Assembly: GCF_000973105.1 (NCBI RefSeq)
Contig: NC_015844.1
Location: 1,484,501-1,548,500 of the forward strand
DNA length: 64,000 bases
Direction of reading: 5' to 3'
DNA from: Zobellia galactanivorans
GTDB lineage: Bacteria > Bacteroidota > Bacteroidia > Flavobacteriales > Flavobacteriaceae
Shown here in pieces: positions 1-64,000 of this stretch. The translations under genes were made by a program, and so were the position numbers. Below the pieces are notes generated by a model that worked only from the letters and a program-made list of their open reading frames with translations, made no database searches and was not told the origin of the DNA. Every line of letters begins with the position of its first letter. Within the stretch, counting starts at the first letter, position 1.

Positions 1-332
1 GCAATGGGAATATTTCTATCCTTCAGAAAACCTATGACCTTGGGCACATCGGGCAAAATTTCCGAAGCGTCCATTTTTTCTATATACTCAAGATAGTCCT
101 CATTTTTTTCGACCATCCATCGATCAAACTGTTCTTGGGTAGCGGTAATCCCCCCTATATCAAGAAGAATCTCAAGACATCGTTTACGACTTACCCCTTT
201 GAAGAGTTCGTTCTGTTCTTTTGTAAATTCAAATCCAAGTTCATTGGCCAGTTTTTTCCAAGCCAAATAATGATATTTTGCGGTGTCGACAATGACTCCG
301 TCAAGATCAAATATAAACGCTGATGCTCCCAT
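1..332 (-). CDS. pgmB: Beta-phosphoglucomutase, HAD family (N-terminal part; runs off window start)
   Basis: Reading leftwards from the ATG at 330-332 gives an open frame to the window edge. It begins MGASAFIFDLDGVIVDT, the HAD motif I: D9 would be the nucleophile and D11 the acid/base. The following helical cap (YHYLAWKKLANELGF, then FKGVSRKRCLEILL) is typical of beta-phosphoglucomutase, which converts beta-glucose-1-phosphate to glucose-6-phosphate after phosphorolysis of maltose or a related disaccharide. About 110 residues are visible; the family is about 220 long, so the catalytic core motifs II-IV lie outside. It sits 73 bases downstream of the LacI-family gene on the same strand, so the two probably form an operon. 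In Bacteroidota such pairs commonly accompany alpha-glucan loci with a GH65 phosphorylase; that neighbour is not visible here. Confidence 0.88.
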   Translation of the reverse strand, partial: MGASAFIFDLDGVIVDTAKYHYLAWKKLANELGFEFTKEQNELFKGVSRKRCLEILLDIGGITATQEQFDRWMVEKNEDYLEYIEKMDASEILPDVPKVIGFLKDRNIPI

Positions 333-405
333 ATAATTTTAATGTTTTTAATTATAAATCAACCGACATCAACCCGACCCAGCCACTGTTAGGTGTCTGG
401 CCATT

Positions 406-1440
406 TTACTTTTTCTTGCCCGTAGAGTTTCGTTCTATTAGGGTAGCCTCTATAATCTCGGTCCTATAGGTTTCCTCTTCCTCAAACCCGATTTCATTTT
501 CAAGTTTTTCGATCAACATTTCCGCGGCAACTTCCCCCATTCGCTCACCGTGCTGCGCTATGGTGGTCAATGTTGGGGAGGAATATCGCGATAAAAGGCC
601 ATTGGTAAAACCAATAACCGAAATATCTTCCGGCACCCTATATCCTTTTTCTTGTGCTATACCCATAACCTGAACCGCAAAGACCTCGTTTACACATAAT
701 ACGGCATCGAACTCTTCCTCTACAAAAAAGGCCTCGATACACGATTCTTCCCCGCCCCTAAAAGGCACCACAAGAGTGAGTTTGGGGTCGTAATGGGCAC
801 CTTGTTCAATTAGGGCCCGCCTATAGCCTTCCGCCCTTTTTTCGCTTACATTAAAATAACTCTCGGTAGTCACCAAAGCTACTTTCTTTTTTCCTTCTTC
901 CAAAAATTTACAGGTAGCTTCATATGCTATTTCCTCATCGTTCATCACCACCTTATCGCATTCTACCCCATCTATGACCCGATCGAACAGCACCAAGGGA
1001 AAGCCCTGATCCATGACCTCCCTTAAATGATGGAAGTCGTTTTTCTGTTGTGTTCCGGCAGAGATCGACATTATAAAACCATCGATACTCCCATTGGCGA
1101 GCAGCTCCATATTTACCACCTCCTTATCATAAGATTCGTCCGACACACAGACGATGACGTTGTAACCCCGCGCATTGGCATACTTTTCTATGCCCCTGAA
1201 CACAGTGGTAAAAAAGTGATGCACAATATCGGGAATTATGACCCCTATATTCTTCGTCCTTCTATTTTTTAAGCTTAAGGCTATGTTGTTTGGTCTATAA
1301 TTATACAGTTTGGCAAAGGCCTGTATCTTCTGTTTGGTATCTTTACTTATCTCGTTACTGTCCTTTAACGCTTTTGAAACCGTGGAGATAGATACCTCTA
1401 ATTCTCTTGCTATTTGTTTTAGAGTGATTTTTCGCTTCAA
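406..1440 (-). CDS. LacI-family transcriptional regulator
   Basis: 344 residues, the normal length of the family. The N-terminus (TLKQIARELEVSISTVSKAL, about residues 6-25) is a LacI-type helix-turn-helix, followed by the hinge helix region (YRPNNIALSLK) and a periplasmic-binding-protein-like sensor domain (NIGVIIPDIVHHFFTTVFRG onward, residues about 63-335). It would bind a sugar and control the adjacent transport locus. It is transcribed away from susC, with a 346-base divergent region carrying a good LacI-type dyad at 1676-1691, and is followed by pgmB. The ATG at 1438-1440 fits the family start. The effector is unknown; the pgmB partner suggests a glucosyl disaccharide, which is inference. 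Confidence 0.93.
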   Translation of the reverse strand: MKRKITLKQIARELEVSISTVSKALKDSNEISKDTKQKIQAFAKLYNYRPNNIALSLKNRRTKNIGVIIPDIVHHFFTTVFRGIEKYANARGYNVIVCVSDESYDKEVVNMELLANGSIDGFIMSISAGTQQKNDFHHLREVMDQGFPLVLFDRVIDGVECDKVVMNDEEIAYEATCKFLEEGKKKVALVTTESYFNVSEKRAEGYRRALIEQGAHYDPKLTLVVPFRGGEESCIEAFFVEEEFDAVLCVNEVFAVQVMGIAQEKGYRVPEDISVIGFTNGLLSRYSSPTLTTIAQHGERMGEVAAEMLIEKLENEIGFEEEETYRTEIIEATLIERNSTGKKK

Positions 1441-1566
1441 ATCTTAATAACTTTTATGTAGTGAAATTAAACTATAATATGGGCAAACAAGAATGTTCCA
1501 TAATTTTTAACAATCTTAACTATTTACGCTCTAATTTGGGCCATTTTTCTATTCAAAAGAAAAATG

Positions 1567-1574
1567 TATCTTTG
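1567..1574 (+). promoter_or_regulatory. Candidate Bacteroidota -7 box, distal susC promoter
   Basis: TATCTTTG is a perfect match to the TAnnTTTG -7 element of the primary sigma factor in this phylum. It lies about 213 bases upstream of the susC ATG, so a transcript from here would have a long leader containing the inverted repeat and the LacI dyad. The nearest upstream TTG (1536-1538) is 28 bases away, further than the usual spacing, which lowers confidence. Confidence 0.4.
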
Positions 1575-1626
1575 ATTCACATACCGACTCCCCGTTTTCA
1601 ACCTTCACTTATTATTAATTTGATAT

Positions 1627-1659
1627 TTATTCGATACAATTATTATTAGTATCGAATAA
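1627..1659. repeat. Perfect 11-bp inverted repeat in the susC leader
   Basis: The arm TTATTCGATAC (1627-1637) is exactly complementary to GTATCGAATAA (1649-1659), separated by an 11-base AT-only spacer. It could be a protein-binding dyad or a stem-loop in a long susC leader. No U-run typical of an intrinsic terminator follows it. Confidence 0.7.
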
Positions 1660-1675
1660 TAAAAAAGTTATCAAC

Positions 1676-1691
1676 ACGAAACCGTTTTCGT
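1676..1691. promoter_or_regulatory. LacI-family operator upstream of susC
   Basis: ACGAAACCGTTTTCGT has 7 of 8 base pairs symmetric about a central CG, the usual form of LacI/PurR-family operators. It lies 95 bases before the susC start and between two candidate -7 boxes, next to a divergent LacI-family gene. Repression from the distal box or activation of the proximal one are both possible. The link to that regulator is inference from position and form. Confidence 0.65.
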
Positions 1692-1736
1692 AGTCTGGAC
1701 GAGTCGCCCTGTACGAAAATTAACCTCGTTTTTACA

Positions 1737-1744
1737 TATATTTA
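1737..1744 (+). promoter_or_regulatory. Candidate proximal susC -7 box
   Basis: TATATTTA differs from TAnnTTTG only in the last base and ends 42 bases before the susC ATG. The LacI-type dyad would sit about 45 bases upstream of it, a position compatible with activation. Confidence 0.3.
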
Positions 1745-1786
1745 ACTTTTAAGACTCTAATTAACTCAACTTAAAACAATTCATTT

Positions 1787-4700
1787 ATGAAGATTACGCT
1801 ACTAAAAAACCTGGTTATGCTTGCGGCTTTTTTAAGCTTTGGCATAGCACAGGCCCAAGACGTATCGGGAACCGTTTCCGATGCCAGTGGCCCTTTACCG
1901 GGAGCAAGTATTGTGGTAAAAGGCACCACCACTGGGGCACAAACGGACTTTGATGGAAATTACACCTTGAGCGGAGTGCCCGAAGACGCTACTTTGGTTT
2001 TCAGCTATATTGGTTATGCTTCTCAAGAAATACCTGTAAACGGCCAATCTACGATCAACGTAACTTTACAGGAAGACGCCCAAGCTTTGGACGAAGTGGT
2101 CATTATAGGATACGGTTCAACAACCGTAAAGGATGCAACGGGATCGGTTGCCTCAGTAACCTCCGAAGACTTTAACAAGGGGGTTATTTCTTCCCCGGAA
2201 CAATTGATCCAAGGTAAAACTGCCGGTGTACAAATCTCACAAGGAAGTGGTGAACCTGGTTCGGGTGTCTCGATTCGTATTCGAGGTACTTCTTCGGTAC
2301 GATCGAACAACAACCCATTATTCGTTGTTGACGGTGTTCCCTTGCCCTCTGGGGATACCTCTTCGGAAGGAACCAATATTGGTGTAGGTTCCAGTTCGGC
2401 CAGAAACCCATTAAGCTTCCTTAACCCCAACGATATTGAAAGTATGAGTGTATTGAAAGATGCCTCTGCTACAGCCATTTATGGTTCAAGGGGTGCCAAC
2501 GGTGTTGTAATTATCACGACCAAGAGTGGAAAAGGAGGCGCCGAAGGTGGAACTTGGGAATTTTCTTCCGACCTAAGTTTTTCAGAACCTGCAGAAGAAT
2601 ATGACCTGCTTAACAGAAGACAGTTTCTTTCTGCCGTAGACGCTTTCGGCGGATCGGCTACCGATTACGGCAATGATACCGATTGGCAGGATTTGGTTAC
2701 CAGAAGCGCAGCCTCTACCAATAACAACTTGGCCTATTCCCAAAATTATGGCTCAGGTAACGTAAGGGCCACCTTCAATTACGGAAAGCAATTCGGTGTT
2801 ATCAAAAAATCATCGCAAGAGCGTATTACGGGTAGATTGAATATCTCTCAAAGACTTCTAGACGATAAATTGAGATTAGATTTACAAGGTACCATATCAA
2901 GGGTTAACGATGAAGCCCCTCCATTAAGTGGTAGTGCCGGCTCTACCGGTGACCTTTTAGGTTCTGCATATTCGGCGAACCCGACTTGGCCAGCGAGCTC
3001 AAGCTTTAACCCTGGGGATAGAATCAACCCCTTGAACTTACTTGAAAACTGGCAAAGTTTAAACAACACAAACCGTTACTTGGTCAACTTCTCCGCCTCG
3101 TACGACATTCTTGACAACCTGACCGCCAAGGCAACCTTCGGTTATGATAAGGCGGACGCGACAAGAGAAGCGTCATTGAACGCTAACTCCTTCAATGTAG
3201 CAAGAGGTGCCGCCGGCAATGGCCGTGGCGCTTTAAACGACCTTATCAATGAAAACCGTTTGTTCGAATTTACGGTAAACTACAAAACGGAGTTTGAAAA
3301 CTCGACTTTAGATGTACTGGGTGGTTTTTCATTCCAAGACTTTAATGTAAGAGGAAGAAATGTTGAAGGTTGGGGCTACTCGACAACCGATTTGAATTCC
3401 ATGGCCCGAGACCTATCGAATGCTTCAGACATTCTAGAGTCGCAACTTTCAGGTTCTTATCAGCAATATGGCTACGCGGCTGATGTAGGAGGCGACGATG
3501 TACCGGACGGTCTTTTTGTCAACCGCTTATTCCCTTCGGCCCAAACCGAATTTTTAGGGGACGCTTCCATTCCGGTTAGCTCTATTTTTACCGACACCTT
3601 TGATAATACCGACGAATTGCAATCATTTTTCGCCCGGGTCAATTACACTATAGCGGATAAGTATTTATTTACCGCCACAGTAAGGGCGGATGGCTCTTCT
3701 AAATTCGGAGATAATAACCAGTACGGTATATTCCCTTCCGGAGCCTTTGCCTGGAAAATCAATGAGGAAGATTTCATTGGCGATGCGGTCTCTACCTTAA
3801 AACTTAGACTGAATTACGGTATTACCGGTAACCAAGATGGTCTTGGTTATGGCCGATTCGTACGAAGGGAGAGATATTCGACTGGCAGCATAAACGACGC
3901 AGGAGAAATTAATGTTCCGGGAATTACAACCGTTGAATTTGCCAATCCCGATTTAAAATGGGAAGAAACGACACAATATGGTGTTGGTCTCGACTTCGGT
4001 TTTGCAAATGACAGATTAAACGGTAGTCTTGATTTCTATCGTAAGGAAACCAAAGATTTGCTCTTGAACATAGAAGCAGCGCAACCATCGCCACAGCCTA
4101 CTTTCTTTCAGAACTTAGATGCACTGGTGTTGAACCAAGGGGTTGAATTCTCCTTGAATTACGACTTTGTACAATCCGAAGATTTTAATTGGTCTGCCGG
4201 TTTCAACATAGCATATAACAAAAATGAGATACAGGATTTTGATGGACAGATTGCCGCAGGAACCATTCGCGGTGCAGGTCTTTCAAACGCCTTTGCACAA
4301 CGTTTGGCCTCCGGTCAACCTTTGTTCTCATTCTATTTACGTGAATTCATAGGTTTTGATGAAAATGGAAACCCTATTCACGAAGGCGGAAATGACAATC
4401 AAAAATTTGTAGGTAAAAGTGCCCTTCCCGATTTTACCGGTGGTTTTTCAACAAGCTTGAATTATAAAAACTGGGATGCCTCCTTATACTTCAACGGTCA
4501 GTTTGGAAATTATATCTACAACAATACAGCAAACGCCTTCTTTACCGGTGGGGCTATTGGTAGTGGAAATAATGTAACCCAAGATGTTGTAGGACTTGCA
4601 GGCGAAGAAGGTCGATTTGCCGAAGCATCGGTCTCTACCCGATTTTTAGAGAAAGGAGATTTCGTAAGACTGCAAAATGCATCTATCGGCTATAACGTAC

Positions 4701-4912
4701 CTCTATCAGGAGAGGGTTGTTTCGACACTATGAGATTGAGCCTAAACGCTCAAAACCTATTCGTAATTACCGGTTATAGTGGTCTTGACCCTGAAGTTAG
4801 CGTTAGCCCTGCAGGCGCAGACCTTCTTAACGGATTGCCTATTGCCGGCATCGATTACAGTTCTTTTCCAAGACCAAGAACATTGACGGTTGGAATTAAC
4901 GTAACTTTTTAA
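1787..4912 (+). CDS. susC: SusC/RagA-family TonB-linked outer membrane transporter
   Basis: 1041 residues, the usual length. A signal peptide ends near AQAQDVSG (about residue 23). A carboxypeptidase-regulatory-like domain follows (GTVSDASGPLPGASIVVKGT, residues about 28-110), then a TonB-box-like stretch (DEVVIIGYGS), the plug domain with the SusC hallmarks RIRGTSSVRSNNNPLFVVDG and LKDASATAIYGSRGANGVV, and a long beta-barrel ending in a terminal phenylalanine (GINVTF). It imports glycan oligomers across the outer membrane using TonB energy, with SusD as the lid. susD starts 10 bases downstream, so they are co-transcribed. The divergent LacI-type regulator and operator imply sugar-responsive control. 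The substrate is not readable; the pgmB/LacI context favours an alpha-glucoside. Confidence 0.95.
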   Translation: MKITLLKNLVMLAAFLSFGIAQAQDVSGTVSDASGPLPGASIVVKGTTTGAQTDFDGNYTLSGVPEDATLVFSYIGYASQEIPVNGQSTINVTLQEDAQALDEVVIIGYGSTTVKDATGSVASVTSEDFNKGVISSPEQLIQGKTAGVQISQGSGEPGSGVSIRIRGTSSVRSNNNPLFVVDGVPLPSGDTSSEGTNIGVGSSSARNPLSFLNPNDIESMSVLKDASATAIYGSRGANGVVIITTKSGKGGAEGGTWEFSSDLSFSEPAEEYDLLNRRQFLSAVDAFGGSATDYGNDTDWQDLVTRSAASTNNNLAYSQNYGSGNVRATFNYGKQFGVIKKSSQERITGRLNISQRLLDDKLRLDLQGTISRVNDEAPPLSGSAGSTGDLLGSAYSANPTWPASSSFNPGDRINPLNLLENWQSLNNTNRYLVNFSASYDILDNLTAKATFGYDKADATREASLNANSFNVARGAAGNGRGALNDLINENRLFEFTVNYKTEFENSTLDVLGGFSFQDFNVRGRNVEGWGYSTTDLNSMARDLSNASDILESQLSGSYQQYGYAADVGGDDVPDGLFVNRLFPSAQTEFLGDASIPVSSIFTDTFDNTDELQSFFARVNYTIADKYLFTATVRADGSSKFGDNNQYGIFPSGAFAWKINEEDFIGDAVSTLKLRLNYGITGNQDGLGYGRFVRRERYSTGSINDAGEINVPGITTVEFANPDLKWEETTQYGVGLDFGFANDRLNGSLDFYRKETKDLLLNIEAAQPSPQPTFFQNLDALVLNQGVEFSLNYDFVQSEDFNWSAGFNIAYNKNEIQDFDGQIAAGTIRGAGLSNAFAQRLASGQPLFSFYLREFIGFDENGNPIHEGGNDNQKFVGKSALPDFTGGFSTSLNYKNWDASLYFNGQFGNYIYNNTANAFFTGGAIGSGNNVTQDVVGLAGEEGRFAEASVSTRFLEKGDFVRLQNASIGYNVPLSGEGCFDTMRLSLNAQNLFVITGYSGLDPEVSVSPAGADLLNGLPIAGIDYSSFPRPRTLTVGINVTF

Positions 4913-4922
4913 AAAAACAGAT

Positions 4923-6497
4923 ATGAAACTATATATAAAACTCAAGCCCGTATTACTTTCGGCTTTAACAGTCGCCCTGCTGGTCTCTTGTACCGACTTG
5001 GAAATAGAGGAGACGGACTCTTTAATCAGTAAAGATTCGGGAGCCACCGGCTTTACAGGACTAACCAACACGGAGTCTTCACTTAACGACCTTTACAACA
5101 AAGTAGGAGGAGATTTTCAAACCCAAGAAAACATGTATGCCCTATCCGAGGTTTCCACTGACGAGCTTCTTGTACCTACAAGGGGAACGGATTGGGGAGA
5201 TAACGGAATCTGGAGACAGTTGCACACCCATACCTGGACACCTGCCCACCTGTTCGTTAAGAACTCTTGGAACAATTTGAACCAGAATATTTTTAGGGCA
5301 ACGGAAATTATAGAAAGTAACCCCTCTAATTCCGTATTGGCAGAAGCCAAGTTTCTTCGTGCCTTTAACATGTTCTTTGTTATGGATTTGTTCGGGTCAG
5401 TACCTTTCCGAGGTGTTGATGAAGGTCCGGATGTAAATCCAAAAGTAATGAGTAGAAGCGAAGCTTACAGTTTTGTTGAAACCGATTTACTCGAAGCCCT
5501 ACCCAATCTAGAATCAATTACGCCCGGCACCGAAAATACGGGTAAAGCTTCTCAAGAAGCCGCTAATTTCTTATTGGCTAAACTCTATCTTAACGCGGCC
5601 ATATACAATGGTAGCGGAACATTTGACAATGCGGATATGCAAAAAGTAATCGATGCCGTAGATGCGATTCAGGCAAAAGGTTTTGCATTGCAAGAAGGAT
5701 ATTTCCAGATTTTTGAACCCACAGATGACACCGAAACAATCTGGCATCTGAACAGTGAGGTAGCATCACGTATTTGGAACACCCTACACTACAGCCAAAA
5801 TTCACCTGATAATGATGGTGGTGGTTGGAACGGGTTTACCACCCTTTCCGATTTTTACAACAGCTTTGAAGGAGCCCCAAATACAAACTACGTAGGTGAT
5901 GGACAAGAAGAACGACGAGGTTTTGTACCTGACGCCAATAACGCCAACAATCAAAACTTGGGCATAGGATATGGCTTCCTGATTGGTCAGCAATACGATC
6001 AAAACGGCAACCCTCTTACCAATCGTCAAGGCGATCCCTTGGTCTTTACCAAAGAAATTCCTGCCCTAGTGGGTAACACCGAGGTAGAAGGCGTAAGGGT
6101 CATCAAATACCACCCATACGACCCTACCGATGAGGAAGATCAAATCAATTCATTCCGAAAACATCAAATCATGTTCAGATTTGCAGATGCCCATTTGATG
6201 AAAGCGGAAGCAATGATGCGCATGGGGCAAGATCCCACTGCTACCGTCAATGAATTACGACAGAAGAGAGCCGATACTCCTGATTTAACTTCGGTAGATG
6301 AACAAGAACTTTTAGACGAACGCGGAAGAGAATTGTTTTTAGAATATTGGAGAAGAAACGATTTGATTCGTTTTGGTCAATTCACCGCTCCATGGAGTCT
6401 GAAAGAAGTTAGTGGAGATGAAACGACGAACTTGTTTCCGATACCCGAAACCGCTCTTCTATCCAATCCCAACCTAGTTCAAAATCCAGGATACTAG
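4923..6497 (+). CDS. susD: SusD/RagB-family glycan-binding lipoprotein
   Basis: 524 residues. The N-terminus is a lipoprotein signal (LTVALLVSC, lipidated Cys about residue 23) followed by acidic residues, as is common for surface-exposed lipoproteins in this phylum. The N-terminal SusD-like segment with TPR-type helices (ATEIIESNPSNSVLAEAKFL, then RAFNMFFVMDLFGSVPF) and the C-terminal RagB/SusD signature (LRQKRADTP, then ELLDERGRELFLEYWRRNDL and IPETALLSNPNL) are clear. It binds glycan at the cell surface and caps SusC. It is the last gene of the unit: a strong terminator lies 24 bases after the stop. No SusE/SusF-like protein follows, which is unusual for a LacI-linked maltodextrin locus. 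Confidence 0.95.
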   Translation: MKLYIKLKPVLLSALTVALLVSCTDLEIEETDSLISKDSGATGFTGLTNTESSLNDLYNKVGGDFQTQENMYALSEVSTDELLVPTRGTDWGDNGIWRQLHTHTWTPAHLFVKNSWNNLNQNIFRATEIIESNPSNSVLAEAKFLRAFNMFFVMDLFGSVPFRGVDEGPDVNPKVMSRSEAYSFVETDLLEALPNLESITPGTENTGKASQEAANFLLAKLYLNAAIYNGSGTFDNADMQKVIDAVDAIQAKGFALQEGYFQIFEPTDDTETIWHLNSEVASRIWNTLHYSQNSPDNDGGGWNGFTTLSDFYNSFEGAPNTNYVGDGQEERRGFVPDANNANNQNLGIGYGFLIGQQYDQNGNPLTNRQGDPLVFTKEIPALVGNTEVEGVRVIKYHPYDPTDEEDQINSFRKHQIMFRFADAHLMKAEAMMRMGQDPTATVNELRQKRADTPDLTSVDEQELLDERGRELFLEYWRRNDLIRFGQFTAPWSLKEVSGDETTNLFPIPETALLSNPNLVQNPGY

Positions 6498-6520
6498 AGT
6501 TTACGATTTAAGTGTTTAAA

Positions 6521-6556
6521 AAGGCTCCGACTTAACAGTCGGGGCCTTTTTTTTTA
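6521..6556 (+). terminator. Intrinsic terminator after susD
   Basis: AAGGCTCCGACT (6521-6532) pairs with AGTCGGGGCCTT (6537-6548) around a TAAC loop with one mismatch in the stem, followed by a run of eight further T. It closes the susCD transcript; the left-hand A run could also allow weak function for the minus-strand gene ending at 6604. Confidence 0.85.
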
Positions 6557-6603
6557 TAACAGAGGCAAATATATCCTACTTCAAAAACAGCCTTTCACAA
6601 CTA

Positions 6604-7755
6604 TTAAAAGCCAACGACCATTTCCAATTTTAAATCTGTGTCGACCCTATGCTGTCCTTTGACCTTGAACAGGGCCGTAAAATACTTTTTCCCCTTCAGA
6701 TGATCGGCCTCGAACTTCTGAAGACTATCCTTATCCGTAAAATATTCCGCAGTAGCACTCACACCGATATCGTGTTGGGAGAAAAACACAAAGTGTTCGG
6801 TATTGCCAATACTCGGGTATTTTGAGACAATCGCATATTCTTCATCTACCAAGGTAGACCCCATGCTCCACGAGGTATCCTCTAGGCTAGGATGCCCCGA
6901 AAGCACCAATGTTCGCGATGTTAAGGTAAAAAACGGGTTAGCATCGTTAAAAAAACCTATGAATTGGTTCTCGTTTTTCAAAGGCCCGGCATAAATGGCA
7001 TTTCCCTCTTTGATTTCAGGCAAGGTAGTCTGGGTAGAGAACCTGATGGAAAACCCTTTGTCATAGCGCTGAAAAAACTGCTGAAACCGTTGCGAGGCCA
7101 TTGCCGCCATACGGGTAGTGTAACTGTACTTCGCAGGATGGAGCATCCCCTTCAACTCGGGTTTTCTTTCCAATAAATCGTAGAATTCATCAATATTGTT
7201 GATCTCAAAATCACGGGTCCACCCCTTCCCCCCGGTCAAGGTTTGTCCCATAGCCCCAAAGTGATCTCCAAGAACAAGGTTGGTAGAAGCACCGGAACCG
7301 AGAAAAGACCTCCATAGCGATGGTGTTTTAGGAGGCATGTAGGCCACCAACAAGGCTACCAACGCAAGAAGCAACAATCCGTACGGGAGTACTTGCCTCC
7401 AGCCTATTTTTTTTGCCCATCCTACCGACACCTGTTTCTTGACAAACCGCACTTTATACTGCCCTTTATCGATTTTTAACTGCCAAGCTTCGGCACTGCC
7501 CTCGCTCTCGTAATAGGCCAGTAACTTTTTTCTCAAGTTGTATATATTGACCCTGACCCTCGGATTGTTCTTTTCTTCGACCTGATTATCCTTAAAGAAT
7601 TCGAGTTCTATTACGGCTTCCTTTAAATGGGTTCCTTTCTTGGTCGCCTCGTACAAATACTGAAGTAGCCCTCTGCTGGTCGGGGCGTTTTTAAAGGTTT
7701 CACTTTCCTTAATTTTAGAAACAATCTCTTGTTCAAGTTTTTCGCTCAAATGCAT
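6604..7755 (-). CDS. Membrane-anchored winged-helix-like DNA-binding protein with unknown periplasmic domain
   Basis: 383 residues. Residues about 1-105 resemble the N-terminal DNA-binding-like module found before adenylate cyclase or TPR regions in other phyla: TSRGLLQYLYEAT, LKEAVIELEFF, then NPRVRVNIYNLRKKLLAYY and a KGQYKVRF ending. A lysine/arginine-flanked hydrophobic helix (LPYGLLLLALVALLVAYM, about residues 123-140) would cross the inner membrane, placing about 240 C-terminal residues in the periplasm. That region matches no family I recognise; it is rich in aromatic residues and could sense a ligand. It is divergent from the GH2 gene with 211 bases between them and convergent with susD, so it may control either one. 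Function is inferred from architecture. Confidence 0.7.
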   Translation of the reverse strand: MHLSEKLEQEIVSKIKESETFKNAPTSRGLLQYLYEATKKGTHLKEAVIELEFFKDNQVEEKNNPRVRVNIYNLRKKLLAYYESEGSAEAWQLKIDKGQYKVRFVKKQVSVGWAKKIGWRQVLPYGLLLLALVALLVAYMPPKTPSLWRSFLGSGASTNLVLGDHFGAMGQTLTGGKGWTRDFEINNIDEFYDLLERKPELKGMLHPAKYSYTTRMAAMASQRFQQFFQRYDKGFSIRFSTQTTLPEIKEGNAIYAGPLKNENQFIGFFNDANPFFTLTSRTLVLSGHPSLEDTSWSMGSTLVDEEYAIVSKYPSIGNTEHFVFFSQHDIGVSATAEYFTDKDSLQKFEADHLKGKKYFTALFKVKGQHRVDTDLKLEMVVGF

Positions 7756-7790
7756 GAAGAATACAATAAAATAGGTAGTTTCAAATCTGC

Positions 7791-7815
7791 TTTAACCGTT
7801 ATAGCTACCGTTAAA
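7791..7815. promoter_or_regulatory. Repeat cluster in the divergent region between the membrane HTH gene and GH2
   Basis: TTTAAC (7791-7796) and GTTAAA (7810-7815) form an inverted repeat, and ACCGTTA occurs twice as a direct repeat (7795-7801 and 7807-7813), 12 bases apart; GGGTTAAAG follows. The site lies within 60 bases of the minus-strand start, so it could be an autoregulatory operator. This is pattern-based only. Confidence 0.35.
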
Positions 7816-7966
7816 GAAGGGTTAAAGTACTAAGAATAAAGCGTAAAATATACATTTACCCCATTGATTTCAACGCCATTCCCTACCCCAATACACTTTT
7901 GGCAAGGGCATAGGCAATCGATAAAACAAACCGACACGGCATTCATGCCATTAATACATCCTAGCC

Positions 7967-10813
7967 ATGAAAATGAATATAAGCTCTAGCGTATTACTAT
8001 TCACCCTGCTCTGCATGTTCGGCGCGAATGCCATGCAATCGAATACGGAACCCAACGAGGTCGAAACCGAAAAAATGTACCTTTCCGGCACGGGAAAGGA
8101 CGATATGGTAGACTGGGAGTTCTTCTGTTCCGATGGAATGAACAGCGGCAAATGGACGACCATCGGTGTTCCGTCTTGTTGGGAATTACAGGGTTTTGGT
8201 TACTACAACTACGGCAAGGACGATTTCAAGGTACGCAAGAACGAGTACGGACGCTACAAATACCAGTTCGACCTTCCTAAAAAATGGAGGAACAAGGAAA
8301 TAAAAATCGTATTTGAAGGCGTTATGACCGATGCCGAGGTCAAGATCAACGGAAAATTGGCCGGCGAGGTGCACCAAGGGGCCTTCTATGAATTCAAGTA
8401 CTCTATTTCACACCTTTTGAAATACGGTGAAAAAAACATGTTGGAAGTCAAGGTCAACAAGGCTTCTTCCAACTCCTCCATCAATCACGCCGAGCGTGAA
8501 GCCGATTTCTGGATTTTCGGTGGAATTTTTAGACCGGTCTACCTACAAGCTTTTCCAAAAGAAAACATAGAACGTGTCGCCATCAACGCCAAAGCCGACG
8601 GAAGTCTAGAAGCCGATATCTTTACAACATCTAAAAAGGCGCAATCGCTACGCCTTTCCCTATCAGACCTCGACCATAACAAACTGCAAGAACTCCCCCT
8701 TACCGATATCAGCAAGGAACAAGGAAAATGGCACGTTTCAACAAAAGCCCATGATATCAAATCATGGAACCCAGAATCACCACAACTGTACTTCTTGAAT
8801 ATTGAACTTTTGAACAAAAAAGGGGAGATTCTACACAAGACCCTAGAACGCATAGGTTTTAGAACCGTTGAAGTTCTTGAAGGCGACGGGATATACGTAA
8901 ACGGGCAACGCATTAAGTTCAAAGGGGTGAACAGGCATTCGTTCTATCCGTCCTCCGGCAGAACCACATCTAAAGAACTAAGTATAGAACATGTAAAAAT
9001 GATGAAAGACATGAACATGAATGCCGTTCGTATGTCGCACTACCCACCAGACACCCACTTTTTAGACGTTGCCGATTCACTAGGCCTTTTTGTTATAGAT
9101 GAAGTGTGCACTTGGCATTCGCCCCATCTAGATACCAAAGTGGGCCGAAAAATTGTTAAGGAAACCGTGGTTCGAGACGTCAACCACCCCTCCATTCTCC
9201 TTTGGGCCAATGGCAATGAAACCGGATGGAACACCGCCCTCGATGATGATTATGCCAAATGGGACATCCAACAACGGGAAGTCATCCACCCATGGAACAT
9301 CTTCAGAAAGACGAATACAATGCACTACCCCAGCTATCACGTTTTTGCATACGACACCTATGCAAAAGACAAAATATACTTCCCTACCGAGTTTTTGCAC
9401 GGCCTATACGACGGTGGACACGGCGCGGGCTTAGACGATTATTGGAAACAGATGTGGAATATGCCCCTAGCTGCCGGAGGGTTTTTATGGGACTTTGCAG
9501 ATGAGGCCGTGGTTCGAACAGATAAAAAAGGAATACTAGATACCGATGGCAACCATGCAGCCGATGGTATCGTCGGACCCTATGGCGAAAAAGAGGCCAG
9601 TTACTTTAGTATTAAGGAAATCTGGTCTCCGATATACATAGAAGACCGCTATATAAAACCGGACTTCAACGGTGTTTTTAGAATAGAGAACAGGTATCAC
9701 TTTACCCATTTAAACGAAATCAAAATGGCGGCTAAATGGGTACGGTTCGACGGCCCCAAAGGAACGGGTAAGATTAAGACCATATCCGAAACCACAGTTG
9801 CATTACCAAATCTGGCCCCTGTTATAAAAGGCGAGTTTAAAGTCGACCTCCCCAATAACTGGCAAACCGCAGATGCCTTGTACTTAACGGCAACGGCCCC
9901 TAATGGCTCCGAAATATTTACATGGTCCTACCCCATAAAAATTCCTAAGAAAATAAACGAAACCTACATCGACCTATCGGAAGAAGGGGAAATTTCAACC
10001 CATACCGAAGCCGGACGAATAAAGGTTGTAGCGAATGGGATTCAGTATAGCTTTTCAGAAAAAACAACTTTGTTAGAAGAGGTGAAGAAGGCAGGTAAAA
10101 TAATTCCTTTCAATAATGGCCCGATAATTTTTGACCATAAAGACAAAATCGAATCCGTAAAGATCAACAAACTTAAAGGCAAGGTAGAGATTCTTACCGT
10201 TTTCGAAGCATCGGATAAGTCGCCCAGTTGGGCCAGCCATAAAGAGTATAGTTCCGATGTCATCAAATGGACCGTACACTCCAACGGCCTGTTGGACCTA
10301 CATGTAGAAATTAAAGGCAAAAAAATAGTAAAGGGGTTTAAGGGCATTACCTTTTCTTTTCCCGAATCTGAAGTTAGCGGTATGAAATGGCTGGGTGATG
10401 GCCCCTATCGCGTATGGCGGAACAGAATGAAGGGCACCAAATTTCAAGTTTGGGAAAACGATTACAACAATACCGTCACCGGTGAATCCGGTTTTGTATA
10501 CCCAGAATTTAAAGGATTCTTTTCGAGCCTGTATTGGGTAAAAGTAAAAGGGAAAAACAACAACGGTTTTACGGTATATTGTAATTCCGAAAATACCTTT
10601 TTGCGCATGCTTACCCCCCAGCATCCTAAAGAAGATCCCAACCATAGGGTTTCGGTAGATTTTCCGGAAGGCGATATTTCCTTCGTAAAAAACATTCCCG
10701 CAATTGGAACCAAATTTCAAACAGGAGACAAAATGGGACCTCAAGGAAATTCGGAAAACTACTTTGGAAACGACGATGAACCCATAACTATACATCTGAG
10801 CTTTGAATTTTAG
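7967..10813 (+). CDS. Secreted glycoside hydrolase family 2 (beta-galactosidase/beta-glucuronidase-like)
   Basis: 948 residues. A signal peptide (SSVLLFTLLCMFGANA) is followed by the GH2 sugar-binding jelly roll (about 55-195, with FWIFGGIFRPVYL), an immunoglobulin-like domain (about 200-300), and the TIM barrel from about 305 (GVNRHSFYPSSG, NMNAVRMSHYPPD). The acid/base is probably E418 in WANGNE and the nucleophile E475 in FPTEF. About 350 further residues form C-terminal beta domains like those of large GH2 enzymes. It would remove a beta-linked sugar from an algal glycan in the periplasm or at the surface; the exact sugar cannot be read. It has its own transcription unit, with a terminator behind it and the membrane HTH gene divergent in front. 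Confidence 0.9.
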   Translation: MKMNISSSVLLFTLLCMFGANAMQSNTEPNEVETEKMYLSGTGKDDMVDWEFFCSDGMNSGKWTTIGVPSCWELQGFGYYNYGKDDFKVRKNEYGRYKYQFDLPKKWRNKEIKIVFEGVMTDAEVKINGKLAGEVHQGAFYEFKYSISHLLKYGEKNMLEVKVNKASSNSSINHAEREADFWIFGGIFRPVYLQAFPKENIERVAINAKADGSLEADIFTTSKKAQSLRLSLSDLDHNKLQELPLTDISKEQGKWHVSTKAHDIKSWNPESPQLYFLNIELLNKKGEILHKTLERIGFRTVEVLEGDGIYVNGQRIKFKGVNRHSFYPSSGRTTSKELSIEHVKMMKDMNMNAVRMSHYPPDTHFLDVADSLGLFVIDEVCTWHSPHLDTKVGRKIVKETVVRDVNHPSILLWANGNETGWNTALDDDYAKWDIQQREVIHPWNIFRKTNTMHYPSYHVFAYDTYAKDKIYFPTEFLHGLYDGGHGAGLDDYWKQMWNMPLAAGGFLWDFADEAVVRTDKKGILDTDGNHAADGIVGPYGEKEASYFSIKEIWSPIYIEDRYIKPDFNGVFRIENRYHFTHLNEIKMAAKWVRFDGPKGTGKIKTISETTVALPNLAPVIKGEFKVDLPNNWQTADALYLTATAPNGSEIFTWSYPIKIPKKINETYIDLSEEGEISTHTEAGRIKVVANGIQYSFSEKTTLLEEVKKAGKIIPFNNGPIIFDHKDKIESVKINKLKGKVEILTVFEASDKSPSWASHKEYSSDVIKWTVHSNGLLDLHVEIKGKKIVKGFKGITFSFPESEVSGMKWLGDGPYRVWRNRMKGTKFQVWENDYNNTVTGESGFVYPEFKGFFSSLYWVKVKGKNNNGFTVYCNSENTFLRMLTPQHPKEDPNHRVSVDFPEGDISFVKNIPAIGTKFQTGDKMGPQGNSENYFGNDDEPITIHLSFEF

Positions 10814-10859
10814 ATATATACCCCTTCATTAAGACCAAAAAAACATATCTATAACCGAG

Positions 10860-10883
10860 AGCCCTGTGTAACGCAGGGCTTTT
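10860..10883 (+). terminator. Intrinsic terminator after the GH2 gene
   Basis: AGCCCTG (10860-10866) and CAGGGCT (10874-10880) form a GC-rich 7-bp stem with a 7-base loop, followed by TTTTC then an AT-rich tract. It is 46 bases after the GH2 stop. Confidence 0.8.
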
Positions 10884-10906
10884 CAATTTTAACACTATCA
10901 TTTATT

Positions 10907-10968
10907 GGATATAATCCATATATTAGGAATTATTCCATAATTTAGCTATCCAATTTTTTAAAGGATAG
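10907..10968. promoter_or_regulatory. Cluster of GGAT/ATCC dyads upstream of the mutagenic polymerase operon
   Basis: Three dyads occur in 62 bases: GGATATAATCC (10907-10917), GGAATTATTCC (10926-10936, centre 19 bases further on) and CTATCC...GGATAG (10946-10951 and 10963-10968). A near-consensus -7 box TAATTTAG (10938-10945) lies between the second and third. This is the arrangement expected for repressor sites controlling a DNA-damage-inducible operon, but I do not know a matching regulator. Confidence 0.5.
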
Positions 10969-11089
10969 TTATGCAAAAGATACTCTCACCGCCCGTCCTT
11001 TTACACTTTAGCAGATCTGCAGAAACAACTGCAAACCTGCCCGTTACCATAAGCACAGATACAACCGCCTTTCTCAAAATCCCTTGCGC

Positions 11090-14068
11090 ATGTATTTGAA
11101 CTGTCATACTTATTACAGCCTTCGCTATGGCACATTAAAACCAGAAGAACTTTTGGCTTTGGCGGCCGAGAACAACAATGGGGTTTTGGCATTGACCGAT
11201 ATTAACAATACCTCAGCCTGCCTCGATTTTGTACGTCTGGCCCCGAATTATGGTATCAAACCGGTTTTAGGTGTAGACTTCAGAAACGGGGTCGACCAGC
11301 AATTTGTAATCCTAGCCAAGAACAATGATGGCTTTAGGCGCATCAATGCCTATCTATCTTCCTTTTTGCACCGACCAGGGGCGATCATACCGGAAAGCCC
11401 TATTGAAATGGAGGACTGTTTTGTGATCTATCCCTTTGAAAAAGGAAAAGACCGTATTCTGAACAAAAACGAATACCTAGGGGTCGCACCAAAAAAATTA
11501 CGCCATTTAAAATTTTCGAAAAGCACTTTTGAAACGGATAAATTGGTGCTATTGCACACAGTATCGTTTCGCGACAAAAGAGGCTTCAACACCCATCGCC
11601 TTTTGCGGGCCATCGACAACAACACCTTGTTGAGCAAATTACCTGAGCACGAACAAGGTAGTGAAACCGACCGTTTCTTAACTGCTGAAGCAAGGGAGCG
11701 GATTGCCGTCGATTTTCCTGAATTGACAGAAAACACAAAACGATTACTCGATAGTTGCCATATTAAATTTGATTTTTCAAAAACCACGCCCAACAACCAG
11801 CGTTCGTATACCCAAAACGAAGAACTGGATTTTCGTTTGCTTCAAAAGCTTGCTTATCAAGGCATACCCTATCGTTATAAAAAAGTAGACGAAACCATAT
11901 ACAGTCGGGTGTCAAAAGAATTAAACATTATAAAAGAGAAAGGCTTCGTTTCTTACTTTTTGATCAATTGGAAAATTTTAAAATACGCAAGAAGCAAAGG
12001 TTACTTTTATGTAGGTCGCGGCAGCGGGGCCAATAGCATCATTGCCTATTTACTGCGGATAACCGATGTAGACCCCATAGAGCTTGACCTGTATTTTGAG
12101 CGCTTCATCAACCTATACCGCCAAAATCCCCCTGACTTCGACATTGATTTTTCTTGGTCGGACAGGGATGACATCACCCGGTTTATGTTCGAACGGTTTA
12201 AGAATACCGCCCTCATTACCGTTTACAATACTTTTAAGTTTAGGGCATCGGTACGTGAACTGGGAAAGGTTTTTGGCCTGCCCAAGTCAGAGATAGATAT
12301 ACTTAGCAAAGGCAAATATGACATCAACCAGCTCGATAGACTTTCACAACTGGTCATAAAATACAGTCGGTATATACAAGGCTTCCCAAATTACTTGGGC
12401 ATTCATGCCGGAGGTGTTTTAATTTCGGAAAAGCCTATACACCATTATTGCGCCACTTTTATGCCTCCCAAAGGCTTCGCCACCACACAAATCGACATGG
12501 TGGTCGCCGAAGATATCGGTCTGTACAAATTCGACATTCTAAGTCAACGCGGCCTAGGAAAGATTAAGGACGCCGTTGAAATCATAACAAAAAACCACAG
12601 GAACATAAAGTCGATAGATATTCATGACATCAAACGGTTCAAGGAAGACCAACGTATTAAACACTTATTGAAAAATGCCAAGGCCATAGGCTGCTTTTAC
12701 GTAGAATCGCCCGCCATGCGTATGCTTTTAAAAAAATTACAGGTCGACAACTACTTAGGCCTGGTCGCCGCAAGTTCGGTCATTCGACCGGGAGTGGCAA
12801 AGTCAGGAATGATGCGGGAGTATATTTTACGCTACCGTTACCCCGAACGCCGAAAAGAGGCCCACCCTGTTCTATTGCACATTATGCCCGAAACTTTTGG
12901 CGTTATGGTCTACCAAGAAGACGTCATTAAAGTGGCACACCACTTTGGCGGGCTAACACTGGGCGAGGCCGATATGCTACGTCGGGGGATGTCGGGAAAA
13001 TTTCGCTCCCGAGACGAGTTCCTAAAAGTAAAACAACGGTTTTTCGACAATTGCAAGGCTGATGGCAAGCCCGATGCGGTAACCCGTGATATCTGGAGGC
13101 AAATCGAAAGTTTTGCCGGCTATGCCTTTGCCAAGGGACATTCTGCCTCATATGCCGTTGAAAGCTATCAGAGCCTTTTCTTAAAGGCATACTACCCTAT
13201 AGAATACATGGTGGCCACGCTCAACAATGGCGGTGGCTTTTACAATCGGGAACTGTACATACACGAGGCCAAGATGCACGGGGCCCTTATTGAAGCGCCC
13301 TGTATCAACCATAGTGAATACCTAACCCGGGTACAAGGGAAAAAAATCTATCTCGGCTTTAGCCTTCTAAAAGATTTGGAAACCCGTACGGTAGAAAAAA
13401 TACTTGCCGACAGGGCACAACATGGGACCTACAAAAACCTTGACGATTTTATCGATAGGGTCTCCATTTCAACAGAACAGATGGCCATACTCATTAAAAT
13501 CAATGCATTTCGTTTTACCGGAAGCAATAAAAGGGAACTTCTTTGGTCTGCCTACCTACAAACAAGCAAGATTCCCAAAGAAGAGCATGTCAACACCTTG
13601 TTCCGTTCAGAAAAAATATCGTATAAAACCCCTGAACTAAAAAGTAGCGAACTAGAAAACGCCTTTGACGAATATGAACTTTTAGGCTTTCCATTGTGCA
13701 ATCCGTTCGATTTACTCGCCTCCCCAAAAAAGAATGCTTTGAGGGTTAGCGAGCTACTTTCTTATAAAGGCAAGATCGTTACTATTGAAGGCTATTTGGT
13801 AGCCACAAAAAATACCGCTACCTCAAACGGAAAACCCATGTACTTCGGTACATTTTTAGACCGAAGCGGCGACTTTATCGATACCGTTCACTTTCCTCCC
13901 GTAGCGGCCAAATTTCCATTTAGGGGAAAGGGCATCTACTCCATCACCGGAAAAGTAACGGAAGAATTTGAGTGCGTCAATATTGAAGTAACGACCATGT
14001 ACCGCCAGGCCATTATTGAAGACCCAAGATATTCGGATAACCATAATACAACCTTGTCCCATGTCTGA
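11090..14068 (+). CDS. DNA polymerase III alpha-subunit-like polymerase (DnaE, error-prone/ImuC-like)
   Basis: 992 residues from ATG 11090 (an in-frame TTG lies 6 bases earlier; the family start MYLNCHTYYSLRYGT favours the ATG). It has an N-terminal PHP domain (NCHTYYS, LALTDINN), the C-family palm with GRGSGANSIIAYLL and the catalytic PPDFDIDF (Asp about 351 and 353), a third catalytic Asp in LYKFDILSQRGL, helix-hairpin-helix regions and an OB fold near the C-terminus. At under 1000 residues it is shorter than replicative DnaE (about 1160), closer to DnaE2/ImuC-type enzymes that act in damage-induced mutagenesis. It overlaps the Y-family polymerase gene by 8 bases, so they are translated as a pair. 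A 42-codon frame at 10971-11099 overlaps its start and could be a leader, unproven. Confidence 0.9.
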   Translation: MYLNCHTYYSLRYGTLKPEELLALAAENNNGVLALTDINNTSACLDFVRLAPNYGIKPVLGVDFRNGVDQQFVILAKNNDGFRRINAYLSSFLHRPGAIIPESPIEMEDCFVIYPFEKGKDRILNKNEYLGVAPKKLRHLKFSKSTFETDKLVLLHTVSFRDKRGFNTHRLLRAIDNNTLLSKLPEHEQGSETDRFLTAEARERIAVDFPELTENTKRLLDSCHIKFDFSKTTPNNQRSYTQNEELDFRLLQKLAYQGIPYRYKKVDETIYSRVSKELNIIKEKGFVSYFLINWKILKYARSKGYFYVGRGSGANSIIAYLLRITDVDPIELDLYFERFINLYRQNPPDFDIDFSWSDRDDITRFMFERFKNTALITVYNTFKFRASVRELGKVFGLPKSEIDILSKGKYDINQLDRLSQLVIKYSRYIQGFPNYLGIHAGGVLISEKPIHHYCATFMPPKGFATTQIDMVVAEDIGLYKFDILSQRGLGKIKDAVEIITKNHRNIKSIDIHDIKRFKEDQRIKHLLKNAKAIGCFYVESPAMRMLLKKLQVDNYLGLVAASSVIRPGVAKSGMMREYILRYRYPERRKEAHPVLLHIMPETFGVMVYQEDVIKVAHHFGGLTLGEADMLRRGMSGKFRSRDEFLKVKQRFFDNCKADGKPDAVTRDIWRQIESFAGYAFAKGHSASYAVESYQSLFLKAYYPIEYMVATLNNGGGFYNRELYIHEAKMHGALIEAPCINHSEYLTRVQGKKIYLGFSLLKDLETRTVEKILADRAQHGTYKNLDDFIDRVSISTEQMAILIKINAFRFTGSNKRELLWSAYLQTSKIPKEEHVNTLFRSEKISYKTPELKSSELENAFDEYELLGFPLCNPFDLLASPKKNALRVSELLSYKGKIVTIEGYLVATKNTATSNGKPMYFGTFLDRSGDFIDTVHFPPVAAKFPFRGKGIYSITGKVTEEFECVNIEVTTMYRQAIIEDPRYSDNHNTTLSHV

Positions 14069-15278
14069 AGAAAGAGCTATAGTACACATGGACCTCGATA
14101 CGTTTTTCGTGTCATGCGAGCGCTTGCAAGACAGTCGTCTAAACCACAAGCCCATATTGATAGGGGGCACATCAGACCGAGGGGTAGTAGCCTCATGCAG
14201 TTACGAAGCCCGAAAGTTCGGTATTCATTCGGCCATGCCCATGCGTATGGCCAAACAACTCTGCCCCGAAGCCATTGTGCTAAGAGGCAATGCCACAACC
14301 TACAGCAAATATTCAAACCTGGTTACCGAGGTAATCAAAGACAGTGTGCCCCTATATGAGAAAAGTTCGATAGATGAATTTTTTATAGACCTAACGGGAA
14401 TGGACAAATTTTTCGGATGCCATCAAATGGCCATCGAACTTAGGCAACGGATCATCAGGGAGACGGGATTGCCGATTTCCTTTGGGCTATCGACCAATAA
14501 GACCGTATCCAAAATAGCCACGGGACAGGCCAAGCCCAATAACCAAATCAGGGTTTTCAAGGGTACGGAAAAACCCTTCTTGGCCCCCCTATCCGTACGA
14601 AAAATACCCATGGTCGGCGAGGTCACCTATAAATCGCTATGCGATCTGGGAATCAAAAAAATTGTCACCGTACAACAAATGCCCATGCAATTAATGCATA
14701 AGGTACTGGGTAAAAACGGATTGAGTATTTGGAAGAAAGCCAACGGCATAGACAACAGCCCCGTAATCCAATATCACGAACGAAAATCGATATCTACGGA
14801 ACGCACCTTCGACAAAGACACCACAGACATTAAAAAGCTAAAAAGCATCACTATAGCCATGGCCGAAAATTTAGCCTATCAGTTAAGAAGGGGCAATAAA
14901 CTAACGGCCTGCATCACCTTTAAAATACGCTATTCCGATTTTCAAACCTATACACAACAACAGAAAATACCTTACAGCTCCCTCGACAGCAGCATATTGC
15001 CCGTTGTTCTGAACTTGTTCGAAAAACTCTACAACAGGCGCCTGCTGGTTCGTTTAATCGGTGTTCGGTTCAGTCATTTGGTAGAGGGCGGGCATCAGAT
15101 CAACCTATTTGAAGACAACGAAAAACTGATACGCCTTAGCCTTGCCATAGACAAAATGCGCGAGCGCTACGGAGACCGCTCCGTTATCAGTGCCGCTGGA
15201 ATGGAAGCCAAAAGCATCAGCCGATGGAATCCTTTTTCCGGGGAGCCCCCTCCCCTCTTACCGAATAGAAGAAGGTAA
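14061..15278 (+). CDS. dinB: Y-family DNA polymerase (DinB/Pol IV-like, UmuC-type)
   Basis: 405 residues from ATG 14061, which overlaps the previous stop (ATGTCTGA); a start 45 bases earlier is possible but extends beyond the family N-terminus. Catalytic acidic residues are in IVHMDLDTFFVSCE and SSIDEFFIDLTG; the little-finger domain covers about residues 230-350. Near the C-terminus QINLFED resembles a beta-clamp-binding pentapeptide, consistent with recruitment to the replication clamp. Together with the upstream polymerase it forms a translesion pair, equivalent in logic to ImuB/ImuC cassettes, although here the Y-family member keeps its active-site residues and no ImuA or S24-type LexA gene is adjacent. 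A strong bidirectional terminator follows. Confidence 0.93.
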   Translation: MSEERAIVHMDLDTFFVSCERLQDSRLNHKPILIGGTSDRGVVASCSYEARKFGIHSAMPMRMAKQLCPEAIVLRGNATTYSKYSNLVTEVIKDSVPLYEKSSIDEFFIDLTGMDKFFGCHQMAIELRQRIIRETGLPISFGLSTNKTVSKIATGQAKPNNQIRVFKGTEKPFLAPLSVRKIPMVGEVTYKSLCDLGIKKIVTVQQMPMQLMHKVLGKNGLSIWKKANGIDNSPVIQYHERKSISTERTFDKDTTDIKKLKSITIAMAENLAYQLRRGNKLTACITFKIRYSDFQTYTQQQKIPYSSLDSSILPVVLNLFEKLYNRRLLVRLIGVRFSHLVEGGHQINLFEDNEKLIRLSLAIDKMRERYGDRSVISAAGMEAKSISRWNPFSGEPPPLLPNRRR

Positions 15279-15336
15279 TTTATAGCTATTCCTGTCGGCC
15301 ATACCCCTCCTTCGCAAACAAAATCTTCCTAAAACA

Positions 15337-15376
15337 AAAAGGCCTTGCACCGTCTAAAACTAATGCAAGGCCTTTT
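15337..15376. terminator. Bidirectional terminator between dinB and the symporter gene
   Basis: AAAAGGCCTTGCA (15337-15349) is perfectly complementary to TGCAAGGCCTTTT (15364-15376) with a 14-base loop. A on one side and T on the other let it serve both convergent genes. Confidence 0.88.
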
Positions 15377-15393
15377 CTTTTTAAAAATATATC

Positions 15394-17046
15394 CTACTTG
15401 GCAAAATACACGTACAGTGCCACAACGATCAAACAGATAACGATACCTATCTGTTTTACATATTTATAAGGCTCAATCGATACCTGTTCCGTGTACTCGA
15501 GTTCAAATGGTTTTTCGTTCGGCCATATTTTACCGATAACCAACATAATAGTCGCATTCAGTACAAACAGAATGGCCATGATATGTATAAAGTGAGGGTA
15601 AGCTTCCGCCTTTATCAAGGCCAAGGCCTCAGGGTCGGTTATTCCGGCAGCGGCGGCCTCTTCCAAAGCACCATCAACGAACATCGGCTGTAAGTAGAAC
15701 TGGCTGAAACAATACAGGACCACACCGGCAATGATACCGATCTTTGCCGCAATGGCAGGTACACGCTTGGTCAAATAGCCCACAACGATTATGGTAAATA
15801 TCGGAATGGTATAAATACCGTTCAACTCTTGCAAGTAAGCAAAAAGGCTGCCGGCATTAGAGATCAAAGGAGCGATGAGCATTGCCCCAATGGCCAGTAC
15901 GATACCAAAAATCTTACCGTATTGCACCACCGTTTGCTCCGTTGCGTCAGGATTGATATGTTGTTTGTAAACATCAAGACCGAAAAGGGTTACCGAGCTG
16001 TTCAATACACTGTTGAAAGAACTCAGGATCGCCCCGAAAAGAACGGCCACAAAGAAACCGACCAAATATTTTGGCAATACGGCATTTACCAATGCAGGAT
16101 AGGCTTGATCCGGCATTTCCAATCCGCCCTGAAAATAATGGAAGGCGATAATACCCGGAAGCACTACGATCAAGGGCCCTAAAATTTTAATAAAGGAGGC
16201 CAATAACAGTCCTTTCTGCCCTTCGGCCAGGTTCTTCGCCCCCAGTGCCCTTTGTATAATCTGCTGGTTGGTACCCCAATAAAACAGATTGATCAGCATC
16301 ATACCGGTAAAAAGGGTAGAAAACGGCACACTATTGGTAATCTCCCCGGTAGAATCGAATTTATCGGGATTGGACTGATATAGTACGTCTAAACCGCCGA
16401 ATACACTTCCATCCCCAATGGCCATAAGCCCGAAAACGGGTATTAAAAGCCCACCTATCAACAACCCTACCGCATTTATCGTATCTGAAACGGCAACCGC
16501 CTTAAGTCCACCAAACACCGCATAGATAGAACCGATAATGCCTATTCCCCAAATACTGAGGTTTAGGGCCGTACTATCGGAAACTCCCAGCATAGTGGGC
16601 AAATCGAACATGGTGCTAATAGCAAGCGCACCCGAATAAAGAATGGTCGGCAATAATACCACCACATAGCCTGTAAGGAACAAAACCGAAGTAAGGGTCT
16701 TTGTAGTAACATCATAGCGATCTTTTAGAAATTGGGGAACCGTAGTAATCCCCCCTTTTAAATATCTGGGCAACAAAAAAATCGCCGTTATTACCATGGC
16801 TATGGCCGCCAAGGTTTCCCAGGCCATCACAACGATTCCCTCGGTATATGCCTGCCCGTTAAGACCTACAATTTGTTCGGTAGAAAGGTTGGTCAACAAT
16901 AAGGATCCGGCGATAACACCGGCCGTAAGGCTCCTTCCTCCCAAAAAATAACCATCAGAAGATTTCTCATCCGTCGTTCGTGTAGCAAAGTAAGATATTA
17001 TGGCCACCAAAGCGGTAAAGCCAACAAAAGACAAAATTCCTATCAT
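15394..17046 (-). CDS. Sodium:solute symporter (SSS family, YidK/SglT-like)
   Basis: 550 residues with about 13-14 hydrophobic segments. The start (GYFLGGRSLTAGVIAGSLLL, then TNLSTEQIVGLNGQAYTEG and VMAWETLA) is the SSS core with the YidK/sugar-transporter type motif in TM1-TM2, and AVFGGLKAVAVSD is the family signature in the middle. It would take up a sugar or related organic solute across the inner membrane, driven by sodium, which suits a marine host. It is divergent from the FG-GAP/haloperoxidase operon by 172 bases and shares a terminator with dinB. The SSS superfamily includes iodide carriers, but the motifs here look like the sugar branch, so I would not call it an iodide transporter. 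Confidence 0.88.
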   Translation of the reverse strand: MIGILSFVGFTALVAIISYFATRTTDEKSSDGYFLGGRSLTAGVIAGSLLLTNLSTEQIVGLNGQAYTEGIVVMAWETLAAIAMVITAIFLLPRYLKGGITTVPQFLKDRYDVTTKTLTSVLFLTGYVVVLLPTILYSGALAISTMFDLPTMLGVSDSTALNLSIWGIGIIGSIYAVFGGLKAVAVSDTINAVGLLIGGLLIPVFGLMAIGDGSVFGGLDVLYQSNPDKFDSTGEITNSVPFSTLFTGMMLINLFYWGTNQQIIQRALGAKNLAEGQKGLLLASFIKILGPLIVVLPGIIAFHYFQGGLEMPDQAYPALVNAVLPKYLVGFFVAVLFGAILSSFNSVLNSSVTLFGLDVYKQHINPDATEQTVVQYGKIFGIVLAIGAMLIAPLISNAGSLFAYLQELNGIYTIPIFTIIVVGYLTKRVPAIAAKIGIIAGVVLYCFSQFYLQPMFVDGALEEAAAAGITDPEALALIKAEAYPHFIHIMAILFVLNATIMLVIGKIWPNEKPFELEYTEQVSIEPYKYVKQIGIVICLIVVALYVYFAK

Positions 17047-17218
17047 TATAAACTGGTTTGATATTTCGGCTAAATATATTGGATTATTTGCGAAAAACTC
17101 AAGGTTTAACAGACAATATATGCGATATCACATATGCCTCATAAATTAAGATAAAATTTCACAGGCCTGTAATTTTCTATACCTCTGGGCTTTGATTATC
17201 TTGCAGATGATTTTTACT

Positions 17219-20200
17219 ATGAAAAAAGCACTGGTTTTAATTTGGGTCGGGACGCTGTCCTTTTTTATACTTTCCTGCTCAGAAAAAAAGCAGGAACCCC
17301 CATTCCTATTTCAAAAACGTAAGAATTCCCAGACGGGAATCACCTTTAAAAACGCCCTCAAGAACACCCCCGAGCTTAACATACTTAACTATCTCTACTA
17401 TTACAACGGGGCTGGAATAGCGGCAGCGGATTTTAATAATGACGGAAGCGTAGACCTCTACTTTACGGCCAATGAGGCGGCAGACCATTTTTACCTGAAC
17501 CAGGGCGGCCTCAAATTCAAGGAAATAAGCCAAAAAGCGGGCATCAACAATACCGAGGGATGGACCACCGGAGTCACCCATGTCGACATCAACAATGACG
17601 GACTGCTAGACCTCTACATCTGTAAAGTCGGCAAGTACAAACATATGGAAGGCTCGAACCTGCTCTATGTAAACCAAGGTAATGACAAAGACGGAAACCC
17701 TGTTTTTAAGGAGGAAGCAAAGAAATACGGACTTGATTTCTCGGGATTTTCGACCCAAGCCGCATTTTTCGATTACGATCTTGATGGTGACCTAGACCTG
17801 TTTCTCCTCAACCACTCGGTACACCCCAACCGCACCTATGGCAAGGGAAGCAAAAGAAAAAAGACCGCCCCCTTATCCGGCGATCGACTTTACAAAAATG
17901 AAAACGGAAAATTTGTAGATGTTTCTTCCGAAGCCCATATTTTTCAAGGTGAAATCGGATACGGCCTTGGCCTTGGCATAAGCGACGTCAACAATGATGG
18001 CTATCCCGATGTATACGTAGGTAATGATTTTTTTGAGAACGACTACCTCTACATCAATCAAAAAGACGGCATTTTTAAAGAAATCATCTCTGAAAACGAC
18101 AAGAAGTTAGGGCATACCACCCACTTTTCAATGGGCAATGACCTGGCCGATATCAATAACGACGGTCTCACGGATATTGTTTCCCTAGATATGCTTCCCG
18201 AAAACCTGGAAACCTACAAAACATCAGGACTGGAATATCCCTATCCCACCTATCAAAACTACTTACGGAACGGTTATGCCCCCCAATACATGCAGAATAC
18301 CCTGCACCTCAACCTCGGCCACGGCAACTTTAGCGAAATAGCCCATTTAGCCGGTATTTCCGCTACCGAATGGTCATGGGGAGCCCTGCTGGCGGACTAT
18401 GATAACGACGGGCTAAAAGACCTTTTTGTTTCAAACGGAATCAAAGGGGCCACCAACGATATGGACTTCATCAACTTTATTGCCAACGACAATATTCAAA
18501 AACGTATTGAAGAAGGCATGACCGAAGAAGACATGGCCTTTATTGATGAAATGCCCCATAAAAAAGAACCGAATTACTTTTTCAGGAACAAAGGTGACCT
18601 GACTTTTGAAAACGTATCCAAAACATGGTCCGACCTAGAAAAAAGTTACAGCAACGGCAGTGTTTATGCCGACCTTGATAATGACGGCGACTTAGATATT
18701 GTAGTGAACAATGTCGACCAAGAGGCCTTTGTTCTGGAAAACACCAGCGAAACGACTGCGGAAAACCATTTTTTAAATATCGGTTTTAAAGGAGCCCCGA
18801 GCAACTTGTTCGGTATTGGGACAAAAGTCATCGCCTATAGCAAGAATAAGGCCATAAGCGCTGAAAATTTCGTCAGCAGGGGATACTTATCATCGGTACC
18901 GCCCCGACTGCATTTGGGCATAGGTAAAGATTCAGTTCTCGATTCGGTAAAAGTGATATGGCCGGGCGGAAAATTTCAAACCCTAAAAAACCTGCAGGCC
19001 GACCAAAAAATAGAACTGAGCATTTCAGAGGCCCGTGGAAATTATTACGAAACGCCTAAAACATCTGCGGCCACCTTACTACACAACAAAAACGACTTCC
19101 TTGGTTTCTACCATAAAGACAGCCCTACCCTTGAATTCAACCGAAGTCCCTTGGTTCCTTTTGCCAATACCAATGAAGGTCCCGAAATTTCAGTGGCCGA
19201 CATCAATGCAGATGGTCTCGACGATATTTTAATCGGTGGTGGAAAGGGCCAAGCTACGGCTTTGTTCGTGCAACGACCGAACGGTGTATTCAAAGAAGAG
19301 CAAACGGGGCTCTTTGAGGAAGACGCCATTAACGAAGACCTATCACAGCTCATTTTTGACGCCGACGGCGATGGCGACCAAGATCTCATCATTGTCAGTG
19401 GCGGTAACGAATTTCAATCGGGAAAGCCCCTACAGCCAAGGTTTTATCGAAACCACGAGGGGCAATTCAAAAAAGAAGACCAGCAGTTCTCCAATATTTC
19501 TCCCAATGCTTCAAAGGTAGGCTCCGTAGATTTTGACAATGACGGCGACCTCGACCTCATCATAGCCTCCGACCAGGTCCCGCACCAGTTCGGTACCACG
19601 CCTTCGCAATATATATTTGAAAACGATGGTTCAGGAAACTTTACCGACGTATCCGACACCTTCGGAAAGCCGTTTAAAGGCGTAGGCAACGTAAAAGATT
19701 TTATTTGGACGGATTTGGACGGAAATGGGTTTCAAGACCTTATAGCCGTAGGGCATTGGATGCCGGTCAGCATCTTTTACAATGATGGAAAAAGTTTACA
19801 GCCCCGGAAAGACCCTGCACTCAAAAACACCAATGGCTGGTGGAACGTAGTTGTGGCCGATGACTTTGACAATGACGGCGATATCGATTTTGTTGCAGGA
19901 AATTGGGGACTCAACAGCAAGTTCAGGGCATCTGCCACCGAAGCGATCACCCTTTACAATGCCGATTTTGACGAAAACGGAAACATAGACCCTATAGTCA
20001 CCTATTTTCATCACCACAAAGAAACCCCCTTTGCCTCAAAAGACGAACTCGTCAAACAATTGCCCTATTTGAACAAACGGTTTTTATCTTATAAAGACTT
20101 TGCCCAAGCTTCGGTTTTCGACCTCTTCTCAAAAGAGAAATTGATAAAATCTGACCAAAAAAAGGTATACGAATTACAAAGTTCGTTTTACGAAAACGAT

Positions 20201-20542
20201 GGAGTTGGCAATTTTAATATAAAAGCGCTCCCAACTATTGCACAAGCCTCCACAATTCATGATATTGCAGTAGATGACTTTGACAATGACGGCTTTAAAG
20301 ACCTATTAATTGTAGGCAACTCTACCGAAATAAGTACCCAACTAGGCCGAATGGATGCTTCCCACGGTATCATTTTACGCAACAATGGCAAGGGCGATTT
20401 CGAGTGGTCAGACGGCCAAGATTTCAATATTGAAGGGTCAGCAAGAAGCATTGCCAAAATTAGAATTAACAACCACCCGGTCTATATCGTTGGTATAAAC
20501 AACGATGTTCCGGTTTTCTTATCAAGAAAAAGCAACAACTAA
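17219..20542 (+). CDS. FG-GAP/VCBS-repeat lipoprotein with ASPIC/UnbV domain (first of three)
   Basis: 1107 residues from ATG 17219; the nine residues added by an earlier start precede the signal peptide and are unlikely. The lipobox is FFILSC. Residues about 55-480 hold repeated calcium-binding loops of the FG-GAP type (DFNNDGSVDLYF, DINNDGLLDLYI, DYDLDGDLDLFL, DVNNDGYPDVYV) forecasting a beta-propeller. An ASPIC/UnbV domain follows (SRGYLSSVPPRLHLGIG, then DSVKVIWPGG), and then a second propeller with the same loops to the C-terminus. This is the CRTAC1-like architecture of surface lipoproteins in Bacteroidota; the biochemical role is unknown, probably binding. One base separates its stop from the next gene's ATG. 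The best promoter candidate is a degenerate TATCTTGC at 17197. Confidence 0.9.
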   Translation: MKKALVLIWVGTLSFFILSCSEKKQEPPFLFQKRKNSQTGITFKNALKNTPELNILNYLYYYNGAGIAAADFNNDGSVDLYFTANEAADHFYLNQGGLKFKEISQKAGINNTEGWTTGVTHVDINNDGLLDLYICKVGKYKHMEGSNLLYVNQGNDKDGNPVFKEEAKKYGLDFSGFSTQAAFFDYDLDGDLDLFLLNHSVHPNRTYGKGSKRKKTAPLSGDRLYKNENGKFVDVSSEAHIFQGEIGYGLGLGISDVNNDGYPDVYVGNDFFENDYLYINQKDGIFKEIISENDKKLGHTTHFSMGNDLADINNDGLTDIVSLDMLPENLETYKTSGLEYPYPTYQNYLRNGYAPQYMQNTLHLNLGHGNFSEIAHLAGISATEWSWGALLADYDNDGLKDLFVSNGIKGATNDMDFINFIANDNIQKRIEEGMTEEDMAFIDEMPHKKEPNYFFRNKGDLTFENVSKTWSDLEKSYSNGSVYADLDNDGDLDIVVNNVDQEAFVLENTSETTAENHFLNIGFKGAPSNLFGIGTKVIAYSKNKAISAENFVSRGYLSSVPPRLHLGIGKDSVLDSVKVIWPGGKFQTLKNLQADQKIELSISEARGNYYETPKTSAATLLHNKNDFLGFYHKDSPTLEFNRSPLVPFANTNEGPEISVADINADGLDDILIGGGKGQATALFVQRPNGVFKEEQTGLFEEDAINEDLSQLIFDADGDGDQDLIIVSGGNEFQSGKPLQPRFYRNHEGQFKKEDQQFSNISPNASKVGSVDFDNDGDLDLIIASDQVPHQFGTTPSQYIFENDGSGNFTDVSDTFGKPFKGVGNVKDFIWTDLDGNGFQDLIAVGHWMPVSIFYNDGKSLQPRKDPALKNTNGWWNVVVADDFDNDGDIDFVAGNWGLNSKFRASATEAITLYNADFDENGNIDPIVTYFHHHKETPFASKDELVKQLPYLNKRFLSYKDFAQASVFDLFSKEKLIKSDQKKVYELQSSFYENDGVGNFNIKALPTIAQASTIHDIAVDDFDNDGFKDLLIVGNSTEISTQLGRMDASHGIILRNNGKGDFEWSDGQDFNIEGSARSIAKIRINNHPVYIVGINNDVPVFLSRKSNN

Positions 20543-20543
20543 T

Positions 20544-23500
20544 ATGCAATCAACAGTCAAAAAGGTTTTTTTTGCCCCGGTTCGGGCATTCCTTCCCGTG
20601 ATGATTCTTATGATTTCGTGCCATTCCGAAACTAAGGAAGAAGTTTCCAAAGAACCTAAAAAAGAAACGCTATTTAGCATGCTTCCTCCGGAAGAAACCG
20701 GTATAGATTTTATCAACTCGGTACAGAACCAAAAGAATTTCAACATATTCAAGTACCGTAATTTTTATAACGGTGGGGGCGTAGCCATAGGGGACATCAA
20801 CAATGATGGTCTAGCGGACATTTATCTTTCCGCCAATATGGGACCCAACAAACTCTACCTGAACAAAGGGGATTTTAAGTTTGAGGACATCTCCGAAAAA
20901 GCAGGCGTTACGGGCAATAAACCATGGTCTACCGGGGTCGTCATGGCCGATATCAATGCCGACGGACTCTTGGACATCTATGTTAGTAACGCCGGAAACA
21001 TGGAAGGCAACAACCATGACAACGACCTTTACATCAACAATGGCGACCTTACCTTTACCGAAAGGGCAAAAGAATTCAACCTTGCCGAGACCGGTTTCTC
21101 TACCCATGCCTCCTTTTTCGATTACGACAAAGATGGCGATCTCGATGCCTACATCTTGAACAACAGCAACATCCCGGTCAGTAGCTTGGGATACGCCGAA
21201 CAACGGAGCGTTAGGGCCCAAGATTGGGAGGGCGTTCCCCATATTTTTAGGGGCGTAGGCGATATACTTTTGCGAAACGACAACGGCAAATTCACCGATG
21301 TCAGTGAAGAGGCAGGTATCTATGGAAGTTTGATAGGCTTTGGCCTTGGGGTTATGGTCAGTGACATTAACGGCGACCTCTGGCCCGATATTTATGTTTC
21401 CAACGATTTTTATGAGCGCGATTACCTCTACATCAATCAAAAAGACGGTACTTTCAAAGAGGAAATAGAGGAATGGACCTCCCACCTATCACTTTCGGCC
21501 ATGGGTATAGATATGGCCGATATCAACAATGACGGTAATGCCGATATTTTCATTACCGATATGCTTCCCGAGGGCGACCAACGTGTAAAATCGGTAATGG
21601 AATTTGAAGGTTACAATGTTTTTAAGCTCAAACAAAGCAAAGATTTTTACCAACAGTACATTCAAAACACGCTACAACTCAACAACGGTAATGGTTCCTT
21701 CTCTGAAATCGCATACCATAGCGGTGTGGCAAAAACCGACTGGAGCTGGGCCGGTCTGTTATTCGACATGGACAATGACGGACTACGTGATATTTATATT
21801 ACCAACGGTATAAACCACGACCTTACCGACCTTGATTTCGTCGACTTCTTTGCCAATGAAATCATTCAAAAAATGGCCCTTACGGGTAAAAAGGAATCCA
21901 TTGATTCCATTATCAACAAAATGCCAGTGGTACCACAACCCAACTACGCCTACCGCAACAATGGCGATATCACTTTCGACAATGCCGCGGTGGACTGGGG
22001 GTTTGAAATACCCAGCCTCTCAAACGGGGCGGCTTATGGCGACCTTGACAATGACGGCGATCTAGACCTCGTGGTAAACAATGTAAACATGCAATCCTTC
22101 GTGTACAAAAACAAGACCAATGAACTTACCGACAACCATTACATCAAATTAAAGTTCATAGGAGAAGGAAAGAATCCGTTTGCCGTGGGTGCCAGCATCA
22201 AAATGTACTATAACGACCAAGTCGTGTTTCAAGAACTGATTCCTTCTCGGGGCTTTCAATCGTCGGTCGATTACATTATGGACATAGGCCTGGGCCAGAC
22301 CACCACTATCGATTCCCTTAGGGTGATTTGGCCCGATGACTATACCCAAAAGCTAGAAAAGGTTTCCGCCGATCAACTTTTGACCCTAAAACGGTCGGAT
22401 GCCACAGAAAAATACATCCCGAAAAAACCGTCCAATACCAAAACCTTACTCAAGGAAATAGAGGCTGGAAAATTAGTGGCCCATAAAGAGGACACCTATA
22501 CCGACTTCGATTACGAAAGCCTAATTTCCAAACTTGTTTCACAAGAAGGACCAGCCTTGGCCGTGGGTGATATAAACGGTGACGGCAACGAGGATATCTT
22601 TTTAGGAGGAGCCAGCGGCCATCCCGGAATAGTCTACGTCCATTCGGGCAATGGAAGGCTTTCGAAAAAAACATTGGATTTCGATATCGACCTAGAAGAT
22701 ACGGCAGCCGCATTCTTTGATGCCGACGGTGATGGAGACCAAGACCTGGTCGTAGGCACGGGAGGCAACCGGATCAACAAAGAAAACTCTTATAAACCCC
22801 GATTATATCTTAATGATGGCAGGGGGAACTTCAGTAAAACCACCGAAGACCTACCATCCGTATTCAAAAACATTTCGGTTATTTCCCCCTATGACTTCGA
22901 CCAAGACGGAGACATTGATTTGTTTGTCGGTTCCAGAAGCGTTGTGGGTACTTACGGCATAGACCCTGACCATCTGTTTTTAGAGAACAAAGGTGATGGA
23001 AAATTCGTCAATGCCACCGAAAAATTAGCCTACGACCTTAAAGATGCCGGTATGATAACCGGTGCCGTTTGGGCCGATATTGACGGTGATAACAAAAAAG
23101 ACCTACTGACCGTATCGGAATGGGGCCGACCGAATATCTACAAGAATTCGGGCAGACGCCTGAGCAGGCTACCGACCGACCTCGATAGCCTATTCGGCTG
23201 GTGGAACGCCATAGAAGCCGTCGACCTAGATAACGATGGCGACATGGACTTGGTATTGGGCAACCAAGGCACCAACGTACCTTACGAGGCTTCCGAAGAG
23301 CATCCTATGAAGCTATGGATCAACGATTATGACAACAACGGCACCTTGGAGCAGATCACTACCCGTGGATTTGACGGAAAAGATTATCCCATCCACCAGA
23401 AAAAAGAATTGACCGAGCAAATTGTATCGCTCAAAAAACAAAGCCTCAAAGCTTCCGAATACGCAAAAAAGACCATCGACGAACTCTTCCCCAAGGAAAT

Positions 23501-23903
23501 TTTCGACAGGAGTATCGTTAAGCAGGCCAATACCATGGCATCGGTAATCGCCATAAACGAGGGCGGTGGCAAGTTCACCATCAAGAAATTGCCCTCACGG
23601 GTGCAGCTCTCCTGCGTATGCGGCATCAGTTGTGCCGACATCGATAAAGACGGCAACCTAGACCTTATTATGGCCGGGAACAATTTTGAGTTCAAGCCAC
23701 AATACTCCCGTTTAGACGCTAGCTACGGCAATGTGCTCTTAGGTGACGGAAACCTAAACTTCAAATGGCAAGACTACAATACCAGTGGCTTTTTCATTAA
23801 AGAGGAAGTAAAACACCTGAAGCAGTTTAAGGACAAGAACGGCAAAAGCTACCTCATTGCCGCCATAAACAACGGCACACCAAAAATTTATGCGCTAGAT
23901 TAG
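20544..23903 (+). CDS. FG-GAP/VCBS-repeat lipoprotein with ASPIC/UnbV domain (second of three)
   Basis: 1119 residues from ATG 20544, one base after the preceding stop. The lipobox is LMISC (Cys about residue 26). The layout repeats that of the first protein: propeller one with DINNDGLADIYL, DINADGLLDIYV, DYDKDGDLDAYI and DINGDLWPDIYV; a central ASPIC/UnbV segment (PSRGFQSSVDYIMDIGLG, SLRVIWPDDY); propeller two with DINGDGNEDIFL, DADGDGDQDLVV, DFDQDGDIDLFV and DLDNDGDMDLVL. The three are clearly homologous but diverged, so an old tandem duplication. The aspartate-rich loops predict calcium binding outside the cell. Confidence 0.9.
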   Translation: MQSTVKKVFFAPVRAFLPVMILMISCHSETKEEVSKEPKKETLFSMLPPEETGIDFINSVQNQKNFNIFKYRNFYNGGGVAIGDINNDGLADIYLSANMGPNKLYLNKGDFKFEDISEKAGVTGNKPWSTGVVMADINADGLLDIYVSNAGNMEGNNHDNDLYINNGDLTFTERAKEFNLAETGFSTHASFFDYDKDGDLDAYILNNSNIPVSSLGYAEQRSVRAQDWEGVPHIFRGVGDILLRNDNGKFTDVSEEAGIYGSLIGFGLGVMVSDINGDLWPDIYVSNDFYERDYLYINQKDGTFKEEIEEWTSHLSLSAMGIDMADINNDGNADIFITDMLPEGDQRVKSVMEFEGYNVFKLKQSKDFYQQYIQNTLQLNNGNGSFSEIAYHSGVAKTDWSWAGLLFDMDNDGLRDIYITNGINHDLTDLDFVDFFANEIIQKMALTGKKESIDSIINKMPVVPQPNYAYRNNGDITFDNAAVDWGFEIPSLSNGAAYGDLDNDGDLDLVVNNVNMQSFVYKNKTNELTDNHYIKLKFIGEGKNPFAVGASIKMYYNDQVVFQELIPSRGFQSSVDYIMDIGLGQTTTIDSLRVIWPDDYTQKLEKVSADQLLTLKRSDATEKYIPKKPSNTKTLLKEIEAGKLVAHKEDTYTDFDYESLISKLVSQEGPALAVGDINGDGNEDIFLGGASGHPGIVYVHSGNGRLSKKTLDFDIDLEDTAAAFFDADGDGDQDLVVGTGGNRINKENSYKPRLYLNDGRGNFSKTTEDLPSVFKNISVISPYDFDQDGDIDLFVGSRSVVGTYGIDPDHLFLENKGDGKFVNATEKLAYDLKDAGMITGAVWADIDGDNKKDLLTVSEWGRPNIYKNSGRRLSRLPTDLDSLFGWWNAIEAVDLDNDGDMDLVLGNQGTNVPYEASEEHPMKLWINDYDNNGTLEQITTRGFDGKDYPIHQKKELTEQIVSLKKQSLKASEYAKKTIDELFPKEIFDRSIVKQANTMASVIAINEGGGKFTIKKLPSRVQLSCVCGISCADIDKDGNLDLIMAGNNFEFKPQYSRLDASYGNVLLGDGNLNFKWQDYNTSGFFIKEEVKHLKQFKDKNGKSYLIAAINNGTPKIYALD

Positions 23904-26900
23904 ATGTCATTACCAAAGCAAGAATCCACAAGAAAAACCTATAGTCCCGTGCATTTAAAGAACACGTATATTACGCTTTGCCTTGCCCTATCGACCCTTA
24001 CGGCTTGCGGTGACAAGCAGGGTTCGCTATTTCAGTTTCTTCCCGCATCGGAAACGGGCATTACCTTTGAGAATACCCTTACCGAGACCGACGACCTCAA
24101 TATTTTGGACTACCTCTACTTCTACAACGGGGGCGGTGTGGCCGTAGGTGATATTGATAACGACGGCCTAGCCGATATTTTCTTTTCGGGCAACCAAGTA
24201 AAGAACAAACTCTACCGAAACAAGGGCAACCTCCAATTTGAGGATATCAGTAAAAGTGCGGGCATTGAAGGCAACAGCACCTGGAACACCGGCTCGGTAA
24301 TGGGCGATGTAAACGGAGACGGGCTTTTGGATATTTACGTGTGTGCCGTTGTAGGCATCAACGGTTTCAACGGACATAACGAACTGTTCCTGAACAACGG
24401 TGACGGCACCTTTACCGAAAGCGCCGCCAAATACGGACTTGATTTCGACTCGTACAGCTCCAATGCGGCCTTTCTCGATTTTGACCTCGACGGCGATCTA
24501 GACATTTATCTCCTGAACCATGCGGTACATACCCAAGAATCTTTTGGCAAGGCAGATCTACGCCTAAAGCGGAACTACCAAACGGGGGACAAACTTCTTC
24601 GCAACGATGGAAACAAATTTGTAGATGTCAGTGAATCTGCCGGTATATACGGGGGCGTAAACGGTTACGGACTCGGATTGGCCATTTCAGATTTCAACCA
24701 AGACGGCTATCCCGACATTTATGTGGGCAACGATTTTCATGAAGACGATTACTACTATCTCAACAATGGGGATGGCACGTTTACCGAAAGCTCAAAGCAA
24801 TTTTTCGCACACACCTCGCGCTTTTCGATGGGTAACGATGTGGCCGACATCAACCATGATGGTTGGCCCGACCTTATTTCCCTAGATATGCTTCCGCAAG
24901 ACGAACATACGCTCAAATCTTCCGAGGGCGACGATAACGTACAGACTCAAAAATTACGCACCGAACGCTATGGATACGGGTATCAGTTCACCCGAAACAT
25001 GCTAAACATCAACCAACAAAACAGCAGCTTTCTAGAAACGGCCCTAATGAGCGGGGTAGCCGCCACGGACTGGAGCTGGAGCGCGCTTTTCGGCGACTAT
25101 GACCAAGATGGGGAACAAGACCTGTTTATCTCCAACGGGATACCCAAGCGCCCCAACGACCTAGACTTCATCAATTTTGTCAGCAGTGAACAAATCCGGA
25201 ACAAGATGAACAACACCAAGCTTATGGATCAGCAAGCCTTGGACAAAATGCCGGCCGGAAAAATTCACAATTACGTATTCAAAGGCTCCGACAACTTGAC
25301 CTTTAAAGACAAATCGGGCCAATGGATATCAAAAGATACCTTGGTCTCAGGCGCCACGGCCATGGGCGACCTTGACAACGACGGTGACCTCGACCTGATA
25401 ACCAACAACCTGAACGGCACCCCGGCACTCTACATTAACAAAACCGACCAAAATGCCAACTTTCTCAAAATAAGTTTAAAGTACGGACAGCACAATCACT
25501 TCGGTTTGGGAACCAAGGTTTTTTCATATACCCAAGGCCAATTACAATACAAAGAACTCTACACGGTGAGAGGATTTCAGGCGTCCTCGGAACCCATACT
25601 CCATTTCGGATATGGAAAGACTGAAAAAATAGATTCCCTACGAATAGTATGGCCCGATGGAAGCTATCAGACCCTGACCGACATTGCTACCAACCAAAGC
25701 TTGGAAATACGACCCGAAAACACCAAAAAGTTTAACTATTCCAATTTACGGCCACAGCAAGCGCCTCTTTTTGAAAAGGTCGAGAATAACCTGGGAATCG
25801 ATTTTCTGCATATTGAAGACAACTACACTGATTTTAATCGCCAAAAACTTATTCCCTACCAAATATCCGACCGTGGCCCCGCTACTGCCATTGGTGACCT
25901 GAACGGTGACGGAAAGAAGGATATTTTCTTCGGAGGCTCAAAATATATTCCTTCACAAGTCTTTGTACAAAACGATACCACATTTTCCCCTTGGCACATC
26001 AGTACTATTGCCAATGATTCTATCAAGGAAGATGTAGCGGCCGTAATCGGGGATTTTAATTCGGATGGAAAAAACGATTTGATCCTAGGCACCGGCGGAG
26101 GGGACTTTTACAATAAAATGAAGCCTTTGCTCAACTCGTATTACGTTCAAAACGACGCCGGTTTCAATGCCGCCAACCTACCGGAAAGCTTTCAAAACAC
26201 CTCTGTACTCGCCCCTTACGATATGGATGGCGATGGAGACCTTGACCTGTTCCTAGGAAGCCAAGCGATCTCGAACGACTTCGGAAAGGTTCCAGAGTCC
26301 GCCCTACTCTTAAACGACAATGGAAGCCTTATAGACCAAACCCCAGACGACCTTAAGAACATAGGGATGGTCACCAATGCCATTTGGCACGATTTTGATG
26401 CCGACGGTACCAAAGACCTGATTGTGGTAGGCGAATGGATGTCCCCTACTTTTTTCAAGAATACCAAAGGACAACTTACCAAGATCGATGTGGTTCAAAA
26501 AAACCTGAGCGGTCTCTGGCAAAGTATCGTCCCTTTTGATATTGATAACGATGGAGATACCGATTACCTGCTCGGCAACTGGGGAAGCAACACCAAGTTC
26601 AAGGCCTCGGCAGAACACCCGATGAAAATGTACTATGGCGATTTCGACAAGAACAGACAGACCGAAACCATCACGACCATAGAAAAAGATGGAAAATATT
26701 ATCCTTTGGAAGGCTTAGACGGACTTTCATCCCAGTTGGTTTCCCTTAAAAAGAAATTCAACACCTATAAGTCCTTCGCAGGTTCCCCCATTGAATCGAT
26801 CCTTGATAAGGAAGCCCTAAAAAATGCAAAAATACTGGAAGTACATGAGCTACGTTCCGGCTTCCTAAAAAACGAAAACGGACGATTTAGTTTTGTCCCT

Positions 26901-27209
26901 TTTCCGAACGAACTACAAGTTTCTCCCCTTATGGCCATGCTTCGCCATGATTTTGACGGGGACGGAAAAGAAGAAGTGCTGGCGGCCGGAAACTATTTTG
27001 GCGTTAAACCCTATCATGGAAGGTTTGATTCTTTTGGCGGCGCCTTGATAAAAGGGGAAAATAATGTAATTTTAAGCGCCCGGATCGGTTTAGACCTTAG
27101 CCAAAAATCTGTTAGACATTTAAACCTTTTACCTATAAACGGAGAAAATTATCTCTTGATTACCCTAAATAATTCCAACGCGCAGATTTATCGGCTAAAA
27201 AGAAAATAA
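23904..27209 (+). CDS. FG-GAP/VCBS-repeat lipoprotein with ASPIC/UnbV domain (third of three)
   Basis: 1101 residues; the ATG directly abuts the stop of the second copy, so translation is coupled. A longer n-region precedes the lipobox (LSTLTAC, Cys about residue 35). Propeller one carries DIDNDGLADIFF, DVNGDGLLDIYV, DFDLDGDLDIYL and DFNQDGYPDIYV; the ASPIC/UnbV part has TVRGFQASSEPILHFGYG and SLRIVWPDGS; propeller two has DLNGDGKKDIFF, DFNSDGKNDLIL and DMDGDGDLDLFL. The haloperoxidase gene begins 7 bases after the stop, so the trio and the enzyme are one transcript. The three could form a surface complex with it. Confidence 0.9.
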   Translation: MSLPKQESTRKTYSPVHLKNTYITLCLALSTLTACGDKQGSLFQFLPASETGITFENTLTETDDLNILDYLYFYNGGGVAVGDIDNDGLADIFFSGNQVKNKLYRNKGNLQFEDISKSAGIEGNSTWNTGSVMGDVNGDGLLDIYVCAVVGINGFNGHNELFLNNGDGTFTESAAKYGLDFDSYSSNAAFLDFDLDGDLDIYLLNHAVHTQESFGKADLRLKRNYQTGDKLLRNDGNKFVDVSESAGIYGGVNGYGLGLAISDFNQDGYPDIYVGNDFHEDDYYYLNNGDGTFTESSKQFFAHTSRFSMGNDVADINHDGWPDLISLDMLPQDEHTLKSSEGDDNVQTQKLRTERYGYGYQFTRNMLNINQQNSSFLETALMSGVAATDWSWSALFGDYDQDGEQDLFISNGIPKRPNDLDFINFVSSEQIRNKMNNTKLMDQQALDKMPAGKIHNYVFKGSDNLTFKDKSGQWISKDTLVSGATAMGDLDNDGDLDLITNNLNGTPALYINKTDQNANFLKISLKYGQHNHFGLGTKVFSYTQGQLQYKELYTVRGFQASSEPILHFGYGKTEKIDSLRIVWPDGSYQTLTDIATNQSLEIRPENTKKFNYSNLRPQQAPLFEKVENNLGIDFLHIEDNYTDFNRQKLIPYQISDRGPATAIGDLNGDGKKDIFFGGSKYIPSQVFVQNDTTFSPWHISTIANDSIKEDVAAVIGDFNSDGKNDLILGTGGGDFYNKMKPLLNSYYVQNDAGFNAANLPESFQNTSVLAPYDMDGDGDLDLFLGSQAISNDFGKVPESALLLNDNGSLIDQTPDDLKNIGMVTNAIWHDFDADGTKDLIVVGEWMSPTFFKNTKGQLTKIDVVQKNLSGLWQSIVPFDIDNDGDTDYLLGNWGSNTKFKASAEHPMKMYYGDFDKNRQTETITTIEKDGKYYPLEGLDGLSSQLVSLKKKFNTYKSFAGSPIESILDKEALKNAKILEVHELRSGFLKNENGRFSFVPFPNELQVSPLMAMLRHDFDGDGKEEVLAAGNYFGVKPYHGRFDSFGGALIKGENNVILSARIGLDLSQKSVRHLNLLPINGENYLLITLNNSNAQIYRLKRK

Positions 27210-27216
27210 AAGATCA

Positions 27217-28569
27217 ATGAAGAAGATTCTTATCGCACTAATATCGTTTGCTTTTGCGGTTTCGTGCAAAGCTCCACAAAAAGAAGAACCTATTAACATT
27301 ACCCCCGAAGAGCTTGACGCTTCAATAGACAGGGTGACGGAAATTATGATCCACGATATCTTTTCCCCTCCCGTTGCGAGTAGGATCTTTGCCTATCCCA
27401 ACGTTGCCGCCTACGAAATTGTAGCCGCCACCAATGACAACTACAACTCCTTGGCCGGCCAATTGAACGGGCTGACCGCCATACCGGAACCCGATACCAC
27501 TAAGACCATCAACTACGAGCTTGCAGCCGTCGTCGCCCATATGGAGCTTAGCAAAAGGTTGATTTTCTCAGAAGACCGAATGGAATCCCTGCGCGATAGC
27601 CTATACATGGTTTGGGAAGGGAAAAATCCTGTTCTATTCTCCGATTCCAAAGCCTACGGCCTACAAGTGGCCGACCATATAGGCGAATGGATGAACAAGG
27701 ACAATTACGCCCAAACCCGCACCATGCCGAAATTTACGGTAGATGCGGACGACCCCGGCCGCTGGCAACCCACCCCACCTGCCTACATGGACGGTATTGA
27801 ACCCCACTGGAATAAAATCAGGCCATTTGTATTGGATTCGGCAGCACAGTTCAAGCCCGTTCCACCTCCGGCATATTCCCTTGAAGAAGACTCCGCGTTT
27901 TATAAAGAATTAAAAGAAGTCTATGACGTAAGGAACAAAATCACCGAGGAAGGCGATAGTTCCGAAGAAATTCAGATTGCCCGCTTTTGGGATTGTAACC
28001 CTTATGTATCGGTTACCCGTGGCCACTTGATGTTCGCCACCAAGAAAATAACCCCAGGTGCGCATTGGATGGGAATTGCCAAAATTGCCGCACGTAAAAC
28101 CAACAGTGATTTTGCCAAAACCCTTTTCGCCTATACCAAGGCCTCGGTAGCCATGGCGGATGCCTTTATCAGTTGTTGGGACGAAAAGTACAGAAGCAAC
28201 CTCATCCGTCCGGAAACCGTAATCAACCAACATATAGACGACAGCTGGAAACCAGTGCTACAAACCCCTCCGTTTCCAGAGTACACCAGCGGACATAGTG
28301 TAGTCTCAGGGGCGGCATCGGTTGTACTGACCGAGGTCTTTGGTGACAATTTCTCCTTTGACGACGATACGGAAGTACCTTACGGCCTACCTATCCGAAG
28401 CTTTAAATCCTTTAAGCAAGCTGCCGACGAAGCAGCGATCAGTCGCATGTACGGAGGCATACACTACCGTGCAGCTATTGAAGTAGGGGTAAAACAAGGC
28501 AGGGACCTAGGTACCTTTGTCGTAAACAAACTACATATGCTATCCGATAAGAAAGTAGCCCAAAACTAG
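27217..28569 (+). CDS. Vanadium-dependent haloperoxidase (iodoperoxidase-like) lipoprotein
   Basis: 450 residues. The signal ends in FAVSC (Cys 17), so it is lipid-anchored. The PAP2/haloperoxidase vanadate pocket is complete: K324 and R331 in KYRSNLIRP, S358-G359-H360 in YTSGHS, R410 and H416 in SRMYGGIHYR. W321, F353 and Y263 are also present. From memory these are the positions of the same residues in the characterised Zobellia galactanivorans vanadium iodoperoxidase, so an iodide-oxidising role is more likely than a plain acid phosphatase. Such enzymes use hydrogen peroxide to oxidise halide, giving hypohalous acid. It follows three FG-GAP lipoproteins in the same operon, and the membrane-anchored GyrI-like gene starts 6 bases later. 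Halide preference cannot be proved from sequence. Confidence 0.85.
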   Translation: MKKILIALISFAFAVSCKAPQKEEPINITPEELDASIDRVTEIMIHDIFSPPVASRIFAYPNVAAYEIVAATNDNYNSLAGQLNGLTAIPEPDTTKTINYELAAVVAHMELSKRLIFSEDRMESLRDSLYMVWEGKNPVLFSDSKAYGLQVADHIGEWMNKDNYAQTRTMPKFTVDADDPGRWQPTPPAYMDGIEPHWNKIRPFVLDSAAQFKPVPPPAYSLEEDSAFYKELKEVYDVRNKITEEGDSSEEIQIARFWDCNPYVSVTRGHLMFATKKITPGAHWMGIAKIAARKTNSDFAKTLFAYTKASVAMADAFISCWDEKYRSNLIRPETVINQHIDDSWKPVLQTPPFPEYTSGHSVVSGAASVVLTEVFGDNFSFDDDTEVPYGLPIRSFKSFKQAADEAAISRMYGGIHYRAAIEVGVKQGRDLGTFVVNKLHMLSDKKVAQN

Positions 28570-28575
28570 GGTATT

Positions 28576-29475
28576 ATGGCGAAAAAAATAGCTCTGACCG
28601 CAACCGCCCTTTTGGTAGCGGGACTCCTCTGGTATCTTTTTATCATGCCCCAAGATTATCTGGTCCGCTTTCACACAAAGGCCTTGCCCGGCACGGTAAA
28701 CCAGATCGTAAAATTCTGGGCCGGCCAAAAGGGGAATGCTTCCTTTGTGCAGCAAAAAAGCCTGGGGGACTTCACCAGTACACTTACCCAGGCGGATACC
28801 ACGCTGACCTTTCGTTGGGAAATAAGCCGGGAAAACGACTCGACTTCCCTTGTAAAAGTCAAGATTTCCGACCATGCGCACAGCTTAAAGAACAGAATAG
28901 GGCTTCCCTTCTCCGACACCGATTTTGAAAAGCGGAGCAAAAGCACCGTTAAGGAAGTATACACGCTTTTACAGGAACATCTTTCCGAGTTTAAGACCAA
29001 AGTTGTGGGCGAAGCGGTCATCCCTGAAAAATACTGCCTCTGTGTGCCCTTGGAGAACACCCAGCTAAAGAAGGTGACCGGCATGATGCAGTACTACTCA
29101 AAATTGAGCAACTTTGTGGCCAAGAACGGTATGGAACCAAATGGCCGCCCCATGGTAGAGGTCGAAAACTGGAATACCGAAAACGACAGTATCGTCTACA
29201 ACTTTTGTTTTCCCATCATCAAAACCGACAGTCTACCCCAAGAAAAGGGTATCATCTATAAACAAATCAAGGAAAGAAAGGCCCTAAAGGCCATTTATAA
29301 CGGTAATTACCTGACTTCCGATCGTGCTTGGTACGCTTTGCTAGATTATGCCGAACGGAACGACATACCCCTTGTAAAAACGCCTTTGGAAGTCTTCCAC
29401 TCCAATCCCAATATGGGCGGAAACGAGTTGGACTGGAAAACGGAAATTTTCATGCCTATAAAAGAGCAAAAATAG
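28576..29475 (+). CDS. Membrane-anchored SRPBCC plus GyrI-like effector-binding protein
   Basis: 299 residues. One N-terminal transmembrane segment (about 5-24, LTATALLVAGLLWYLF) leads into a polyketide-cyclase/SRPBCC-like domain (about 30-145), and the C-terminal half (about 150-299) resembles the GyrI/AraC effector-binding fold: PNGRPMVEVENWN and a late Y/H-rich ligand region ending in EIFMPI. Such proteins bind small hydrophobic or aromatic compounds. It is the last gene of the FG-GAP/haloperoxidase operon, six bases after the enzyme gene, so it may bind a substrate or product of halogenation. That link is inference. Confidence 0.65.
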   Translation: MAKKIALTATALLVAGLLWYLFIMPQDYLVRFHTKALPGTVNQIVKFWAGQKGNASFVQQKSLGDFTSTLTQADTTLTFRWEISRENDSTSLVKVKISDHAHSLKNRIGLPFSDTDFEKRSKSTVKEVYTLLQEHLSEFKTKVVGEAVIPEKYCLCVPLENTQLKKVTGMMQYYSKLSNFVAKNGMEPNGRPMVEVENWNTENDSIVYNFCFPIIKTDSLPQEKGIIYKQIKERKALKAIYNGNYLTSDRAWYALLDYAERNDIPLVKTPLEVFHSNPNMGGNELDWKTEIFMPIKEQK

Positions 29476-29485
29476 GAATAGTGCC

Positions 29486-29493
29486 TACCTTTG
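29486..29493 (+). promoter_or_regulatory. Candidate -7 box for the lipoprotein gene at 29514
   Basis: TACCTTTG matches TAnnTTTG exactly and ends 20 bases before the chosen ATG, supporting a separate transcript starting after the GyrI-like gene and supporting the short start. Confidence 0.5.
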
Positions 29494-29513
29494 CAGGTAA
29501 TAAAATTTACCTG

Positions 29514-30380
29514 ATGAAAATACGCCGGCAGAACCTATCGATTCATTTCATATTTGTTTTCCTTTTCTATAGCTGCTCCAACCACGGTCAACTGACCTAT
29601 GTGACCAAACTGCCAAAAAGCCTAAAGGAAAACTCCGGAATAGCCCTCTATAACAACGATTCGGCCTGGTTTATAGAAGATAGCGGCAACGACGACGACA
29701 TTACCAAGGTAGATTACCAAGGAAATATCTTAAGGGAACTGAAGGTCAAAAATGCCAAAAACCACGATTGGGAAGATTTGACCGAAGACAAAAAGGGCCA
29801 TCTGTATATCGGCGATTTTGGAAACAACGATAGTGACCGAAAAAATCTGGTCATCTACAAGTTGCCCAATCCGGAAACGGAGTCGGGCGACCATATCACC
29901 GCAGAAAAAATAAACTTCAGGTATCCTGAACAAAAACACTTTCCTGCCAAAAAAAGCGAACGCCTTTACGACGCCGAGGCCTTTTTCCATTACAATAATT
30001 ACCTCTATATTTTCACAAAGAACAGGGCAGACCCCTTCACTGGCGAATCACTCATTTACCGGGTACCCGACAGGAAAGGAGATTACGATGCCGAGTATTT
30101 GGGCAAGTTAACGACCTGCGACGATTGGGACAGCTGTAAGGTCACCTCCGCGGATATTTCACCTGACGGAAAGACCATAGTGCTATTGGGTTCCGGGAAA
30201 ATTTGGACCATCACTGATTTCGATTTGGAAAACCTTCCGGAAAGCCGTTTAAAAGAAACCGACCTAATGGTTCGCACCCAGTTGGAATCGGTCAGTTTTA
30301 TAGACAACGTTACCCTATTGCTTTCCGATGAGCAAAGCAACAAACAGGGCAGAAATTTATATAAATACGTTCTCAAATAA
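29514..30380 (+). CDS. Lipoprotein of unknown function, probable beta-propeller
   Basis: 288 residues from ATG 29514; the upstream extension overlaps the previous gene and lacks any signal peptide, while the short start gives a proper one (FVFLFYSC, Cys about residue 21) behind a consensus -7 box. The mature part has propeller-like short beta repeats (GHLYIGDFGNNDSDRKNLVI, YLYIFTKNRAD, TSADISPDGKTIVLLGSG). A conserved-looking NHDWEDL segment and DAEAFF suggest a metal- or ligand-binding site. I do not recognise the family. It is convergent with the large phosphoesterase gene, with 7 bases between the stops. Confidence 0.75.
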   Translation: MKIRRQNLSIHFIFVFLFYSCSNHGQLTYVTKLPKSLKENSGIALYNNDSAWFIEDSGNDDDITKVDYQGNILRELKVKNAKNHDWEDLTEDKKGHLYIGDFGNNDSDRKNLVIYKLPNPETESGDHITAEKINFRYPEQKHFPAKKSERLYDAEAFFHYNNYLYIFTKNRADPFTGESLIYRVPDRKGDYDAEYLGKLTTCDDWDSCKVTSADISPDGKTIVLLGSGKIWTITDFDLENLPESRLKETDLMVRTQLESVSFIDNVTLLLSDEQSNKQGRNLYKYVLK

Positions 30381-30387
30381 GTTAGGG

Positions 30388-33300
30388 TCAGAAACCAAAA
30401 CCTACCCCAAAGGAAAAGCGCAATCCGTCATCACTGTTGAACAGTGCCAAACGTGCCGTTACGATGTCAGCACCGTTCAGGAAAAAACCGCCTCCATAGG
30501 AGGTATGCCAATCTTTGGAATTTTCTTTGGGCAACCATACCCTTCCGTAGTCAAAACCTCCATAGAGCCCCATTGACAAGGGTAGTAACTGAGTTTTTAT
30601 TTTTCTGAGGCTATAACGGATATCGGTATTTTGGTAGTAGGCTTTTTTACCGGTAAAACGCTGGTTTCTGAAACCTCGCAATCCATCTACACCACCTATA
30701 CTGGCCGCTTGATAAAACTCATAATCATCTCCAATATTAAAATGCGCCTTCCATTTCGTGGCCAAGACCAATCTACCGCTAGGTATTAATTTATAATCGA
30801 AGCCTAGGCTGGGCACTACATACCCAAACGTATTCCCATTATCGACACTACGCTTATAACCGGCCACCAACGATGTCGACATACCCATGGTAGGGAATGC
30901 CTCGTTGTCGGTATTGGCATATGAATACTCGGCATCTACACCAACGAATTTATTCGCGGTCTCCTCTCCGTTCGCTTGGTAATACGTATTGATAAACCTA
31001 TTATCGGTCTCCTCTACCTCTATAGACTCATACGACACGCCCGCCCTGAACTTTCCACCCAACTGGCCACGCCAAACCAAGGCAGGTGCGAACTTTAAGG
31101 TCTGAAGGCGTACCCGGTTGTAGTCCATTCCCAAATCATCGTCAAAATTCTCGGTGCTGTTTCCAAAATCAAAAAAATTGATCGCAAAATTCGGGCTCGT
31201 AAAGCGTGCGTTCAATAGCAGGTTCCAATTTTCAAAAATATGGGCAAATTCACCGCTGTACCCCAATTCCACCCCGCTTGTGGCAAAGTAAAAAGAAGCA
31301 TCTAGCTTATGCCGTTGCGAAAACGGATTCTGCCTAAAACCGTTAAAGGTATACGTATCGCTTATCCCGATCTTAACCCCATCATCAGGATTATAACCGA
31401 TAGTCGGGATAATTTGATTAACCGAATTGCGAATTTGTAAGGGCAAGTAATTATTGGTGTTGTAATCATCGGTCAGCTTCACTTTGGCCCCACTTTTCGA
31501 CTCAACCGTATTTTTTTTCGATTTATAGTCGTAGATCGCAATGTTGCGTCCTTCGTTCACGATATAAGTATCATTGTTCTGCCCGCCTATCAATCGAACC
31601 TTAATCGCACTGGGTACATCGCCGTTCACTTCAAAAATATCGTCGTCGTCTAAGCCGTAGACCCAAATTTCCTTGGTGACGTCCCTTTGAAATACCTTTT
31701 CAAAGAATAGTTTGTCTTTCTTCCCTTTGATATTACGGTATACCTTTACTTGGGTTTCCTTCCCGTTAAGGACATTCACCTCAAACCAGTCGTCTTTATC
31801 CGTCCCAGAAACTACCGCGTATTTATTCAATACTCCATAATAGATTTCCGCGGTCTCTTCGATCTTGGCCGCCCTGGCCAACAATATACGCTTGATTTCG
31901 GCAACCGTTTCATCCCTTACCTCTTCGGGAAAATAGGCAAATGCCCTGTCAATAACCTCTTCGGTAAGGTTCTCTCGTATAAATTGCGCCTGTTCTTGCC
32001 ATTCTTGAGAGGTCGTTTCCGTTAAAAGGGCCATATCGAGCACATAGGTTTTTGGCGAAGAATTAAACCCCTTTACGTTTCGTATGTCTTCATTAAAGCC
32101 TTCCATTAAACGTAGGGCAGGTATGATTCTCGTGGCCAAGTTCATAAAAAAGCCATCGCCATGTTTCGAATAGACCATATCACGGTCCCTAGGTACCGGT
32201 TTGTAGACGACCTTATCATTTTCCTCATCTTTAAATTCGGCCCATCTCCATTGATCCAAATGACGGTCCCAGTCTCCCGTAACCATATCGAAAAGCCGTG
32301 CCCTTAGATATAGCTGTGAGTCTACGGAGTATTTCTCGTCGTCGCGCAGGTCTTCGAGCATGCTATCCGTGCTCTTGAGTTCCTCGGAGTGGCCAAAGCT
32401 CTCTAAGTCGCCATGACCGTCCCCGGCATGCTCCTCGATCATATAGAGTTCGTTGCCGAAGGATTGGTTGTATTCTTTCAAGGCCGGTTGTTTGGGTACA
32501 TAATACAAGACCGGATTGGTATGGAACAGCCCCACCGCATCAGACAATACCCCTGTGGTAAAAGGTCCATAAGGATGTGAACCCGTATAAAAATCCAAAA
32601 GGAACTTTTCGGTATAGGTATTTTCAAAATCGCCCATCACGTATTGCTCCTGAAAGGCCATCGCCTGCAGATAAAGCTCCGCATCTTTGCGCAGGGCCCG
32701 CATAACAAACTCCTTACCGTCCTTATCCCTTAACCGCAACGATTTTGATTGATGTCCTCCCCCTTTGTGTACCGGTACAAGTCCGCCCATAAGCGTATCT
32801 AGGTTTACGGTGGGAGCCTTTACTTTGGTAGCGTAGTATTTACGGTAACGGTCGCCCCATAGGAACTTAAAAAAACCGCTTCGCTCTACCTCTTCCGGTG
32901 AATATACCGAAGCTTCAACGGTAGCCGGAAATTTTTCGGGGTATTTTTCTTCTGAGAACGTTCGATCCGGGGGCAGCACTTCCGTTGTGAACAAAAATTC
33001 CTTTTCATCATTAGGTGCCACGCCAAAATACCGCACACGCGAAGAACCATCGGTATACACTTCCAAAGCGGCAAAACCCCGGTGCCCCGTAGAAAACCGG
33101 CTTCCGTTCAACAAGCGGGTAGCCCCTATTTTCGCGCCCGAACCGCTTACAATCTGCGGAGTGTTCTCTTCTACTATATATTGCATTGTATGCTCGTGCC
33201 CTGAAGCTAAGATCACCTTCTCGGAATACTGCGCCAAGGTCAATAAACGTTTTCGCAACTCGGTATAGCGCTTGTTCTGCATATCTTCGATAGAAGCTCC

Positions 33301-34113
33301 CGTAGTTCTTCTCAAGACGTTGATAAGGGTGCCCAAAATAGGCAAAGGACCAATGTTTCCTTTGGGATAAAAATGATTTCGTAAAGGGTAATACCCGCCA
33401 TGGGTACCGTAGCTGAACATCGGGTGATGCATGGCTATAATGGTGGTACGTTGACGATTGTCCTTAATTTCATCCTCTAGTTCCAACCAAAACTTGTCAC
33501 GCGTTTTAATATCACATTTATCGTTGATATCGGGCCTTTTGTTCCAATTGGTCAAGTACCACTCCGTATCAATGGCGATAACCGCAACATCATCATTGAT
33601 TTCAATGGTCTCTATCGGGCATCCATCCTCAGGAAAAAAAACCTCTTTGCTATCGAGTTTTTCCTGAATATATTTTTGTTCGCGTTCAAGGCCTACAAGG
33701 CCCTCGGTATACCAATCGTGGTTTCCCGGAATAAAAATCGGCTTTCCCTTAAAGTTTTCGAGCGTCTTTAATTGGGCATCCAAATCATTCTTCGCCTTTA
33801 AGTAAGCTTCCGTGGAATCTTTGGGGTCGGGCATGCCTGCCGGATATATATTATCGCCCAAAAATAAGGCCGTACTATTCTCATCGGCATTGTCGAGGCT
33901 TTTTTTAAAAACCTTCAAGGCATCGTTCATATCGTTCATAGGGGAAAGACCGGCATCGCCGATCAGATAGAACGTATGGGCCACCTTTTTATCGGAAGAC
34001 ACATCGTGCGCACCGGATACATCGGCGTATTTCGTCTTATATGTGGCACAGCCCGTGAATAAGGCGATTAAGACTATTAGAGCAAAATGTTTGCCCAATA
34101 GGAGACTATTCAT
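30388..34113 (-). CDS. Lipoprotein metallophosphoesterase fused to a C-terminal outer membrane beta-barrel
   Basis: 1241 residues from the ATG at 34111-34113; an ATG nine codons earlier adds a non-signal tail. Lipobox LFTGC (Cys about 22). Calcineurin-like phosphoesterase motifs are in order over about residues 45-330: LIGDAGLS, FLGDNIYPAG, PGNHDWY, MHHPMFSYG and SGHEHTMQY. A long middle region (about 380-800) of unknown type follows; the last 380 residues have alternating beta strands, aromatic girdle residues and end GVGFGF, typical of an Omp85/surface-antigen-like barrel. It therefore looks like an outer membrane protein carrying a phosphatase. It is divergent from the HD-PycTM gene, with only 39 bases between starts. 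Confidence 0.82.
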   Translation of the reverse strand: MNSLLLGKHFALIVLIALFTGCATYKTKYADVSGAHDVSSDKKVAHTFYLIGDAGLSPMNDMNDALKVFKKSLDNADENSTALFLGDNIYPAGMPDPKDSTEAYLKAKNDLDAQLKTLENFKGKPIFIPGNHDWYTEGLVGLEREQKYIQEKLDSKEVFFPEDGCPIETIEINDDVAVIAIDTEWYLTNWNKRPDINDKCDIKTRDKFWLELEDEIKDNRQRTTIIAMHHPMFSYGTHGGYYPLRNHFYPKGNIGPLPILGTLINVLRRTTGASIEDMQNKRYTELRKRLLTLAQYSEKVILASGHEHTMQYIVEENTPQIVSGSGAKIGATRLLNGSRFSTGHRGFAALEVYTDGSSRVRYFGVAPNDEKEFLFTTEVLPPDRTFSEEKYPEKFPATVEASVYSPEEVERSGFFKFLWGDRYRKYYATKVKAPTVNLDTLMGGLVPVHKGGGHQSKSLRLRDKDGKEFVMRALRKDAELYLQAMAFQEQYVMGDFENTYTEKFLLDFYTGSHPYGPFTTGVLSDAVGLFHTNPVLYYVPKQPALKEYNQSFGNELYMIEEHAGDGHGDLESFGHSEELKSTDSMLEDLRDDEKYSVDSQLYLRARLFDMVTGDWDRHLDQWRWAEFKDEENDKVVYKPVPRDRDMVYSKHGDGFFMNLATRIIPALRLMEGFNEDIRNVKGFNSSPKTYVLDMALLTETTSQEWQEQAQFIRENLTEEVIDRAFAYFPEEVRDETVAEIKRILLARAAKIEETAEIYYGVLNKYAVVSGTDKDDWFEVNVLNGKETQVKVYRNIKGKKDKLFFEKVFQRDVTKEIWVYGLDDDDIFEVNGDVPSAIKVRLIGGQNNDTYIVNEGRNIAIYDYKSKKNTVESKSGAKVKLTDDYNTNNYLPLQIRNSVNQIIPTIGYNPDDGVKIGISDTYTFNGFRQNPFSQRHKLDASFYFATSGVELGYSGEFAHIFENWNLLLNARFTSPNFAINFFDFGNSTENFDDDLGMDYNRVRLQTLKFAPALVWRGQLGGKFRAGVSYESIEVEETDNRFINTYYQANGEETANKFVGVDAEYSYANTDNEAFPTMGMSTSLVAGYKRSVDNGNTFGYVVPSLGFDYKLIPSGRLVLATKWKAHFNIGDDYEFYQAASIGGVDGLRGFRNQRFTGKKAYYQNTDIRYSLRKIKTQLLPLSMGLYGGFDYGRVWLPKENSKDWHTSYGGGFFLNGADIVTARLALFNSDDGLRFSFGVGFGF

Positions 34114-34152
34114 TCTCAATATTTTGTAATTTGGATCCATAAACCATTTTTC

Positions 34153-35355
34153 ATGCCGGATTTACTATCGAAAACCGAGGAATTTGCAACTCATCTACTC
34201 GCCAAAGATTTAGATACCAATTACTTATACCACAATCTTAGACATACGCAACGCGTGGTCAAAAGTACTAAAGAATTACTGGACTATTATAACTTAAATA
34301 CCAAGGATAGTGATGCAATAACCCTTGCCGCGTGGTTACATGATACCGGTTATACAAAAGGCGCAGAAAACCACGAGGAAAACAGCTGTATCATAGCCAG
34401 AGAATTTCTTACGGACCAAAATTGCGACCCACAGACCATAGAAACGGTCTGCAGTCTTATTATGGCTACCAAGAAGGGCTACGAGCCACAAAACCTGATG
34501 GAAGAAATAATGCGTGATGCCGATGCATCGCATTTGGCCCGATCAAGTTATGATGAAACCTGTGAAATGTTACGGGAAGAGTTAGCCTTATTGGGCATTG
34601 CCGAAATCACACCAAAGGAGTGGCGCCGCGCCAACATTAAAATGTTTCAGACCGAACATCGTTTTTATACCGATTATGCCATAAAACATTGGCAAGAAGG
34701 CAAGGACGCGAACCTCAAGAAATTGGTAAAGCGTGATAAAAAGCAAAAAAAGGTCCGTAAAAAAGAAGAACTTAAGGTCCAATTAAAGAACCAAAGTCCG
34801 GAAAGGGGTATACAGACCATGTTCAGGGTGACCATGCGGAACCACCTGAAGTTAAGTGATATTGCCGATACCAAGGCCAATATCCTTTTGTCGGTCAACG
34901 CGATTATCATTTCGTTGATGCTAACCAACCTCATCCCAAAACTAGATAACCCTTCCAATGACTATCTGGTCATTCCGGCAGGTATTTTTGTGCTTTTCAG
35001 CGTTACCTCTATGATCATGTCGATTATGGCGACGCGCCCGAACGTTACCAGTGGGGAATTTACCAAAGAGGATGTCAACCAGAAAAAAGTAAACCTCTTG
35101 TTCTTCGGCAACTTCCATAAGATGAAGCTCGAAGATTATGAGTGGGCCATTCAAGAGTTGATCAAAGACCAGAAGTACGTCTATGCTTCATTGACCAAGG
35201 ATCTTTATTTTCTCGGACTTGTTTTGGATAGGAAGTACAAACTTTTGCGTTGGACGTATACCGTATTTATGATTGGAATGACGTTATCGGTTATAGCTTT
35301 TTTCGTGGCCTTGAAATTCTACGGCCCCGAAAGAATAATTGAATTGCCCCACTAG
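34153..35355 (+). CDS. HD-domain phosphohydrolase fused to a Pycsar-effector-like (PycTM/DUF5706) membrane domain
   Basis: 400 residues. Residues about 1-170 are an HD domain: YHNLRHTQRVV (H31), WLHDTGYT (H63-D64), and RDADASH (D122/D124) supply the metal ligands. After a lysine-rich linker (about 185-215) comes the PycTM/DUF5706 signature MRNHLKLSDIADTKANILL with two membrane helices (about 243-262 and 273-293) and another near the C-terminus (about 366-388). PycTM domains are known as cell-killing effectors gated by cyclic pyrimidine monophosphates in Pycsar defence. No nucleotide cyclase gene is adjacent, so this copy may have a housekeeping or signalling role, with the HD part degrading a nucleotide messenger. 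Its stop overlaps that of the convergent GAF-like gene by 4 bases. Confidence 0.85.
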   Translation: MPDLLSKTEEFATHLLAKDLDTNYLYHNLRHTQRVVKSTKELLDYYNLNTKDSDAITLAAWLHDTGYTKGAENHEENSCIIAREFLTDQNCDPQTIETVCSLIMATKKGYEPQNLMEEIMRDADASHLARSSYDETCEMLREELALLGIAEITPKEWRRANIKMFQTEHRFYTDYAIKHWQEGKDANLKKLVKRDKKQKKVRKKEELKVQLKNQSPERGIQTMFRVTMRNHLKLSDIADTKANILLSVNAIIISLMLTNLIPKLDNPSNDYLVIPAGIFVLFSVTSMIMSIMATRPNVTSGEFTKEDVNQKKVNLLFFGNFHKMKLEDYEWAIQELIKDQKYVYASLTKDLYFLGLVLDRKYKLLRWTYTVFMIGMTLSVIAFFVALKFYGPERIIELPH

Positions 35356-37733
35356 GCCTTCAACTCGTTCATAAGGTCTTCGTAGGTATAGGTCTTTTCA
35401 TGGTCTTTCTGCCCATTCTTGTAGAGGATATCGGCGCGTATGGCCTTCATTCCACTGACTCCCTGAAGTCCTTCCAATTCAACGATTTCAACCTTTCCCG
35501 TAAAATAGCCCTTAGAACGCAAAAACTTGATATAGCGCAAATATTCTAGCTCATCTTTTTTCTGCGAATACACAATGACCATCTTACCGGCTTGGGTCAA
35601 ACGTTCGTTGGTTCCTTTTATATAGGATTTATCGATACGCTTCTTGATAATTTCGTAGCGTGCGTTATAGGTGCCATCTACATCAAATCGCTTTTCGTCC
35701 ATTCGAAAACGGATAGATAATGAAGTACTGTACACCAAAATCAGCGAAGCCACATCCAAGGGCACCGGAAGCTTCGGCTTTAAGGCATAGTGTGCATTTT
35801 CCATCTCGCACATTACCTGTAACTGCCATAACCGAAGGTTGTTCAAATAGATCATATCAAACTCTCGATCGTCTACAATTTCCTTACCGATATAGATATT
35901 ATGCTCTACACCATCGGTCTTGTAACGCTCAAAATAATGAGGAAACATGGCTTGGGCGGCTTTTTGCTTTTTATCGATCAAGGAGGCTAGGCGCATATTG
36001 ATCCGCGTAACACTTTCATCGTAATTACGACGATGATCATAGTATGAATCGGTACCCATGTCTATCGAAGATTCATAGCTTAGAATCAAATTCCCCAAGG
36101 CCTCATCGGACTGCTTCAAATGGGCGAATACGGGATTGATCTCTTCCATAACGAAATTAAAGATCGCCTGTTCACTATTGGTATGAAGGGTTTCCTTAAT
36201 ACTGTCGATGTGGTTGTTCACCCTAAACATCAGCTCTTCGTAAATAGGCAGCTTTCGTTTTTGCCAAGCAGACTCCAATACCTCGTTTATGGTAGAGAGT
36301 TGGATCATCAGATCGCGCTGAATGGCCACGTTACGTGCATGCGATGAATCTTTAATATCAATTTGTCCGTATAGCGGATATACATCTTTAAAGACGATTT
36401 CCTTAAACGTAGGTTGTCGCCCTTCTATATTATCTTTTATAAAACGCTTGGCCTCTTCTTCAAAACGCCAGTATACCGAATCGTGAACAGAAGTACATTC
36501 ATTCTGAATCACGGCATCGATCAAGTTGCTTTCCTCGTTTTTGGAGCGAAGTACCGCCGATACGATAAAAGGCATTACATCTTCCAACTTATTGGCATTT
36601 ACACTATTGAGTACGTTAGGCTCATAGGCCACGAGTTCCAAAACCCCCAAAAGATTGCCATTTTCCGCTATAGGCGCTAAAATGGCACTTTTAATTCCTT
36701 TCTCCTTGAGCCCTTTATAGAGCATTATCTCTTCCGAACGCTTATAATGCCGATCCACATCGGATATGGCAAAATAACTGTTTTCCTCTAGCAGCTTATG
36801 GTAGGAATTTTTACATAGGGCACTGGTACAAGGCAAGACCTCGTCATCCCCTAAGAGAAAACTCTGCATTCCATTGACAAAAACCCTTTCAAAGCGATTA
36901 TCTTTAGGATTATACTCAACAAAGCCCACCTTGATATTGGGAACATTAAAGAAAGACCTAAAGGTCTCCTGTAAATTGCCCATGAAGTTTCCACCGTTCC
37001 GTTTGTCGTTGGCAATCAAGCCCGACTTTATTTCAGAAATCGAATGCTCGGCGGTAACATCGAACATATTGGAAACAACGAAACCCTTTGCGACAAAACT
37101 ATGGGGTGGGATTTTTTCCTTCCAAAGCTCAATATTGTCAAAATTATCAAGTAGCTCGTCTACATCTTCCTGCGTAAGGTTCTTGGACTTATCCGTAGGT
37201 AAAATTTCAATAAAATCGGCGTTGTACAAAATCCTATAATGCCGCATTACCCCATGCTTATCGGGAATATCGTAAAAGAAGGGCCTTTTGAAGTCAAAAC
37301 TGAAGCCGTAATGAAAATTAAGAATTACCGTTGAGGCCACAATATACATCTGGTCTTCGGGCAGGTTCCGCATCTGTGGCCTGAAATTTTCGCCCCCGGC
37401 ATCTTTCAATATATTCCTAAACCGCTGCGATGAATTAAAAATCACATCGCTATAAGGTAAAGAAGCCGTCTTGATCTCATTATTGGTCAAGACCTCGGGA
37501 AAGATATCCTGCAAAATAACATTAATGACCTCTTTGTGCTTTTTGAGCAAGGAAACATCGCTAAACCCGTCGCGTAACTCGGGGTAGGGATCAGCCAGTT
37601 TCAAGATACGCTTTGCCTTTTTGGCCGTTGCCATATCGTCACTTTCAGCCATAACATCGTACTGCCGCAAAAGTTTATCAAAACTAATGAGCTGCTGAAT
37701 AGGCAATTTATTTTCGTAACAGTCTTTCATCAT
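35352..37733 (-). CDS. Large GAF-domain-like cytoplasmic protein of unknown function
   Basis: 793 residues from the ATG at 37731-37733; an in-frame start at 37778 would add 15 basic/aromatic residues and cannot be excluded. No signal peptide or membrane helix. The centre (about residues 270-420, with VGFVEYNPKDNRFERVFV, then SAILAPIAENGNLLGVLELV) looks like a GAF domain. The N-terminal third and C-terminal 350 residues, rich in charged helices with a C-terminal alpha/beta part (KGYFTGKVEIVELEGLQGVS), match nothing I can name. It is convergent with the HD-PycTM gene (stops overlap) and divergent from a metallophosphoesterase gene. GAF domains often bind cyclic nucleotides or metabolites. Confidence 0.75.
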   Translation of the reverse strand: MMKDCYENKLPIQQLISFDKLLRQYDVMAESDDMATAKKAKRILKLADPYPELRDGFSDVSLLKKHKEVINVILQDIFPEVLTNNEIKTASLPYSDVIFNSSQRFRNILKDAGGENFRPQMRNLPEDQMYIVASTVILNFHYGFSFDFKRPFFYDIPDKHGVMRHYRILYNADFIEILPTDKSKNLTQEDVDELLDNFDNIELWKEKIPPHSFVAKGFVVSNMFDVTAEHSISEIKSGLIANDKRNGGNFMGNLQETFRSFFNVPNIKVGFVEYNPKDNRFERVFVNGMQSFLLGDDEVLPCTSALCKNSYHKLLEENSYFAISDVDRHYKRSEEIMLYKGLKEKGIKSAILAPIAENGNLLGVLELVAYEPNVLNSVNANKLEDVMPFIVSAVLRSKNEESNLIDAVIQNECTSVHDSVYWRFEEEAKRFIKDNIEGRQPTFKEIVFKDVYPLYGQIDIKDSSHARNVAIQRDLMIQLSTINEVLESAWQKRKLPIYEELMFRVNNHIDSIKETLHTNSEQAIFNFVMEEINPVFAHLKQSDEALGNLILSYESSIDMGTDSYYDHRRNYDESVTRINMRLASLIDKKQKAAQAMFPHYFERYKTDGVEHNIYIGKEIVDDREFDMIYLNNLRLWQLQVMCEMENAHYALKPKLPVPLDVASLILVYSTSLSIRFRMDEKRFDVDGTYNARYEIIKKRIDKSYIKGTNERLTQAGKMVIVYSQKKDELEYLRYIKFLRSKGYFTGKVEIVELEGLQGVSGMKAIRADILYKNGQKDHEKTYTYEDLMNELKA

Positions 37734-37846
37734 GCGTCTAGTCAGTCGTAAATACCAGTCAAATGTTACAAAGGACAATAAAGTTTTGTCAAAGCAATCT
37801 TTGCGCTGTTCCCTTCTTTTTTCAGATATTTATGCAAACTTACAAT

Positions 37847-38749
37847 ATGTCGTCGAATACCCGGTTATCCAGAGCGTACCAAAGTGCCAAAACGGTACCT
37901 TTTGACGATGACTCTAAGTTTATTCTCTTCAGTGATTGCCATAGGGGCGACAATAGTTTTGCCGATGACTTCGCCAACAACCGGAATATCTATTACCACG
38001 CACTTAATTTCTACTATAAGGAAGGCTTCGACTACTGCGAAATAGGAGATGGTGACGAGCTTTGGGAAAACCGGTTTTTCGAATCTATTTTCGAGGCCCA
38101 CAAAAACGTTTACGGCCTATTGCGAAAATTCCATTTATCCGGCAGGCTGCATATGATATGGGGCAACCACGACATGGTCTATAAAGACCCCGAATATGTA
38201 AAAAAGAACCTAGGCAGTTATTTCGAACCCATTGATGGCGAATCTAAGGAGCTCTTTGAAGGTATTACCTACCACGAAGGAATCATTCTAAAACACAGGA
38301 CCACCCAACAGGAAATTTTCTTGACCCATGGCCATCAGGCCGATTGGTGGAACTACACGTTTTGGCGTTGGAGCCGATTTTTAGTACGTGTACTCTGGAA
38401 GCCCCTTCAAGTATGGGGCATTGCCGACCCTACAAGCCCGGCAAAAAACTACAAGGAACTCATTAAGATGGAACGCCGCATTAAGCGGTGGATACTGAAG
38501 AACCAGTTAAAGATCACCATTGTAGGACATACCCATAGGCCTCGTTTCCCAGAACCGGGCGACATTCCGTTTTTTAACGATGGTAGCTGTGTACACCCCC
38601 GTAGCATCACGGGCATTGAAATCGAAAAAGGCCACATTTCACTGATCAAGTGGCAAATTTCCACTACCGACGATGGCACCCTACGGGTGGTCAGGGTTTT
38701 ATTGGAAGGCCCACAAAAGCTGACCGATTACCAAAAAGTAAAAGCTTAG
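37847..38749 (+). CDS. Cytoplasmic metallophosphoesterase (UDP-diacylglucosamine diphosphatase-like fold)
   Basis: 300 residues from ATG 37847 (MSSNTRLSRAYQ); earlier in-frame starts at 37763 and 37832 precede it. Calcineurin-like motifs occur in order: ILFSDCHRGDN (metal ligands), IGDGDELW, WGNHDMVY, FLTHGHQADWW and IVGHTHRPRF. The order and spacing resemble LpxH-type or related phosphoesterases, but the length and the W-rich segment at about residues 180-200 do not fit LpxH closely. The substrate is unknown. It is divergent from the GAF-like gene by about 110 bases, and a coiled-coil lipoprotein gene follows after 45 bases. Confidence 0.85.
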   Translation: MSSNTRLSRAYQSAKTVPFDDDSKFILFSDCHRGDNSFADDFANNRNIYYHALNFYYKEGFDYCEIGDGDELWENRFFESIFEAHKNVYGLLRKFHLSGRLHMIWGNHDMVYKDPEYVKKNLGSYFEPIDGESKELFEGITYHEGIILKHRTTQQEIFLTHGHQADWWNYTFWRWSRFLVRVLWKPLQVWGIADPTSPAKNYKELIKMERRIKRWILKNQLKITIVGHTHRPRFPEPGDIPFFNDGSCVHPRSITGIEIEKGHISLIKWQISTTDDGTLRVVRVLLEGPQKLTDYQKVKA

Positions 38750-38794
38750 AAGAATACGTATCTTTACGCCACCATTAACTAATAATCACATTTC

Positions 38795-39445
38795 ATGTTT
38801 AAAAGAACACTATCCCTTGCCTTGATTGCGCTTGCCCTTACCTCATGCTGGAAAGACAAAAGTCCTGAAGACCTTATCCGTTTAAAAGACAAATTCAAAT
38901 CGCAGGTCAACGCCTTTGAAAACAAAAAAGAGACCGCCAACAAAAACGTAAACAAAGGCCTTGAATCTTTAAATGCACTAAAAAGTGCCTTGGAAGATAC
39001 CAAGAACGAAGACAAGGAGTTTGCCAAGGTTTACGGTGATTGGGAAAAAGTAGACCGTCGTGTACAAAACCTGAACAAGGAGTACGAGGACTTAAAAGAA
39101 AAGGCCTCAAACCTGTTTACCGCCATGGAAAAACAGACCAATAGCCTAAGTGATGAAACCAGCAAAAAAACCCTTTTAAAGGCCATTGAAAAGGCCCGCA
39201 CCAAATACAGCACCACCTTGGCCAATACTTCAAAGGCTATAGACAAACTAAAACTACTGCACGGCGATGCCGTAGAGGTGGTAAAAGCCCTAGAGGTTGC
39301 CGCCGCCCTTAATTCCTTTGACAACATAAACGACCAGATGAAAAGCATAGAAGGCCGTGTAGACGGTATTATGCAAGAGCTCAACGTCGCGGTTGTCGAG
39401 AGCAAAAAACTTTACGAAAAGAAGATTACCGAATTGGGGGAATAA
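38795..39445 (+). CDS. Coiled-coil lipoprotein of unknown function
   Basis: 216 residues with a lipobox (ALALTSC, Cys about 18). Nearly all the mature part is charged helix with heptad character (FKSQVNAFENKKETANKN, YEDLKEKASNLFTAMEKQ), so it is probably an elongated periplasmic helical bundle. I do not recognise the family. A near-consensus -7 box TATCTTTA at 38759-38766 lies 28 bases before the ATG, suggesting its own promoter after the metallophosphoesterase gene. Confidence 0.75.
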   Translation: MFKRTLSLALIALALTSCWKDKSPEDLIRLKDKFKSQVNAFENKKETANKNVNKGLESLNALKSALEDTKNEDKEFAKVYGDWEKVDRRVQNLNKEYEDLKEKASNLFTAMEKQTNSLSDETSKKTLLKAIEKARTKYSTTLANTSKAIDKLKLLHGDAVEVVKALEVAAALNSFDNINDQMKSIEGRVDGIMQELNVAVVESKKLYEKKITELGE

Positions 39446-39604
39446 AATGTGTATCCTCACAACTGCGTTTCACAACAACACGGGGCAAAAGGATTTATAG
39501 CCCATGAAATAGCTTGGCCTAATATGAAGAATATATTATAGGTTGAACCAGCAAGCTCATATTCCGTAGATTTAGAAAACCCAGAAGGTCAACAACTTAT
39601 TTGA

Positions 39605-39612
39605 TATATTTG
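39605..39612 (+). promoter_or_regulatory. Candidate -7 box for the DUF1593 gene
   Basis: TATATTTG matches TAnnTTTG exactly and ends 26 bases before the ATG at 39639. Confidence 0.5.
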
Positions 39613-39638
39613 TCCATAACCAACCAACAACTATCATT

Positions 39639-41066
39639 ATGAGAGGCATTATCCTTTTGCTACTATTTTCTTCGCCCCTTACTTTCACTTTTGCCCAGGA
39701 AGAACAAAAAAACAGGGTAATCATATTGACCGATATTGAAGCCGACCCCGATGACACCCAATCTTTGGTCCGTTTGTTCTTATATGCGAACCAAATTGAC
39801 ATCAAAGGGATTGTTGCGACCACATCTTGTTGGCTTACTTCGAATATACATCCCGAATCTATTGAAAAAGTAATTGCGGCCTATGGCAAAGTACAACCGA
39901 ACCTTTTAAAACACGAAGCCGGTTTTCCCGATGCAGAAACCCTATCCTCCCTAATCAAGAAAGGCCTGCCCAAATACGGTATGAAGGGCGTTGGCAAAGG
40001 AATGGACTCGGAAGGCTCCGAATGGATCATAAAAGTACTGGAAGAAAATGATGACCGGCCATTATGGATATCTACTTGGGGTGGCGTCAACACCCTTGCC
40101 CAAGCACTGTACAAAATCAAACACACCAAAAAAGAAAAAGAGGCCAAAAGGTTGATCTCCAAACTTAGGGTCTATACGATATCCGACCAAGATGACAGCG
40201 GTATTTGGATCAGGAACAATTTTCCCGACCTGTTTTATATCGTTAGTCCCGGTGACCATTATGAAAGCGCCACTTGGACCGGTGTGAACAGCTATGTAAA
40301 AGGTATTGACAACAGTAGTATCAGCAACCACTGGATAACAAAGAACATACAACAAGGCCACGGCCCCTTGGGTGCGGTATACCCTGATGTGGCATGGGGC
40401 GTAGAAGGCGACACCCCTGCGTTCTTATCCCTTATACCAAATGGACTCAACGCAGCAGAGCATCCTGAATGGGGCGGCTGGGGCGGCCGATACGAACTGT
40501 ACAAACCCGATTTTTCAAAAACCAAGGAAGGAAACTCAATAGTAAACATCGCTCCCGAGACCAGGCCGATATGGACCAATGCCATCGATCATTACACCCC
40601 TTATATAGCCAAGACGTATGGCCGATCCATAAAGCACGATACCATTTCATTTACCAACGATAAAGTTACCTTATGGCGGTGGAGAGATGATTTTCAAAAC
40701 GATTTTGCCGCCCGTATGGATTGGTGTACCCTGTCTTACAAAGAAGCCAACCACCCTCCCGTTCCCGTATTGAGCCACCCAGAACACATCACTGTGAAAT
40801 CGGGGCAAGGCTTTACCCTAGATGCTTTTGAAAGTACCGATCCCGACGGTGACCACATTAGTTTTCTATGGTTTAATTATCCAGAGGCCGGCTCCTATAA
40901 AAAATTAATAAAGGTCAACGGAGCAGAGAACGTTCATATGGCCTATTTCACGGCCCCCGAAGTGAAGAAAAAGGAAACCGCGCATTTTATAGTAAAAGTA
41001 ACCGACAAAGCCGAACCCCCATTGACACGATACAAAAGGGTCATCGTTACCATAACCCCCAAATAA
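39639..41066 (+). CDS. Secreted nucleoside-hydrolase-like protein (DUF1593 type) with C-terminal beta-sandwich
   Basis: 475 residues. The signal peptide ends at LTFTFAQEE. The N-terminal domain has the nucleoside-hydrolase calcium motif in variant form (ILTDIEADPDDTQSLVRL) and the TWGGVNTLAQAL motif, as in DUF1593 proteins from polysaccharide-degrading bacteria. The last 100 residues (HITVKSGQGFTLDAFESTDP, DGDHISFLWF) form a PKD/cadherin-like beta sandwich that often accompanies this domain. It may hydrolyse an N- or O-glycosidic bond of a ribosylated or sulfated sugar in the periplasm; activity is not established from the sequence. It appears to be transcribed alone. Confidence 0.82.
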   Translation: MRGIILLLLFSSPLTFTFAQEEQKNRVIILTDIEADPDDTQSLVRLFLYANQIDIKGIVATTSCWLTSNIHPESIEKVIAAYGKVQPNLLKHEAGFPDAETLSSLIKKGLPKYGMKGVGKGMDSEGSEWIIKVLEENDDRPLWISTWGGVNTLAQALYKIKHTKKEKEAKRLISKLRVYTISDQDDSGIWIRNNFPDLFYIVSPGDHYESATWTGVNSYVKGIDNSSISNHWITKNIQQGHGPLGAVYPDVAWGVEGDTPAFLSLIPNGLNAAEHPEWGGWGGRYELYKPDFSKTKEGNSIVNIAPETRPIWTNAIDHYTPYIAKTYGRSIKHDTISFTNDKVTLWRWRDDFQNDFAARMDWCTLSYKEANHPPVPVLSHPEHITVKSGQGFTLDAFESTDPDGDHISFLWFNYPEAGSYKKLIKVNGAENVHMAYFTAPEVKKKETAHFIVKVTDKAEPPLTRYKRVIVTITPK

Positions 41067-41128
41067 TACGTCCCCTAATTTTCGACCTTTTGACAACATC
41101 GGTCCATTAAGAAAAATTGAAGGCACAA

Positions 41129-41162
41129 CTTTGTCTTTGTCTTTGTCTTTGTCTTTGTCTTT
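41129..41162 (+). repeat. Hexanucleotide tandem repeat (CTTTGT)5 in the osmC-like promoter region
   Basis: Five perfect copies of CTTTGT run from 41129 to 41158, followed by a partial CTTT. The array ends 25 bases before the ATG at 41188. Each unit contains TTTG, the core of the phylum's -7 element, so copy-number change by slippage would move or create promoter elements. Confidence 0.9.
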
Positions 41163-41187
41163 AAGTCCAATTAATTGAATTTAAATT

Positions 41188-41592
41188 ATGGAATATCACG
41201 TTAAGGCCTCCTCTAGTTCAAAAAGCAATGCGCATATCGGCATCAAAAACTCCGAAATCAGTTTTGGGATTACCCCTGAATCGGCCGATAGCCTACCTAA
41301 CCCTGCCGAGCTATTTTTGGGTTCCTTCTCATCTTGCATTCTTAAAAATGTCGAACGCTTTTCCATTTTAATGAATTTTGAATATTCCTCCGCCGAAATA
41401 AGGGTAAACGCGACCCGCCTTGAAAAGCCTCCAAGGATGGACAACATAAACTATGTATTAAACATATACAGCCAAGACCAAAATCTAAATACCGATTTGC
41501 TCAAAAAGAATATTGAAAAGTACGGGACTATCTACAACACCGTTAAGTCTATCTGTTCCATAGAGGGTGAAATCAAAAAAATATCGGAATAA
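41188..41592 (+). CDS. OsmC/Ohr-family protein
   Basis: 134 residues, normal for the family. Two cysteines are placed as in OsmC peroxidases: C50 in GSFSSCILKNVERF and C123 in VKSICSIEGEI. OsmC-like proteins reduce organic hydroperoxides using a Cys pair; this one would act in the cytoplasm (no signal peptide). It is preceded by the CTTTGT repeat and followed 112 bases later by a GH114-like lipoprotein gene. Peroxide detoxification would suit a bacterium with haloperoxidase activity, but no operon links the two. Confidence 0.85.
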   Translation: MEYHVKASSSSKSNAHIGIKNSEISFGITPESADSLPNPAELFLGSFSSCILKNVERFSILMNFEYSSAEIRVNATRLEKPPRMDNINYVLNIYSQDQNLNTDLLKKNIEKYGTIYNTVKSICSIEGEIKKISE

Positions 41593-41704
41593 AAACCGAA
41601 CGGCATGAACATTGCCCCTATGTGTTAAGAAGAAAAAATAAGCCCTTAACACTCTATTGACCATGCAAAAAACACTGAATTTCTTTATTGTGAGTACACG
41701 AACC

Positions 41705-42541
41705 ATGAAAATTTTGCTCACCGTTCTTATAGCTTGCGTTCAAGTGGCATGTAGCGACAAAGACGACACCATTGTTGCAGAAGAAACGGTCGGCAACACT
41801 GGTGCCATAGCGGTCTATAACCATGCATATATCGAAAACCATACTGCCGACCAGGTAGGTGAAATCGTTTTAAATGCAAAGGAAGCCTATGTTCTGTTAG
41901 ACCCCTATGAAGATGGTGTCATTGAGTCTATCCCGAAAATAAAGGCCAACGGAAATCAATTGGCAGCCTATATCAGTATTGGCACCGGTGAAGATTGGAG
42001 AGATGATTTTGACGACCTTAAGCCTTACTTGACCACCGAGCAATGGAATGAATGGCCCGGCGAATATTTTGTAAATAACACGACTACCGGAATTGTAGCC
42101 CTTATGAAATCGCGCATCGACCAAATTGCGGACTGGGGTTTTGATTGGGTGGAATTTGACAATATGGACTGGGCCCTGTACGAAGATGCAAGGGAAGCCT
42201 ACGGTTTAGAGGTTACCAAAGAGGAAAGCATAGCCTATTTTCAAGAACTCTGCGCCTATGTCCACAAAAAAGGCATGAAATGCATGGCGAAAAATTTTGT
42301 GGAAAATGCCGAAAACTTTGACGGGGTCACATACGAGTCATACCACGATGAAAAAAATTGGTGGGAGACATCGGGCGCCCAAAGTTTTTTGGAAGATGGG
42401 AAACGGGTCATCATCGTTCATTATAACGAAAGCAACTGTGATCAAGTTTACTCAGATTATACAAATTTATACAATAAAGATTTGGCTTTTATCTGTGAAG
42501 ACACCCGAGTAAAAAAGTACGTTCATTACAACGGGCAATAG
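41705..42541 (+). CDS. GH114-like endo-alpha-1,4-polygalactosaminidase-family lipoprotein
   Basis: 278 residues from ATG 41705, which gives a lipoprotein signal (CVQVAC, Cys about 17); the 16 residues before it do not fit a signal peptide. The TIM-barrel motifs of the GH114/TM1410 family are present: LAAYISIGTGEDWR, WGFDWVEFDNMD (probable catalytic acidic residues) and MKCMAKNFVENA. Characterised members cut galactosaminogalactan, but many bacterial relatives are uncharacterised. It would act at the cell surface or periplasm. No transporter or other glycosidase is adjacent. Confidence 0.82.
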   Translation: MKILLTVLIACVQVACSDKDDTIVAEETVGNTGAIAVYNHAYIENHTADQVGEIVLNAKEAYVLLDPYEDGVIESIPKIKANGNQLAAYISIGTGEDWRDDFDDLKPYLTTEQWNEWPGEYFVNNTTTGIVALMKSRIDQIADWGFDWVEFDNMDWALYEDAREAYGLEVTKEESIAYFQELCAYVHKKGMKCMAKNFVENAENFDGVTYESYHDEKNWWETSGAQSFLEDGKRVIIVHYNESNCDQVYSDYTNLYNKDLAFICEDTRVKKYVHYNGQ

Positions 42542-42612
42542 GAAAACCAAGAAAATAGCCCAGAAATACCCTCCGAATGATTTCAAAATACTTCTTTTAG
42601 TACCTTAGCACC

Positions 42613-43392
42613 ATGAAGCCCATTGAAATCAGAACGGTAGATGTGGTACAATACCTAAAACCTTTACGGGAAGGCGGTTCGTTACCAGGCCTTGTCAAGG
42701 CCGATGACGAATTCTTGTACGTCATAAAATTTAGGGGCGCAGGCCAAGGAAAAAAAGCCCTTATAGCCGAACTTATAGGTGGGGAACTTGCCCGTGCCAT
42801 TGGTCTTCACGTACCCGAAATCGTCTTTATGAACCTAGACGACACCTTTAGCAAGACCGAACCCGATGAAGAAATACAAGACCTACTAAAGTTCAGTGTC
42901 GGGCTCAATTTAGGCTTACACTTTTTATCGGGCGCCATTGTTTACGATCCCCTGGTCTCTATTGCCGACCCCATGACCGCATCGAAGGTGGTACTGCTCG
43001 ACAGTATGATCAGCAATATTGACCGCACCGCCAAAAACACGAACCTCTTGAACTGGCATAAAGAACTATGGCTTATAGACCATGGATCCAGTTTTTATTT
43101 TCACCATAATTGGGCGACATGGGAAACCCACCTATCTAGGACCTTCCCGGCAATAAAAGACCATGTGCTCTTGGAACGGGCCACAAAATTGGAAGAGGCC
43201 GCAACGGAAATCGAAAACCGAATAGACCCCGCTACCATTGCCGAAATTGTTTCTAAAATACCCGAAGAATGGCTGAACAGTGAAACGGACACCCTAAGCC
43301 CCGATGCCATTAGGGCGGCATATATACAATTCTTGGAGACAAGACTTTCCCAATTGAATCTACTGGTAAAAGAGGCAAAAAATGCAAGATAG
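42613..43392 (+). CDS. HipA-like kinase domain protein (HipA_2 type)
   Basis: 259 residues, about half the length of E. coli HipA. It keeps the kinase core: a nucleotide-binding Lys in LYVIKF (K39), the catalytic loop SNIDRTAKNTN (D137, N142) and the metal-binding LIDHGSS (D156). HipA phosphorylates glutamyl-tRNA synthetase; the target of these short relatives is unknown. There is no HipB-like antitoxin. Its 3' end overlaps the DUF3037 gene by 11 bases, a pairing I recall from many genomes. TACCTTAG at 42601-42608, one mismatch from a -7 box, lies unusually close to the ATG. Confidence 0.82.
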   Translation: MKPIEIRTVDVVQYLKPLREGGSLPGLVKADDEFLYVIKFRGAGQGKKALIAELIGGELARAIGLHVPEIVFMNLDDTFSKTEPDEEIQDLLKFSVGLNLGLHFLSGAIVYDPLVSIADPMTASKVVLLDSMISNIDRTAKNTNLLNWHKELWLIDHGSSFYFHHNWATWETHLSRTFPAIKDHVLLERATKLEEAATEIENRIDPATIAEIVSKIPEEWLNSETDTLSPDAIRAAYIQFLETRLSQLNLLVKEAKNAR

Positions 43393-43768
43393 GGTTGTTT
43401 ACGAATTTGCCATCATTAGGTTGGTGCCCAGGGTAGAACGTGAAGAATTCATTAACGTAGGAGCTATTCTTTTCTCTAAAAGGAAGAAGTTTTTAGACAT
43501 ACGATACCATGTTGACAAGGCACGCCTCAACGCATTTGCCAGTGATATAGACCCCAATACCATTGAAGCATACCTCAAAGCATGGAAAGAAGTATGTATG
43601 GGCGAACCCCAGGGCGGGGCTATCGGCAAACTTGACCAGCCTTCGCGGTTCCGTTGGCTCACCGCTTCAAGAAGTACGATCATTCAAAGTTCCGAACCGC
43701 ACCCAGGTCTTTGCTTCGACCCGGAAAAAGAATTGCACGACCTTTTTAACAAGTACGTGCTCCAATAA
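43382..43768 (+). CDS. DUF3037 protein
   Basis: 128 residues, soluble. The N-terminal YEFAIIRLVPRVEREEFINV and GAILFSKRKKF segments are characteristic of DUF3037. Its ATG lies inside the last codons of the HipA-like gene (11-base overlap), so the two are translationally coupled and probably act together, either as regulator and kinase or as substrate and kinase. There is no known activity for the family. Confidence 0.85.
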   Translation: MQDRVVYEFAIIRLVPRVEREEFINVGAILFSKRKKFLDIRYHVDKARLNAFASDIDPNTIEAYLKAWKEVCMGEPQGGAIGKLDQPSRFRWLTASRSTIIQSSEPHPGLCFDPEKELHDLFNKYVLQ

Positions 43769-44069
43769 ATTACCTATCTAGAGCCTCATTTCAGGAGGTA
43801 AAAAAGCCACCCTTCAACCCAGGCAGAATTCATATACTTTTCAAAAAAAACCTTCCAAACCCAAATTAATTTCACCATAAATTTTCAATTTATTGTTTTT
43901 AACATTAAATTGTAGCCATCACTACAAGCTGGTTTACAGAATTTTAGAACAATAAATTAACATTTGGACAGAAACACTGAATACGGCATAGAACCAATAA
44001 AAAACAGACATCCGCCTCTTATGTAGACCCCGAAACCTACAATCACAAACCCTGACTTTGCGAAAAAAA
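43769..44069. other. AT-rich intergenic region before the PAS histidine kinase
   Basis: 301 bases without a supportable gene. I find no clear terminator; CCTC...GAGG just after the DUF3037 stop is too short. TGACTTTG at 44053-44060 is one base from the -7 consensus and is the only near match close to the kinase start. Confidence 0.45.
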
Positions 44070-45203
44070 ATGGAATTAGATTACGGCATTTATCACGACG
44101 GAAAATATACCCAGACCATACTTAACAATATGGGTGATTCTGTATTTGTAAAAGACATACATAGCAAAATTGTAATGGTCAATGATGCTTTTTGCAAGTT
44201 GGTCGACCTTTCCCGTGAAAATATCATCGGAAAGACCCTCGCCGAAATAGTAAGCCCGACAGAACGCGAAGGCTTCCTAAAAATCGACCAACAAGTTCTA
44301 TCCGATGGCATTGAATGTATCAGAGAGGAAACGATGACACTTCAAGGTGGTGAAAAACGAATTCTATCCACTCGAAAATCACGATTTATAGATGAAAATG
44401 GAGAAAAGTTCCTCCTTTGTGTGGTACGCGACATTACAGAAAGTAAAAAGGCCGAGGAAACCCTCCACCAAAACGAGGCAGAATTAAAAAAAATAGGGGA
44501 GACCAAAGACAAATTGCTTTCCATAATCGCCCATGACCTCAGAAGTCCTTTCAACAATATTACCATGCTTTCCGACATGGCTTCGAATGCCATAGCAAGT
44601 AATAATCTGTCTCAGAGTAAAGAATGTTTGGAACTGATCGACACCACTACCCAAAATGCTATCTGCCTGCTCGATAACCTTTTGAGTTGGGCCAAATCGC
44701 AATCGGGACAAATCGATATTATATCCGACCAAATAAACCTCGGCCAAATCGTCAATGAAACCTTAGAACTATCTAAGGCCATTGCAAAGACCAAAAACAT
44801 CAGTCTGAACTATATTGAAAATAAAAATATTGAAGTCGTTTCCGACCCAAAGGTTATAAAGACCATCATACGCAACTTGGTCTCCAACGCCATCAAATTC
44901 ACCCCTTCTGGGGGCCATATCAACATATCAACGGTATCTAACAAAGAACAGGTTGAAGTAACCGTTGCCGATAATGGCATAGGAATGAGTCAAGAGGAGT
45001 GTCAAAAATTGTTCAATATAAATTCAGACCATGGACGCATAGGTACGGCCAAAGAAAAAGGCTCCGGATTCGGTCTTATTCTCAGTAAAGACTTGGCGGA
45101 AAAGATAGGGGGTAAAATATGGGCCAACAGCATCCAAGGAAAGGGAAGCCAATTTAAATTTACTATTCCGCTCCGAACCGAGCCGGAAGAAGCCCTAAGT
45201 TGA
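44070..45203 (+). CDS. PAS-domain sensor histidine kinase, soluble
   Basis: 377 residues from ATG 44070 (a TTG four codons earlier is less likely). A PAS domain (about 15-130, with GDSVFVKDIHSKIVMVNDAF and LLCVVRDITESKKAEE), a short coiled linker, HisKA with the phospho-acceptor in SIIAHDLRSPFNNI, and a HATPase domain (NLVSNAIKFTPSGGH, DNGIGM, GSGFGL). No membrane helix, so it senses a cytoplasmic signal. No response regulator gene is adjacent; the Crp/Fnr gene 79 bases downstream might be functionally linked, but that is conjecture. Confidence 0.9.
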   Translation: MELDYGIYHDGKYTQTILNNMGDSVFVKDIHSKIVMVNDAFCKLVDLSRENIIGKTLAEIVSPTEREGFLKIDQQVLSDGIECIREETMTLQGGEKRILSTRKSRFIDENGEKFLLCVVRDITESKKAEETLHQNEAELKKIGETKDKLLSIIAHDLRSPFNNITMLSDMASNAIASNNLSQSKECLELIDTTTQNAICLLDNLLSWAKSQSGQIDIISDQINLGQIVNETLELSKAIAKTKNISLNYIENKNIEVVSDPKVIKTIIRNLVSNAIKFTPSGGHINISTVSNKEQVEVTVADNGIGMSQEECQKLFNINSDHGRIGTAKEKGSGFGLILSKDLAEKIGGKIWANSIQGKGSQFKFTIPLRTEPEEALS

Positions 45204-45282
45204 ACGGATGGAGATTAAGAGGCCTTCGAGCTTCCTATCGGTTCATATTTAGCTTAATTTAGTATTAGAACTAAAGAAGCGT

Positions 45283-45918
45283 ATGAACAGCACGAGCCTG
45301 AAATCGTTTTTAACGAGCCATCTGAATGTTGATGAACAAGATATTCTGACCCTACTATCCCATTGTACGACCAAAAAAGTCAAAAAAGACACCTTCCTAT
45401 TGCGGAAAAACGAACGTTGCAGCCATACCTTCTTCGTTGAAAAAGGATTACTAAGACAATATTCCATAGACGAAAAAGGCAAAGAACATATATTGGCCTT
45501 TGCGCCCGAAAGTTGGTTCGTTACCGATCGTGAAAGCAGTTATTTCAATGCTCCTTCCGCCTATTACATTCAGGCCTTGGAAGACAGTCAAATCGTTCTG
45601 ATCGATGAAAATTTCATTCAAGGTCTCTCTGAAAAAGTGCCCTCTTTTACCAATTTCAACAATAGGCTGCTACACAATCATATTCGACATTTGCAGAGAA
45701 GGGTAAACACCCTATTGAGCGATTCTGCCAAAGAACGCTACCTCCAATTTATAAAGACATATCCCGACATTCTCATACGCGTGCCCCAAACGATGGTTGC
45801 CTCGTATTTGGGTATCACGCCCGAAAGCCTGAGCAGGGTACGCCGAGAACTGGCCCGCAAAAACCAAGTAAACTACCTCGGGGCAAGCTCGCGAGGCATT
45901 AAAAAAAATACACCTTGA
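45283..45918 (+). CDS. Crp/Fnr-family transcriptional regulator
   Basis: 211 residues. A cyclic-nucleotide-binding-like beta barrel (about 25-115) lacks the Fnr cysteine set at the N-terminus. The C-terminal winged helix is VASYLGITPESLSRVRRELA (about 170-190). It is of the group common in Bacteroidota that often precedes small oxidative-stress or redox genes. A near-consensus -7 box TAATTTAG is at 45255-45262. Pirin and a Fe-S protein follow, separated by a region with its own consensus -7 box, so it likely regulates them. Confidence 0.9.
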   Translation: MNSTSLKSFLTSHLNVDEQDILTLLSHCTTKKVKKDTFLLRKNERCSHTFFVEKGLLRQYSIDEKGKEHILAFAPESWFVTDRESSYFNAPSAYYIQALEDSQIVLIDENFIQGLSEKVPSFTNFNNRLLHNHIRHLQRRVNTLLSDSAKERYLQFIKTYPDILIRVPQTMVASYLGITPESLSRVRRELARKNQVNYLGASSRGIKKNTP

Positions 45919-46007
45919 TTTCGAGGCAAGCCTCAGAGCATTTAATCTCGATTATCGAGTAAAATAGGTTCTTACCATACATCAATGCACAGCTTGGTCA
46001 CTGATGA

Positions 46008-46015
46008 TAAATTTG
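46008..46015 (+). promoter_or_regulatory. Candidate -7 box for the pirin gene
   Basis: TAAATTTG matches TAnnTTTG exactly and ends 20 bases before the ATG at 46036. It also argues against a start at 45985, which would be upstream of the promoter. Confidence 0.5.
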
Positions 46016-46035
46016 TGGTATTAAATCTAAAAGAT

Positions 46036-46914
46036 ATGAAAACAAGAGCAGTAGAATTAGTGGCCAGCCCAAAAGCCCCACATTTTGTAGGTGACGGATT
46101 TAGGGTACATAATTTCATTCCGAGCGGCTTTCGGTTAGATATGGAGCGCATGGATCCGTTTATTATGATGGATTACAACTCTAAGTTTTATTTTTCGCCT
46201 ACCGACTCGCCTCGAGGGGTAGATGTACACCCACACAGAGGATTTGAAACCGTAACCATAGCTTACAAGGGCAAAGTAGCCCACCATGACAGTAGTGGTG
46301 GTGGAGGTGTCATAGGCGAAGGTGATGTACAATGGATGACCGCGGCAAGCGGCGTACTCCACAAAGAGTACCACGAAGAAGAATGGGCCAAAAAAGGAGG
46401 CGAATTCCAAATGGTACAACTTTGGGTAAACCTGCCCAAAAAAGACAAAATGAGCGCGCCAAAATATCAAGCCATTAAAAAGGAAGATATCAACCGCTAC
46501 CCTTTACCCGATCAAACAGGGGAAATTGAGGTAATTACCGGAAAATACAAGGATACCGTAGGCACGGCCTCTACCTTTACACCGATCAACATGCTCAACG
46601 CTAGGTTGAAAAAAGGGGGCAAGGCCGATTTTTCCTTCCCGGAAAATTACAACACCGTACTACTGGTTATTGAAGGCAGCATTGTGGTAAACGGGAAAGA
46701 AGAAGCCCCTACCGACCACTTGGTGTTAATGGAAAACAAGGGTGAAAACTTCACTATCGAAGCTACAGAAAACGCCGTGGTATTGGTATTGAGCGGAGAA
46801 CCTATGAACGAGCCTATAGCGGCCCATGGCCCTTTTGTAATGAATACCAAGGAAGAGCTTATGCAAGCCTTTCACGATTTTAACAATGGAAAATTCGGAT
46901 ATCTGGAAAACTAA
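46036..46914 (+). CDS. Pirin-family bicupin protein
   Basis: 292 residues from ATG 46036 (MKTRAVELV). The pirin metal site is present: VHPHRGFETVTIAY and later GVLHKEYH with surrounding Gly-rich turns. Bacterial pirins are non-haem iron proteins with quercetinase-like or regulatory activity. The upstream Crp/Fnr gene and the small Fe-S protein gene 5 bases downstream suggest a redox-responsive unit. Confidence 0.93.
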   Translation: MKTRAVELVASPKAPHFVGDGFRVHNFIPSGFRLDMERMDPFIMMDYNSKFYFSPTDSPRGVDVHPHRGFETVTIAYKGKVAHHDSSGGGGVIGEGDVQWMTAASGVLHKEYHEEEWAKKGGEFQMVQLWVNLPKKDKMSAPKYQAIKKEDINRYPLPDQTGEIEVITGKYKDTVGTASTFTPINMLNARLKKGGKADFSFPENYNTVLLVIEGSIVVNGKEEAPTDHLVLMENKGENFTIEATENAVVLVLSGEPMNEPIAAHGPFVMNTKEELMQAFHDFNNGKFGYLEN

Positions 46915-46919
46915 AAAAC

Positions 46920-47123
46920 ATGAAAACAAAAGAATACGGCAATAATGAGATTACCATTCTCTGGAAACCGGAAAAATTCATACATGCGGGCATCTGCGTA
47001 AAAATGCTACCACAAGTGTACGACCCAAAAAGGAAACCCTGGGTCAATATAGCTAACGCCAGCACCGCAGCACTGCGCGACCAAGTGGCCCAATGCCCTT
47101 CGGGCGCTTTAAGCATAAAATAA
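46920..47123 (+). CDS. Small (4Fe-4S) mono-cluster protein, Fer4_19/YjdI-like
   Basis: 67 residues. The conserved parts are IHAGICVKMLP and VAQCPSGALSIK, as in YjdI-type proteins with a divergent single-cluster ferredoxin domain. It starts 5 bases after the pirin stop and is the end of that operon, just before a clear terminator. The electron partner is unknown. Confidence 0.88.
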   Translation: MKTKEYGNNEITILWKPEKFIHAGICVKMLPQVYDPKRKPWVNIANASTAALRDQVAQCPSGALSIK

Positions 47124-47130
47124 ACCCTAT

Positions 47131-47163
47131 AAAACGGCATCCCTAAATAGTTGCCGTTTTTTT
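47131..47163 (+). terminator. Intrinsic terminator after the pirin/Fe-S operon
   Basis: AAAACGGCA (47131-47139) pairs perfectly with TGCCGTTTT (47152-47160) across a 12-base loop, followed by more T. Confidence 0.85.
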
Positions 47164-47347
47164 GTGCCCCGGAAATACTAATTTTATACGTTTGACAGAC
47201 AATGCCTTTTAAAAGGATCAAAAAAAGTAAAGCAAAACCTCTTTTCAAAAATAGAGATATGAGCGAAAAAAATCCCATAGAACAGCAGTACTTCACAAAG
47301 AAGGACATATCTTGAAAAACCTTATATCCAAATAAAAACAGAACACT

Positions 47348-47749
47348 ATGGCTGGAGAAAAAAACCTTGCGGAAATGGTAAAGGGAATGACCCCCAAGTT
47401 GAACCCTGGGGAATTTGTATTTGTAACCCTCAAAAACGCCGACCATATCGCCCGTAAAGATATCCTCTGCGAATTCAAGGAACACGAAGGTACTACCCTA
47501 GTAATTACAAAACCAAAAGCCGACGAACTAGGACTCACCTATGATTATATTGCATCTTGGATTACCCTATCGATACATTCATCGCTAGAAGGGGTCGGAC
47601 TTACCGCCCTATTTTCTTCGGAACTGGCCAAACACAATATTAGCTGTAACGTCATAGCCGCCTATTACCATGACCATATTTTTGTAGATATTAAGGATGG
47701 CGCAAATGCTATTGAGGTGTTAGAACGCTTGTCTAAGAGCTATTCGTAA
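47348..47749 (+). CDS. ACT-domain protein
   Basis: 133 residues, cytoplasmic. The fold is suggested by LVITKPKADELGL, SWITLSIHSSLEGVGLTALF and HDHIFVDIKDGANAIEVLE, which are the tandem ACT-like halves seen in a widespread family of unknown function. ACT domains usually bind amino acids. It stands alone between a terminator and the GntP gene. Confidence 0.8.
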   Translation: MAGEKNLAEMVKGMTPKLNPGEFVFVTLKNADHIARKDILCEFKEHEGTTLVITKPKADELGLTYDYIASWITLSIHSSLEGVGLTALFSSELAKHNISCNVIAAYYHDHIFVDIKDGANAIEVLERLSKSYS

Positions 47750-47855
47750 AATTGACACCAATAAAGTTTAGTATCGCCTTTTGGGGTAATGCCCACCATC
47801 TTTACTTGTCATCATCTATTTTAGTATCTTAGAAGCCTTAATACCTATCTAACCC

Positions 47856-49172
47856 ATGCCAATTGTTATTGTTACCGCCGGAATTCTTATTCTGTTTATC
47901 CTTATCGCCCATTTCAAACTCAACGCTTTTATTTCCTTTATCATCGTATCCCTTTTGGTCGGGGTTGCCCAGGGCTTAGATTTTGAAACGGTAAGCCAAT
48001 CTATACAAACGGGCATAGGCAATACCTTAGGCTACCTTATCCTCATCTTGGGCCTTGGCGCCATGTTGGGAAAATTAGTGGCCGATAGCGGTGCCGCACA
48101 GCGTATAACCACCCAATTAGTAGAGAAATTCGGAAAAAAACACATTCAATGGGCCGTAGTGCTCACTGGTTTTATCGTGGGCATCCCCATGTTCTATACG
48201 GTGGGTTTTGTTATATTGATCCCATTGGTTTTTACGGTTGCCGCGGCCACAGGCTTACCCTTGATATATGTAGGTCTTCCCATGTTGGCCTCACTTTCGG
48301 TTACCCACGGCTACCTTCCTCCCCATCCCGCCCCTACGGGCATTGCGGTCATTTTTAAAGCCGATATAGGCAAAACACTACTCTACGGTATTCTTGTGGC
48401 CATACCCGCCATTGTTGTTGCAGGCCCTATTTTATCGCGCTTTATCAAAAATGTGGAGGCCACCCCGCTAAAGGAGTTCTTAAACCCGAGAATTTTGACC
48501 GATGAGGAAATGCCCAGTACTTCAACCAGTATGTTGACGGCATTGCTTCCCGTTATCCTTATTGGATTTGCTTCGGTAATAGCCCTATTACTTCCTGAGG
48601 AAAATATATTTAGAAAAGCGACCGATGTTTTGGGGAATCCCGTAATCGCCATGCTCATTTCGGTCTTGGTGGCCATATATACATTAGGACTGGCTCGTGG
48701 TAAAAAAATGAAAGATGTGATGGATTCGGTGTCAAGTGCCGTTTCTGGCATAACCATGGTACTTTTGATCATAGCAGGTGCCGGTGCCTTAAAGCAAGTA
48801 CTCATAGACAGTGGCGTTAGTGAGTATATTGGCGAAATGCTCAAGGGCTCCACTATTTCACCACTGGTCTTGGCATGGTTGATCACTACCGTTATTAGGG
48901 TCTGTGTAGGCTCGGCAACCGTAGCGGGCTTAACTGCCGCCGGCATTGTTTTACCATTGATCGCCAATACAAACGTGAGTCCGGAGCTGATGGTACTCGC
49001 TATCGGATCGGGCAGTCTAATGCTCTCGCATGTGAACGATAGCGGTTTTTGGCTTTACAAGGAATATTTCAACCTATCGGTGAAAGATACTTTAAAAACA
49101 TGGACCGTTATGGAAACAACGGTAGGTGTAATGGGACTAATAGGAGTGCTTGTATTGGACATTTTTATTTAA
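47856..49172 (+). CDS. GntP-family gluconate/hydroxy-acid permease
   Basis: 438 residues with about 12 hydrophobic segments. GntP family signatures include the glycine-rich LGLGAMLGKLVADSGAAQR, HPAPTGIAVIFKADIGKT and VGSATVAGLTAAG, and near the C-terminus LSHVNDSGFWLYKEYF. It imports gluconate or a related sugar acid with protons. The SGNH hydrolase gene starts shortly after, but no gluconate kinase or dehydratase is adjacent. TATCTTAG at 47825-47832 is a near-consensus -7 box. Confidence 0.93.
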   Translation: MPIVIVTAGILILFILIAHFKLNAFISFIIVSLLVGVAQGLDFETVSQSIQTGIGNTLGYLILILGLGAMLGKLVADSGAAQRITTQLVEKFGKKHIQWAVVLTGFIVGIPMFYTVGFVILIPLVFTVAAATGLPLIYVGLPMLASLSVTHGYLPPHPAPTGIAVIFKADIGKTLLYGILVAIPAIVVAGPILSRFIKNVEATPLKEFLNPRILTDEEMPSTSTSMLTALLPVILIGFASVIALLLPEENIFRKATDVLGNPVIAMLISVLVAIYTLGLARGKKMKDVMDSVSSAVSGITMVLLIIAGAGALKQVLIDSGVSEYIGEMLKGSTISPLVLAWLITTVIRVCVGSATVAGLTAAGIVLPLIANTNVSPELMVLAIGSGSLMLSHVNDSGFWLYKEYFNLSVKDTLKTWTVMETTVGVMGLIGVLVLDIFI

Positions 49173-49205
49173 AACGATCAGACCTCAATGGCAGATTTCA
49201 GTAAC

Positions 49206-49943
49206 ATGAACAGAAGAAAATTCATTAATAGATCGGTATTGGCCCTGGCCGGAACCACGCTTTTTGGCTGTTTCAACCGCAATCGGTTCAAATTCGAAAA
49301 AAACCAGGTCGTAGGATGCTTTGGCGATAGCATTACCTTTGCCCAAGGTAACGGGTATGTAGAAATGCTTCAGGAAAAATTCAATGAGGAAAGGCCCGAA
49401 CTAAACCTGAAATTTATAAACCTCGGAAAAAACAGTGAAACCGTAACCGGCCTTACGGAAAAAGACCATCCTGGACCAAGACCTTATCTTTTTGAACGGC
49501 TCGACCAAGCCCTTGACAATAACGACATAGACGTTGCCCTCTTCTGTTACGGCATGAACGACGGTATATACGGCAAACCTTCGGAAACCCTCTTCAACAG
49601 CTTTAAAATAGGGGTATATTCCTTTCTTGAAAAGATGCGGCAACGAGATATCAAGACCATATTGATCACCCCTCCTCCCTTGGCCCTCGCCATAGCCCCT
49701 AGAAAAGACCCTGAAGCCACATCCTTCGGTTACAAGAATCCCTATCCAAAATATGACGAAGAAGTCTTAAAAGAGTTTACCCGTATCATACTCGAAATGC
49801 AACACCCCTATGCCAATGCACGCATAAACATCCGCGATGTACTTTACGGCCAAGACCCATGTTACGACAAAGACCCTATTCACCCGAATAAAGCCGGACA
49901 ACGCCTGATTGCCGATACGATTTTCTCGAAACTAGCGTTTTAA
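49206..49943 (+). CDS. SGNH/GDSL-family hydrolase, exported
   Basis: 245 residues from ATG 49206 (MNRRKFINRSVLALAG), giving an RR-containing, Tat-like or lipoprotein-type signal (TTLFGC). An earlier ATG at 49188 lengthens the n-region. Catalytic motifs: GCFGDSIT (Ser), GMNDG (oxyanion), DPIHPNKAGQ (Asp-His). It would deacetylate or hydrolyse esters, for example on acetylated sugars. It lies 15-33 bases after the GntP gene, probably in the same transcript. Confidence 0.9.
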   Translation: MNRRKFINRSVLALAGTTLFGCFNRNRFKFEKNQVVGCFGDSITFAQGNGYVEMLQEKFNEERPELNLKFINLGKNSETVTGLTEKDHPGPRPYLFERLDQALDNNDIDVALFCYGMNDGIYGKPSETLFNSFKIGVYSFLEKMRQRDIKTILITPPPLALAIAPRKDPEATSFGYKNPYPKYDEEVLKEFTRIILEMQHPYANARINIRDVLYGQDPCYDKDPIHPNKAGQRLIADTIFSKLAF

Positions 49944-50004
49944 CATTGCCTTAAGCCCCCATGGCAAGGTATTTGTTATCTTTATCTTGGATTTTTTTTA
50001 TTCG

Positions 50005-50658
50005 ATGATCAAAAACTATTCGGCACTGTTATTCACTGTAATGCTGTTTTCCGTTTCGGGAATGGCCCAAACCGATATTCCCCAAAAGAAAGATTTAAAA
50101 ATCGATACGGCCAACAAAATCGATGATAACGCAAAACCCAATCAAGGTACTTCCTTAAAAATTCCATCCGTTGTAGACGACCAACCCCAAGTGGATTTTG
50201 ATTTTGCGAAGCGCAATCCCGTCAAAATGATCGATGACCGCGAACTGGTACAGGCCGGTGCCGGTATGAAAATCGACCCAAAAGTAGGGCCAAGACAACC
50301 CAAGGAAGGTTCTAAACAACACTTTGCCGATATGTATTTGGGCGATGTCAAGAACAATGGAAAGTTTGTCGGTATCGTATGCCGCGACCATGAATTTGTA
50401 GACGGCGACCGTGTAAAAATATATGTCAACGGCGATGTCGTAGATCCCAACATTCTTTTAACCAGCTCTTTTAAAGGCGTAAACGTCGATTTAAAAAAAG
50501 GATTCAATCGTATCGATTTTGAAGCCCTTAACGTTGGCTCCTCTCCCCCGAACACCGCTCAGATCAATGTCTATGATGACAAGGGCGAACTTATCTATGC
50601 CAATAAATGGTTGCTATCGGAGGGATCAAAGGCTACCTTGATCATTACCAAGGAGTAA
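50005..50658 (+). CDS. Secreted protein of unknown function
   Basis: 217 residues from ATG 50005 (a TTG six codons earlier is unlikely). The signal peptide is ALLFTVMLFSVSGMAQ. The mature part has a polar low-complexity segment followed by a beta-rich domain (FVGIVCRDHEFVDGDRVKIY, GVNVDLKKGFNRIDFEAL). I do not recognise it, though the second half reads like a small secreted beta-sandwich. A near-consensus -7 box TATCTTTA is at 49977-49984. It ends 2 bases before the convergent penicillin-acylase-family stop. Confidence 0.78.
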   Translation: MIKNYSALLFTVMLFSVSGMAQTDIPQKKDLKIDTANKIDDNAKPNQGTSLKIPSVVDDQPQVDFDFAKRNPVKMIDDRELVQAGAGMKIDPKVGPRQPKEGSKQHFADMYLGDVKNNGKFVGIVCRDHEFVDGDRVKIYVNGDVVDPNILLTSSFKGVNVDLKKGFNRIDFEALNVGSSPPNTAQINVYDDKGELIYANKWLLSEGSKATLIITKE

Positions 50659-50660
50659 CG

Positions 50661-52841
50661 CTATTCGCCGGCACCCGGGGTATAGATTTTTACCGAGTGT
50701 TTTAATACATCTTCGCGATAATAGGCCGCATCCTTCCAATCGATATTGATGTATTTTTCGGTCTGGTCGTCAAAATGGGGCGATTTTGGATTTCCACTTT
50801 GTCCACCTGCCAAAATAGTTTTTGCCTTTACCTTATCGCCAAACTCAACGGCCGCCACAAAGCTATTGCCCCTTGTGCCGTATATCTTTTTGGCGCCCGG
50901 CGCCGTATATCTAGCACCAAAGGCCGCCAAAGCCCCCCAAGTACCGGAAGCAAAGCCAACTCCCACACTGGGCAAACTATCGTTGAAGGCTTGTTTTATA
51001 TCGCCGTTCAATCTTTGATACCTATTGATTTCCCCCCATGGAATTTTCCATGAACCGAAATCGGTTTCTAAATTGCCCACTACTTCTTCGAACAAACCCA
51101 GCTTTTCGGTATCGGGCGAATCGCTTCCCCAAAACTCTATCAACTCCATACTATTAAGTCCTTTCGGCCTCTTTGCCTTTTGGTAACTAATAGTGCCATA
51201 AAAATGGGCCAAGGTCATAGCTTCGGAGGTTTTCGATGTTCTATAATCCCATCCCCGTAACACTTCAATGGCTTCTTTCAAATTTGGTTTTGGATGGGCG
51301 TCGTATGCTTTTACCAGTCCGGGAATCAAGGCTTTAAAAGCGGGCAAATAGGGGTCGTGTGCCAATTGGATCAAACTATCCAAAGTGTAGCCTTTTCTAT
51401 CGGTCAATAATGCTATGGCATGCACCCCCCTAAAATTCTCTTGATCACGGGACATGTAATATGGGTAGTCCTCTTTTTTAGGGCTAAACTCCGCTGCCGA
51501 GGTAAACGGGGTGGAATTACAGTTTTGGATCCAACCGTTTACCGGATTTAACACCGAAATATTCTCGTCTACCGTGTGCAACCCTTGCCAATCGGTTCTA
51601 GGGTCGCTGCCATCTACGGGCTCAGAATAGTTAAACTGCACATCACGTTTAGGAACAAAATTACCATGGAAGTAAGCAATATTGCCCTCTGCATCGGCAT
51701 AAACTGTATTGTTGGAGGAGTTGGTTCGGATATCCATCATATCCCTAAAGCCTTTATACCCCTCTTGCTTGGTCCTGATATAGGATTGCTCCAAGGCCTT
51801 GACCGGTTCCCACATCATGGCCGAGGCCGTCCATTGACCATCTACCAAATGGGTGATGGGGCCGTGGTGGGTACGGTAAGCCGGGAAGGATTTTTCCTTT
51901 AACGAATCACCATCCTTATACTTTAAAACAATTTCGTATGATTCTACTTCGCGCAGTTCTTCCCCGTATTGATATAACAGCTTATCCTCTTTTTTTACAA
52001 TGGTTTCCTTAAACTCGTCCATCACATCGGTATAGGTAGAAGTATGCATCCAGCCGGTCTTTTCATTGAATCCTTGATACACAAAAAACTGCCCCCAGGT
52101 AACCGCACCATAGGCATTTAATCCCTCTTCGCTTACCACATGCACCTCGCCCCTGAAATAGAAGGAAGTATGTGGGTTGATCAGCAACATGGTATTGCCC
52201 GATTGCGTTAATTTTCCGGAAAGGGCAATACCATTAGAACCTTGGGGTTCTTCCATTTCCTTTTTTTTCTTCATTTCCAAAAGCTCCATTTCCGGCAGCT
52301 CCATCCCACTGTCGTAAAAAGCCTTTATTTTTTTGGCAGCTATTCTTTCAATGTCCCCACCAATACTTCCTTCGCTAAAGTACATGGGCATCCAAGGCTC
52401 AAAGCGATCCAGTAATTTGGGTTTTACCTCTGGATGGGTGTACAAATAATAATTTATGCCATCCGCAAAGGCATCACAAAGCTCTTGTAACCATTTGGGA
52501 CTTTTTTTATAATTCGCCTTCGCCTCTTCCTCCGTCATAAACAATTTGGCCCTTAGATCACTATAAATGGCTTCCTCCCCTTCTACCTCGGCCAATCTAC
52601 CCGTGGCCCATATATAATTTTGTTCCACCCGGTTAAAATCGTCTTCGCATTGGGCATACAATAGTCCAAAAACGGCGTCGGCATCCGTTTTGCCGTAAAT
52701 ATGGGGCACCCCAAAGTCGTCCCTGATAATTTCGACATTTTCGGCCCTGGCCTTCCATTGTTCCTCTTCCGAAGTACCAGTGGTTTCGGGCTTACAGGCA
52801 AGAATCAGTAAAAAAGCAAAAAAATACGGAATGCGGTTCAT
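50661..52841 (-). CDS. Penicillin acylase/N-terminal nucleophile amidase family lipoprotein
   Basis: 726 residues from the ATG at 52839-52841 (MNRIPYFFAFLLILACKP), giving a lipoprotein signal (Cys about 16). The N-terminal alpha part (FGVPHIYGKTDADAVFGLLY) and the autocatalytic junction QGSNGIAL (nucleophile Ser about 202) define the Ntn-hydrolase penicillin acylase family. Substrates in this family include beta-lactam side chains, acyl-homoserine lactones and N-acyl amino acids. It would act outside the inner membrane. It starts 45 bases after the TPM-domain gene, so it may be co-transcribed. Confidence 0.9.
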   Translation of the reverse strand: MNRIPYFFAFLLILACKPETTGTSEEEQWKARAENVEIIRDDFGVPHIYGKTDADAVFGLLYAQCEDDFNRVEQNYIWATGRLAEVEGEEAIYSDLRAKLFMTEEEAKANYKKSPKWLQELCDAFADGINYYLYTHPEVKPKLLDRFEPWMPMYFSEGSIGGDIERIAAKKIKAFYDSGMELPEMELLEMKKKKEMEEPQGSNGIALSGKLTQSGNTMLLINPHTSFYFRGEVHVVSEEGLNAYGAVTWGQFFVYQGFNEKTGWMHTSTYTDVMDEFKETIVKKEDKLLYQYGEELREVESYEIVLKYKDGDSLKEKSFPAYRTHHGPITHLVDGQWTASAMMWEPVKALEQSYIRTKQEGYKGFRDMMDIRTNSSNNTVYADAEGNIAYFHGNFVPKRDVQFNYSEPVDGSDPRTDWQGLHTVDENISVLNPVNGWIQNCNSTPFTSAAEFSPKKEDYPYYMSRDQENFRGVHAIALLTDRKGYTLDSLIQLAHDPYLPAFKALIPGLVKAYDAHPKPNLKEAIEVLRGWDYRTSKTSEAMTLAHFYGTISYQKAKRPKGLNSMELIEFWGSDSPDTEKLGLFEEVVGNLETDFGSWKIPWGEINRYQRLNGDIKQAFNDSLPSVGVGFASGTWGALAAFGARYTAPGAKKIYGTRGNSFVAAVEFGDKVKAKTILAGGQSGNPKSPHFDDQTEKYINIDWKDAAYYREDVLKHSVKIYTPGAGE

Positions 52842-52886
52842 TGAAATGGTTTTATGAAGTCTGAAGTTAACCTTTTTCAATTAATT

Positions 52887-53930
52887 TTACCAGCTTCCAC
52901 TAGCCCCACCGCCTCCGGAGCCTCCGCCCCCGCCCGAGAACGAACCGGAACTTCCGCCCGAACTAAACGAATGTGTACCCGAGGAAGAAAATGTTCTTCC
53001 CACATAGGCTTTGTCACTTTTTATCCATGATAGTTTTAGATCTTCCTTACCTCCCAATTTTAGTTTGATTAAGGCAATGCATATGGCTATACCCCAAAAA
53101 GGCAGCAATCCCCATAACCCTAGGTACGGGTCGTCTATAAGCCTCGCTATGTTGTACCCTATATAGCTCTCGGAGGTATAGATATTATAGACTACTCCGA
53201 GCGGGGCAAGAATAAATACCAGTCCCAACAACGAAAAGAACGAAGCCGAAATCAGCATAACGAAACCAGGCAAAACCCCCAACTTTCCCGTAAAAACACC
53301 TCTAAACACCTCAATTAACGTCCGATATCCCCTAAAGAAGGAAAAGCCCCCGACCCCTACAAAAAGGAGCGCGAATACCCCCAAAAAGATGTTTTCGAAG
53401 GTTTTGGCCTTACGTTCACTTGCCGCAATATCGCTTTTAAATTCGGCCAAGGCCTCGGGATCGTTCAAAAAGTTGATCATTTGATTTACCGCAGCATCGA
53501 TTCCCTCGTAGTAACGTTCGTCTTTAAAATTGGGAATCATTGTATTCCGTATTATTCGCGAAGCCACGGCATCGGTTATATAGGGCTCCAAACCATAGCC
53601 CACCTCTATACGCACTTCCCTATCGAATTTTGAGAACAAAACCAGAAGTCCGTTATCCTTCCCGCTTTGGCCTATGCCATTTTGGTTAAAAAGGCCATTC
53701 GCATAGGTTTCTATCGTTTCAAAATCGAGTTTATCGATGGTAACGACCACCAATTGATTGGTAGTTTCCCTTTCAAAATCAACAAGCTTTTGGTTCAGGT
53801 CGAAAACTTGGGCAGCGGTAAATATTTGTGCGCTATCGGTAACAAAATCACGTAGTTCGTAATATTGTTGTTGTGCGGCAGCAAATAGATAACCCAGTAA
53901 AAAAACAAGTGTAAAGGCTTTTTTGCGCAT
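52887..53930 (-). CDS. TPM-domain protein with Gly/Ser-rich C-terminus
   Basis: 347 residues from the ATG at 53928-53930 (MRKKAFTLVF), which lies just behind a consensus -7 box; a start at 54038 would be upstream of that promoter. A signal peptide ends near AAAQQQ. The TPM/YgcG domain spans about 25-170 (NQLVVVTIDKL, GLLVLFSKFDREVRIEVGYG, LEPYITD). Several hydrophobic segments follow (about 200-305), then a C-terminal tail of Gly and Ser (GGGGASGSW). TPM proteins act in the cell envelope, with roles reported in photosystem repair elsewhere and membrane quality control here unproven. Confidence 0.88.
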   Translation of the reverse strand: MRKKAFTLVFLLGYLFAAAQQQYYELRDFVTDSAQIFTAAQVFDLNQKLVDFERETTNQLVVVTIDKLDFETIETYANGLFNQNGIGQSGKDNGLLVLFSKFDREVRIEVGYGLEPYITDAVASRIIRNTMIPNFKDERYYEGIDAAVNQMINFLNDPEALAEFKSDIAASERKAKTFENIFLGVFALLFVGVGGFSFFRGYRTLIEVFRGVFTGKLGVLPGFVMLISASFFSLLGLVFILAPLGVVYNIYTSESYIGYNIARLIDDPYLGLWGLLPFWGIAICIALIKLKLGGKEDLKLSWIKSDKAYVGRTFSSSGTHSFSSGGSSGSFSGGGGGSGGGGASGSW

Positions 53931-53950
53931 GCTTTGTATAATACCTACTT

Positions 53951-53958
53951 CAAATATA
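53951..53958 (-). promoter_or_regulatory. Candidate -7 box for the TPM/acylase unit
   Basis: On the minus strand this reads TATATTTG, an exact TAnnTTTG match, 20 bases upstream of the chosen ATG at 53930. Confidence 0.5.
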
Positions 53959-54057
53959 AACCCTTTATCAGAATATGGATCAATTTTAAAACGACAAGGG
54001 GAAAGCCTTTGATTCTTTAGATTTAAAGTAACTTGCACCTATATTAACCAGCACTTT

Positions 54058-55794
54058 ATGTCAGAAAAAAAAGTTAGCATCCTTACCGCGTTCAAGACCA
54101 TAATCTGGCCAAGACGAAACCTCGTATTTATTGGCCTGGTGCTTATTGTCATCAGTAAGGCCGCAAGTTTTGTAGCCCCTATGTCCTTAAAATATTTAAT
54201 GGACGACATTATACCCAACAAAGACCTTGACTTCTTAAAATTACTGGTTGGGGCGGTAGCATTGGCTATACTGGTGCAGGCGGTCACCTCTTTCTTATTG
54301 ACCAAGATATTAAGTGTACAGGCCCAATTCTTGATTTCAGAACTCAGGGCGCAGGTGCAGAAAAAAGTACTCTCCCTTCCTATTAGTTTTTTCGACAACG
54401 CCAAATCAGGTGCCTTGGTATCACGTATCATGAGCGATGTCGAGGGTGTTCGAAACTTGATCGGCACAGGTCTGGTGCAACTCGTAGGGGGTAGCATCAC
54501 GGCCGTAGTATCACTTATATTACTTTTACGCATCAGTTGGACCATGACCATCTTTACCTTGGTACCCTTGGCCATTTTCGCGCTGATTGCCCTAAAGGCC
54601 TTTAAGATCATTCGTCCTATTTTTAGAAATCGCGGAAAGATAAATGCCGAGGTAACTGGCAGACTCACCGAAACTTTGGGCGGTGTACGTGTAATTAAAG
54701 GTTTCAACGCCGAAGAACAAGAAAACAAAATTTTCGAAAAGGGGGTCGACCGACTTTTTCAGAACGTAAAAAAGAGTTTGACCGCCACGGCCTTTATGAC
54801 CAGTTCTTCCACCTTTCTTTTAGGTATTGCCACAACAGGTATAATGGGTATTGGCGGCTATAAGATCATGATGGACGAGCTGACCATAGGCGAATTCTTG
54901 ACCTTTACCTTTTTATTGGGTCTGATGGTGGCCCCTATAGTCCAAATGAGCAACATCGGCAGCCAACTTACCGAGGCCTTGGCCGGTTTAGACCGTACCG
55001 AAGAGCTTATGAACATGGTACCGGAATCCGATGAAGAAAACCGCACCATTGTTCTCGATGAAATTCAGGGAAATATTGTTTTCGATGATGTTTCCTTTGC
55101 CTATGAAGAAGACAAGGAAGTCTTGCACAACATCAGTTTTGAGGTAAAACCAGGTAACGTGGTCGCCTTGGTAGGAAGCTCAGGCTCTGGAAAATCTACC
55201 ATAGCAGGCTTGGCCGCTACTTTCCTTAATCCCCAATCGGGTAAAATCACCATTGACGGAAAAGACCTGGCGCAAGTGAACCTAAACAGTTTTAGACAGC
55301 ATCTCGGCGTAGTCTTACAAGACGATTTTCTTTTTGAGGGCACCATACGCGAGAATATTCTTTTCCCACGTCCCAATGCTACGGAAGAGCAATTACAACA
55401 AGCGGTGGAGGCTGCTTATGTCAACGAGTTTACCGATAGGTTCGAAGACGGACTCGACACTTTGATCGGGGAGCGGGGCGTTAAACTTTCGGGCGGGCAA
55501 CGCCAACGTATTGCCATAGCCCGAGCCGTTTTGGCCGACCCTAAAATCTTGATACTAGATGAAGCTACCTCTAATTTAGACACCGAAAGTGAAGCCTTAA
55601 TCCAAAAAAGTTTGGCCACCTTGACCGAAGGCCGAACCACCTTTGTGATCGCCCATAGGCTGAGCACGATTCGCAAGGCCAACCAGATTTTGGTTATAGA
55701 AAACGGTAGAATTGCCGAAGAAGGCACTCACGACGAGCTGATTGCCAAAGAAGGCAGGTACTTTAACCTATTTACGTATCAGGCAAGGATTTAA
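54058..55794 (+). CDS. ABC exporter, MsbA-like (permease-ATPase half transporter)
   Basis: 578 residues. The N-terminal half has six membrane helices. The nucleotide-binding domain shows Walker A VGSSGSGKST, signature LSGGQRQR, Walker B KILILDEATS and H-loop IAHRLS. It works as a homodimer, probably exporting lipid or a hydrophobic compound across the inner membrane. No signal or partner gene is adjacent: the TPM gene is divergent and the ferredoxin gene convergent with a 4-base stop overlap. Confidence 0.93.
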   Translation: MSEKKVSILTAFKTIIWPRRNLVFIGLVLIVISKAASFVAPMSLKYLMDDIIPNKDLDFLKLLVGAVALAILVQAVTSFLLTKILSVQAQFLISELRAQVQKKVLSLPISFFDNAKSGALVSRIMSDVEGVRNLIGTGLVQLVGGSITAVVSLILLLRISWTMTIFTLVPLAIFALIALKAFKIIRPIFRNRGKINAEVTGRLTETLGGVRVIKGFNAEEQENKIFEKGVDRLFQNVKKSLTATAFMTSSSTFLLGIATTGIMGIGGYKIMMDELTIGEFLTFTFLLGLMVAPIVQMSNIGSQLTEALAGLDRTEELMNMVPESDEENRTIVLDEIQGNIVFDDVSFAYEEDKEVLHNISFEVKPGNVVALVGSSGSGKSTIAGLAATFLNPQSGKITIDGKDLAQVNLNSFRQHLGVVLQDDFLFEGTIRENILFPRPNATEEQLQQAVEAAYVNEFTDRFEDGLDTLIGERGVKLSGGQRQRIAIARAVLADPKILILDEATSNLDTESEALIQKSLATLTEGRTTFVIAHRLSTIRKANQILVIENGRIAEEGTHDELIAKEGRYFNLFTYQARI

Positions 55795-56120
55795 CTCTCA
55801 GGAGCCAATTCCACTACCAAGCCATCCAAATCAGGAGTCATATGGATCTGACAGCCCAAACGACTGTTGTCTTCCACATTGAAAGCTTCGGCCAACATAG
55901 CATCTTCGTCATCCGATTTCTCAGGAAGCTGATGGTCAGACTGTACGTAGCATTGACAAGAAGCACACATGGCCATACCGCCACAGATACCAATGGTTCC
56001 CTCTGGGGCCAATTCGTACGAGCGAACCACCTCCATAAGGTTCATGTTCATATCGGTTGGGGCGTCGACCTCATGGGTAACACCATCTCGGTCGGTAATT
56101 TTTATTTTTATATCACTCAT
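55791..56120 (-). CDS. [2Fe-2S] ferredoxin, adrenodoxin-like
   Basis: 109 residues. Four cluster cysteines are C46, C52, C55 (ICGGMAMCASC) and C90 (LGCQIH), with an extra C57. This is the adrenodoxin/ISC ferredoxin type. It lies at the end of an Fe-S gene run whose order on the minus strand is Mrp, NifU-like, FAD oxidoreductase, [four-helix-bundle gene], ferredoxin, so it is probably the electron acceptor of the oxidoreductase. Confidence 0.93.
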   Translation of the reverse strand: MSDIKIKITDRDGVTHEVDAPTDMNMNLMEVVRSYELAPEGTIGICGGMAMCASCQCYVQSDHQLPEKSDDEDAMLAEAFNVEDNSRLGCQIHMTPDLDGLVVELAPES

Positions 56121-56133
56121 TGATAAGGGAATT

Positions 56134-56158
56134 AGTAGTAAGTAGTTAGGAGTTAGTT
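56134..56158. repeat. TTAGG-type repeat, left side of the four-helix-bundle gene
   Basis: Contains GTTAGGAGTTAGTT (56145-56158) preceded by TAGTAGTAAGTA. It is an imperfect inverted counterpart of the CCTAACA repeat at 56543-56568, so the gene between is bordered by related sequences. Confidence 0.55.
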
Positions 56159-56171
56159 GATTTGCTTCGGG

Positions 56172-56516
56172 TCATTGATTGTATGAGCCCGAAAAGCATT
56201 TTAGAAATTTCGTTTGATTGTTCAATAAATTTGGATGTCTCTTCAGAGTCCAAAAAAAATTCAGTCTTTTTGATAAATATAGCATTGACCTTACCTCACT
56301 ATTTGAGCTTGTTGCAAAATATAAAAAACTAATGAAATCAGGGTTCGTACTTCGGTCAAGACCTTCAGCTATATTATTGGAAATAGATATGGAAGCTCTT
56401 AGGATTTGGTCTTTAAAGGAGTAATCTCTAGAATCGGAAAAATTTTGATAAATCGCTACAGCAAAATCTTGTGCTTTTTGCCACACCAATAAATCCTCAA
56501 ATTTTTTAACAGCCAT
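56172..56516 (-). CDS. Four-helix-bundle protein (S23/23S rRNA intervening-sequence family)
   Basis: 114 residues. FEDLLVWQKAQDFAVAIYQN and ISISNNIAEGLDRSTNPDF are the typical first and middle helices of this family, whose members are encoded in 23S rRNA insertions or found free in Bacteroidota genomes. It is AT-richer than its Fe-S neighbours and separates the oxidoreductase from its ferredoxin, which looks like a later insertion. The function is unknown. Confidence 0.88.
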   Translation of the reverse strand: MAVKKFEDLLVWQKAQDFAVAIYQNFSDSRDYSFKDQILRASISISNNIAEGLDRSTNPDFISFLYFATSSNSEVRSMLYLSKRLNFFWTLKRHPNLLNNQTKFLKCFSGSYNQ

Positions 56517-56542
56517 TATTTCAGTTACGCTAGTTATATTTT

Positions 56543-56568
56543 CCTAACACCTAACACCTAAGTCCTTA
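56543..56568. repeat. CCTAACA repeats, right side of the four-helix-bundle gene
   Basis: CCTAACACCTAACACCTAAG reads as about three copies of CCTAACA, followed by TCCTTA. The reverse complement, TTAGGTGTTAGG, resembles the left-hand GTTAGGAGTTAG. Confidence 0.6.
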
Positions 56569-57624
56569 ATTTATACTTTTAACAACCGCCTTTGGCGCTT
56601 CCTTCTTACTACCGTCAAAACCGGTTACCCCGCCAACGGTCGTATATTTCATTACGTACTTCTTATCAGGATAAATACGCTGATAAGCACTTTGACACAT
56701 GAGGGTCGCTTCATGAAAGCCACAAAGAATCAGTTTCAACTTCCCGGGGTACGTGTTTACATCGCCAATGGCATAAATTCCCGGTACGTTAGTCTGATAA
56801 TCGAAGGTATCTACCTTTATGGCATTCCGCTCGATTTCAAGACCCCAATCGGCAATCGGTCCCAATTTGGGAGAAAGTCCGAACAAGGGTACAAAATTAT
56901 CAACTTCCAAGGTAACATCCTCACTCGGATCTGTTGTTTTTCTAATAGTAACGGCTTCCAGTTTATCTTCCCCTATAAGACCCGTTATCTCCGCGGGCGT
57001 AATCAGGTTGACTTTACCTTCATTCTTAAGCTGCTGTACTTTTTCCACCGAATCAAGTGCTCCCCTAAACTCGTTTCTACGATGTACAAGCGTAACTTCT
57101 GAGGCCACATCGGCCAAAAAGATACTCCAGTCAAGTGCGGAATCGCCTCCTCCTGCAATAACCACCCTTTTATCGCGGTATACCTCGGGATCTTTTATGA
57201 TATAGGCCACACCGTTATCTTCGTATTTTTTCAGGTTTTCAAGTAATGGTTTTCGGGGTTCAAAACTACCGAGTCCACCTGCAATAGCCACAATGGGGGC
57301 ATGGTGTTTAGTTCCTTTGTTCGTTGTTACGATAAAGGTACCATCTTCCAATTTTTCGATGGTCTGTGCCCTTTCTCCCAAGGTAAAACCAGGCTCAAAG
57401 GGCTTGATCTGCTCCATTAGGTTGTTGACCAGATCGCCAGCCAATACTTCTGGAAAACCAGGTATATCGTAAATCGGTTTTTTTGGATAAATCTCGGAAC
57501 ATTGTCCACCTGCTTGAGGTAGCGCATCGATTAAATGACATTTGAGCTGTAACAGGCCTGCCTCAAAAACGGCAAAAAGCCCAGTTGGGCCAGCTCCAAT
57601 AATCAATATGTCTGTTTTGATCAT
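56566..57624 (-). CDS. FAD/NAD(P) oxidoreductase, ferredoxin-NADP reductase (TrxR-like type)
   Basis: 352 residues. The FAD site is ILIIGAGPTGLFAVFEAG; GGQCSEIYPKKPIYDIPG is the following conserved stretch. The NADPH site is VVIAGGGDSALDW, and GIYAIGDVNTYPGKL is the C-terminal FAD contact. There is no CxxC redox motif as in thioredoxin reductase, so it is the YumC-like ferredoxin reductase. It would reduce the [2Fe-2S] ferredoxin encoded 0.5 kb downstream for Fe-S biogenesis or other reductions. Confidence 0.92.
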   Translation of the reverse strand: MIKTDILIIGAGPTGLFAVFEAGLLQLKCHLIDALPQAGGQCSEIYPKKPIYDIPGFPEVLAGDLVNNLMEQIKPFEPGFTLGERAQTIEKLEDGTFIVTTNKGTKHHAPIVAIAGGLGSFEPRKPLLENLKKYEDNGVAYIIKDPEVYRDKRVVIAGGGDSALDWSIFLADVASEVTLVHRRNEFRGALDSVEKVQQLKNEGKVNLITPAEITGLIGEDKLEAVTIRKTTDPSEDVTLEVDNFVPLFGLSPKLGPIADWGLEIERNAIKVDTFDYQTNVPGIYAIGDVNTYPGKLKLILCGFHEATLMCQSAYQRIYPDKKYVMKYTTVGGVTGFDGSKKEAPKAVVKSIN

Positions 57625-57695
57625 TGAGTTTTACATTAAAGTTCGGACGAAATTAAGATTAAAAGACGGGTAAGAATATGACAAAGATCAGCCTC

Positions 57696-57935
57696 TTAGG
57701 CGACATTTATCACCTCTTCGATTTGCGGGGCATATTTTTTAATGGTCATTTCAACACCGCTCTTCAAAGTCATTTGATTGACACTACACCCTACACACGC
57801 CCCTTCGAGCTTTACTTTTACGGAATTTTCGTTATCTATAGAGATTAACGATATATCTCCGCCGTCACTTTGTAAAAAAGGGCGAATTTCTTCAAGCGCT
57901 TTTTCTACATTCTGCCTTAGTTCTTCCGATGTCAT
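57696..57935 (-). CDS. NifU-like Fe-S scaffold/carrier (C-terminal NifU domain)
   Basis: 79 residues, a free NifU C-terminal domain. The cluster-binding motif is CVGCSVNQMTL, and FLQSDGGDISLIS precedes it. One base separates it from the Mrp stop, so the two are coupled. It would hold or transfer a [4Fe-4S] cluster. Confidence 0.93.
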   Translation of the reverse strand: MTSEELRQNVEKALEEIRPFLQSDGGDISLISIDNENSVKVKLEGACVGCSVNQMTLKSGVEMTIKKYAPQIEEVINVA

Positions 57936-57936
57936 A

Positions 57937-59076
57937 TTACTTTTTCTTAACAGCGGAACAGCCCGCCATTGTTGTTATCTTAATTGCTTCCGTTGGAGGC
58001 AGGCTCTTATTTCTGCCCACAACCTCTTGAACCACGTTCTTGGTCAACTCTTCAAAGGCTTCCTCTACGGCCGTGGCCGTTTGCATAGCCGCCGGTCTTC
58101 CTATATCACCTGCTTCGCGTATACTCTGTACCAAGGGTATTTCCCCTAAGAAAGGCACGCCTAAATCTTCAGACAGATTTTTTGCCCCTTCCTTACCAAA
58201 AATATAGTACTTATTATCGGGAAGCTCCTCAGGTGTAAAATAAGCCATATTCTCTACAATTCCCAATACGGGAACGTTTATAGAATCTTGTTGAAACATG
58301 GCCACACCTTTTCTGGCATCGGCCAGGGCCACGTTCTGCGGCGTACTCACCACTACGGCACCGGTTACGGGCATGGCCTGCATGATGCTCAAGTGGATAT
58401 CCCCGGTTCCGGGCGGAAGGTCGATCAGCATAAAGTCAAGATCGCCCCAATGTGCATCGAATATCATTTGATTCAAGGCTTTAGCCGCCATAGGACCACG
58501 CCAGATGACCGCTTGGTCGGGCTGGGTAAAAAATCCAATAGACAACAGCTTTACGCCGTAGCTCTCTACCGGTTTCATTTTTGATTTACCATCAACATTG
58601 ACCGCCAAGGGTTTCTCAAGGGCCACGTCGAACATAATAGGCATCGAAGGCCCATAAATATCGGCATCTAAAACCCCTACCTTAAAGCCCATTTTTGCCA
58701 AGGTCACCGCTAAATTGGCCGTGACGGTAGATTTACCTACCCCTCCTTTACCCGAGGCGACTGCAATAATGTTCTGTATACCGGGTATGGGCTTCCCCTT
58801 TATTTCGTTCGTTTTTGGCTTTGCCGGGGCATCTACCTTTATGTTTACCTTGATCTTGGCCTTTTCGTACACCTTCTGGTGTATGACCTTCAAGATTTCC
58901 ACTTCGGTCTTTTTACGTGCCTGCAGGCTAGGATTACCAATGGTAATATCTACCTCGACCTCATCACCAAAAATTTGAATATTCTTAACCGCACCGCTTT
59001 CTACCATATTTTGCCCCTCACCGGGTACGGTAATGTTCTCTAGTGCCTTTAAAACTTCCTTTTTATCAATCTTCAT
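57937..59076 (-). CDS. Mrp/NBP35-type P-loop ATPase, Fe-S carrier
   Basis: 379 residues. An N-terminal MIP18/DUF59 domain (about 1-80) precedes the deviant Walker A GKGGVGKS (about 109-116), then LDADIYGPSMP, IDLPPGTGDIHLS and ENMAYFTPEELPDNKYYIFG. The CxxC usually found in Mrp/ApbC at this last point is absent; the only cysteine I see is near the C-terminus (AGCSAV). Promoter TATCTTTG (minus strand) lies 22 bases upstream. It heads the Fe-S operon. Confidence 0.93.
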   Translation of the reverse strand: MKIDKKEVLKALENITVPGEGQNMVESGAVKNIQIFGDEVEVDITIGNPSLQARKKTEVEILKVIHQKVYEKAKIKVNIKVDAPAKPKTNEIKGKPIPGIQNIIAVASGKGGVGKSTVTANLAVTLAKMGFKVGVLDADIYGPSMPIMFDVALEKPLAVNVDGKSKMKPVESYGVKLLSIGFFTQPDQAVIWRGPMAAKALNQMIFDAHWGDLDFMLIDLPPGTGDIHLSIMQAMPVTGAVVVSTPQNVALADARKGVAMFQQDSINVPVLGIVENMAYFTPEELPDNKYYIFGKEGAKNLSEDLGVPFLGEIPLVQSIREAGDIGRPAAMQTATAVEEAFEELTKNVVQEVVGRNKSLPPTEAIKITTMAGCSAVKKK

Positions 59077-59098
59077 TATATAAACTCATTCTAAAGAA

Positions 59099-59106
59099 CA
59101 AAGATA
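59099..59106 (-). promoter_or_regulatory. Candidate -7 box for the Mrp Fe-S operon
   Basis: On the minus strand this is TATCTTTG, a perfect -7 match, ending 22 bases before the Mrp ATG. Confidence 0.6.
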
Positions 59107-59332
59107 GGTCATAAGGGCAAGAAACTAAAGTGTTTGTATTGAAATGTAATATAGGCCGATAGGTATTCCTGATTAAGGTTTGTTTATTTAGGGGGAGAGG
59201 CGATTTTTTAACTTAGGGTATTGGCAGGATTGGGATGGAAAAGAATCCGCTTTTTTCAATTTGTCCTAATTTTTGAAAAACTAGGATATTTAATAAAGTT
59301 ATGGAGGAAAAGGCACCCACCTTCAACTAAGT

Positions 59333-59677
59333 TTAAGCCGGGCCACCCAACTCCTTAAAGGGATCCCAAAAGTGCTTTTCAAAGTCGATAATTTGGTTGT
59401 CGACTACGGTTATCCCTTCATTTTCGAGCAATTGTTGCATAAGGTTGGTACCGTCAAAATGGTGTTTTCCTGTAAGCAACCCGATTTTATTGACTACCCT
59501 GTGAGCGGGTATTTCCGGCATACTACCGGCTCCGTTCATGGCCCAACCGACCATTCGTGCACTACGGGCGGCCCCTAGATATTTGGCAATGGCCCCGTAG
59601 GAAGTCACGCGCCCCTCGGGTATAAGCCGGGCCACTTCGTATACTTTCTGAAAGAAATTTTTATTGTCAGAATTCAT
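59333..59677 (-). CDS. Alkyltransferase-like (ATL) protein, MGMT family without the acceptor cysteine
   Basis: 114 residues, close to the MGMT C-terminal domain. It has PEGRVTSYGAIAKYLG and the active-site loop reads PAHRVV instead of PCHRVV, so the alkyl-accepting Cys is replaced by Ala. ATL proteins bind O6-alkylguanine and pass it to nucleotide excision repair. The start overlaps the LysE-like stop by 1 base, so it is the end of the phoB-phoR-trmB-lysE operon. Confidence 0.9.
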   Translation of the reverse strand: MNSDNKNFFQKVYEVARLIPEGRVTSYGAIAKYLGAARSARMVGWAMNGAGSMPEIPAHRVVNKIGLLTGKHHFDGTNLMQQLLENEGITVVDNQIIDFEKHFWDPFKELGGPA

Positions 59678-60306
59678 TACCGAAACACGATTCTTAAAAT
59701 AGTTATAATCAATAAGACCAACATGAGCGCGCTGATAATATAGTTACTATTCTTTGAAAATCGGTTCGATTTATGCTCAAGTTTATTGAAGTACACCGCG
59801 TACATATAAAGTACCGTAAAGGTTCCGCTACCTGCCGCCAAAATAAATACAAGGATATCCCAAGCCTGAAATTTGATCCAGCCGGAGGCGTTCCACATGA
59901 TATTGAGTCCGCTATAATAGGGTATGGTCAACAGATTCAATGCGGCCAACAACATTCCCTTAAAAAAACTGTTCTTCTTGCTGACCTTGACAATTTTCGG
60001 GGCCTTCTTTTTGTTTTTGCGCCCTGCGATAAAAAAATACACCATAAAAAAACCGAAGACCCCAAGGGCAATTCTCAAGAGCACGTCTATTACTTCGGGA
60101 TTTTTATGTAAAAACCTTGAAATATAGACCGCAACGGTAGCCTGAAGAATGACTACGGTAGCCACCCCTAAGCCAAAAATAATTCCGTTCAGCTTGCCTT
60201 TTTCCACACTCACCTTTGCCGCATTCATATTCAACAGCCCCGGTGGTACCGTCGCTATAAAGGCCGCCGAAAAAGTAGCAAAAAAAAGTAGCAAAAGATG
60301 CAACAT
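59677..60306 (-). CDS. LysE/RhtB-family exporter
   Basis: 209 residues with about six membrane helices. The N-terminus AAFIATVPPGLLNMNAAKVS is the LysE-type signature. The family exports amino acids or related compounds; the substrate is not readable. It starts 2 bases after trmB and overlaps the ATL gene by 1 base. Confidence 0.88.
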   Translation of the reverse strand: MLHLLLLFFATFSAAFIATVPPGLLNMNAAKVSVEKGKLNGIIFGLGVATVVILQATVAVYISRFLHKNPEVIDVLLRIALGVFGFFMVYFFIAGRKNKKKAPKIVKVSKKNSFFKGMLLAALNLLTIPYYSGLNIMWNASGWIKFQAWDILVFILAAGSGTFTVLYMYAVYFNKLEHKSNRFSKNSNYIISALMLVLLIITILRIVFR

Positions 60307-60308
60307 GC

Positions 60309-60977
60309 CTAGTGGATCTTAAATTGGATATAGGTTATGGGTTTCCCTTTTTCAAGATACTGTTTTTCGTAGAAAGTTTGAAGTTCCAAAACCTCTTTTG
60401 GGCTTCCTTCATTTTTGTATACGTCATGGTTGGCGTAATTCACTGTCAGTCCTAAACCATGCAAAAGCCCCAAAGTATAACCGTGCATAAACTCACTATC
60501 GGTCTTTAGGTGCATTAGGCCGTCAGGAAGTAATATTTTCCTGTATTTGGCCAAGAAACTTTCGTTGGTCATTCGATGTTTTGTACGCTTGTACTTTATT
60601 TGGGGATCAGGAAAGGTTATCCAGATTTCGGAAACCTCATCCTTGGCAAAGAGTTCGTCTACCAGTTCGATTTGTGTTCTTAGGAAGGCTACGTTCTTGA
60701 GATCATCCTCGAGTGCCGTCTTGGCCCCACGCCACAACCTTGCCCCCTTGATATCGATACCTATAAAATTCTTATTGGGGTCTTGCTTGGCCAAGCCTAC
60801 GGTATATTCGCCCTTACCACAGCCCAGCTCCAACACAATAGGATTGTCGTTCTTAAAAAAATCGTTCCACTTGCCCCTTAACCCGAAACCTTGTTTTACG
60901 GCTTCCCTGCTTGGTTGAATGACATTTGGAAAAGTCTCGTTCTCCTTAAAGCGTTTCAGTTTGTTTTTACTTCCCAA
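60309..60977 (-). CDS. trmB: tRNA (guanine-N7-)-methyltransferase
   Basis: 222 residues. SAM-binding LELGCGKGEYTVGLA and IGIDIKGARLW, plus the TrmB motif TFPDPQIKYKRTKHRMT, identify it. It makes m7G46 in tRNA. It begins 10 bases after phoR and ends 2 bases before the LysE-like gene. Confidence 0.95.
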   Translation of the reverse strand: MGSKNKLKRFKENETFPNVIQPSREAVKQGFGLRGKWNDFFKNDNPIVLELGCGKGEYTVGLAKQDPNKNFIGIDIKGARLWRGAKTALEDDLKNVAFLRTQIELVDELFAKDEVSEIWITFPDPQIKYKRTKHRMTNESFLAKYRKILLPDGLMHLKTDSEFMHGYTLGLLHGLGLTVNYANHDVYKNEGSPKEVLELQTFYEKQYLEKGKPITYIQFKIH

Positions 60978-60987
60978 TGGTATAAAA

Positions 60988-62064
60988 TTAAATTTTTGGT
61001 GAGGCTTTGGCCAGCTGTTTCTCTTTTGCTTTTTCCAAAGTAAAAGAAAATTCCGAACCTACACCCATTTCACTTTCCACATATATCTTTTCCCCGTGCG
61101 CCTCAACGATATGCTTTACAATAGCAAGGCCTAGACCAGAACCTCCTTCGCTGCGGCTACCGCTTTTATCCACCCTATAGAAACGTTCAAAAAGGCGGGG
61201 TATGTGTTGTTTCGGAATACCTTCTCCGTTATCGGTTACCCTAACGATTACCTTGTTCTTGATCAGGTTTTCCACACTTACCTCGGTAGTACCGTTGGTA
61301 TGTCCGTATTTTATGGAGTTTACAAGAAAATTGGTTACTACTTGCTGTATTTTTTCCTTATCGGCGAATACTATAATAGGCTCGTCATACTCCATATCAA
61401 AAGTAAGTATGATCTTCTTTTTGGCCGATTTCATTTCCAAAAGATCGAAGACATTTTGAATGAGCTCAATAATATCAAAAGGCTCCCTCTTCAGATTAAG
61501 GTCGCCTACCTCCAACTTGGTAATAAGGTCAAGGTCTTTCACGATATAGATAAGTCGATCCACCCCCTTACTGGCCCTTTGAAGGTACTTTCGGCGTACA
61601 TTTTTATCGTCTATGGCCCCGTCCAATAGGGTTTCTATATACCCTTGAACGGTAAACAGCGGTGTTTTAAGCTCGTGCGATACGTTGCCGAGAAAATCTT
61701 TTCGGTACTCTTCCCTAATTTTAAGGGTATCGATCTCTATACGTTTGTCTTTGGCAAATTTCCCGATTTCCTCGGTAAGGGTTTTCATGTCGGTAGTAAT
61801 GGGACCAGAGACAATCGAAGACGTTTCCAACATAGCCACATCATCGTATATTTTCTTTATCCGGCGGTAGATAAACTTTTCTATCCGCACCTGTAAAACG
61901 GTAAAGCTAATAGGAAACAACAAAAAGGAGGTAACGATAATGACTACCCAATTAAAAGCATTGAAAAGGAGCAAAAACAGCGCCAACAGCAAAACAAAGA
62001 TTACGGTAATCATAAAAGAAGACCGTAGCGCAAAGCGGTATGACCTTCTTAATCTAGGAGGCAT
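60988..62064 (-). CDS. PhoR-like sensor histidine kinase
   Basis: 358 residues. Two N-terminal membrane helices (about 15-35 and 42-60), a long linker without a recognisable PAS domain, HisKA with GNVSHELKTPLFTVQGYIET, and HATPase (NFLVNSIKYGHTNGT, GEGIP, GGSGLGLAIVKH). With the PhoB-type gene 137 bases upstream it forms a two-component system, most likely for phosphate limitation. Confidence 0.9.
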   Translation of the reverse strand: MPPRLRRSYRFALRSSFMITVIFVLLLALFLLLFNAFNWVVIIVTSFLLFPISFTVLQVRIEKFIYRRIKKIYDDVAMLETSSIVSGPITTDMKTLTEEIGKFAKDKRIEIDTLKIREEYRKDFLGNVSHELKTPLFTVQGYIETLLDGAIDDKNVRRKYLQRASKGVDRLIYIVKDLDLITKLEVGDLNLKREPFDIIELIQNVFDLLEMKSAKKKIILTFDMEYDEPIIVFADKEKIQQVVTNFLVNSIKYGHTNGTTEVSVENLIKNKVIVRVTDNGEGIPKQHIPRLFERFYRVDKSGSRSEGGSGLGLAIVKHIVEAHGEKIYVESEMGVGSEFSFTLEKAKEKQLAKASPKI

Positions 62065-62201
62065 AAAAAAAGTGTTTAATATTCGCTACGGAACCTTTAT
62101 ACGTCATTTCAGGGCATTTTTCGGCATTCAAAACCCAATCAAGGGGAGAACGGCCCAAAATTACTATAAAAAAGACGTATTACTTAACGATGTAGATTTT
62201 A

Positions 62202-62888
62202 TTAGAGCACAAACTTGTAGCCTACACCTTTTACGGTCTTGAAATGATGCTCTCCGATTTTCTCACGAAGCTTTCTAATATGCACGTCGATCGTACGTCC
62301 ACCGACCACGACTTCATTGCCCCAGACCCTATCTAGTATAACTTCCCTTTTAAAAACCTTATTGGGTTTTGAAGTCAACAGGGCCAAAAGTTCAAATTCT
62401 TTTCTAGGCAGAACGATTTCTTGGCCATCGTTCATTATTTTGTATTCTTCCCTATTGATTACAATATTGCCCACCTTAACAATATCATCCTGCGGGGCAC
62501 TTTCTTCCTTTAACCTTCTTAAAAGGGCCTTCACCTTACTGACCAGAACTTTCGGTCTAATGGGCTTGGTAATATAATCATCGGCCCCGGCATCAAAACC
62601 GGCCACTTGCGAATAGTCTTCGCCGCGTGCCGTAAGAAAAGTTATGATAGAGTTCTCCAGTCCGGCCGTGTTTCTAATAGTCTCACAAGCCTCTATACCG
62701 TCCATCTCGGGCATCATCACATCCAGTATTATCAAATGGGGCTGCTTCTTCTTTGCCATGGCTACGCCTTCAACTCCATTCTTGGCCGTAAAGACTTGAT
62801 AGCCTTCGGTAGTAAGATTGTACCCGACAATTTCTAGAATGTCCGGCTCGTCGTCTACCAATAATATCTTAATGTCTTTCTTTTTCAT
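62202..62888 (-). CDS. PhoB/OmpR-type response regulator
   Basis: 228 residues. Receiver domain with the phospho-acceptor Asp in LIILDVMMPEMDG (about residue 55) and conserved Lys in YITKPI; C-terminal winged helix (FELLALLTSKPNKVFKR, GRTIDVHIRKLREKIG). A consensus -7 box (62915-62922, minus) lies 26 bases upstream. It is divergent from the beta-helix lipoprotein gene, a plausible target. Confidence 0.93.
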   Translation of the reverse strand: MKKKDIKILLVDDEPDILEIVGYNLTTEGYQVFTAKNGVEGVAMAKKKQPHLIILDVMMPEMDGIEACETIRNTAGLENSIITFLTARGEDYSQVAGFDAGADDYITKPIRPKVLVSKVKALLRRLKEESAPQDDIVKVGNIVINREEYKIMNDGQEIVLPRKEFELLALLTSKPNKVFKREVILDRVWGNEVVVGGRTIDVHIRKLREKIGEHHFKTVKGVGYKFVL

Positions 62889-62914
62889 AAGGTGTGTAAA
62901 GATGGTTATTTCGT

Positions 62915-62922
62915 CAAAAGTA
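62915..62922 (-). promoter_or_regulatory. Candidate -7 box for the phoB-like operon
   Basis: On the minus strand this is TACTTTTG, an exact TAnnTTTG match, 26 bases upstream of the ATG. Confidence 0.5.
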
Positions 62923-62950
62923 AATATAATACCGACATTCCGGGGTCTCT

Positions 62951-62984
62951 TAACGTTGATTTAATATAGTAACGTTAGGCTAAC
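62951..62984. promoter_or_regulatory. Repeats in the phoB/lipoprotein divergent region
   Basis: TAACGTT occurs at 62951-62957 and 62970-62976, 19 bases apart, and GTTAG-G-CTAAC (62974-62984) is a perfect dyad overlapping the second copy. The 205-base region separates a PhoB-type regulator from a probable lipoprotein gene, so these could be regulator sites. No experimental Pho box for this group is known to me. Confidence 0.35.
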
Positions 62985-63093
62985 CTTATCGCAATAAAGT
63001 TTTAACATGCACATAACTCGACTTTTACCTCACGTAGCGTTATTTGCCTTGTTTAATAATTGAGTAGAACTAAATAACACTCAAACATTTATA

Positions 63094-64000
63094 ATGAAAC
63101 TAAATAGTAACGAAATGAAAAAATCTCTTTTCTCTTTATTGGCCTTTGCGTCACTCGCCATTATTTCTTCTTGTAGTAGCGACGACGGTGGTCCAACCCC
63201 TAATCCCAATCCTGATCCAGAGGGTGAGGAAATAACTAAAACGGGTATTATTACGGAGGACGAAACCTGGGAAGCCGAAAATATCTATATATTGGATGGC
63301 AAAGTGGTGGTTGACGAAGGTGTTACCCTTACAATTGAGCCAGGAACTATTATTAAAGGTGAGCTTGGTGAAGAAACTCTTGCCTCTGCACTTGTAGTGG
63401 ATCAAGGTGGGAAGATTATGGCAGAAGGTACTGCTAGCCAACCTATTATATTTACTTCTATTGAAGATGGCATTAAACAAGGTGAAACTACAGGAACTCT
63501 TACTACAGCTACTAAGGGCCGTTGGGGTGGTGTTATCATCTTGGGTAAAGCACCAATCTCTGTAAACGGAGACCTTCAAACTGCACAGGTAGAAGGTTTG
63601 CCTGTTGATGAATCTTACGGACAGTACGGTGGTACTGATACAGCTGATAATTCAGGTGTTCTTAAATATGTATCTATACGTCACGGTGGTGTTACAATTG
63701 CACCGGATAACGAAATCAACGGATTAACCCTAGGTGGTGTTGGTTCCGGTACGGTTATAGAAAATATTGAGGTAATAGCTAACGATGATGACGGTATCGA
63801 GTGGTTCGGTGGATCTGTAAACGTTACAAATGCTTTGGTATGGGCACAAAGTGATGATGGTTTTGATACTGATGAAGCTTGGTCCGGAACTCTTACTAAC
63901 GGTGTAGTTATAATGGAAGGTGAATCTGGTTCAGGTCTTGAGCTTGACGGTCCTGCAGGTAGTGCTGCTACTGAAAGTACCGCTTTCACAATGACAGGTA
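63094..64000 (+). CDS. Beta-helix-like lipoprotein (N-terminal part; runs off window end)
   Basis: About 302 residues are visible from ATG 63094; a second in-frame ATG at 63115 (MKKSLFSLL) is an equally good start. The lipobox is LAIISSC, followed by a Pro/Asn linker (PTPNPNPDPEGEE). The mature part has repeated short beta turns (GTIIKGELG, GRWGGVIILGKAPI, YVSIRHGGV, NDDDGIEWFGGSVNV) that suggest a right-handed parallel beta-helix. Codons end strongly in T (GGT, GCT, ACT, GTT) unlike most genes here. It is divergent from the phoB-like gene, so phosphate control is plausible. I do not know the function. Confidence 0.85.
   Translation, partial: MKLNSNEMKKSLFSLLAFASLAIISSCSSDDGGPTPNPNPDPEGEEITKTGIITEDETWEAENIYILDGKVVVDEGVTLTIEPGTIIKGELGEETLASALVVDQGGKIMAEGTASQPIIFTSIEDGIKQGETTGTLTTATKGRWGGVIILGKAPISVNGDLQTAQVEGLPVDESYGQYGGTDTADNSGVLKYVSIRHGGVTIAPDNEINGLTLGGVGSGTVIENIEVIANDDDGIEWFGGSVNVTNALVWAQSDDGFDTDEAWSGTLTNGVVIMEGESGSGLELDGPAGSAATESTAFTMTG

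Follow-up and report, generated by a model that had tools for sequence, protein, structure and literature searches.

A predicted membrane-anchored winged-helix regulator and its candidate tandem operator upstream of a divergent GH2 gene in Zobellia galactanivorans

Introduction

How marine Bacteroidota choose the algal glycan genes that they express is understood at few loci. The 64,000-nucleotide stretch of the Zobellia galactanivorans chromosome (5,521,712 bases in all) analysed here, referred to below as the window, raises this question at a gene flanked by a susC/susD pair (1787-6497) on one side and an oppositely read GH2 gene (7967-10813) on the other. What kind of protein does this gene encode, and which of its neighbours might it control?

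Results

The gene and its surroundings

The interval 6604-7755, read on the minus strand, translates into 383 amino acids with zero internal stops, and the opposite strand of the same interval contains many. The gene is thus confirmed as a real and intact open reading frame. Full-length relatives sharing 25-96% identity with the product are found across many genomes, so a chance reading frame can be dismissed; the closest named relatives are Zobellia proteins. The GH2 gene begins at 7967 and is transcribed divergently from the regulator gene across a gap of 211 bp (7756-7966). Together with the Pfam Glyco_hydro_2 domains of the enzyme, this bears out the divergent GH2 enzyme of the original prediction, which had been made from the sequence alone. 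The features to which the text refers are as follows.

406-1440, minus strand: LacI gene, divergent from susC
1787-4912, plus strand: susC
6604-7755, minus strand: regulator gene, 383 aa, predicted single-pass membrane protein (open reading frame and relatives)
6607-7329, minus strand: codons of residues 143-383, alpha/beta domain with a predicted periplasmic location and a predicted fold like that of BcsB and of the accessory domain at the GH67 N terminus (AF2, VIA-align)
7339-7401, minus strand: codons of residues 119-139, predicted transmembrane helix (AF2 helix; hydropathy and charge)
7432-7755, minus strand: codons of residues 1-108, predicted OmpR/PhoB-like winged helix (AF2, VIA-align, PF00486)
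7791-7827, plus strand, reading toward GH2: candidate operator, with ACCGTTA at 7795 and 7807 (12-bp step) and a third unit, GTTAAAG, at 7821
7851-7858, plus strand: putative -7 promoter element of the GH2 unit, TACATTTA (Bacteroidota consensus TAnnTTTG)
7967-10813, plus strand: GH2 enzyme, 948 aa, predicted target (Pfam Glyco_hydro_2 domains)

Elsewhere in the window, translations directly past the GH2 gene read as a DnaE-type polymerase (11084-14068) whose gene overlaps that of a DinB-type polymerase (14016-15278), and three long consecutive genes at 17192-27209 (1101-1132 aa) read as proteins with FG-GAP/ASPIC-like repeats.

The N-terminal domain resembles OmpR-class winged helices

Taken alone, the window protein gave no above-threshold sequence match in Pfam, NCBIfam or the PDB. 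An AlphaFold2 model of the whole protein, built from 15 sequences (mean pLDDT 78), puts a beta wing on a helical N-terminal domain, followed by a membrane helix (residues 119-139) and an alpha/beta domain (residues 143-383). The N-terminal domain modelled alone reached a pLDDT of 87.9 and a pTM of 0.82; the winged-helix model has helices at residues 5-16, 25-40, 46-52 and 66-83 and wing strands at 91-95 and 102-106. Foldseek alone found no significant match for the winged-helix model or for the whole model, the best for the latter being BcsB at E 0.012, and the fold assignments of both domains rest on second looks with VIA-align rather than on Foldseek. Every one of the first ten VIA-align rows for the N-terminal domain is an OmpR/PhoB-family effector domain (Z 6.3 to 7.6), led by PrrA (Z 7.6, 89 residues aligned, 3.5 A), RstA with DNA (7.2), SaeR (7.2) and PhoB with the pho box (6.9); RstA, PhoB, GlnR and AdeR appear in these rows as DNA complexes.

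These Z values are middling, yet sequence matches to PF00486 (Trans_reg_C) agree with them. Of 45 family members, 32 had a match to this model at E<=1, the best at 7.3e-5; every other Pfam family was limited to three of the 45 at most. A PDB profile search with the same number of members gave nothing useful. When the window's own genome was searched with PF00486, the sole matches beyond four above-cut-off proteins were three family members, which scored 18.7, 15.5 and 14.3 bits against a cut-off of 26.2, the window protein being the last. The four-stranded beta sheet expected at the N terminus is absent from the model, which has a helix at residues 5-16 and no strand before residue 91; according to PMC5430869, CadC has a beta sheet ahead of alpha1. 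The missing sheet therefore suggests a divergent form of the OmpR-type domain, and models and sequence matches together support a divergent OmpR-class winged helix.

The original prediction had also likened this module to those found before cyclase or TPR sequences in other phyla. A module of this type does precede TPR-like sequence in two proteins, L107:313-1896 and L108:1465-3039, whose translations read as the N-terminal module followed by a TolB-like/TPR-like region without a membrane sensor; both belong to the window's own phylum. A search with the N-terminal alignment was positive in 3 of 61 genomes of the phylum, and the class-wide count was at least 5/395, with only four candidates scored per genome. 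A plasmid search returned mainly rhizobial proteins, which share the N-terminal module alone; the gene context in S. meliloti gave no functional lead.

A single membrane helix precedes an alpha/beta domain

The protein has a single hydrophobic segment (residues 122-140, mean Kyte-Doolittle 2.41), which with the helix modelled at residues 119-139 agrees with the predicted arrangement of one membrane helix followed by about 240 residues. Just two of 72 family members have an extra segment with a mean Kyte-Doolittle value above 1.6. In the window protein the net charge flanking the segment is +4 on the N side and +2 on the C side, and across the family net charge favours an N-in topology in 57 of 72 members and does not in 15. 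Because of this bias, the C-terminal domain is likely to sit in the periplasm.

The alpha/beta domain is mostly well predicted by AF2. The statement that this region could not be assigned holds for sequence (Pfam, NCBIfam and PDB), and neither the window protein nor 45 family members gave a Pfam or PDB sequence match linking the C-terminal domain to BcsB or GH67. It does not hold for the predicted fold: a structural search with VIA-align gave as best match the cellulose-secretion protein BcsB (Z 12.0, 127 residues aligned, 2.9 A), and next the GH67 alpha-glucuronidase N-terminal domain at Z 11.0 (121 residues aligned, 2.7 A), with weaker matches to GH115, GH84 and GH20 enzymes. The domain may bind or sense a glycan, although a fold like that of domains in sugar enzymes is not the same thing as sugar binding.

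A conserved tandem repeat lies upstream of the GH2 promoter

The spacer between the regulator and GH2 genes contains the tandem-repeat sequence ACCGTTAtagctACCGTTAAAGnnGnGTTAAAG. The core TTTAACCGTTATAGCTACCGTTAAAGnnGnGTTAAAG, or a close variant with at most two substitutions in 19 bases, is common to all 13 GH2-clade spacers extracted, a set that extends to a Persicobacter plasmid, whose relative is 40% identical; one further locus, L011, fell outside the set as its neighbour is not GH2, yet it has an operator site. Beyond Zobellia, the GH2-clade spacers have little that can be aligned besides this block. The best 22-mer, taken over six diverse spacers, agrees at 20 or more of its 22 positions, against 12-14 in 20 shuffles. 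Allowing three mismatches, the 23-mer has one match within the window, and the sole match of the GH2-type 21-mer in the whole genome is the GH2 spacer. The wider clade-A sequence combines a direct 12-bp step with a partial dyad; since ACNGT is identical on both strands, the pattern ACNGT-N7-ACNGT cannot tell direct from inverted repeats.

The block keeps a mostly constant distance from a promoter-like element. In 12 of the 13 spacers a TAnnTTT starts exactly 35 nt past the 19-base core, and in nine it is a perfect TAnnTTTG; the window has TACATTTA and the Persicobacter spacer is without an exact box. Five GH2-linked loci collected later gave a mixed result, with a perfect box at the same offset in L137 and L145 and not in L134, L142 and L157. 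The -7 consensus TAnnTTTG and its numbering from -12 to -5 are taken from PMC6847099, and on this numbering the operator would span about -72 to -36, with its 3′ end at about -36.

This position is usual for activators, but it also bears on the alternative that the same protein, bound at the same operator, represses the GH2 unit until a ligand releases it. Some winged-helix regulators do repress, and the operator lies close to the promoter, with its downstream edge at about -36. It lies upstream of the -7 box and start site, however, and not over them, and no -33 TTTG box is visible in the window's GH2 promoter when the sequence is read directly, which suggests that the promoter needs help. 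Moreover, relatives of ToxR and CadC are mostly activators. CadC itself is described as an activator in PMC5430869. Repression is accordingly the unlikely direction of control.

The repeat pattern recurs across the family

Alignments of other clades contained related blocks upstream of members with other partner genes. A 37-column matrix built on the GH2 clade placed the best site of a locus in the upstream region for just 8 of 36 other loci; such a matrix being too narrow for clades beyond its own, we turned to a simpler pattern of two units. ACNGT-N7-ACNGT was present in 16 of 35 family upstream regions and in 1 of 225 controls, though it had been partly chosen after the alignments of other clades had been seen. 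A test was therefore fixed beforehand and run on genomes unused until then, leaving out L132 and L140 as duplicates of L002 and L010. The pattern was found upstream of 22 of 28 new members and in none of 210 control regions, and was not found upstream of the remaining six members. It was also specific in period: among periods 7 to 18 other than 12, period 11 gave 2 of 28 and the others none. A second pattern of A.BGTTA repeats was weak, with three family and two control regions at period 12. Among members outside the window's class the operator was present in 1 of 16 (L094), and these may use another site. By sequence comparison, then, the conserved candidate operator is tied to the regulator family.

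Family members are divergent from many kinds of partner

Members occur in 12 of 149 and 27 of 397 genomes of the window's taxonomic family and in 12 of 395 of its phylum. Eleven of the 12 named relatives have a GH2 gene of the same type in the divergent unit, either directly divergent (L001-L005, L008, L009 and L012, the GH2 of the last reading as two ORFs) or behind a glucuronate isomerase gene (L006, L007 and L010); L011 is without GH2. The divergent unit of the Persicobacter plasmid relative likewise comprises GH2 and glucuronate isomerase. The upstream neighbour is divergent for 70 of 73 family genes, compared with 218 of 575 when every gene of the loci is counted, the family genes and their partners among them. 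On a tree of the 73 members partner labels change 24 times, against 50.9 in shuffles. In the window's family, many of the partners are GH2, GH3, glucuronate isomerase, 3-keto-disaccharide hydrolase or TonB-dependent receptors.

All 15 members with a PSCyt/PSD1 partner fall in one clade (L063, L075, L076, L077, L080, L131, L133, L141, L148 and L151-L156). Each of them is divergent from a PSCyt1/PSCyt2/PSD1 ('planctomycete cytochrome') gene, after which there is often a gene that we read as DUF1501-like, and the clade ties a regulator to a unit of unknown function. Five other members (L062, with the partner at 4348-6207, and L071, L130, L136 and L149) are divergent from a partner of about 620 aa that carries the motif YNNNRIAISADGN near its start in several cases; the L062 copy had no Pfam or PDB match. 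Two full-length relatives lie tail to tail on a Novosphingobium plasmid (L061:5986-7257, plus strand, and 7254-8708, minus strand), so the family is not confined to Bacteroidota.

Sites away from the regulator gene

Across 18 genomes TTAACNGTTANNNNNACNGT occurs 38 times, 31 of them less than 400 bp upstream of a family gene; the reversed pattern has 11 sites. Another of the 38 heads a run of genes that includes a family gene (L201), and five have no family or GH2 reading, four of these lying inside coding sequence by our own reading.

One Zobellia genome, G951, provides an evolutionary natural experiment in which target and operator lie far from the regulator. An intact operator (L195:7161) stands upstream of two tandem GH2 genes (7257-12942) that are 67% identical to that of the window and about 280 kb from the regulator gene, which is itself intact, lacks a GH2 neighbour and adjoins a degenerate operator. 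Such an arrangement would also be expected if the block were a feature of GH2 promoters read by some other factor, with the family gene merely hitch-hiking. Against this, the 12-bp step is also seen in related blocks beside family genes with GH3, PSCyt, TonB receptor or other partners, so that the factor common to them is the family protein. In the window's own genome the generic pattern has four sites, of which three belong to family promoters (predicted binding positions 1492292, 2338872 and 3847528). We consider hitch-hiking very improbable.

The fourth of these sites (L163:8118-8137; 1221117-1221136 of the window's genome, G000) has no family gene near it and lies upstream of porphyranase B, a GH16 enzyme named by near-identity to 3juu. 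It is close in sequence to the operator of a paralogue at 3847687-3848832 of the same genome. In the Zobellia genomes G001, G951 and G1099 all sites belong to family genes or to the relocated GH2 pair, bar one unexplained intergenic site in G1099, and the porphyranase B site is thus without a second example. As a putative target of the paralogue, porphyranase B is a lead from one genome.

The porphyranase B site and the range of partners also speak to what the C-terminal domain might sense. It could respond to the state of the envelope, to some other periplasmic condition or to a partner protein instead of a glycan: the closest fold by Z is that of BcsB, and some paralogues adjoin genes that are not clearly carbohydrate enzymes, such as those of the 15-member PSCyt/PSD1 clade. 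A partner list with GH2, GH3 and glucuronate isomerase in it, and an operator before a porphyranase gene, weigh the other way, and a non-glycan signal seems to us unlikely.

susCD is probably under LacI control

The adjacent susCD genes had been proposed as targets as well, and the whole region could be pictured as a single polysaccharide utilisation locus under this regulator, given that susCD adjoins the regulator gene in the window. The operator is absent from the susC upstream region at up to one mismatch, and the GH2-type 21-mer, sought through the whole genome at up to three mismatches, occurs only at the GH2 spacer. Between susC and the divergent LacI gene lies ACGAAACCGTTTTCGT (1676-1691), 14/16 palindromic, which we take to be a LacI-type site. 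Among the Zobellia loci seen, moreover, susCD adjoins the regulator in just two, those of the window and of Z. uliginosa DSM 2061 (L001); L002-L005 have sulfatases in its place. We therefore do not link the regulator to susCD. Its control of these genes is not supported, and we regard it as the most remote of the alternatives; susCD is probably governed by LacI.

Discussion

A proposed membrane-anchored switch for the GH2 unit

Our preferred reading, which we hold with fair confidence from sequences and models, is that the regulator is a membrane-anchored one-component switch of the ToxR/CadC kind that activates the GH2 unit through the tandem operator. Comparison of sequences supplies its frame: the order of the domains, the conserved operator with its mostly fixed phasing to the -7 box, the tie between operator and family, and the operator at the relocated GH2 pair. 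The remaining parts, namely DNA binding, activation in preference to repression, the periplasmic location, the ligand and dimerisation, we infer as follows. The cytoplasmic winged helix would bind the tandem operator in the regulator-GH2 spacer, and the single helix would span the inner membrane. The periplasmic domain of 240 residues would most likely bind a breakdown product of the glycan on which the GH2 enzyme acts; we guess at a uronate-containing oligosaccharide, since in several genera the unit also includes glucuronate isomerase. Binding of the ligand might change dimerisation and so bring two or three winged helices onto the repeats at -72 to -36, where they could assist RNA polymerase, the promoter having a -7 box and no visible -33 box. 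Of the one-component glycan sensor first proposed, the part concerning a one-component regulator of the divergent GH2 gene is upheld by Trans_reg_C, the predicted fold and the conserved operator, and glycan sensing would be a further step.

The analysis offers a scarcely described regulator family, a likely DNA code and predicted targets, namely the GH2 unit for this regulator and porphyranase B for a paralogue. More tentatively, and with slightly less than even confidence, we suggest that Bacteroidota have a further class of membrane-tethered glycan regulators, apart from HTCS, SusR and sigma/anti-sigma systems. Its members would share an operator code of ACNGT at a 12-bp step, each paralogue would pair with one catabolic unit, distant genes could be acted on as well (the relocated GH2 pair, porphyranase B), and the sensor would be drawn from the alpha/beta accessory domain of glucuronidases. 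Bound to DNA while anchored in the membrane, such regulators would also bring the promoters of exported enzymes there.

Comparison with known systems

In the literature searched, with subscription papers and preprints outside its scope, we found no description of this regulator family or its operator. Transmembrane transcription regulators as such are a known kind, surveyed with Pfam models in PMC10269533. The window protein scores below the Pfam cut-offs, and surveys based on such cut-offs would miss members like it. With ToxR/CadC-like regulators the protein shares a predicted order in which an OmpR-type winged helix at the N terminus is joined by one membrane helix to a C-terminal domain on the far side, and also a repeated AT-rich operator near the promoter. 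It differs from them in that its winged helix has no N-terminal beta sheet in the model and scores below the Trans_reg_C cut-off, its C-terminal domain is not of the ToxR or CadC type by any match, and the family operator repeats ACNGT every 12 bp and lies next to a -7 box of the Bacteroidota kind.

SusR-like and HTCS proteins are membrane glycan sensors that control nearby degradation genes, as stated in PMC3878776, and the same role is predicted for this regulator. Unlike HTCS, however, it has no histidine kinase, receiver or AraC domain in Pfam, either in the window protein or in the families shown for 45 members; nor do the window protein and these 45 members have sigma-70 regions or a FecR domain. 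OmpR/PhoB response regulators have the same effector-domain fold and tandem operators whose units are spaced by about one turn of DNA, but the present regulator lacks a receiver domain and is predicted to be anchored in the membrane. The 'cyclase-type' wHTH-TolB/TPR proteins L107 and L108 have a related N-terminal module, joined, by our reading of the translations, to a TolB-like and TPR-like region instead of the predicted periplasmic domain. Finally, BcsB and the accessory domains of GH67, GH115, GH84 and GH20 enzymes share the predicted fold of residues 143-383 in the absence of any sequence match, and here that fold appears fused to a membrane helix and a DNA-binding domain.

Follow-up and report, generated by a model that had tools for sequence, protein, structure and literature searches.

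The iodoperoxidase zgVIPO1 of Zobellia galactanivorans and its conserved gene block with CRTAC1-like ASPIC proteins

The gene at positions 27217 to 28569 on the plus strand of the window, by which we mean the whole 64,000-nucleotide stretch of Zobellia galactanivorans DNA analyzed here (NC_015844.1, positions 1,484,501 to 1,548,500), is the gene of zgVIPO1, a vanadium-dependent iodoperoxidase already described from this seaweed bacterium. We place the probability of this assignment, identity and chemistry taken together, at about 0.98. The enzyme is already known and provides the reference structure among bacterial vanadium iodoperoxidases; it adds no novelty in itself, and we found no evidence against its identity. 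Of greater consequence is the conserved gene block in which it lies, which provides a gene-level hypothesis for iodine accumulation by marine Bacteroidota and for the accompanying need for Ca2+.

Identity and active site of zgVIPO1

The open reading frame is intact, running without interruption from an ATG at 27217 to a TAG ending at 28569 and encoding 450 residues. A search of the PDB sequences revealed that all 450 are identical to those of the chain in entries 4CIT and 4USZ, which share one sequence and are both titled 'vanadium-dependent haloperoxidase'. The only difference is the presence of eight extra N-terminal residues in the PDB chain, presumably belonging to the construct. Because the identity is complete, the gene in the window is that of the reference enzyme itself, whose crystal structure was reportedly described by Fournier et al. 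in 2014. The alignment with solved vanadium iodoperoxidases thereby bears out the sequence-only reading, which had proposed an iodoperoxidase-like vanadium haloperoxidase. Among the other species compared, the nearest protein was that of Z. uliginosa, which is 98% identical. Pfam recognized a single domain, PAP2 (PF01569, 38.7 bits, cut-off 27.2), and a search of NCBIfam gave no family for the iodoperoxidase, or for the GyrI-like and ASPIC_C proteins encoded beside it.

In the vanadium haloperoxidases, a pocket of the PAP2 fold holds vanadate with a histidine as the covalent ligand, corresponding to H416 in zgVIPO1. We take the hydrogen-bond partners of the vanadate to be K324, R331, S358, G359, and R410, and H360 to be the acid/base residue. 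The chemistry established for the family begins with H2O2, which converts the cofactor to peroxovanadate; iodide then attacks, and HOI or I2 is released. In the case of zgVIPO1, the enzyme would be exported as a lipoprotein, and the HOI or I2 would be released into its surroundings.

The conservation of the active site was followed in 80 orthologous loci (L013-L092) from Flavobacteriaceae and close kin, the proteins of which are 66-98% identical to zgVIPO1. The sequence-only reading had listed a complete pocket in the order K324, R331, S358-G359-H360, R410, and H416, together with W321, F353, and Y263, in the numbering of the characterized Z. galactanivorans iodoperoxidase. All ten residues were found at exactly those numbers, and the numbering was correct because the protein of the window and the reference protein are the same. 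The pocket residues are invariant in the 80 orthologs, as are nine of the ten named residues overall, Y263 being replaced by phenylalanine in three. Given this invariance and the 100% identity to the crystallized protein, the match of residues is not due to chance. Among 29 more distant relatives, including a paralog that is 49% identical, W321, K324, R331, F353, H360, R410, and H416 are invariant and Y263 is not kept, and in 12 very distant relatives nearly all of the residues other than Y263 are retained. Since almost the same set is thus found in uncharacterized relatives of only about 30-58% identity, the residues by themselves do not prove iodide specificity; judged from these alignments, the list is more a sign of a functional vanadate pocket than of a preference for iodide.

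The predicted signal peptide and lipobox are encoded at 27217 to 27267 on the plus strand. The lipobox that had been claimed is present as A-V-S-C17, and the cysteine is kept in 80 of 80 orthologs, making it likely that zgVIPO1 is lipid-anchored, facing either the cell surface or the periplasm. The optimum of the surface-export signal (LES) of Bacteroidetes lipoproteins is C-X-K-(D/E)2, situated right after the cysteine (PMC5080379). In zgVIPO1 the sequence from C17 reads C-KAPQ-KEE, which places KEE at +6 to +8, beyond the position described as optimal. In 33 of the 80 orthologs, a pattern resembling K..(D/E)2 falls between +2 and +9.

Published work provides the evidence for cofactor and activity. 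The table of a review enters 4CIT under the name Zg-VIPO1 from Z. galactanivorans and records bound vanadate, with iodide as its halogen (PMC8407142). The same table gives bound vanadate for 4USZ, there named Zg-VIPO2, and this name appears to be an error, because the two entries have one and the same sequence in the PDB. A passage by the Arenibacter authors cites 4USZ as the Z. galactanivorans enzyme (PMC5064120). In the native gel experiments described in PMC10427571, which employed o-dianisidine, ZgvIPO1 was the positive control and had iodoperoxidase activity only, bromo- and chloroperoxidase activities having been assayed as well.

These observations bear on two other readings of the enzyme. 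As PAP2 is the sole Pfam match, and as both the fold and the phosphate pocket are common to phosphatases, zgVIPO1 might have been an acid or lipid phosphatase devoid of halide chemistry, with the vanadate pocket being merely the shared phosphate pocket. However, the protein is identical to one whose crystals contain vanadate and whose iodoperoxidase activity has been assayed, and W321 and F353 are kept in all 80 orthologs, leaving the probability of such a phosphatase practically nil. The PAP2 acid phosphatase was ruled out as a candidate by identity to the assayed iodoperoxidase, for which iodide oxidation has been published (PMC10427571). Alternatively, zgVIPO1 might act as a bromoperoxidase, a chloroperoxidase, or a haloperoxidase of broad range, rather than as an enzyme of iodide only, given that the residues of the vanadate pocket are common to all haloperoxidase types and that little is known of what determines halide specificity (PMC13198595). 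The behavior of the control enzyme on native gels nonetheless makes this very improbable.

The gene run surrounding zgVIPO1

Examination of the window revealed that the iodoperoxidase gene is the fourth in a run on the plus strand, preceded by three genes encoding ASPIC proteins of approximately 1,100 residues and followed by a gene for a GyrI-like protein. ASPIC_A (17219 to 20542), ASPIC_B (20505 to 23903), and ASPIC_C (23904 to 27209) belong to the same CRTAC1-like FG-GAP/ASPIC-UnbV family by Pfam, with matches to PF13517, PF01839, and PF07593 in ASPIC_A, and the assignment of ASPIC_C draws in addition on phmmer and a predicted model. The likely start of ASPIC_A, judged from its start context, is 17219, the listed reading frame beginning at a TTG at 17192. 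ASPIC_B and ASPIC_C match the lipobox pattern, with MISC and LTAC respectively; ASPIC_A, a putative lipoprotein, has L-S-C near the N-terminus and leaves the pattern unmatched. The motif Dx[DN]xDG, known to bind Ca2+, occurs 12 times in ASPIC_A, 11 times in ASPIC_B, and 13 times in ASPIC_C.

Downstream, also on the plus strand, lies the GyrI-like gene (28576 to 29475), whose 299-residue product has a small-molecule-binding domain (PF06445, 38.2 bits) and a hydrophobic N-terminus. It is followed on that strand by a gene (29514 to 30380) for a conserved protein of about 288 residues, here SMP350, which has Y-S-C near the N-terminus and a homologue in 58 of the orthologous loci; a Pfam search of this protein gave no match. 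Its likely start is the ATG at 29514, the listed frame beginning at a TTG at 29328. With that start, the successive spacings from ASPIC_A through ASPIC_B, ASPIC_C, the iodoperoxidase, and the GyrI-like gene to SMP350 are -38, 0, 7, 6, and about 38 bp. A scan of the run for promoters and terminators gave no clear excess over shuffled sequence, flavobacterial promoters differing from those of sigma-70, and consequently neither supports nor breaks an operon. A term search of the main text of the 2017 Z. galactanivorans transcriptome paper, which inferred transcription units, did not find the locus.

Three other genes or gene pairs of the window may be recorded here. A DNA polymerase III alpha-like gene overlaps a gene for an IMS/Y-family polymerase at 11084-15278, resembling a mutagenesis cassette of the dnaE2/imuB type. 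The region 30388-34140 encodes a fusion of 1,250 residues in which a calcineurin-like phosphoesterase is joined to a C-terminal region resembling an outer-membrane barrel (a weak ShlB match). At 34153-35355 lies a gene whose product joins an HD domain with a PycTM (Pycsar effector) domain, with no cyclase identified nearby.

Conservation and possible meaning of the vIPO-ASPIC block

The linkage of vIPO and ASPIC genes is real and widespread. An ASPIC gene lies directly upstream of vIPO on the same strand in 67 of the 80 orthologous loci and elsewhere in the stretch in 6, with none in the stretch seen in the remaining 7; in 59 of 76 loci, vIPO is directly followed by a GyrI-like gene. We also compared 37 more distant loci, chosen to span families and identities rather than as a random sample, and found ASPIC genes directly upstream in 14 (from nine families), directly downstream in 2, elsewhere in 3, and absent in 18. 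Among 395 genomes of the phylum, PF07593 was present in 79 of the 84 having a vIPO match versus 109 of the 311 having none (Fisher p about 3e-24, a value that ignores relatedness). Two Arenibacter loci (L032, L042) have ASPIC genes beside vIPO. Among the open-access papers searched, none described a linkage of haloperoxidases with UnbV/FG-GAP or with SusD/VCBS proteins.

The Z. galactanivorans genome itself holds ten ASPIC genes in six loci, with three at vIPO1, two at vIPO2, and five across four others. The ASPIC genes at vIPO2 and those of the four further loci sit directly behind SusC-SusD. The protein that we name zgVIPO2 (G000:C1:2434341-2435618) is 49% identical to zgVIPO1 and has the same pocket residues, with the exception of asparagine at position 263. 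Like zgVIPO1, it is encoded directly behind ASPIC genes, but in a SusC-SusD-ASPIC-ASPIC-vIPO arrangement (G000:C1:2424341-2444340, L145). A third vIPO-like protein, of 499 residues (G000:C1:2635974-2636837, L165), has the full pocket, with position 263 falling in a gap, and has no ASPIC neighbor. A protein termed 'vIPO3', which may be this 499-residue protein, is reported to be upregulated on Ascophyllum (PMC9296495).

The gene for zgVIPO1 lies in a tight run with those for three CRTAC1-like proteins rich in Ca2+ motifs, at least two of them having a lipobox, and for a GyrI-like protein. We infer that the ASPIC proteins and vIPO most likely form a cell-envelope assembly that binds or imports a compound such as oxidized iodine, an iodinated algal compound, or another ligand, with vIPO acting on that compound or supplying oxidized iodine. 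An uptake assembly is favored because elsewhere in this genome ASPIC genes occur directly behind SusC/SusD uptake pairs. Under another reading, the CRTAC1-like neighbors would be unrelated to iodine, with vIPO as an add-on to a locus for surface uptake or adhesion and a linkage that is historical. In its favor, all ten ASPIC genes lie behind SusC/SusD or beside vIPO, vIPO is missing from four of the six ASPIC loci, and some vIPO orthologs have no ASPIC neighbor. We give this a chance only somewhat short of even. Seven of the 80 orthologous loci and 18 of the 37 distant loci lack ASPIC genes, as does the neighborhood of the 499-residue paralog, which argues against a shared function; adjacency kept in 67 of the 80 orthologous loci, together with its recurrence upstream in nine further families, exceeds what one would expect to survive drift.

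A more specific form of the envelope assembly would make vIPO part of a widespread, hitherto undescribed Bacteroidota system whose Ca2+-binding, CRTAC1-like double-propeller lipoproteins serve, for example, in the binding or uptake of oxidized iodine or iodinated products. We regard this form as tentative and, as it stands, unlikely. If it were true, the ASPIC-vIPO system could explain the Ca2+ requirement stated for iodine uptake in a passage on Arenibacter sp. C-21 (PMC5064120), a correspondence that is suggestive only.

Comparison with known haloperoxidases and with CRTAC1

The S-G-H motif and the region of the catalytic histidine in algal and fungal vanadium haloperoxidases, such as the Corallina bromoperoxidase (1QHB), align with those of zgVIPO1. 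The likeness to the Corallina enzyme that is detectable by sequence is confined to a stretch of approximately 70 residues (E 0.009), and the algal and fungal enzymes have been placed in separate groups (PMC13198595).

The ASPIC proteins find their nearest solved counterpart in cartilage acidic protein 1 (CRTAC1), with which they share a propeller of FG-GAP repeats and an ASPIC/UnbV domain. ASPIC_C matched murine CRTAC1 (9etn) by sequence (phmmer E 3.8e-16), and a Foldseek search with its predicted model (pLDDT 80.8) returned the same entry as the top match (E 1.7e-25). The model has two repeat regions, of which the N-terminal part resembles murine CRTAC1; for the second half there was no clear solved counterpart among the matches listed. 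The bacterial ASPIC proteins resemble CRTAC1 in architecture, but differ from it in being about twice as long, in having a second repeat region, and in bearing lipoprotein-like N-termini.
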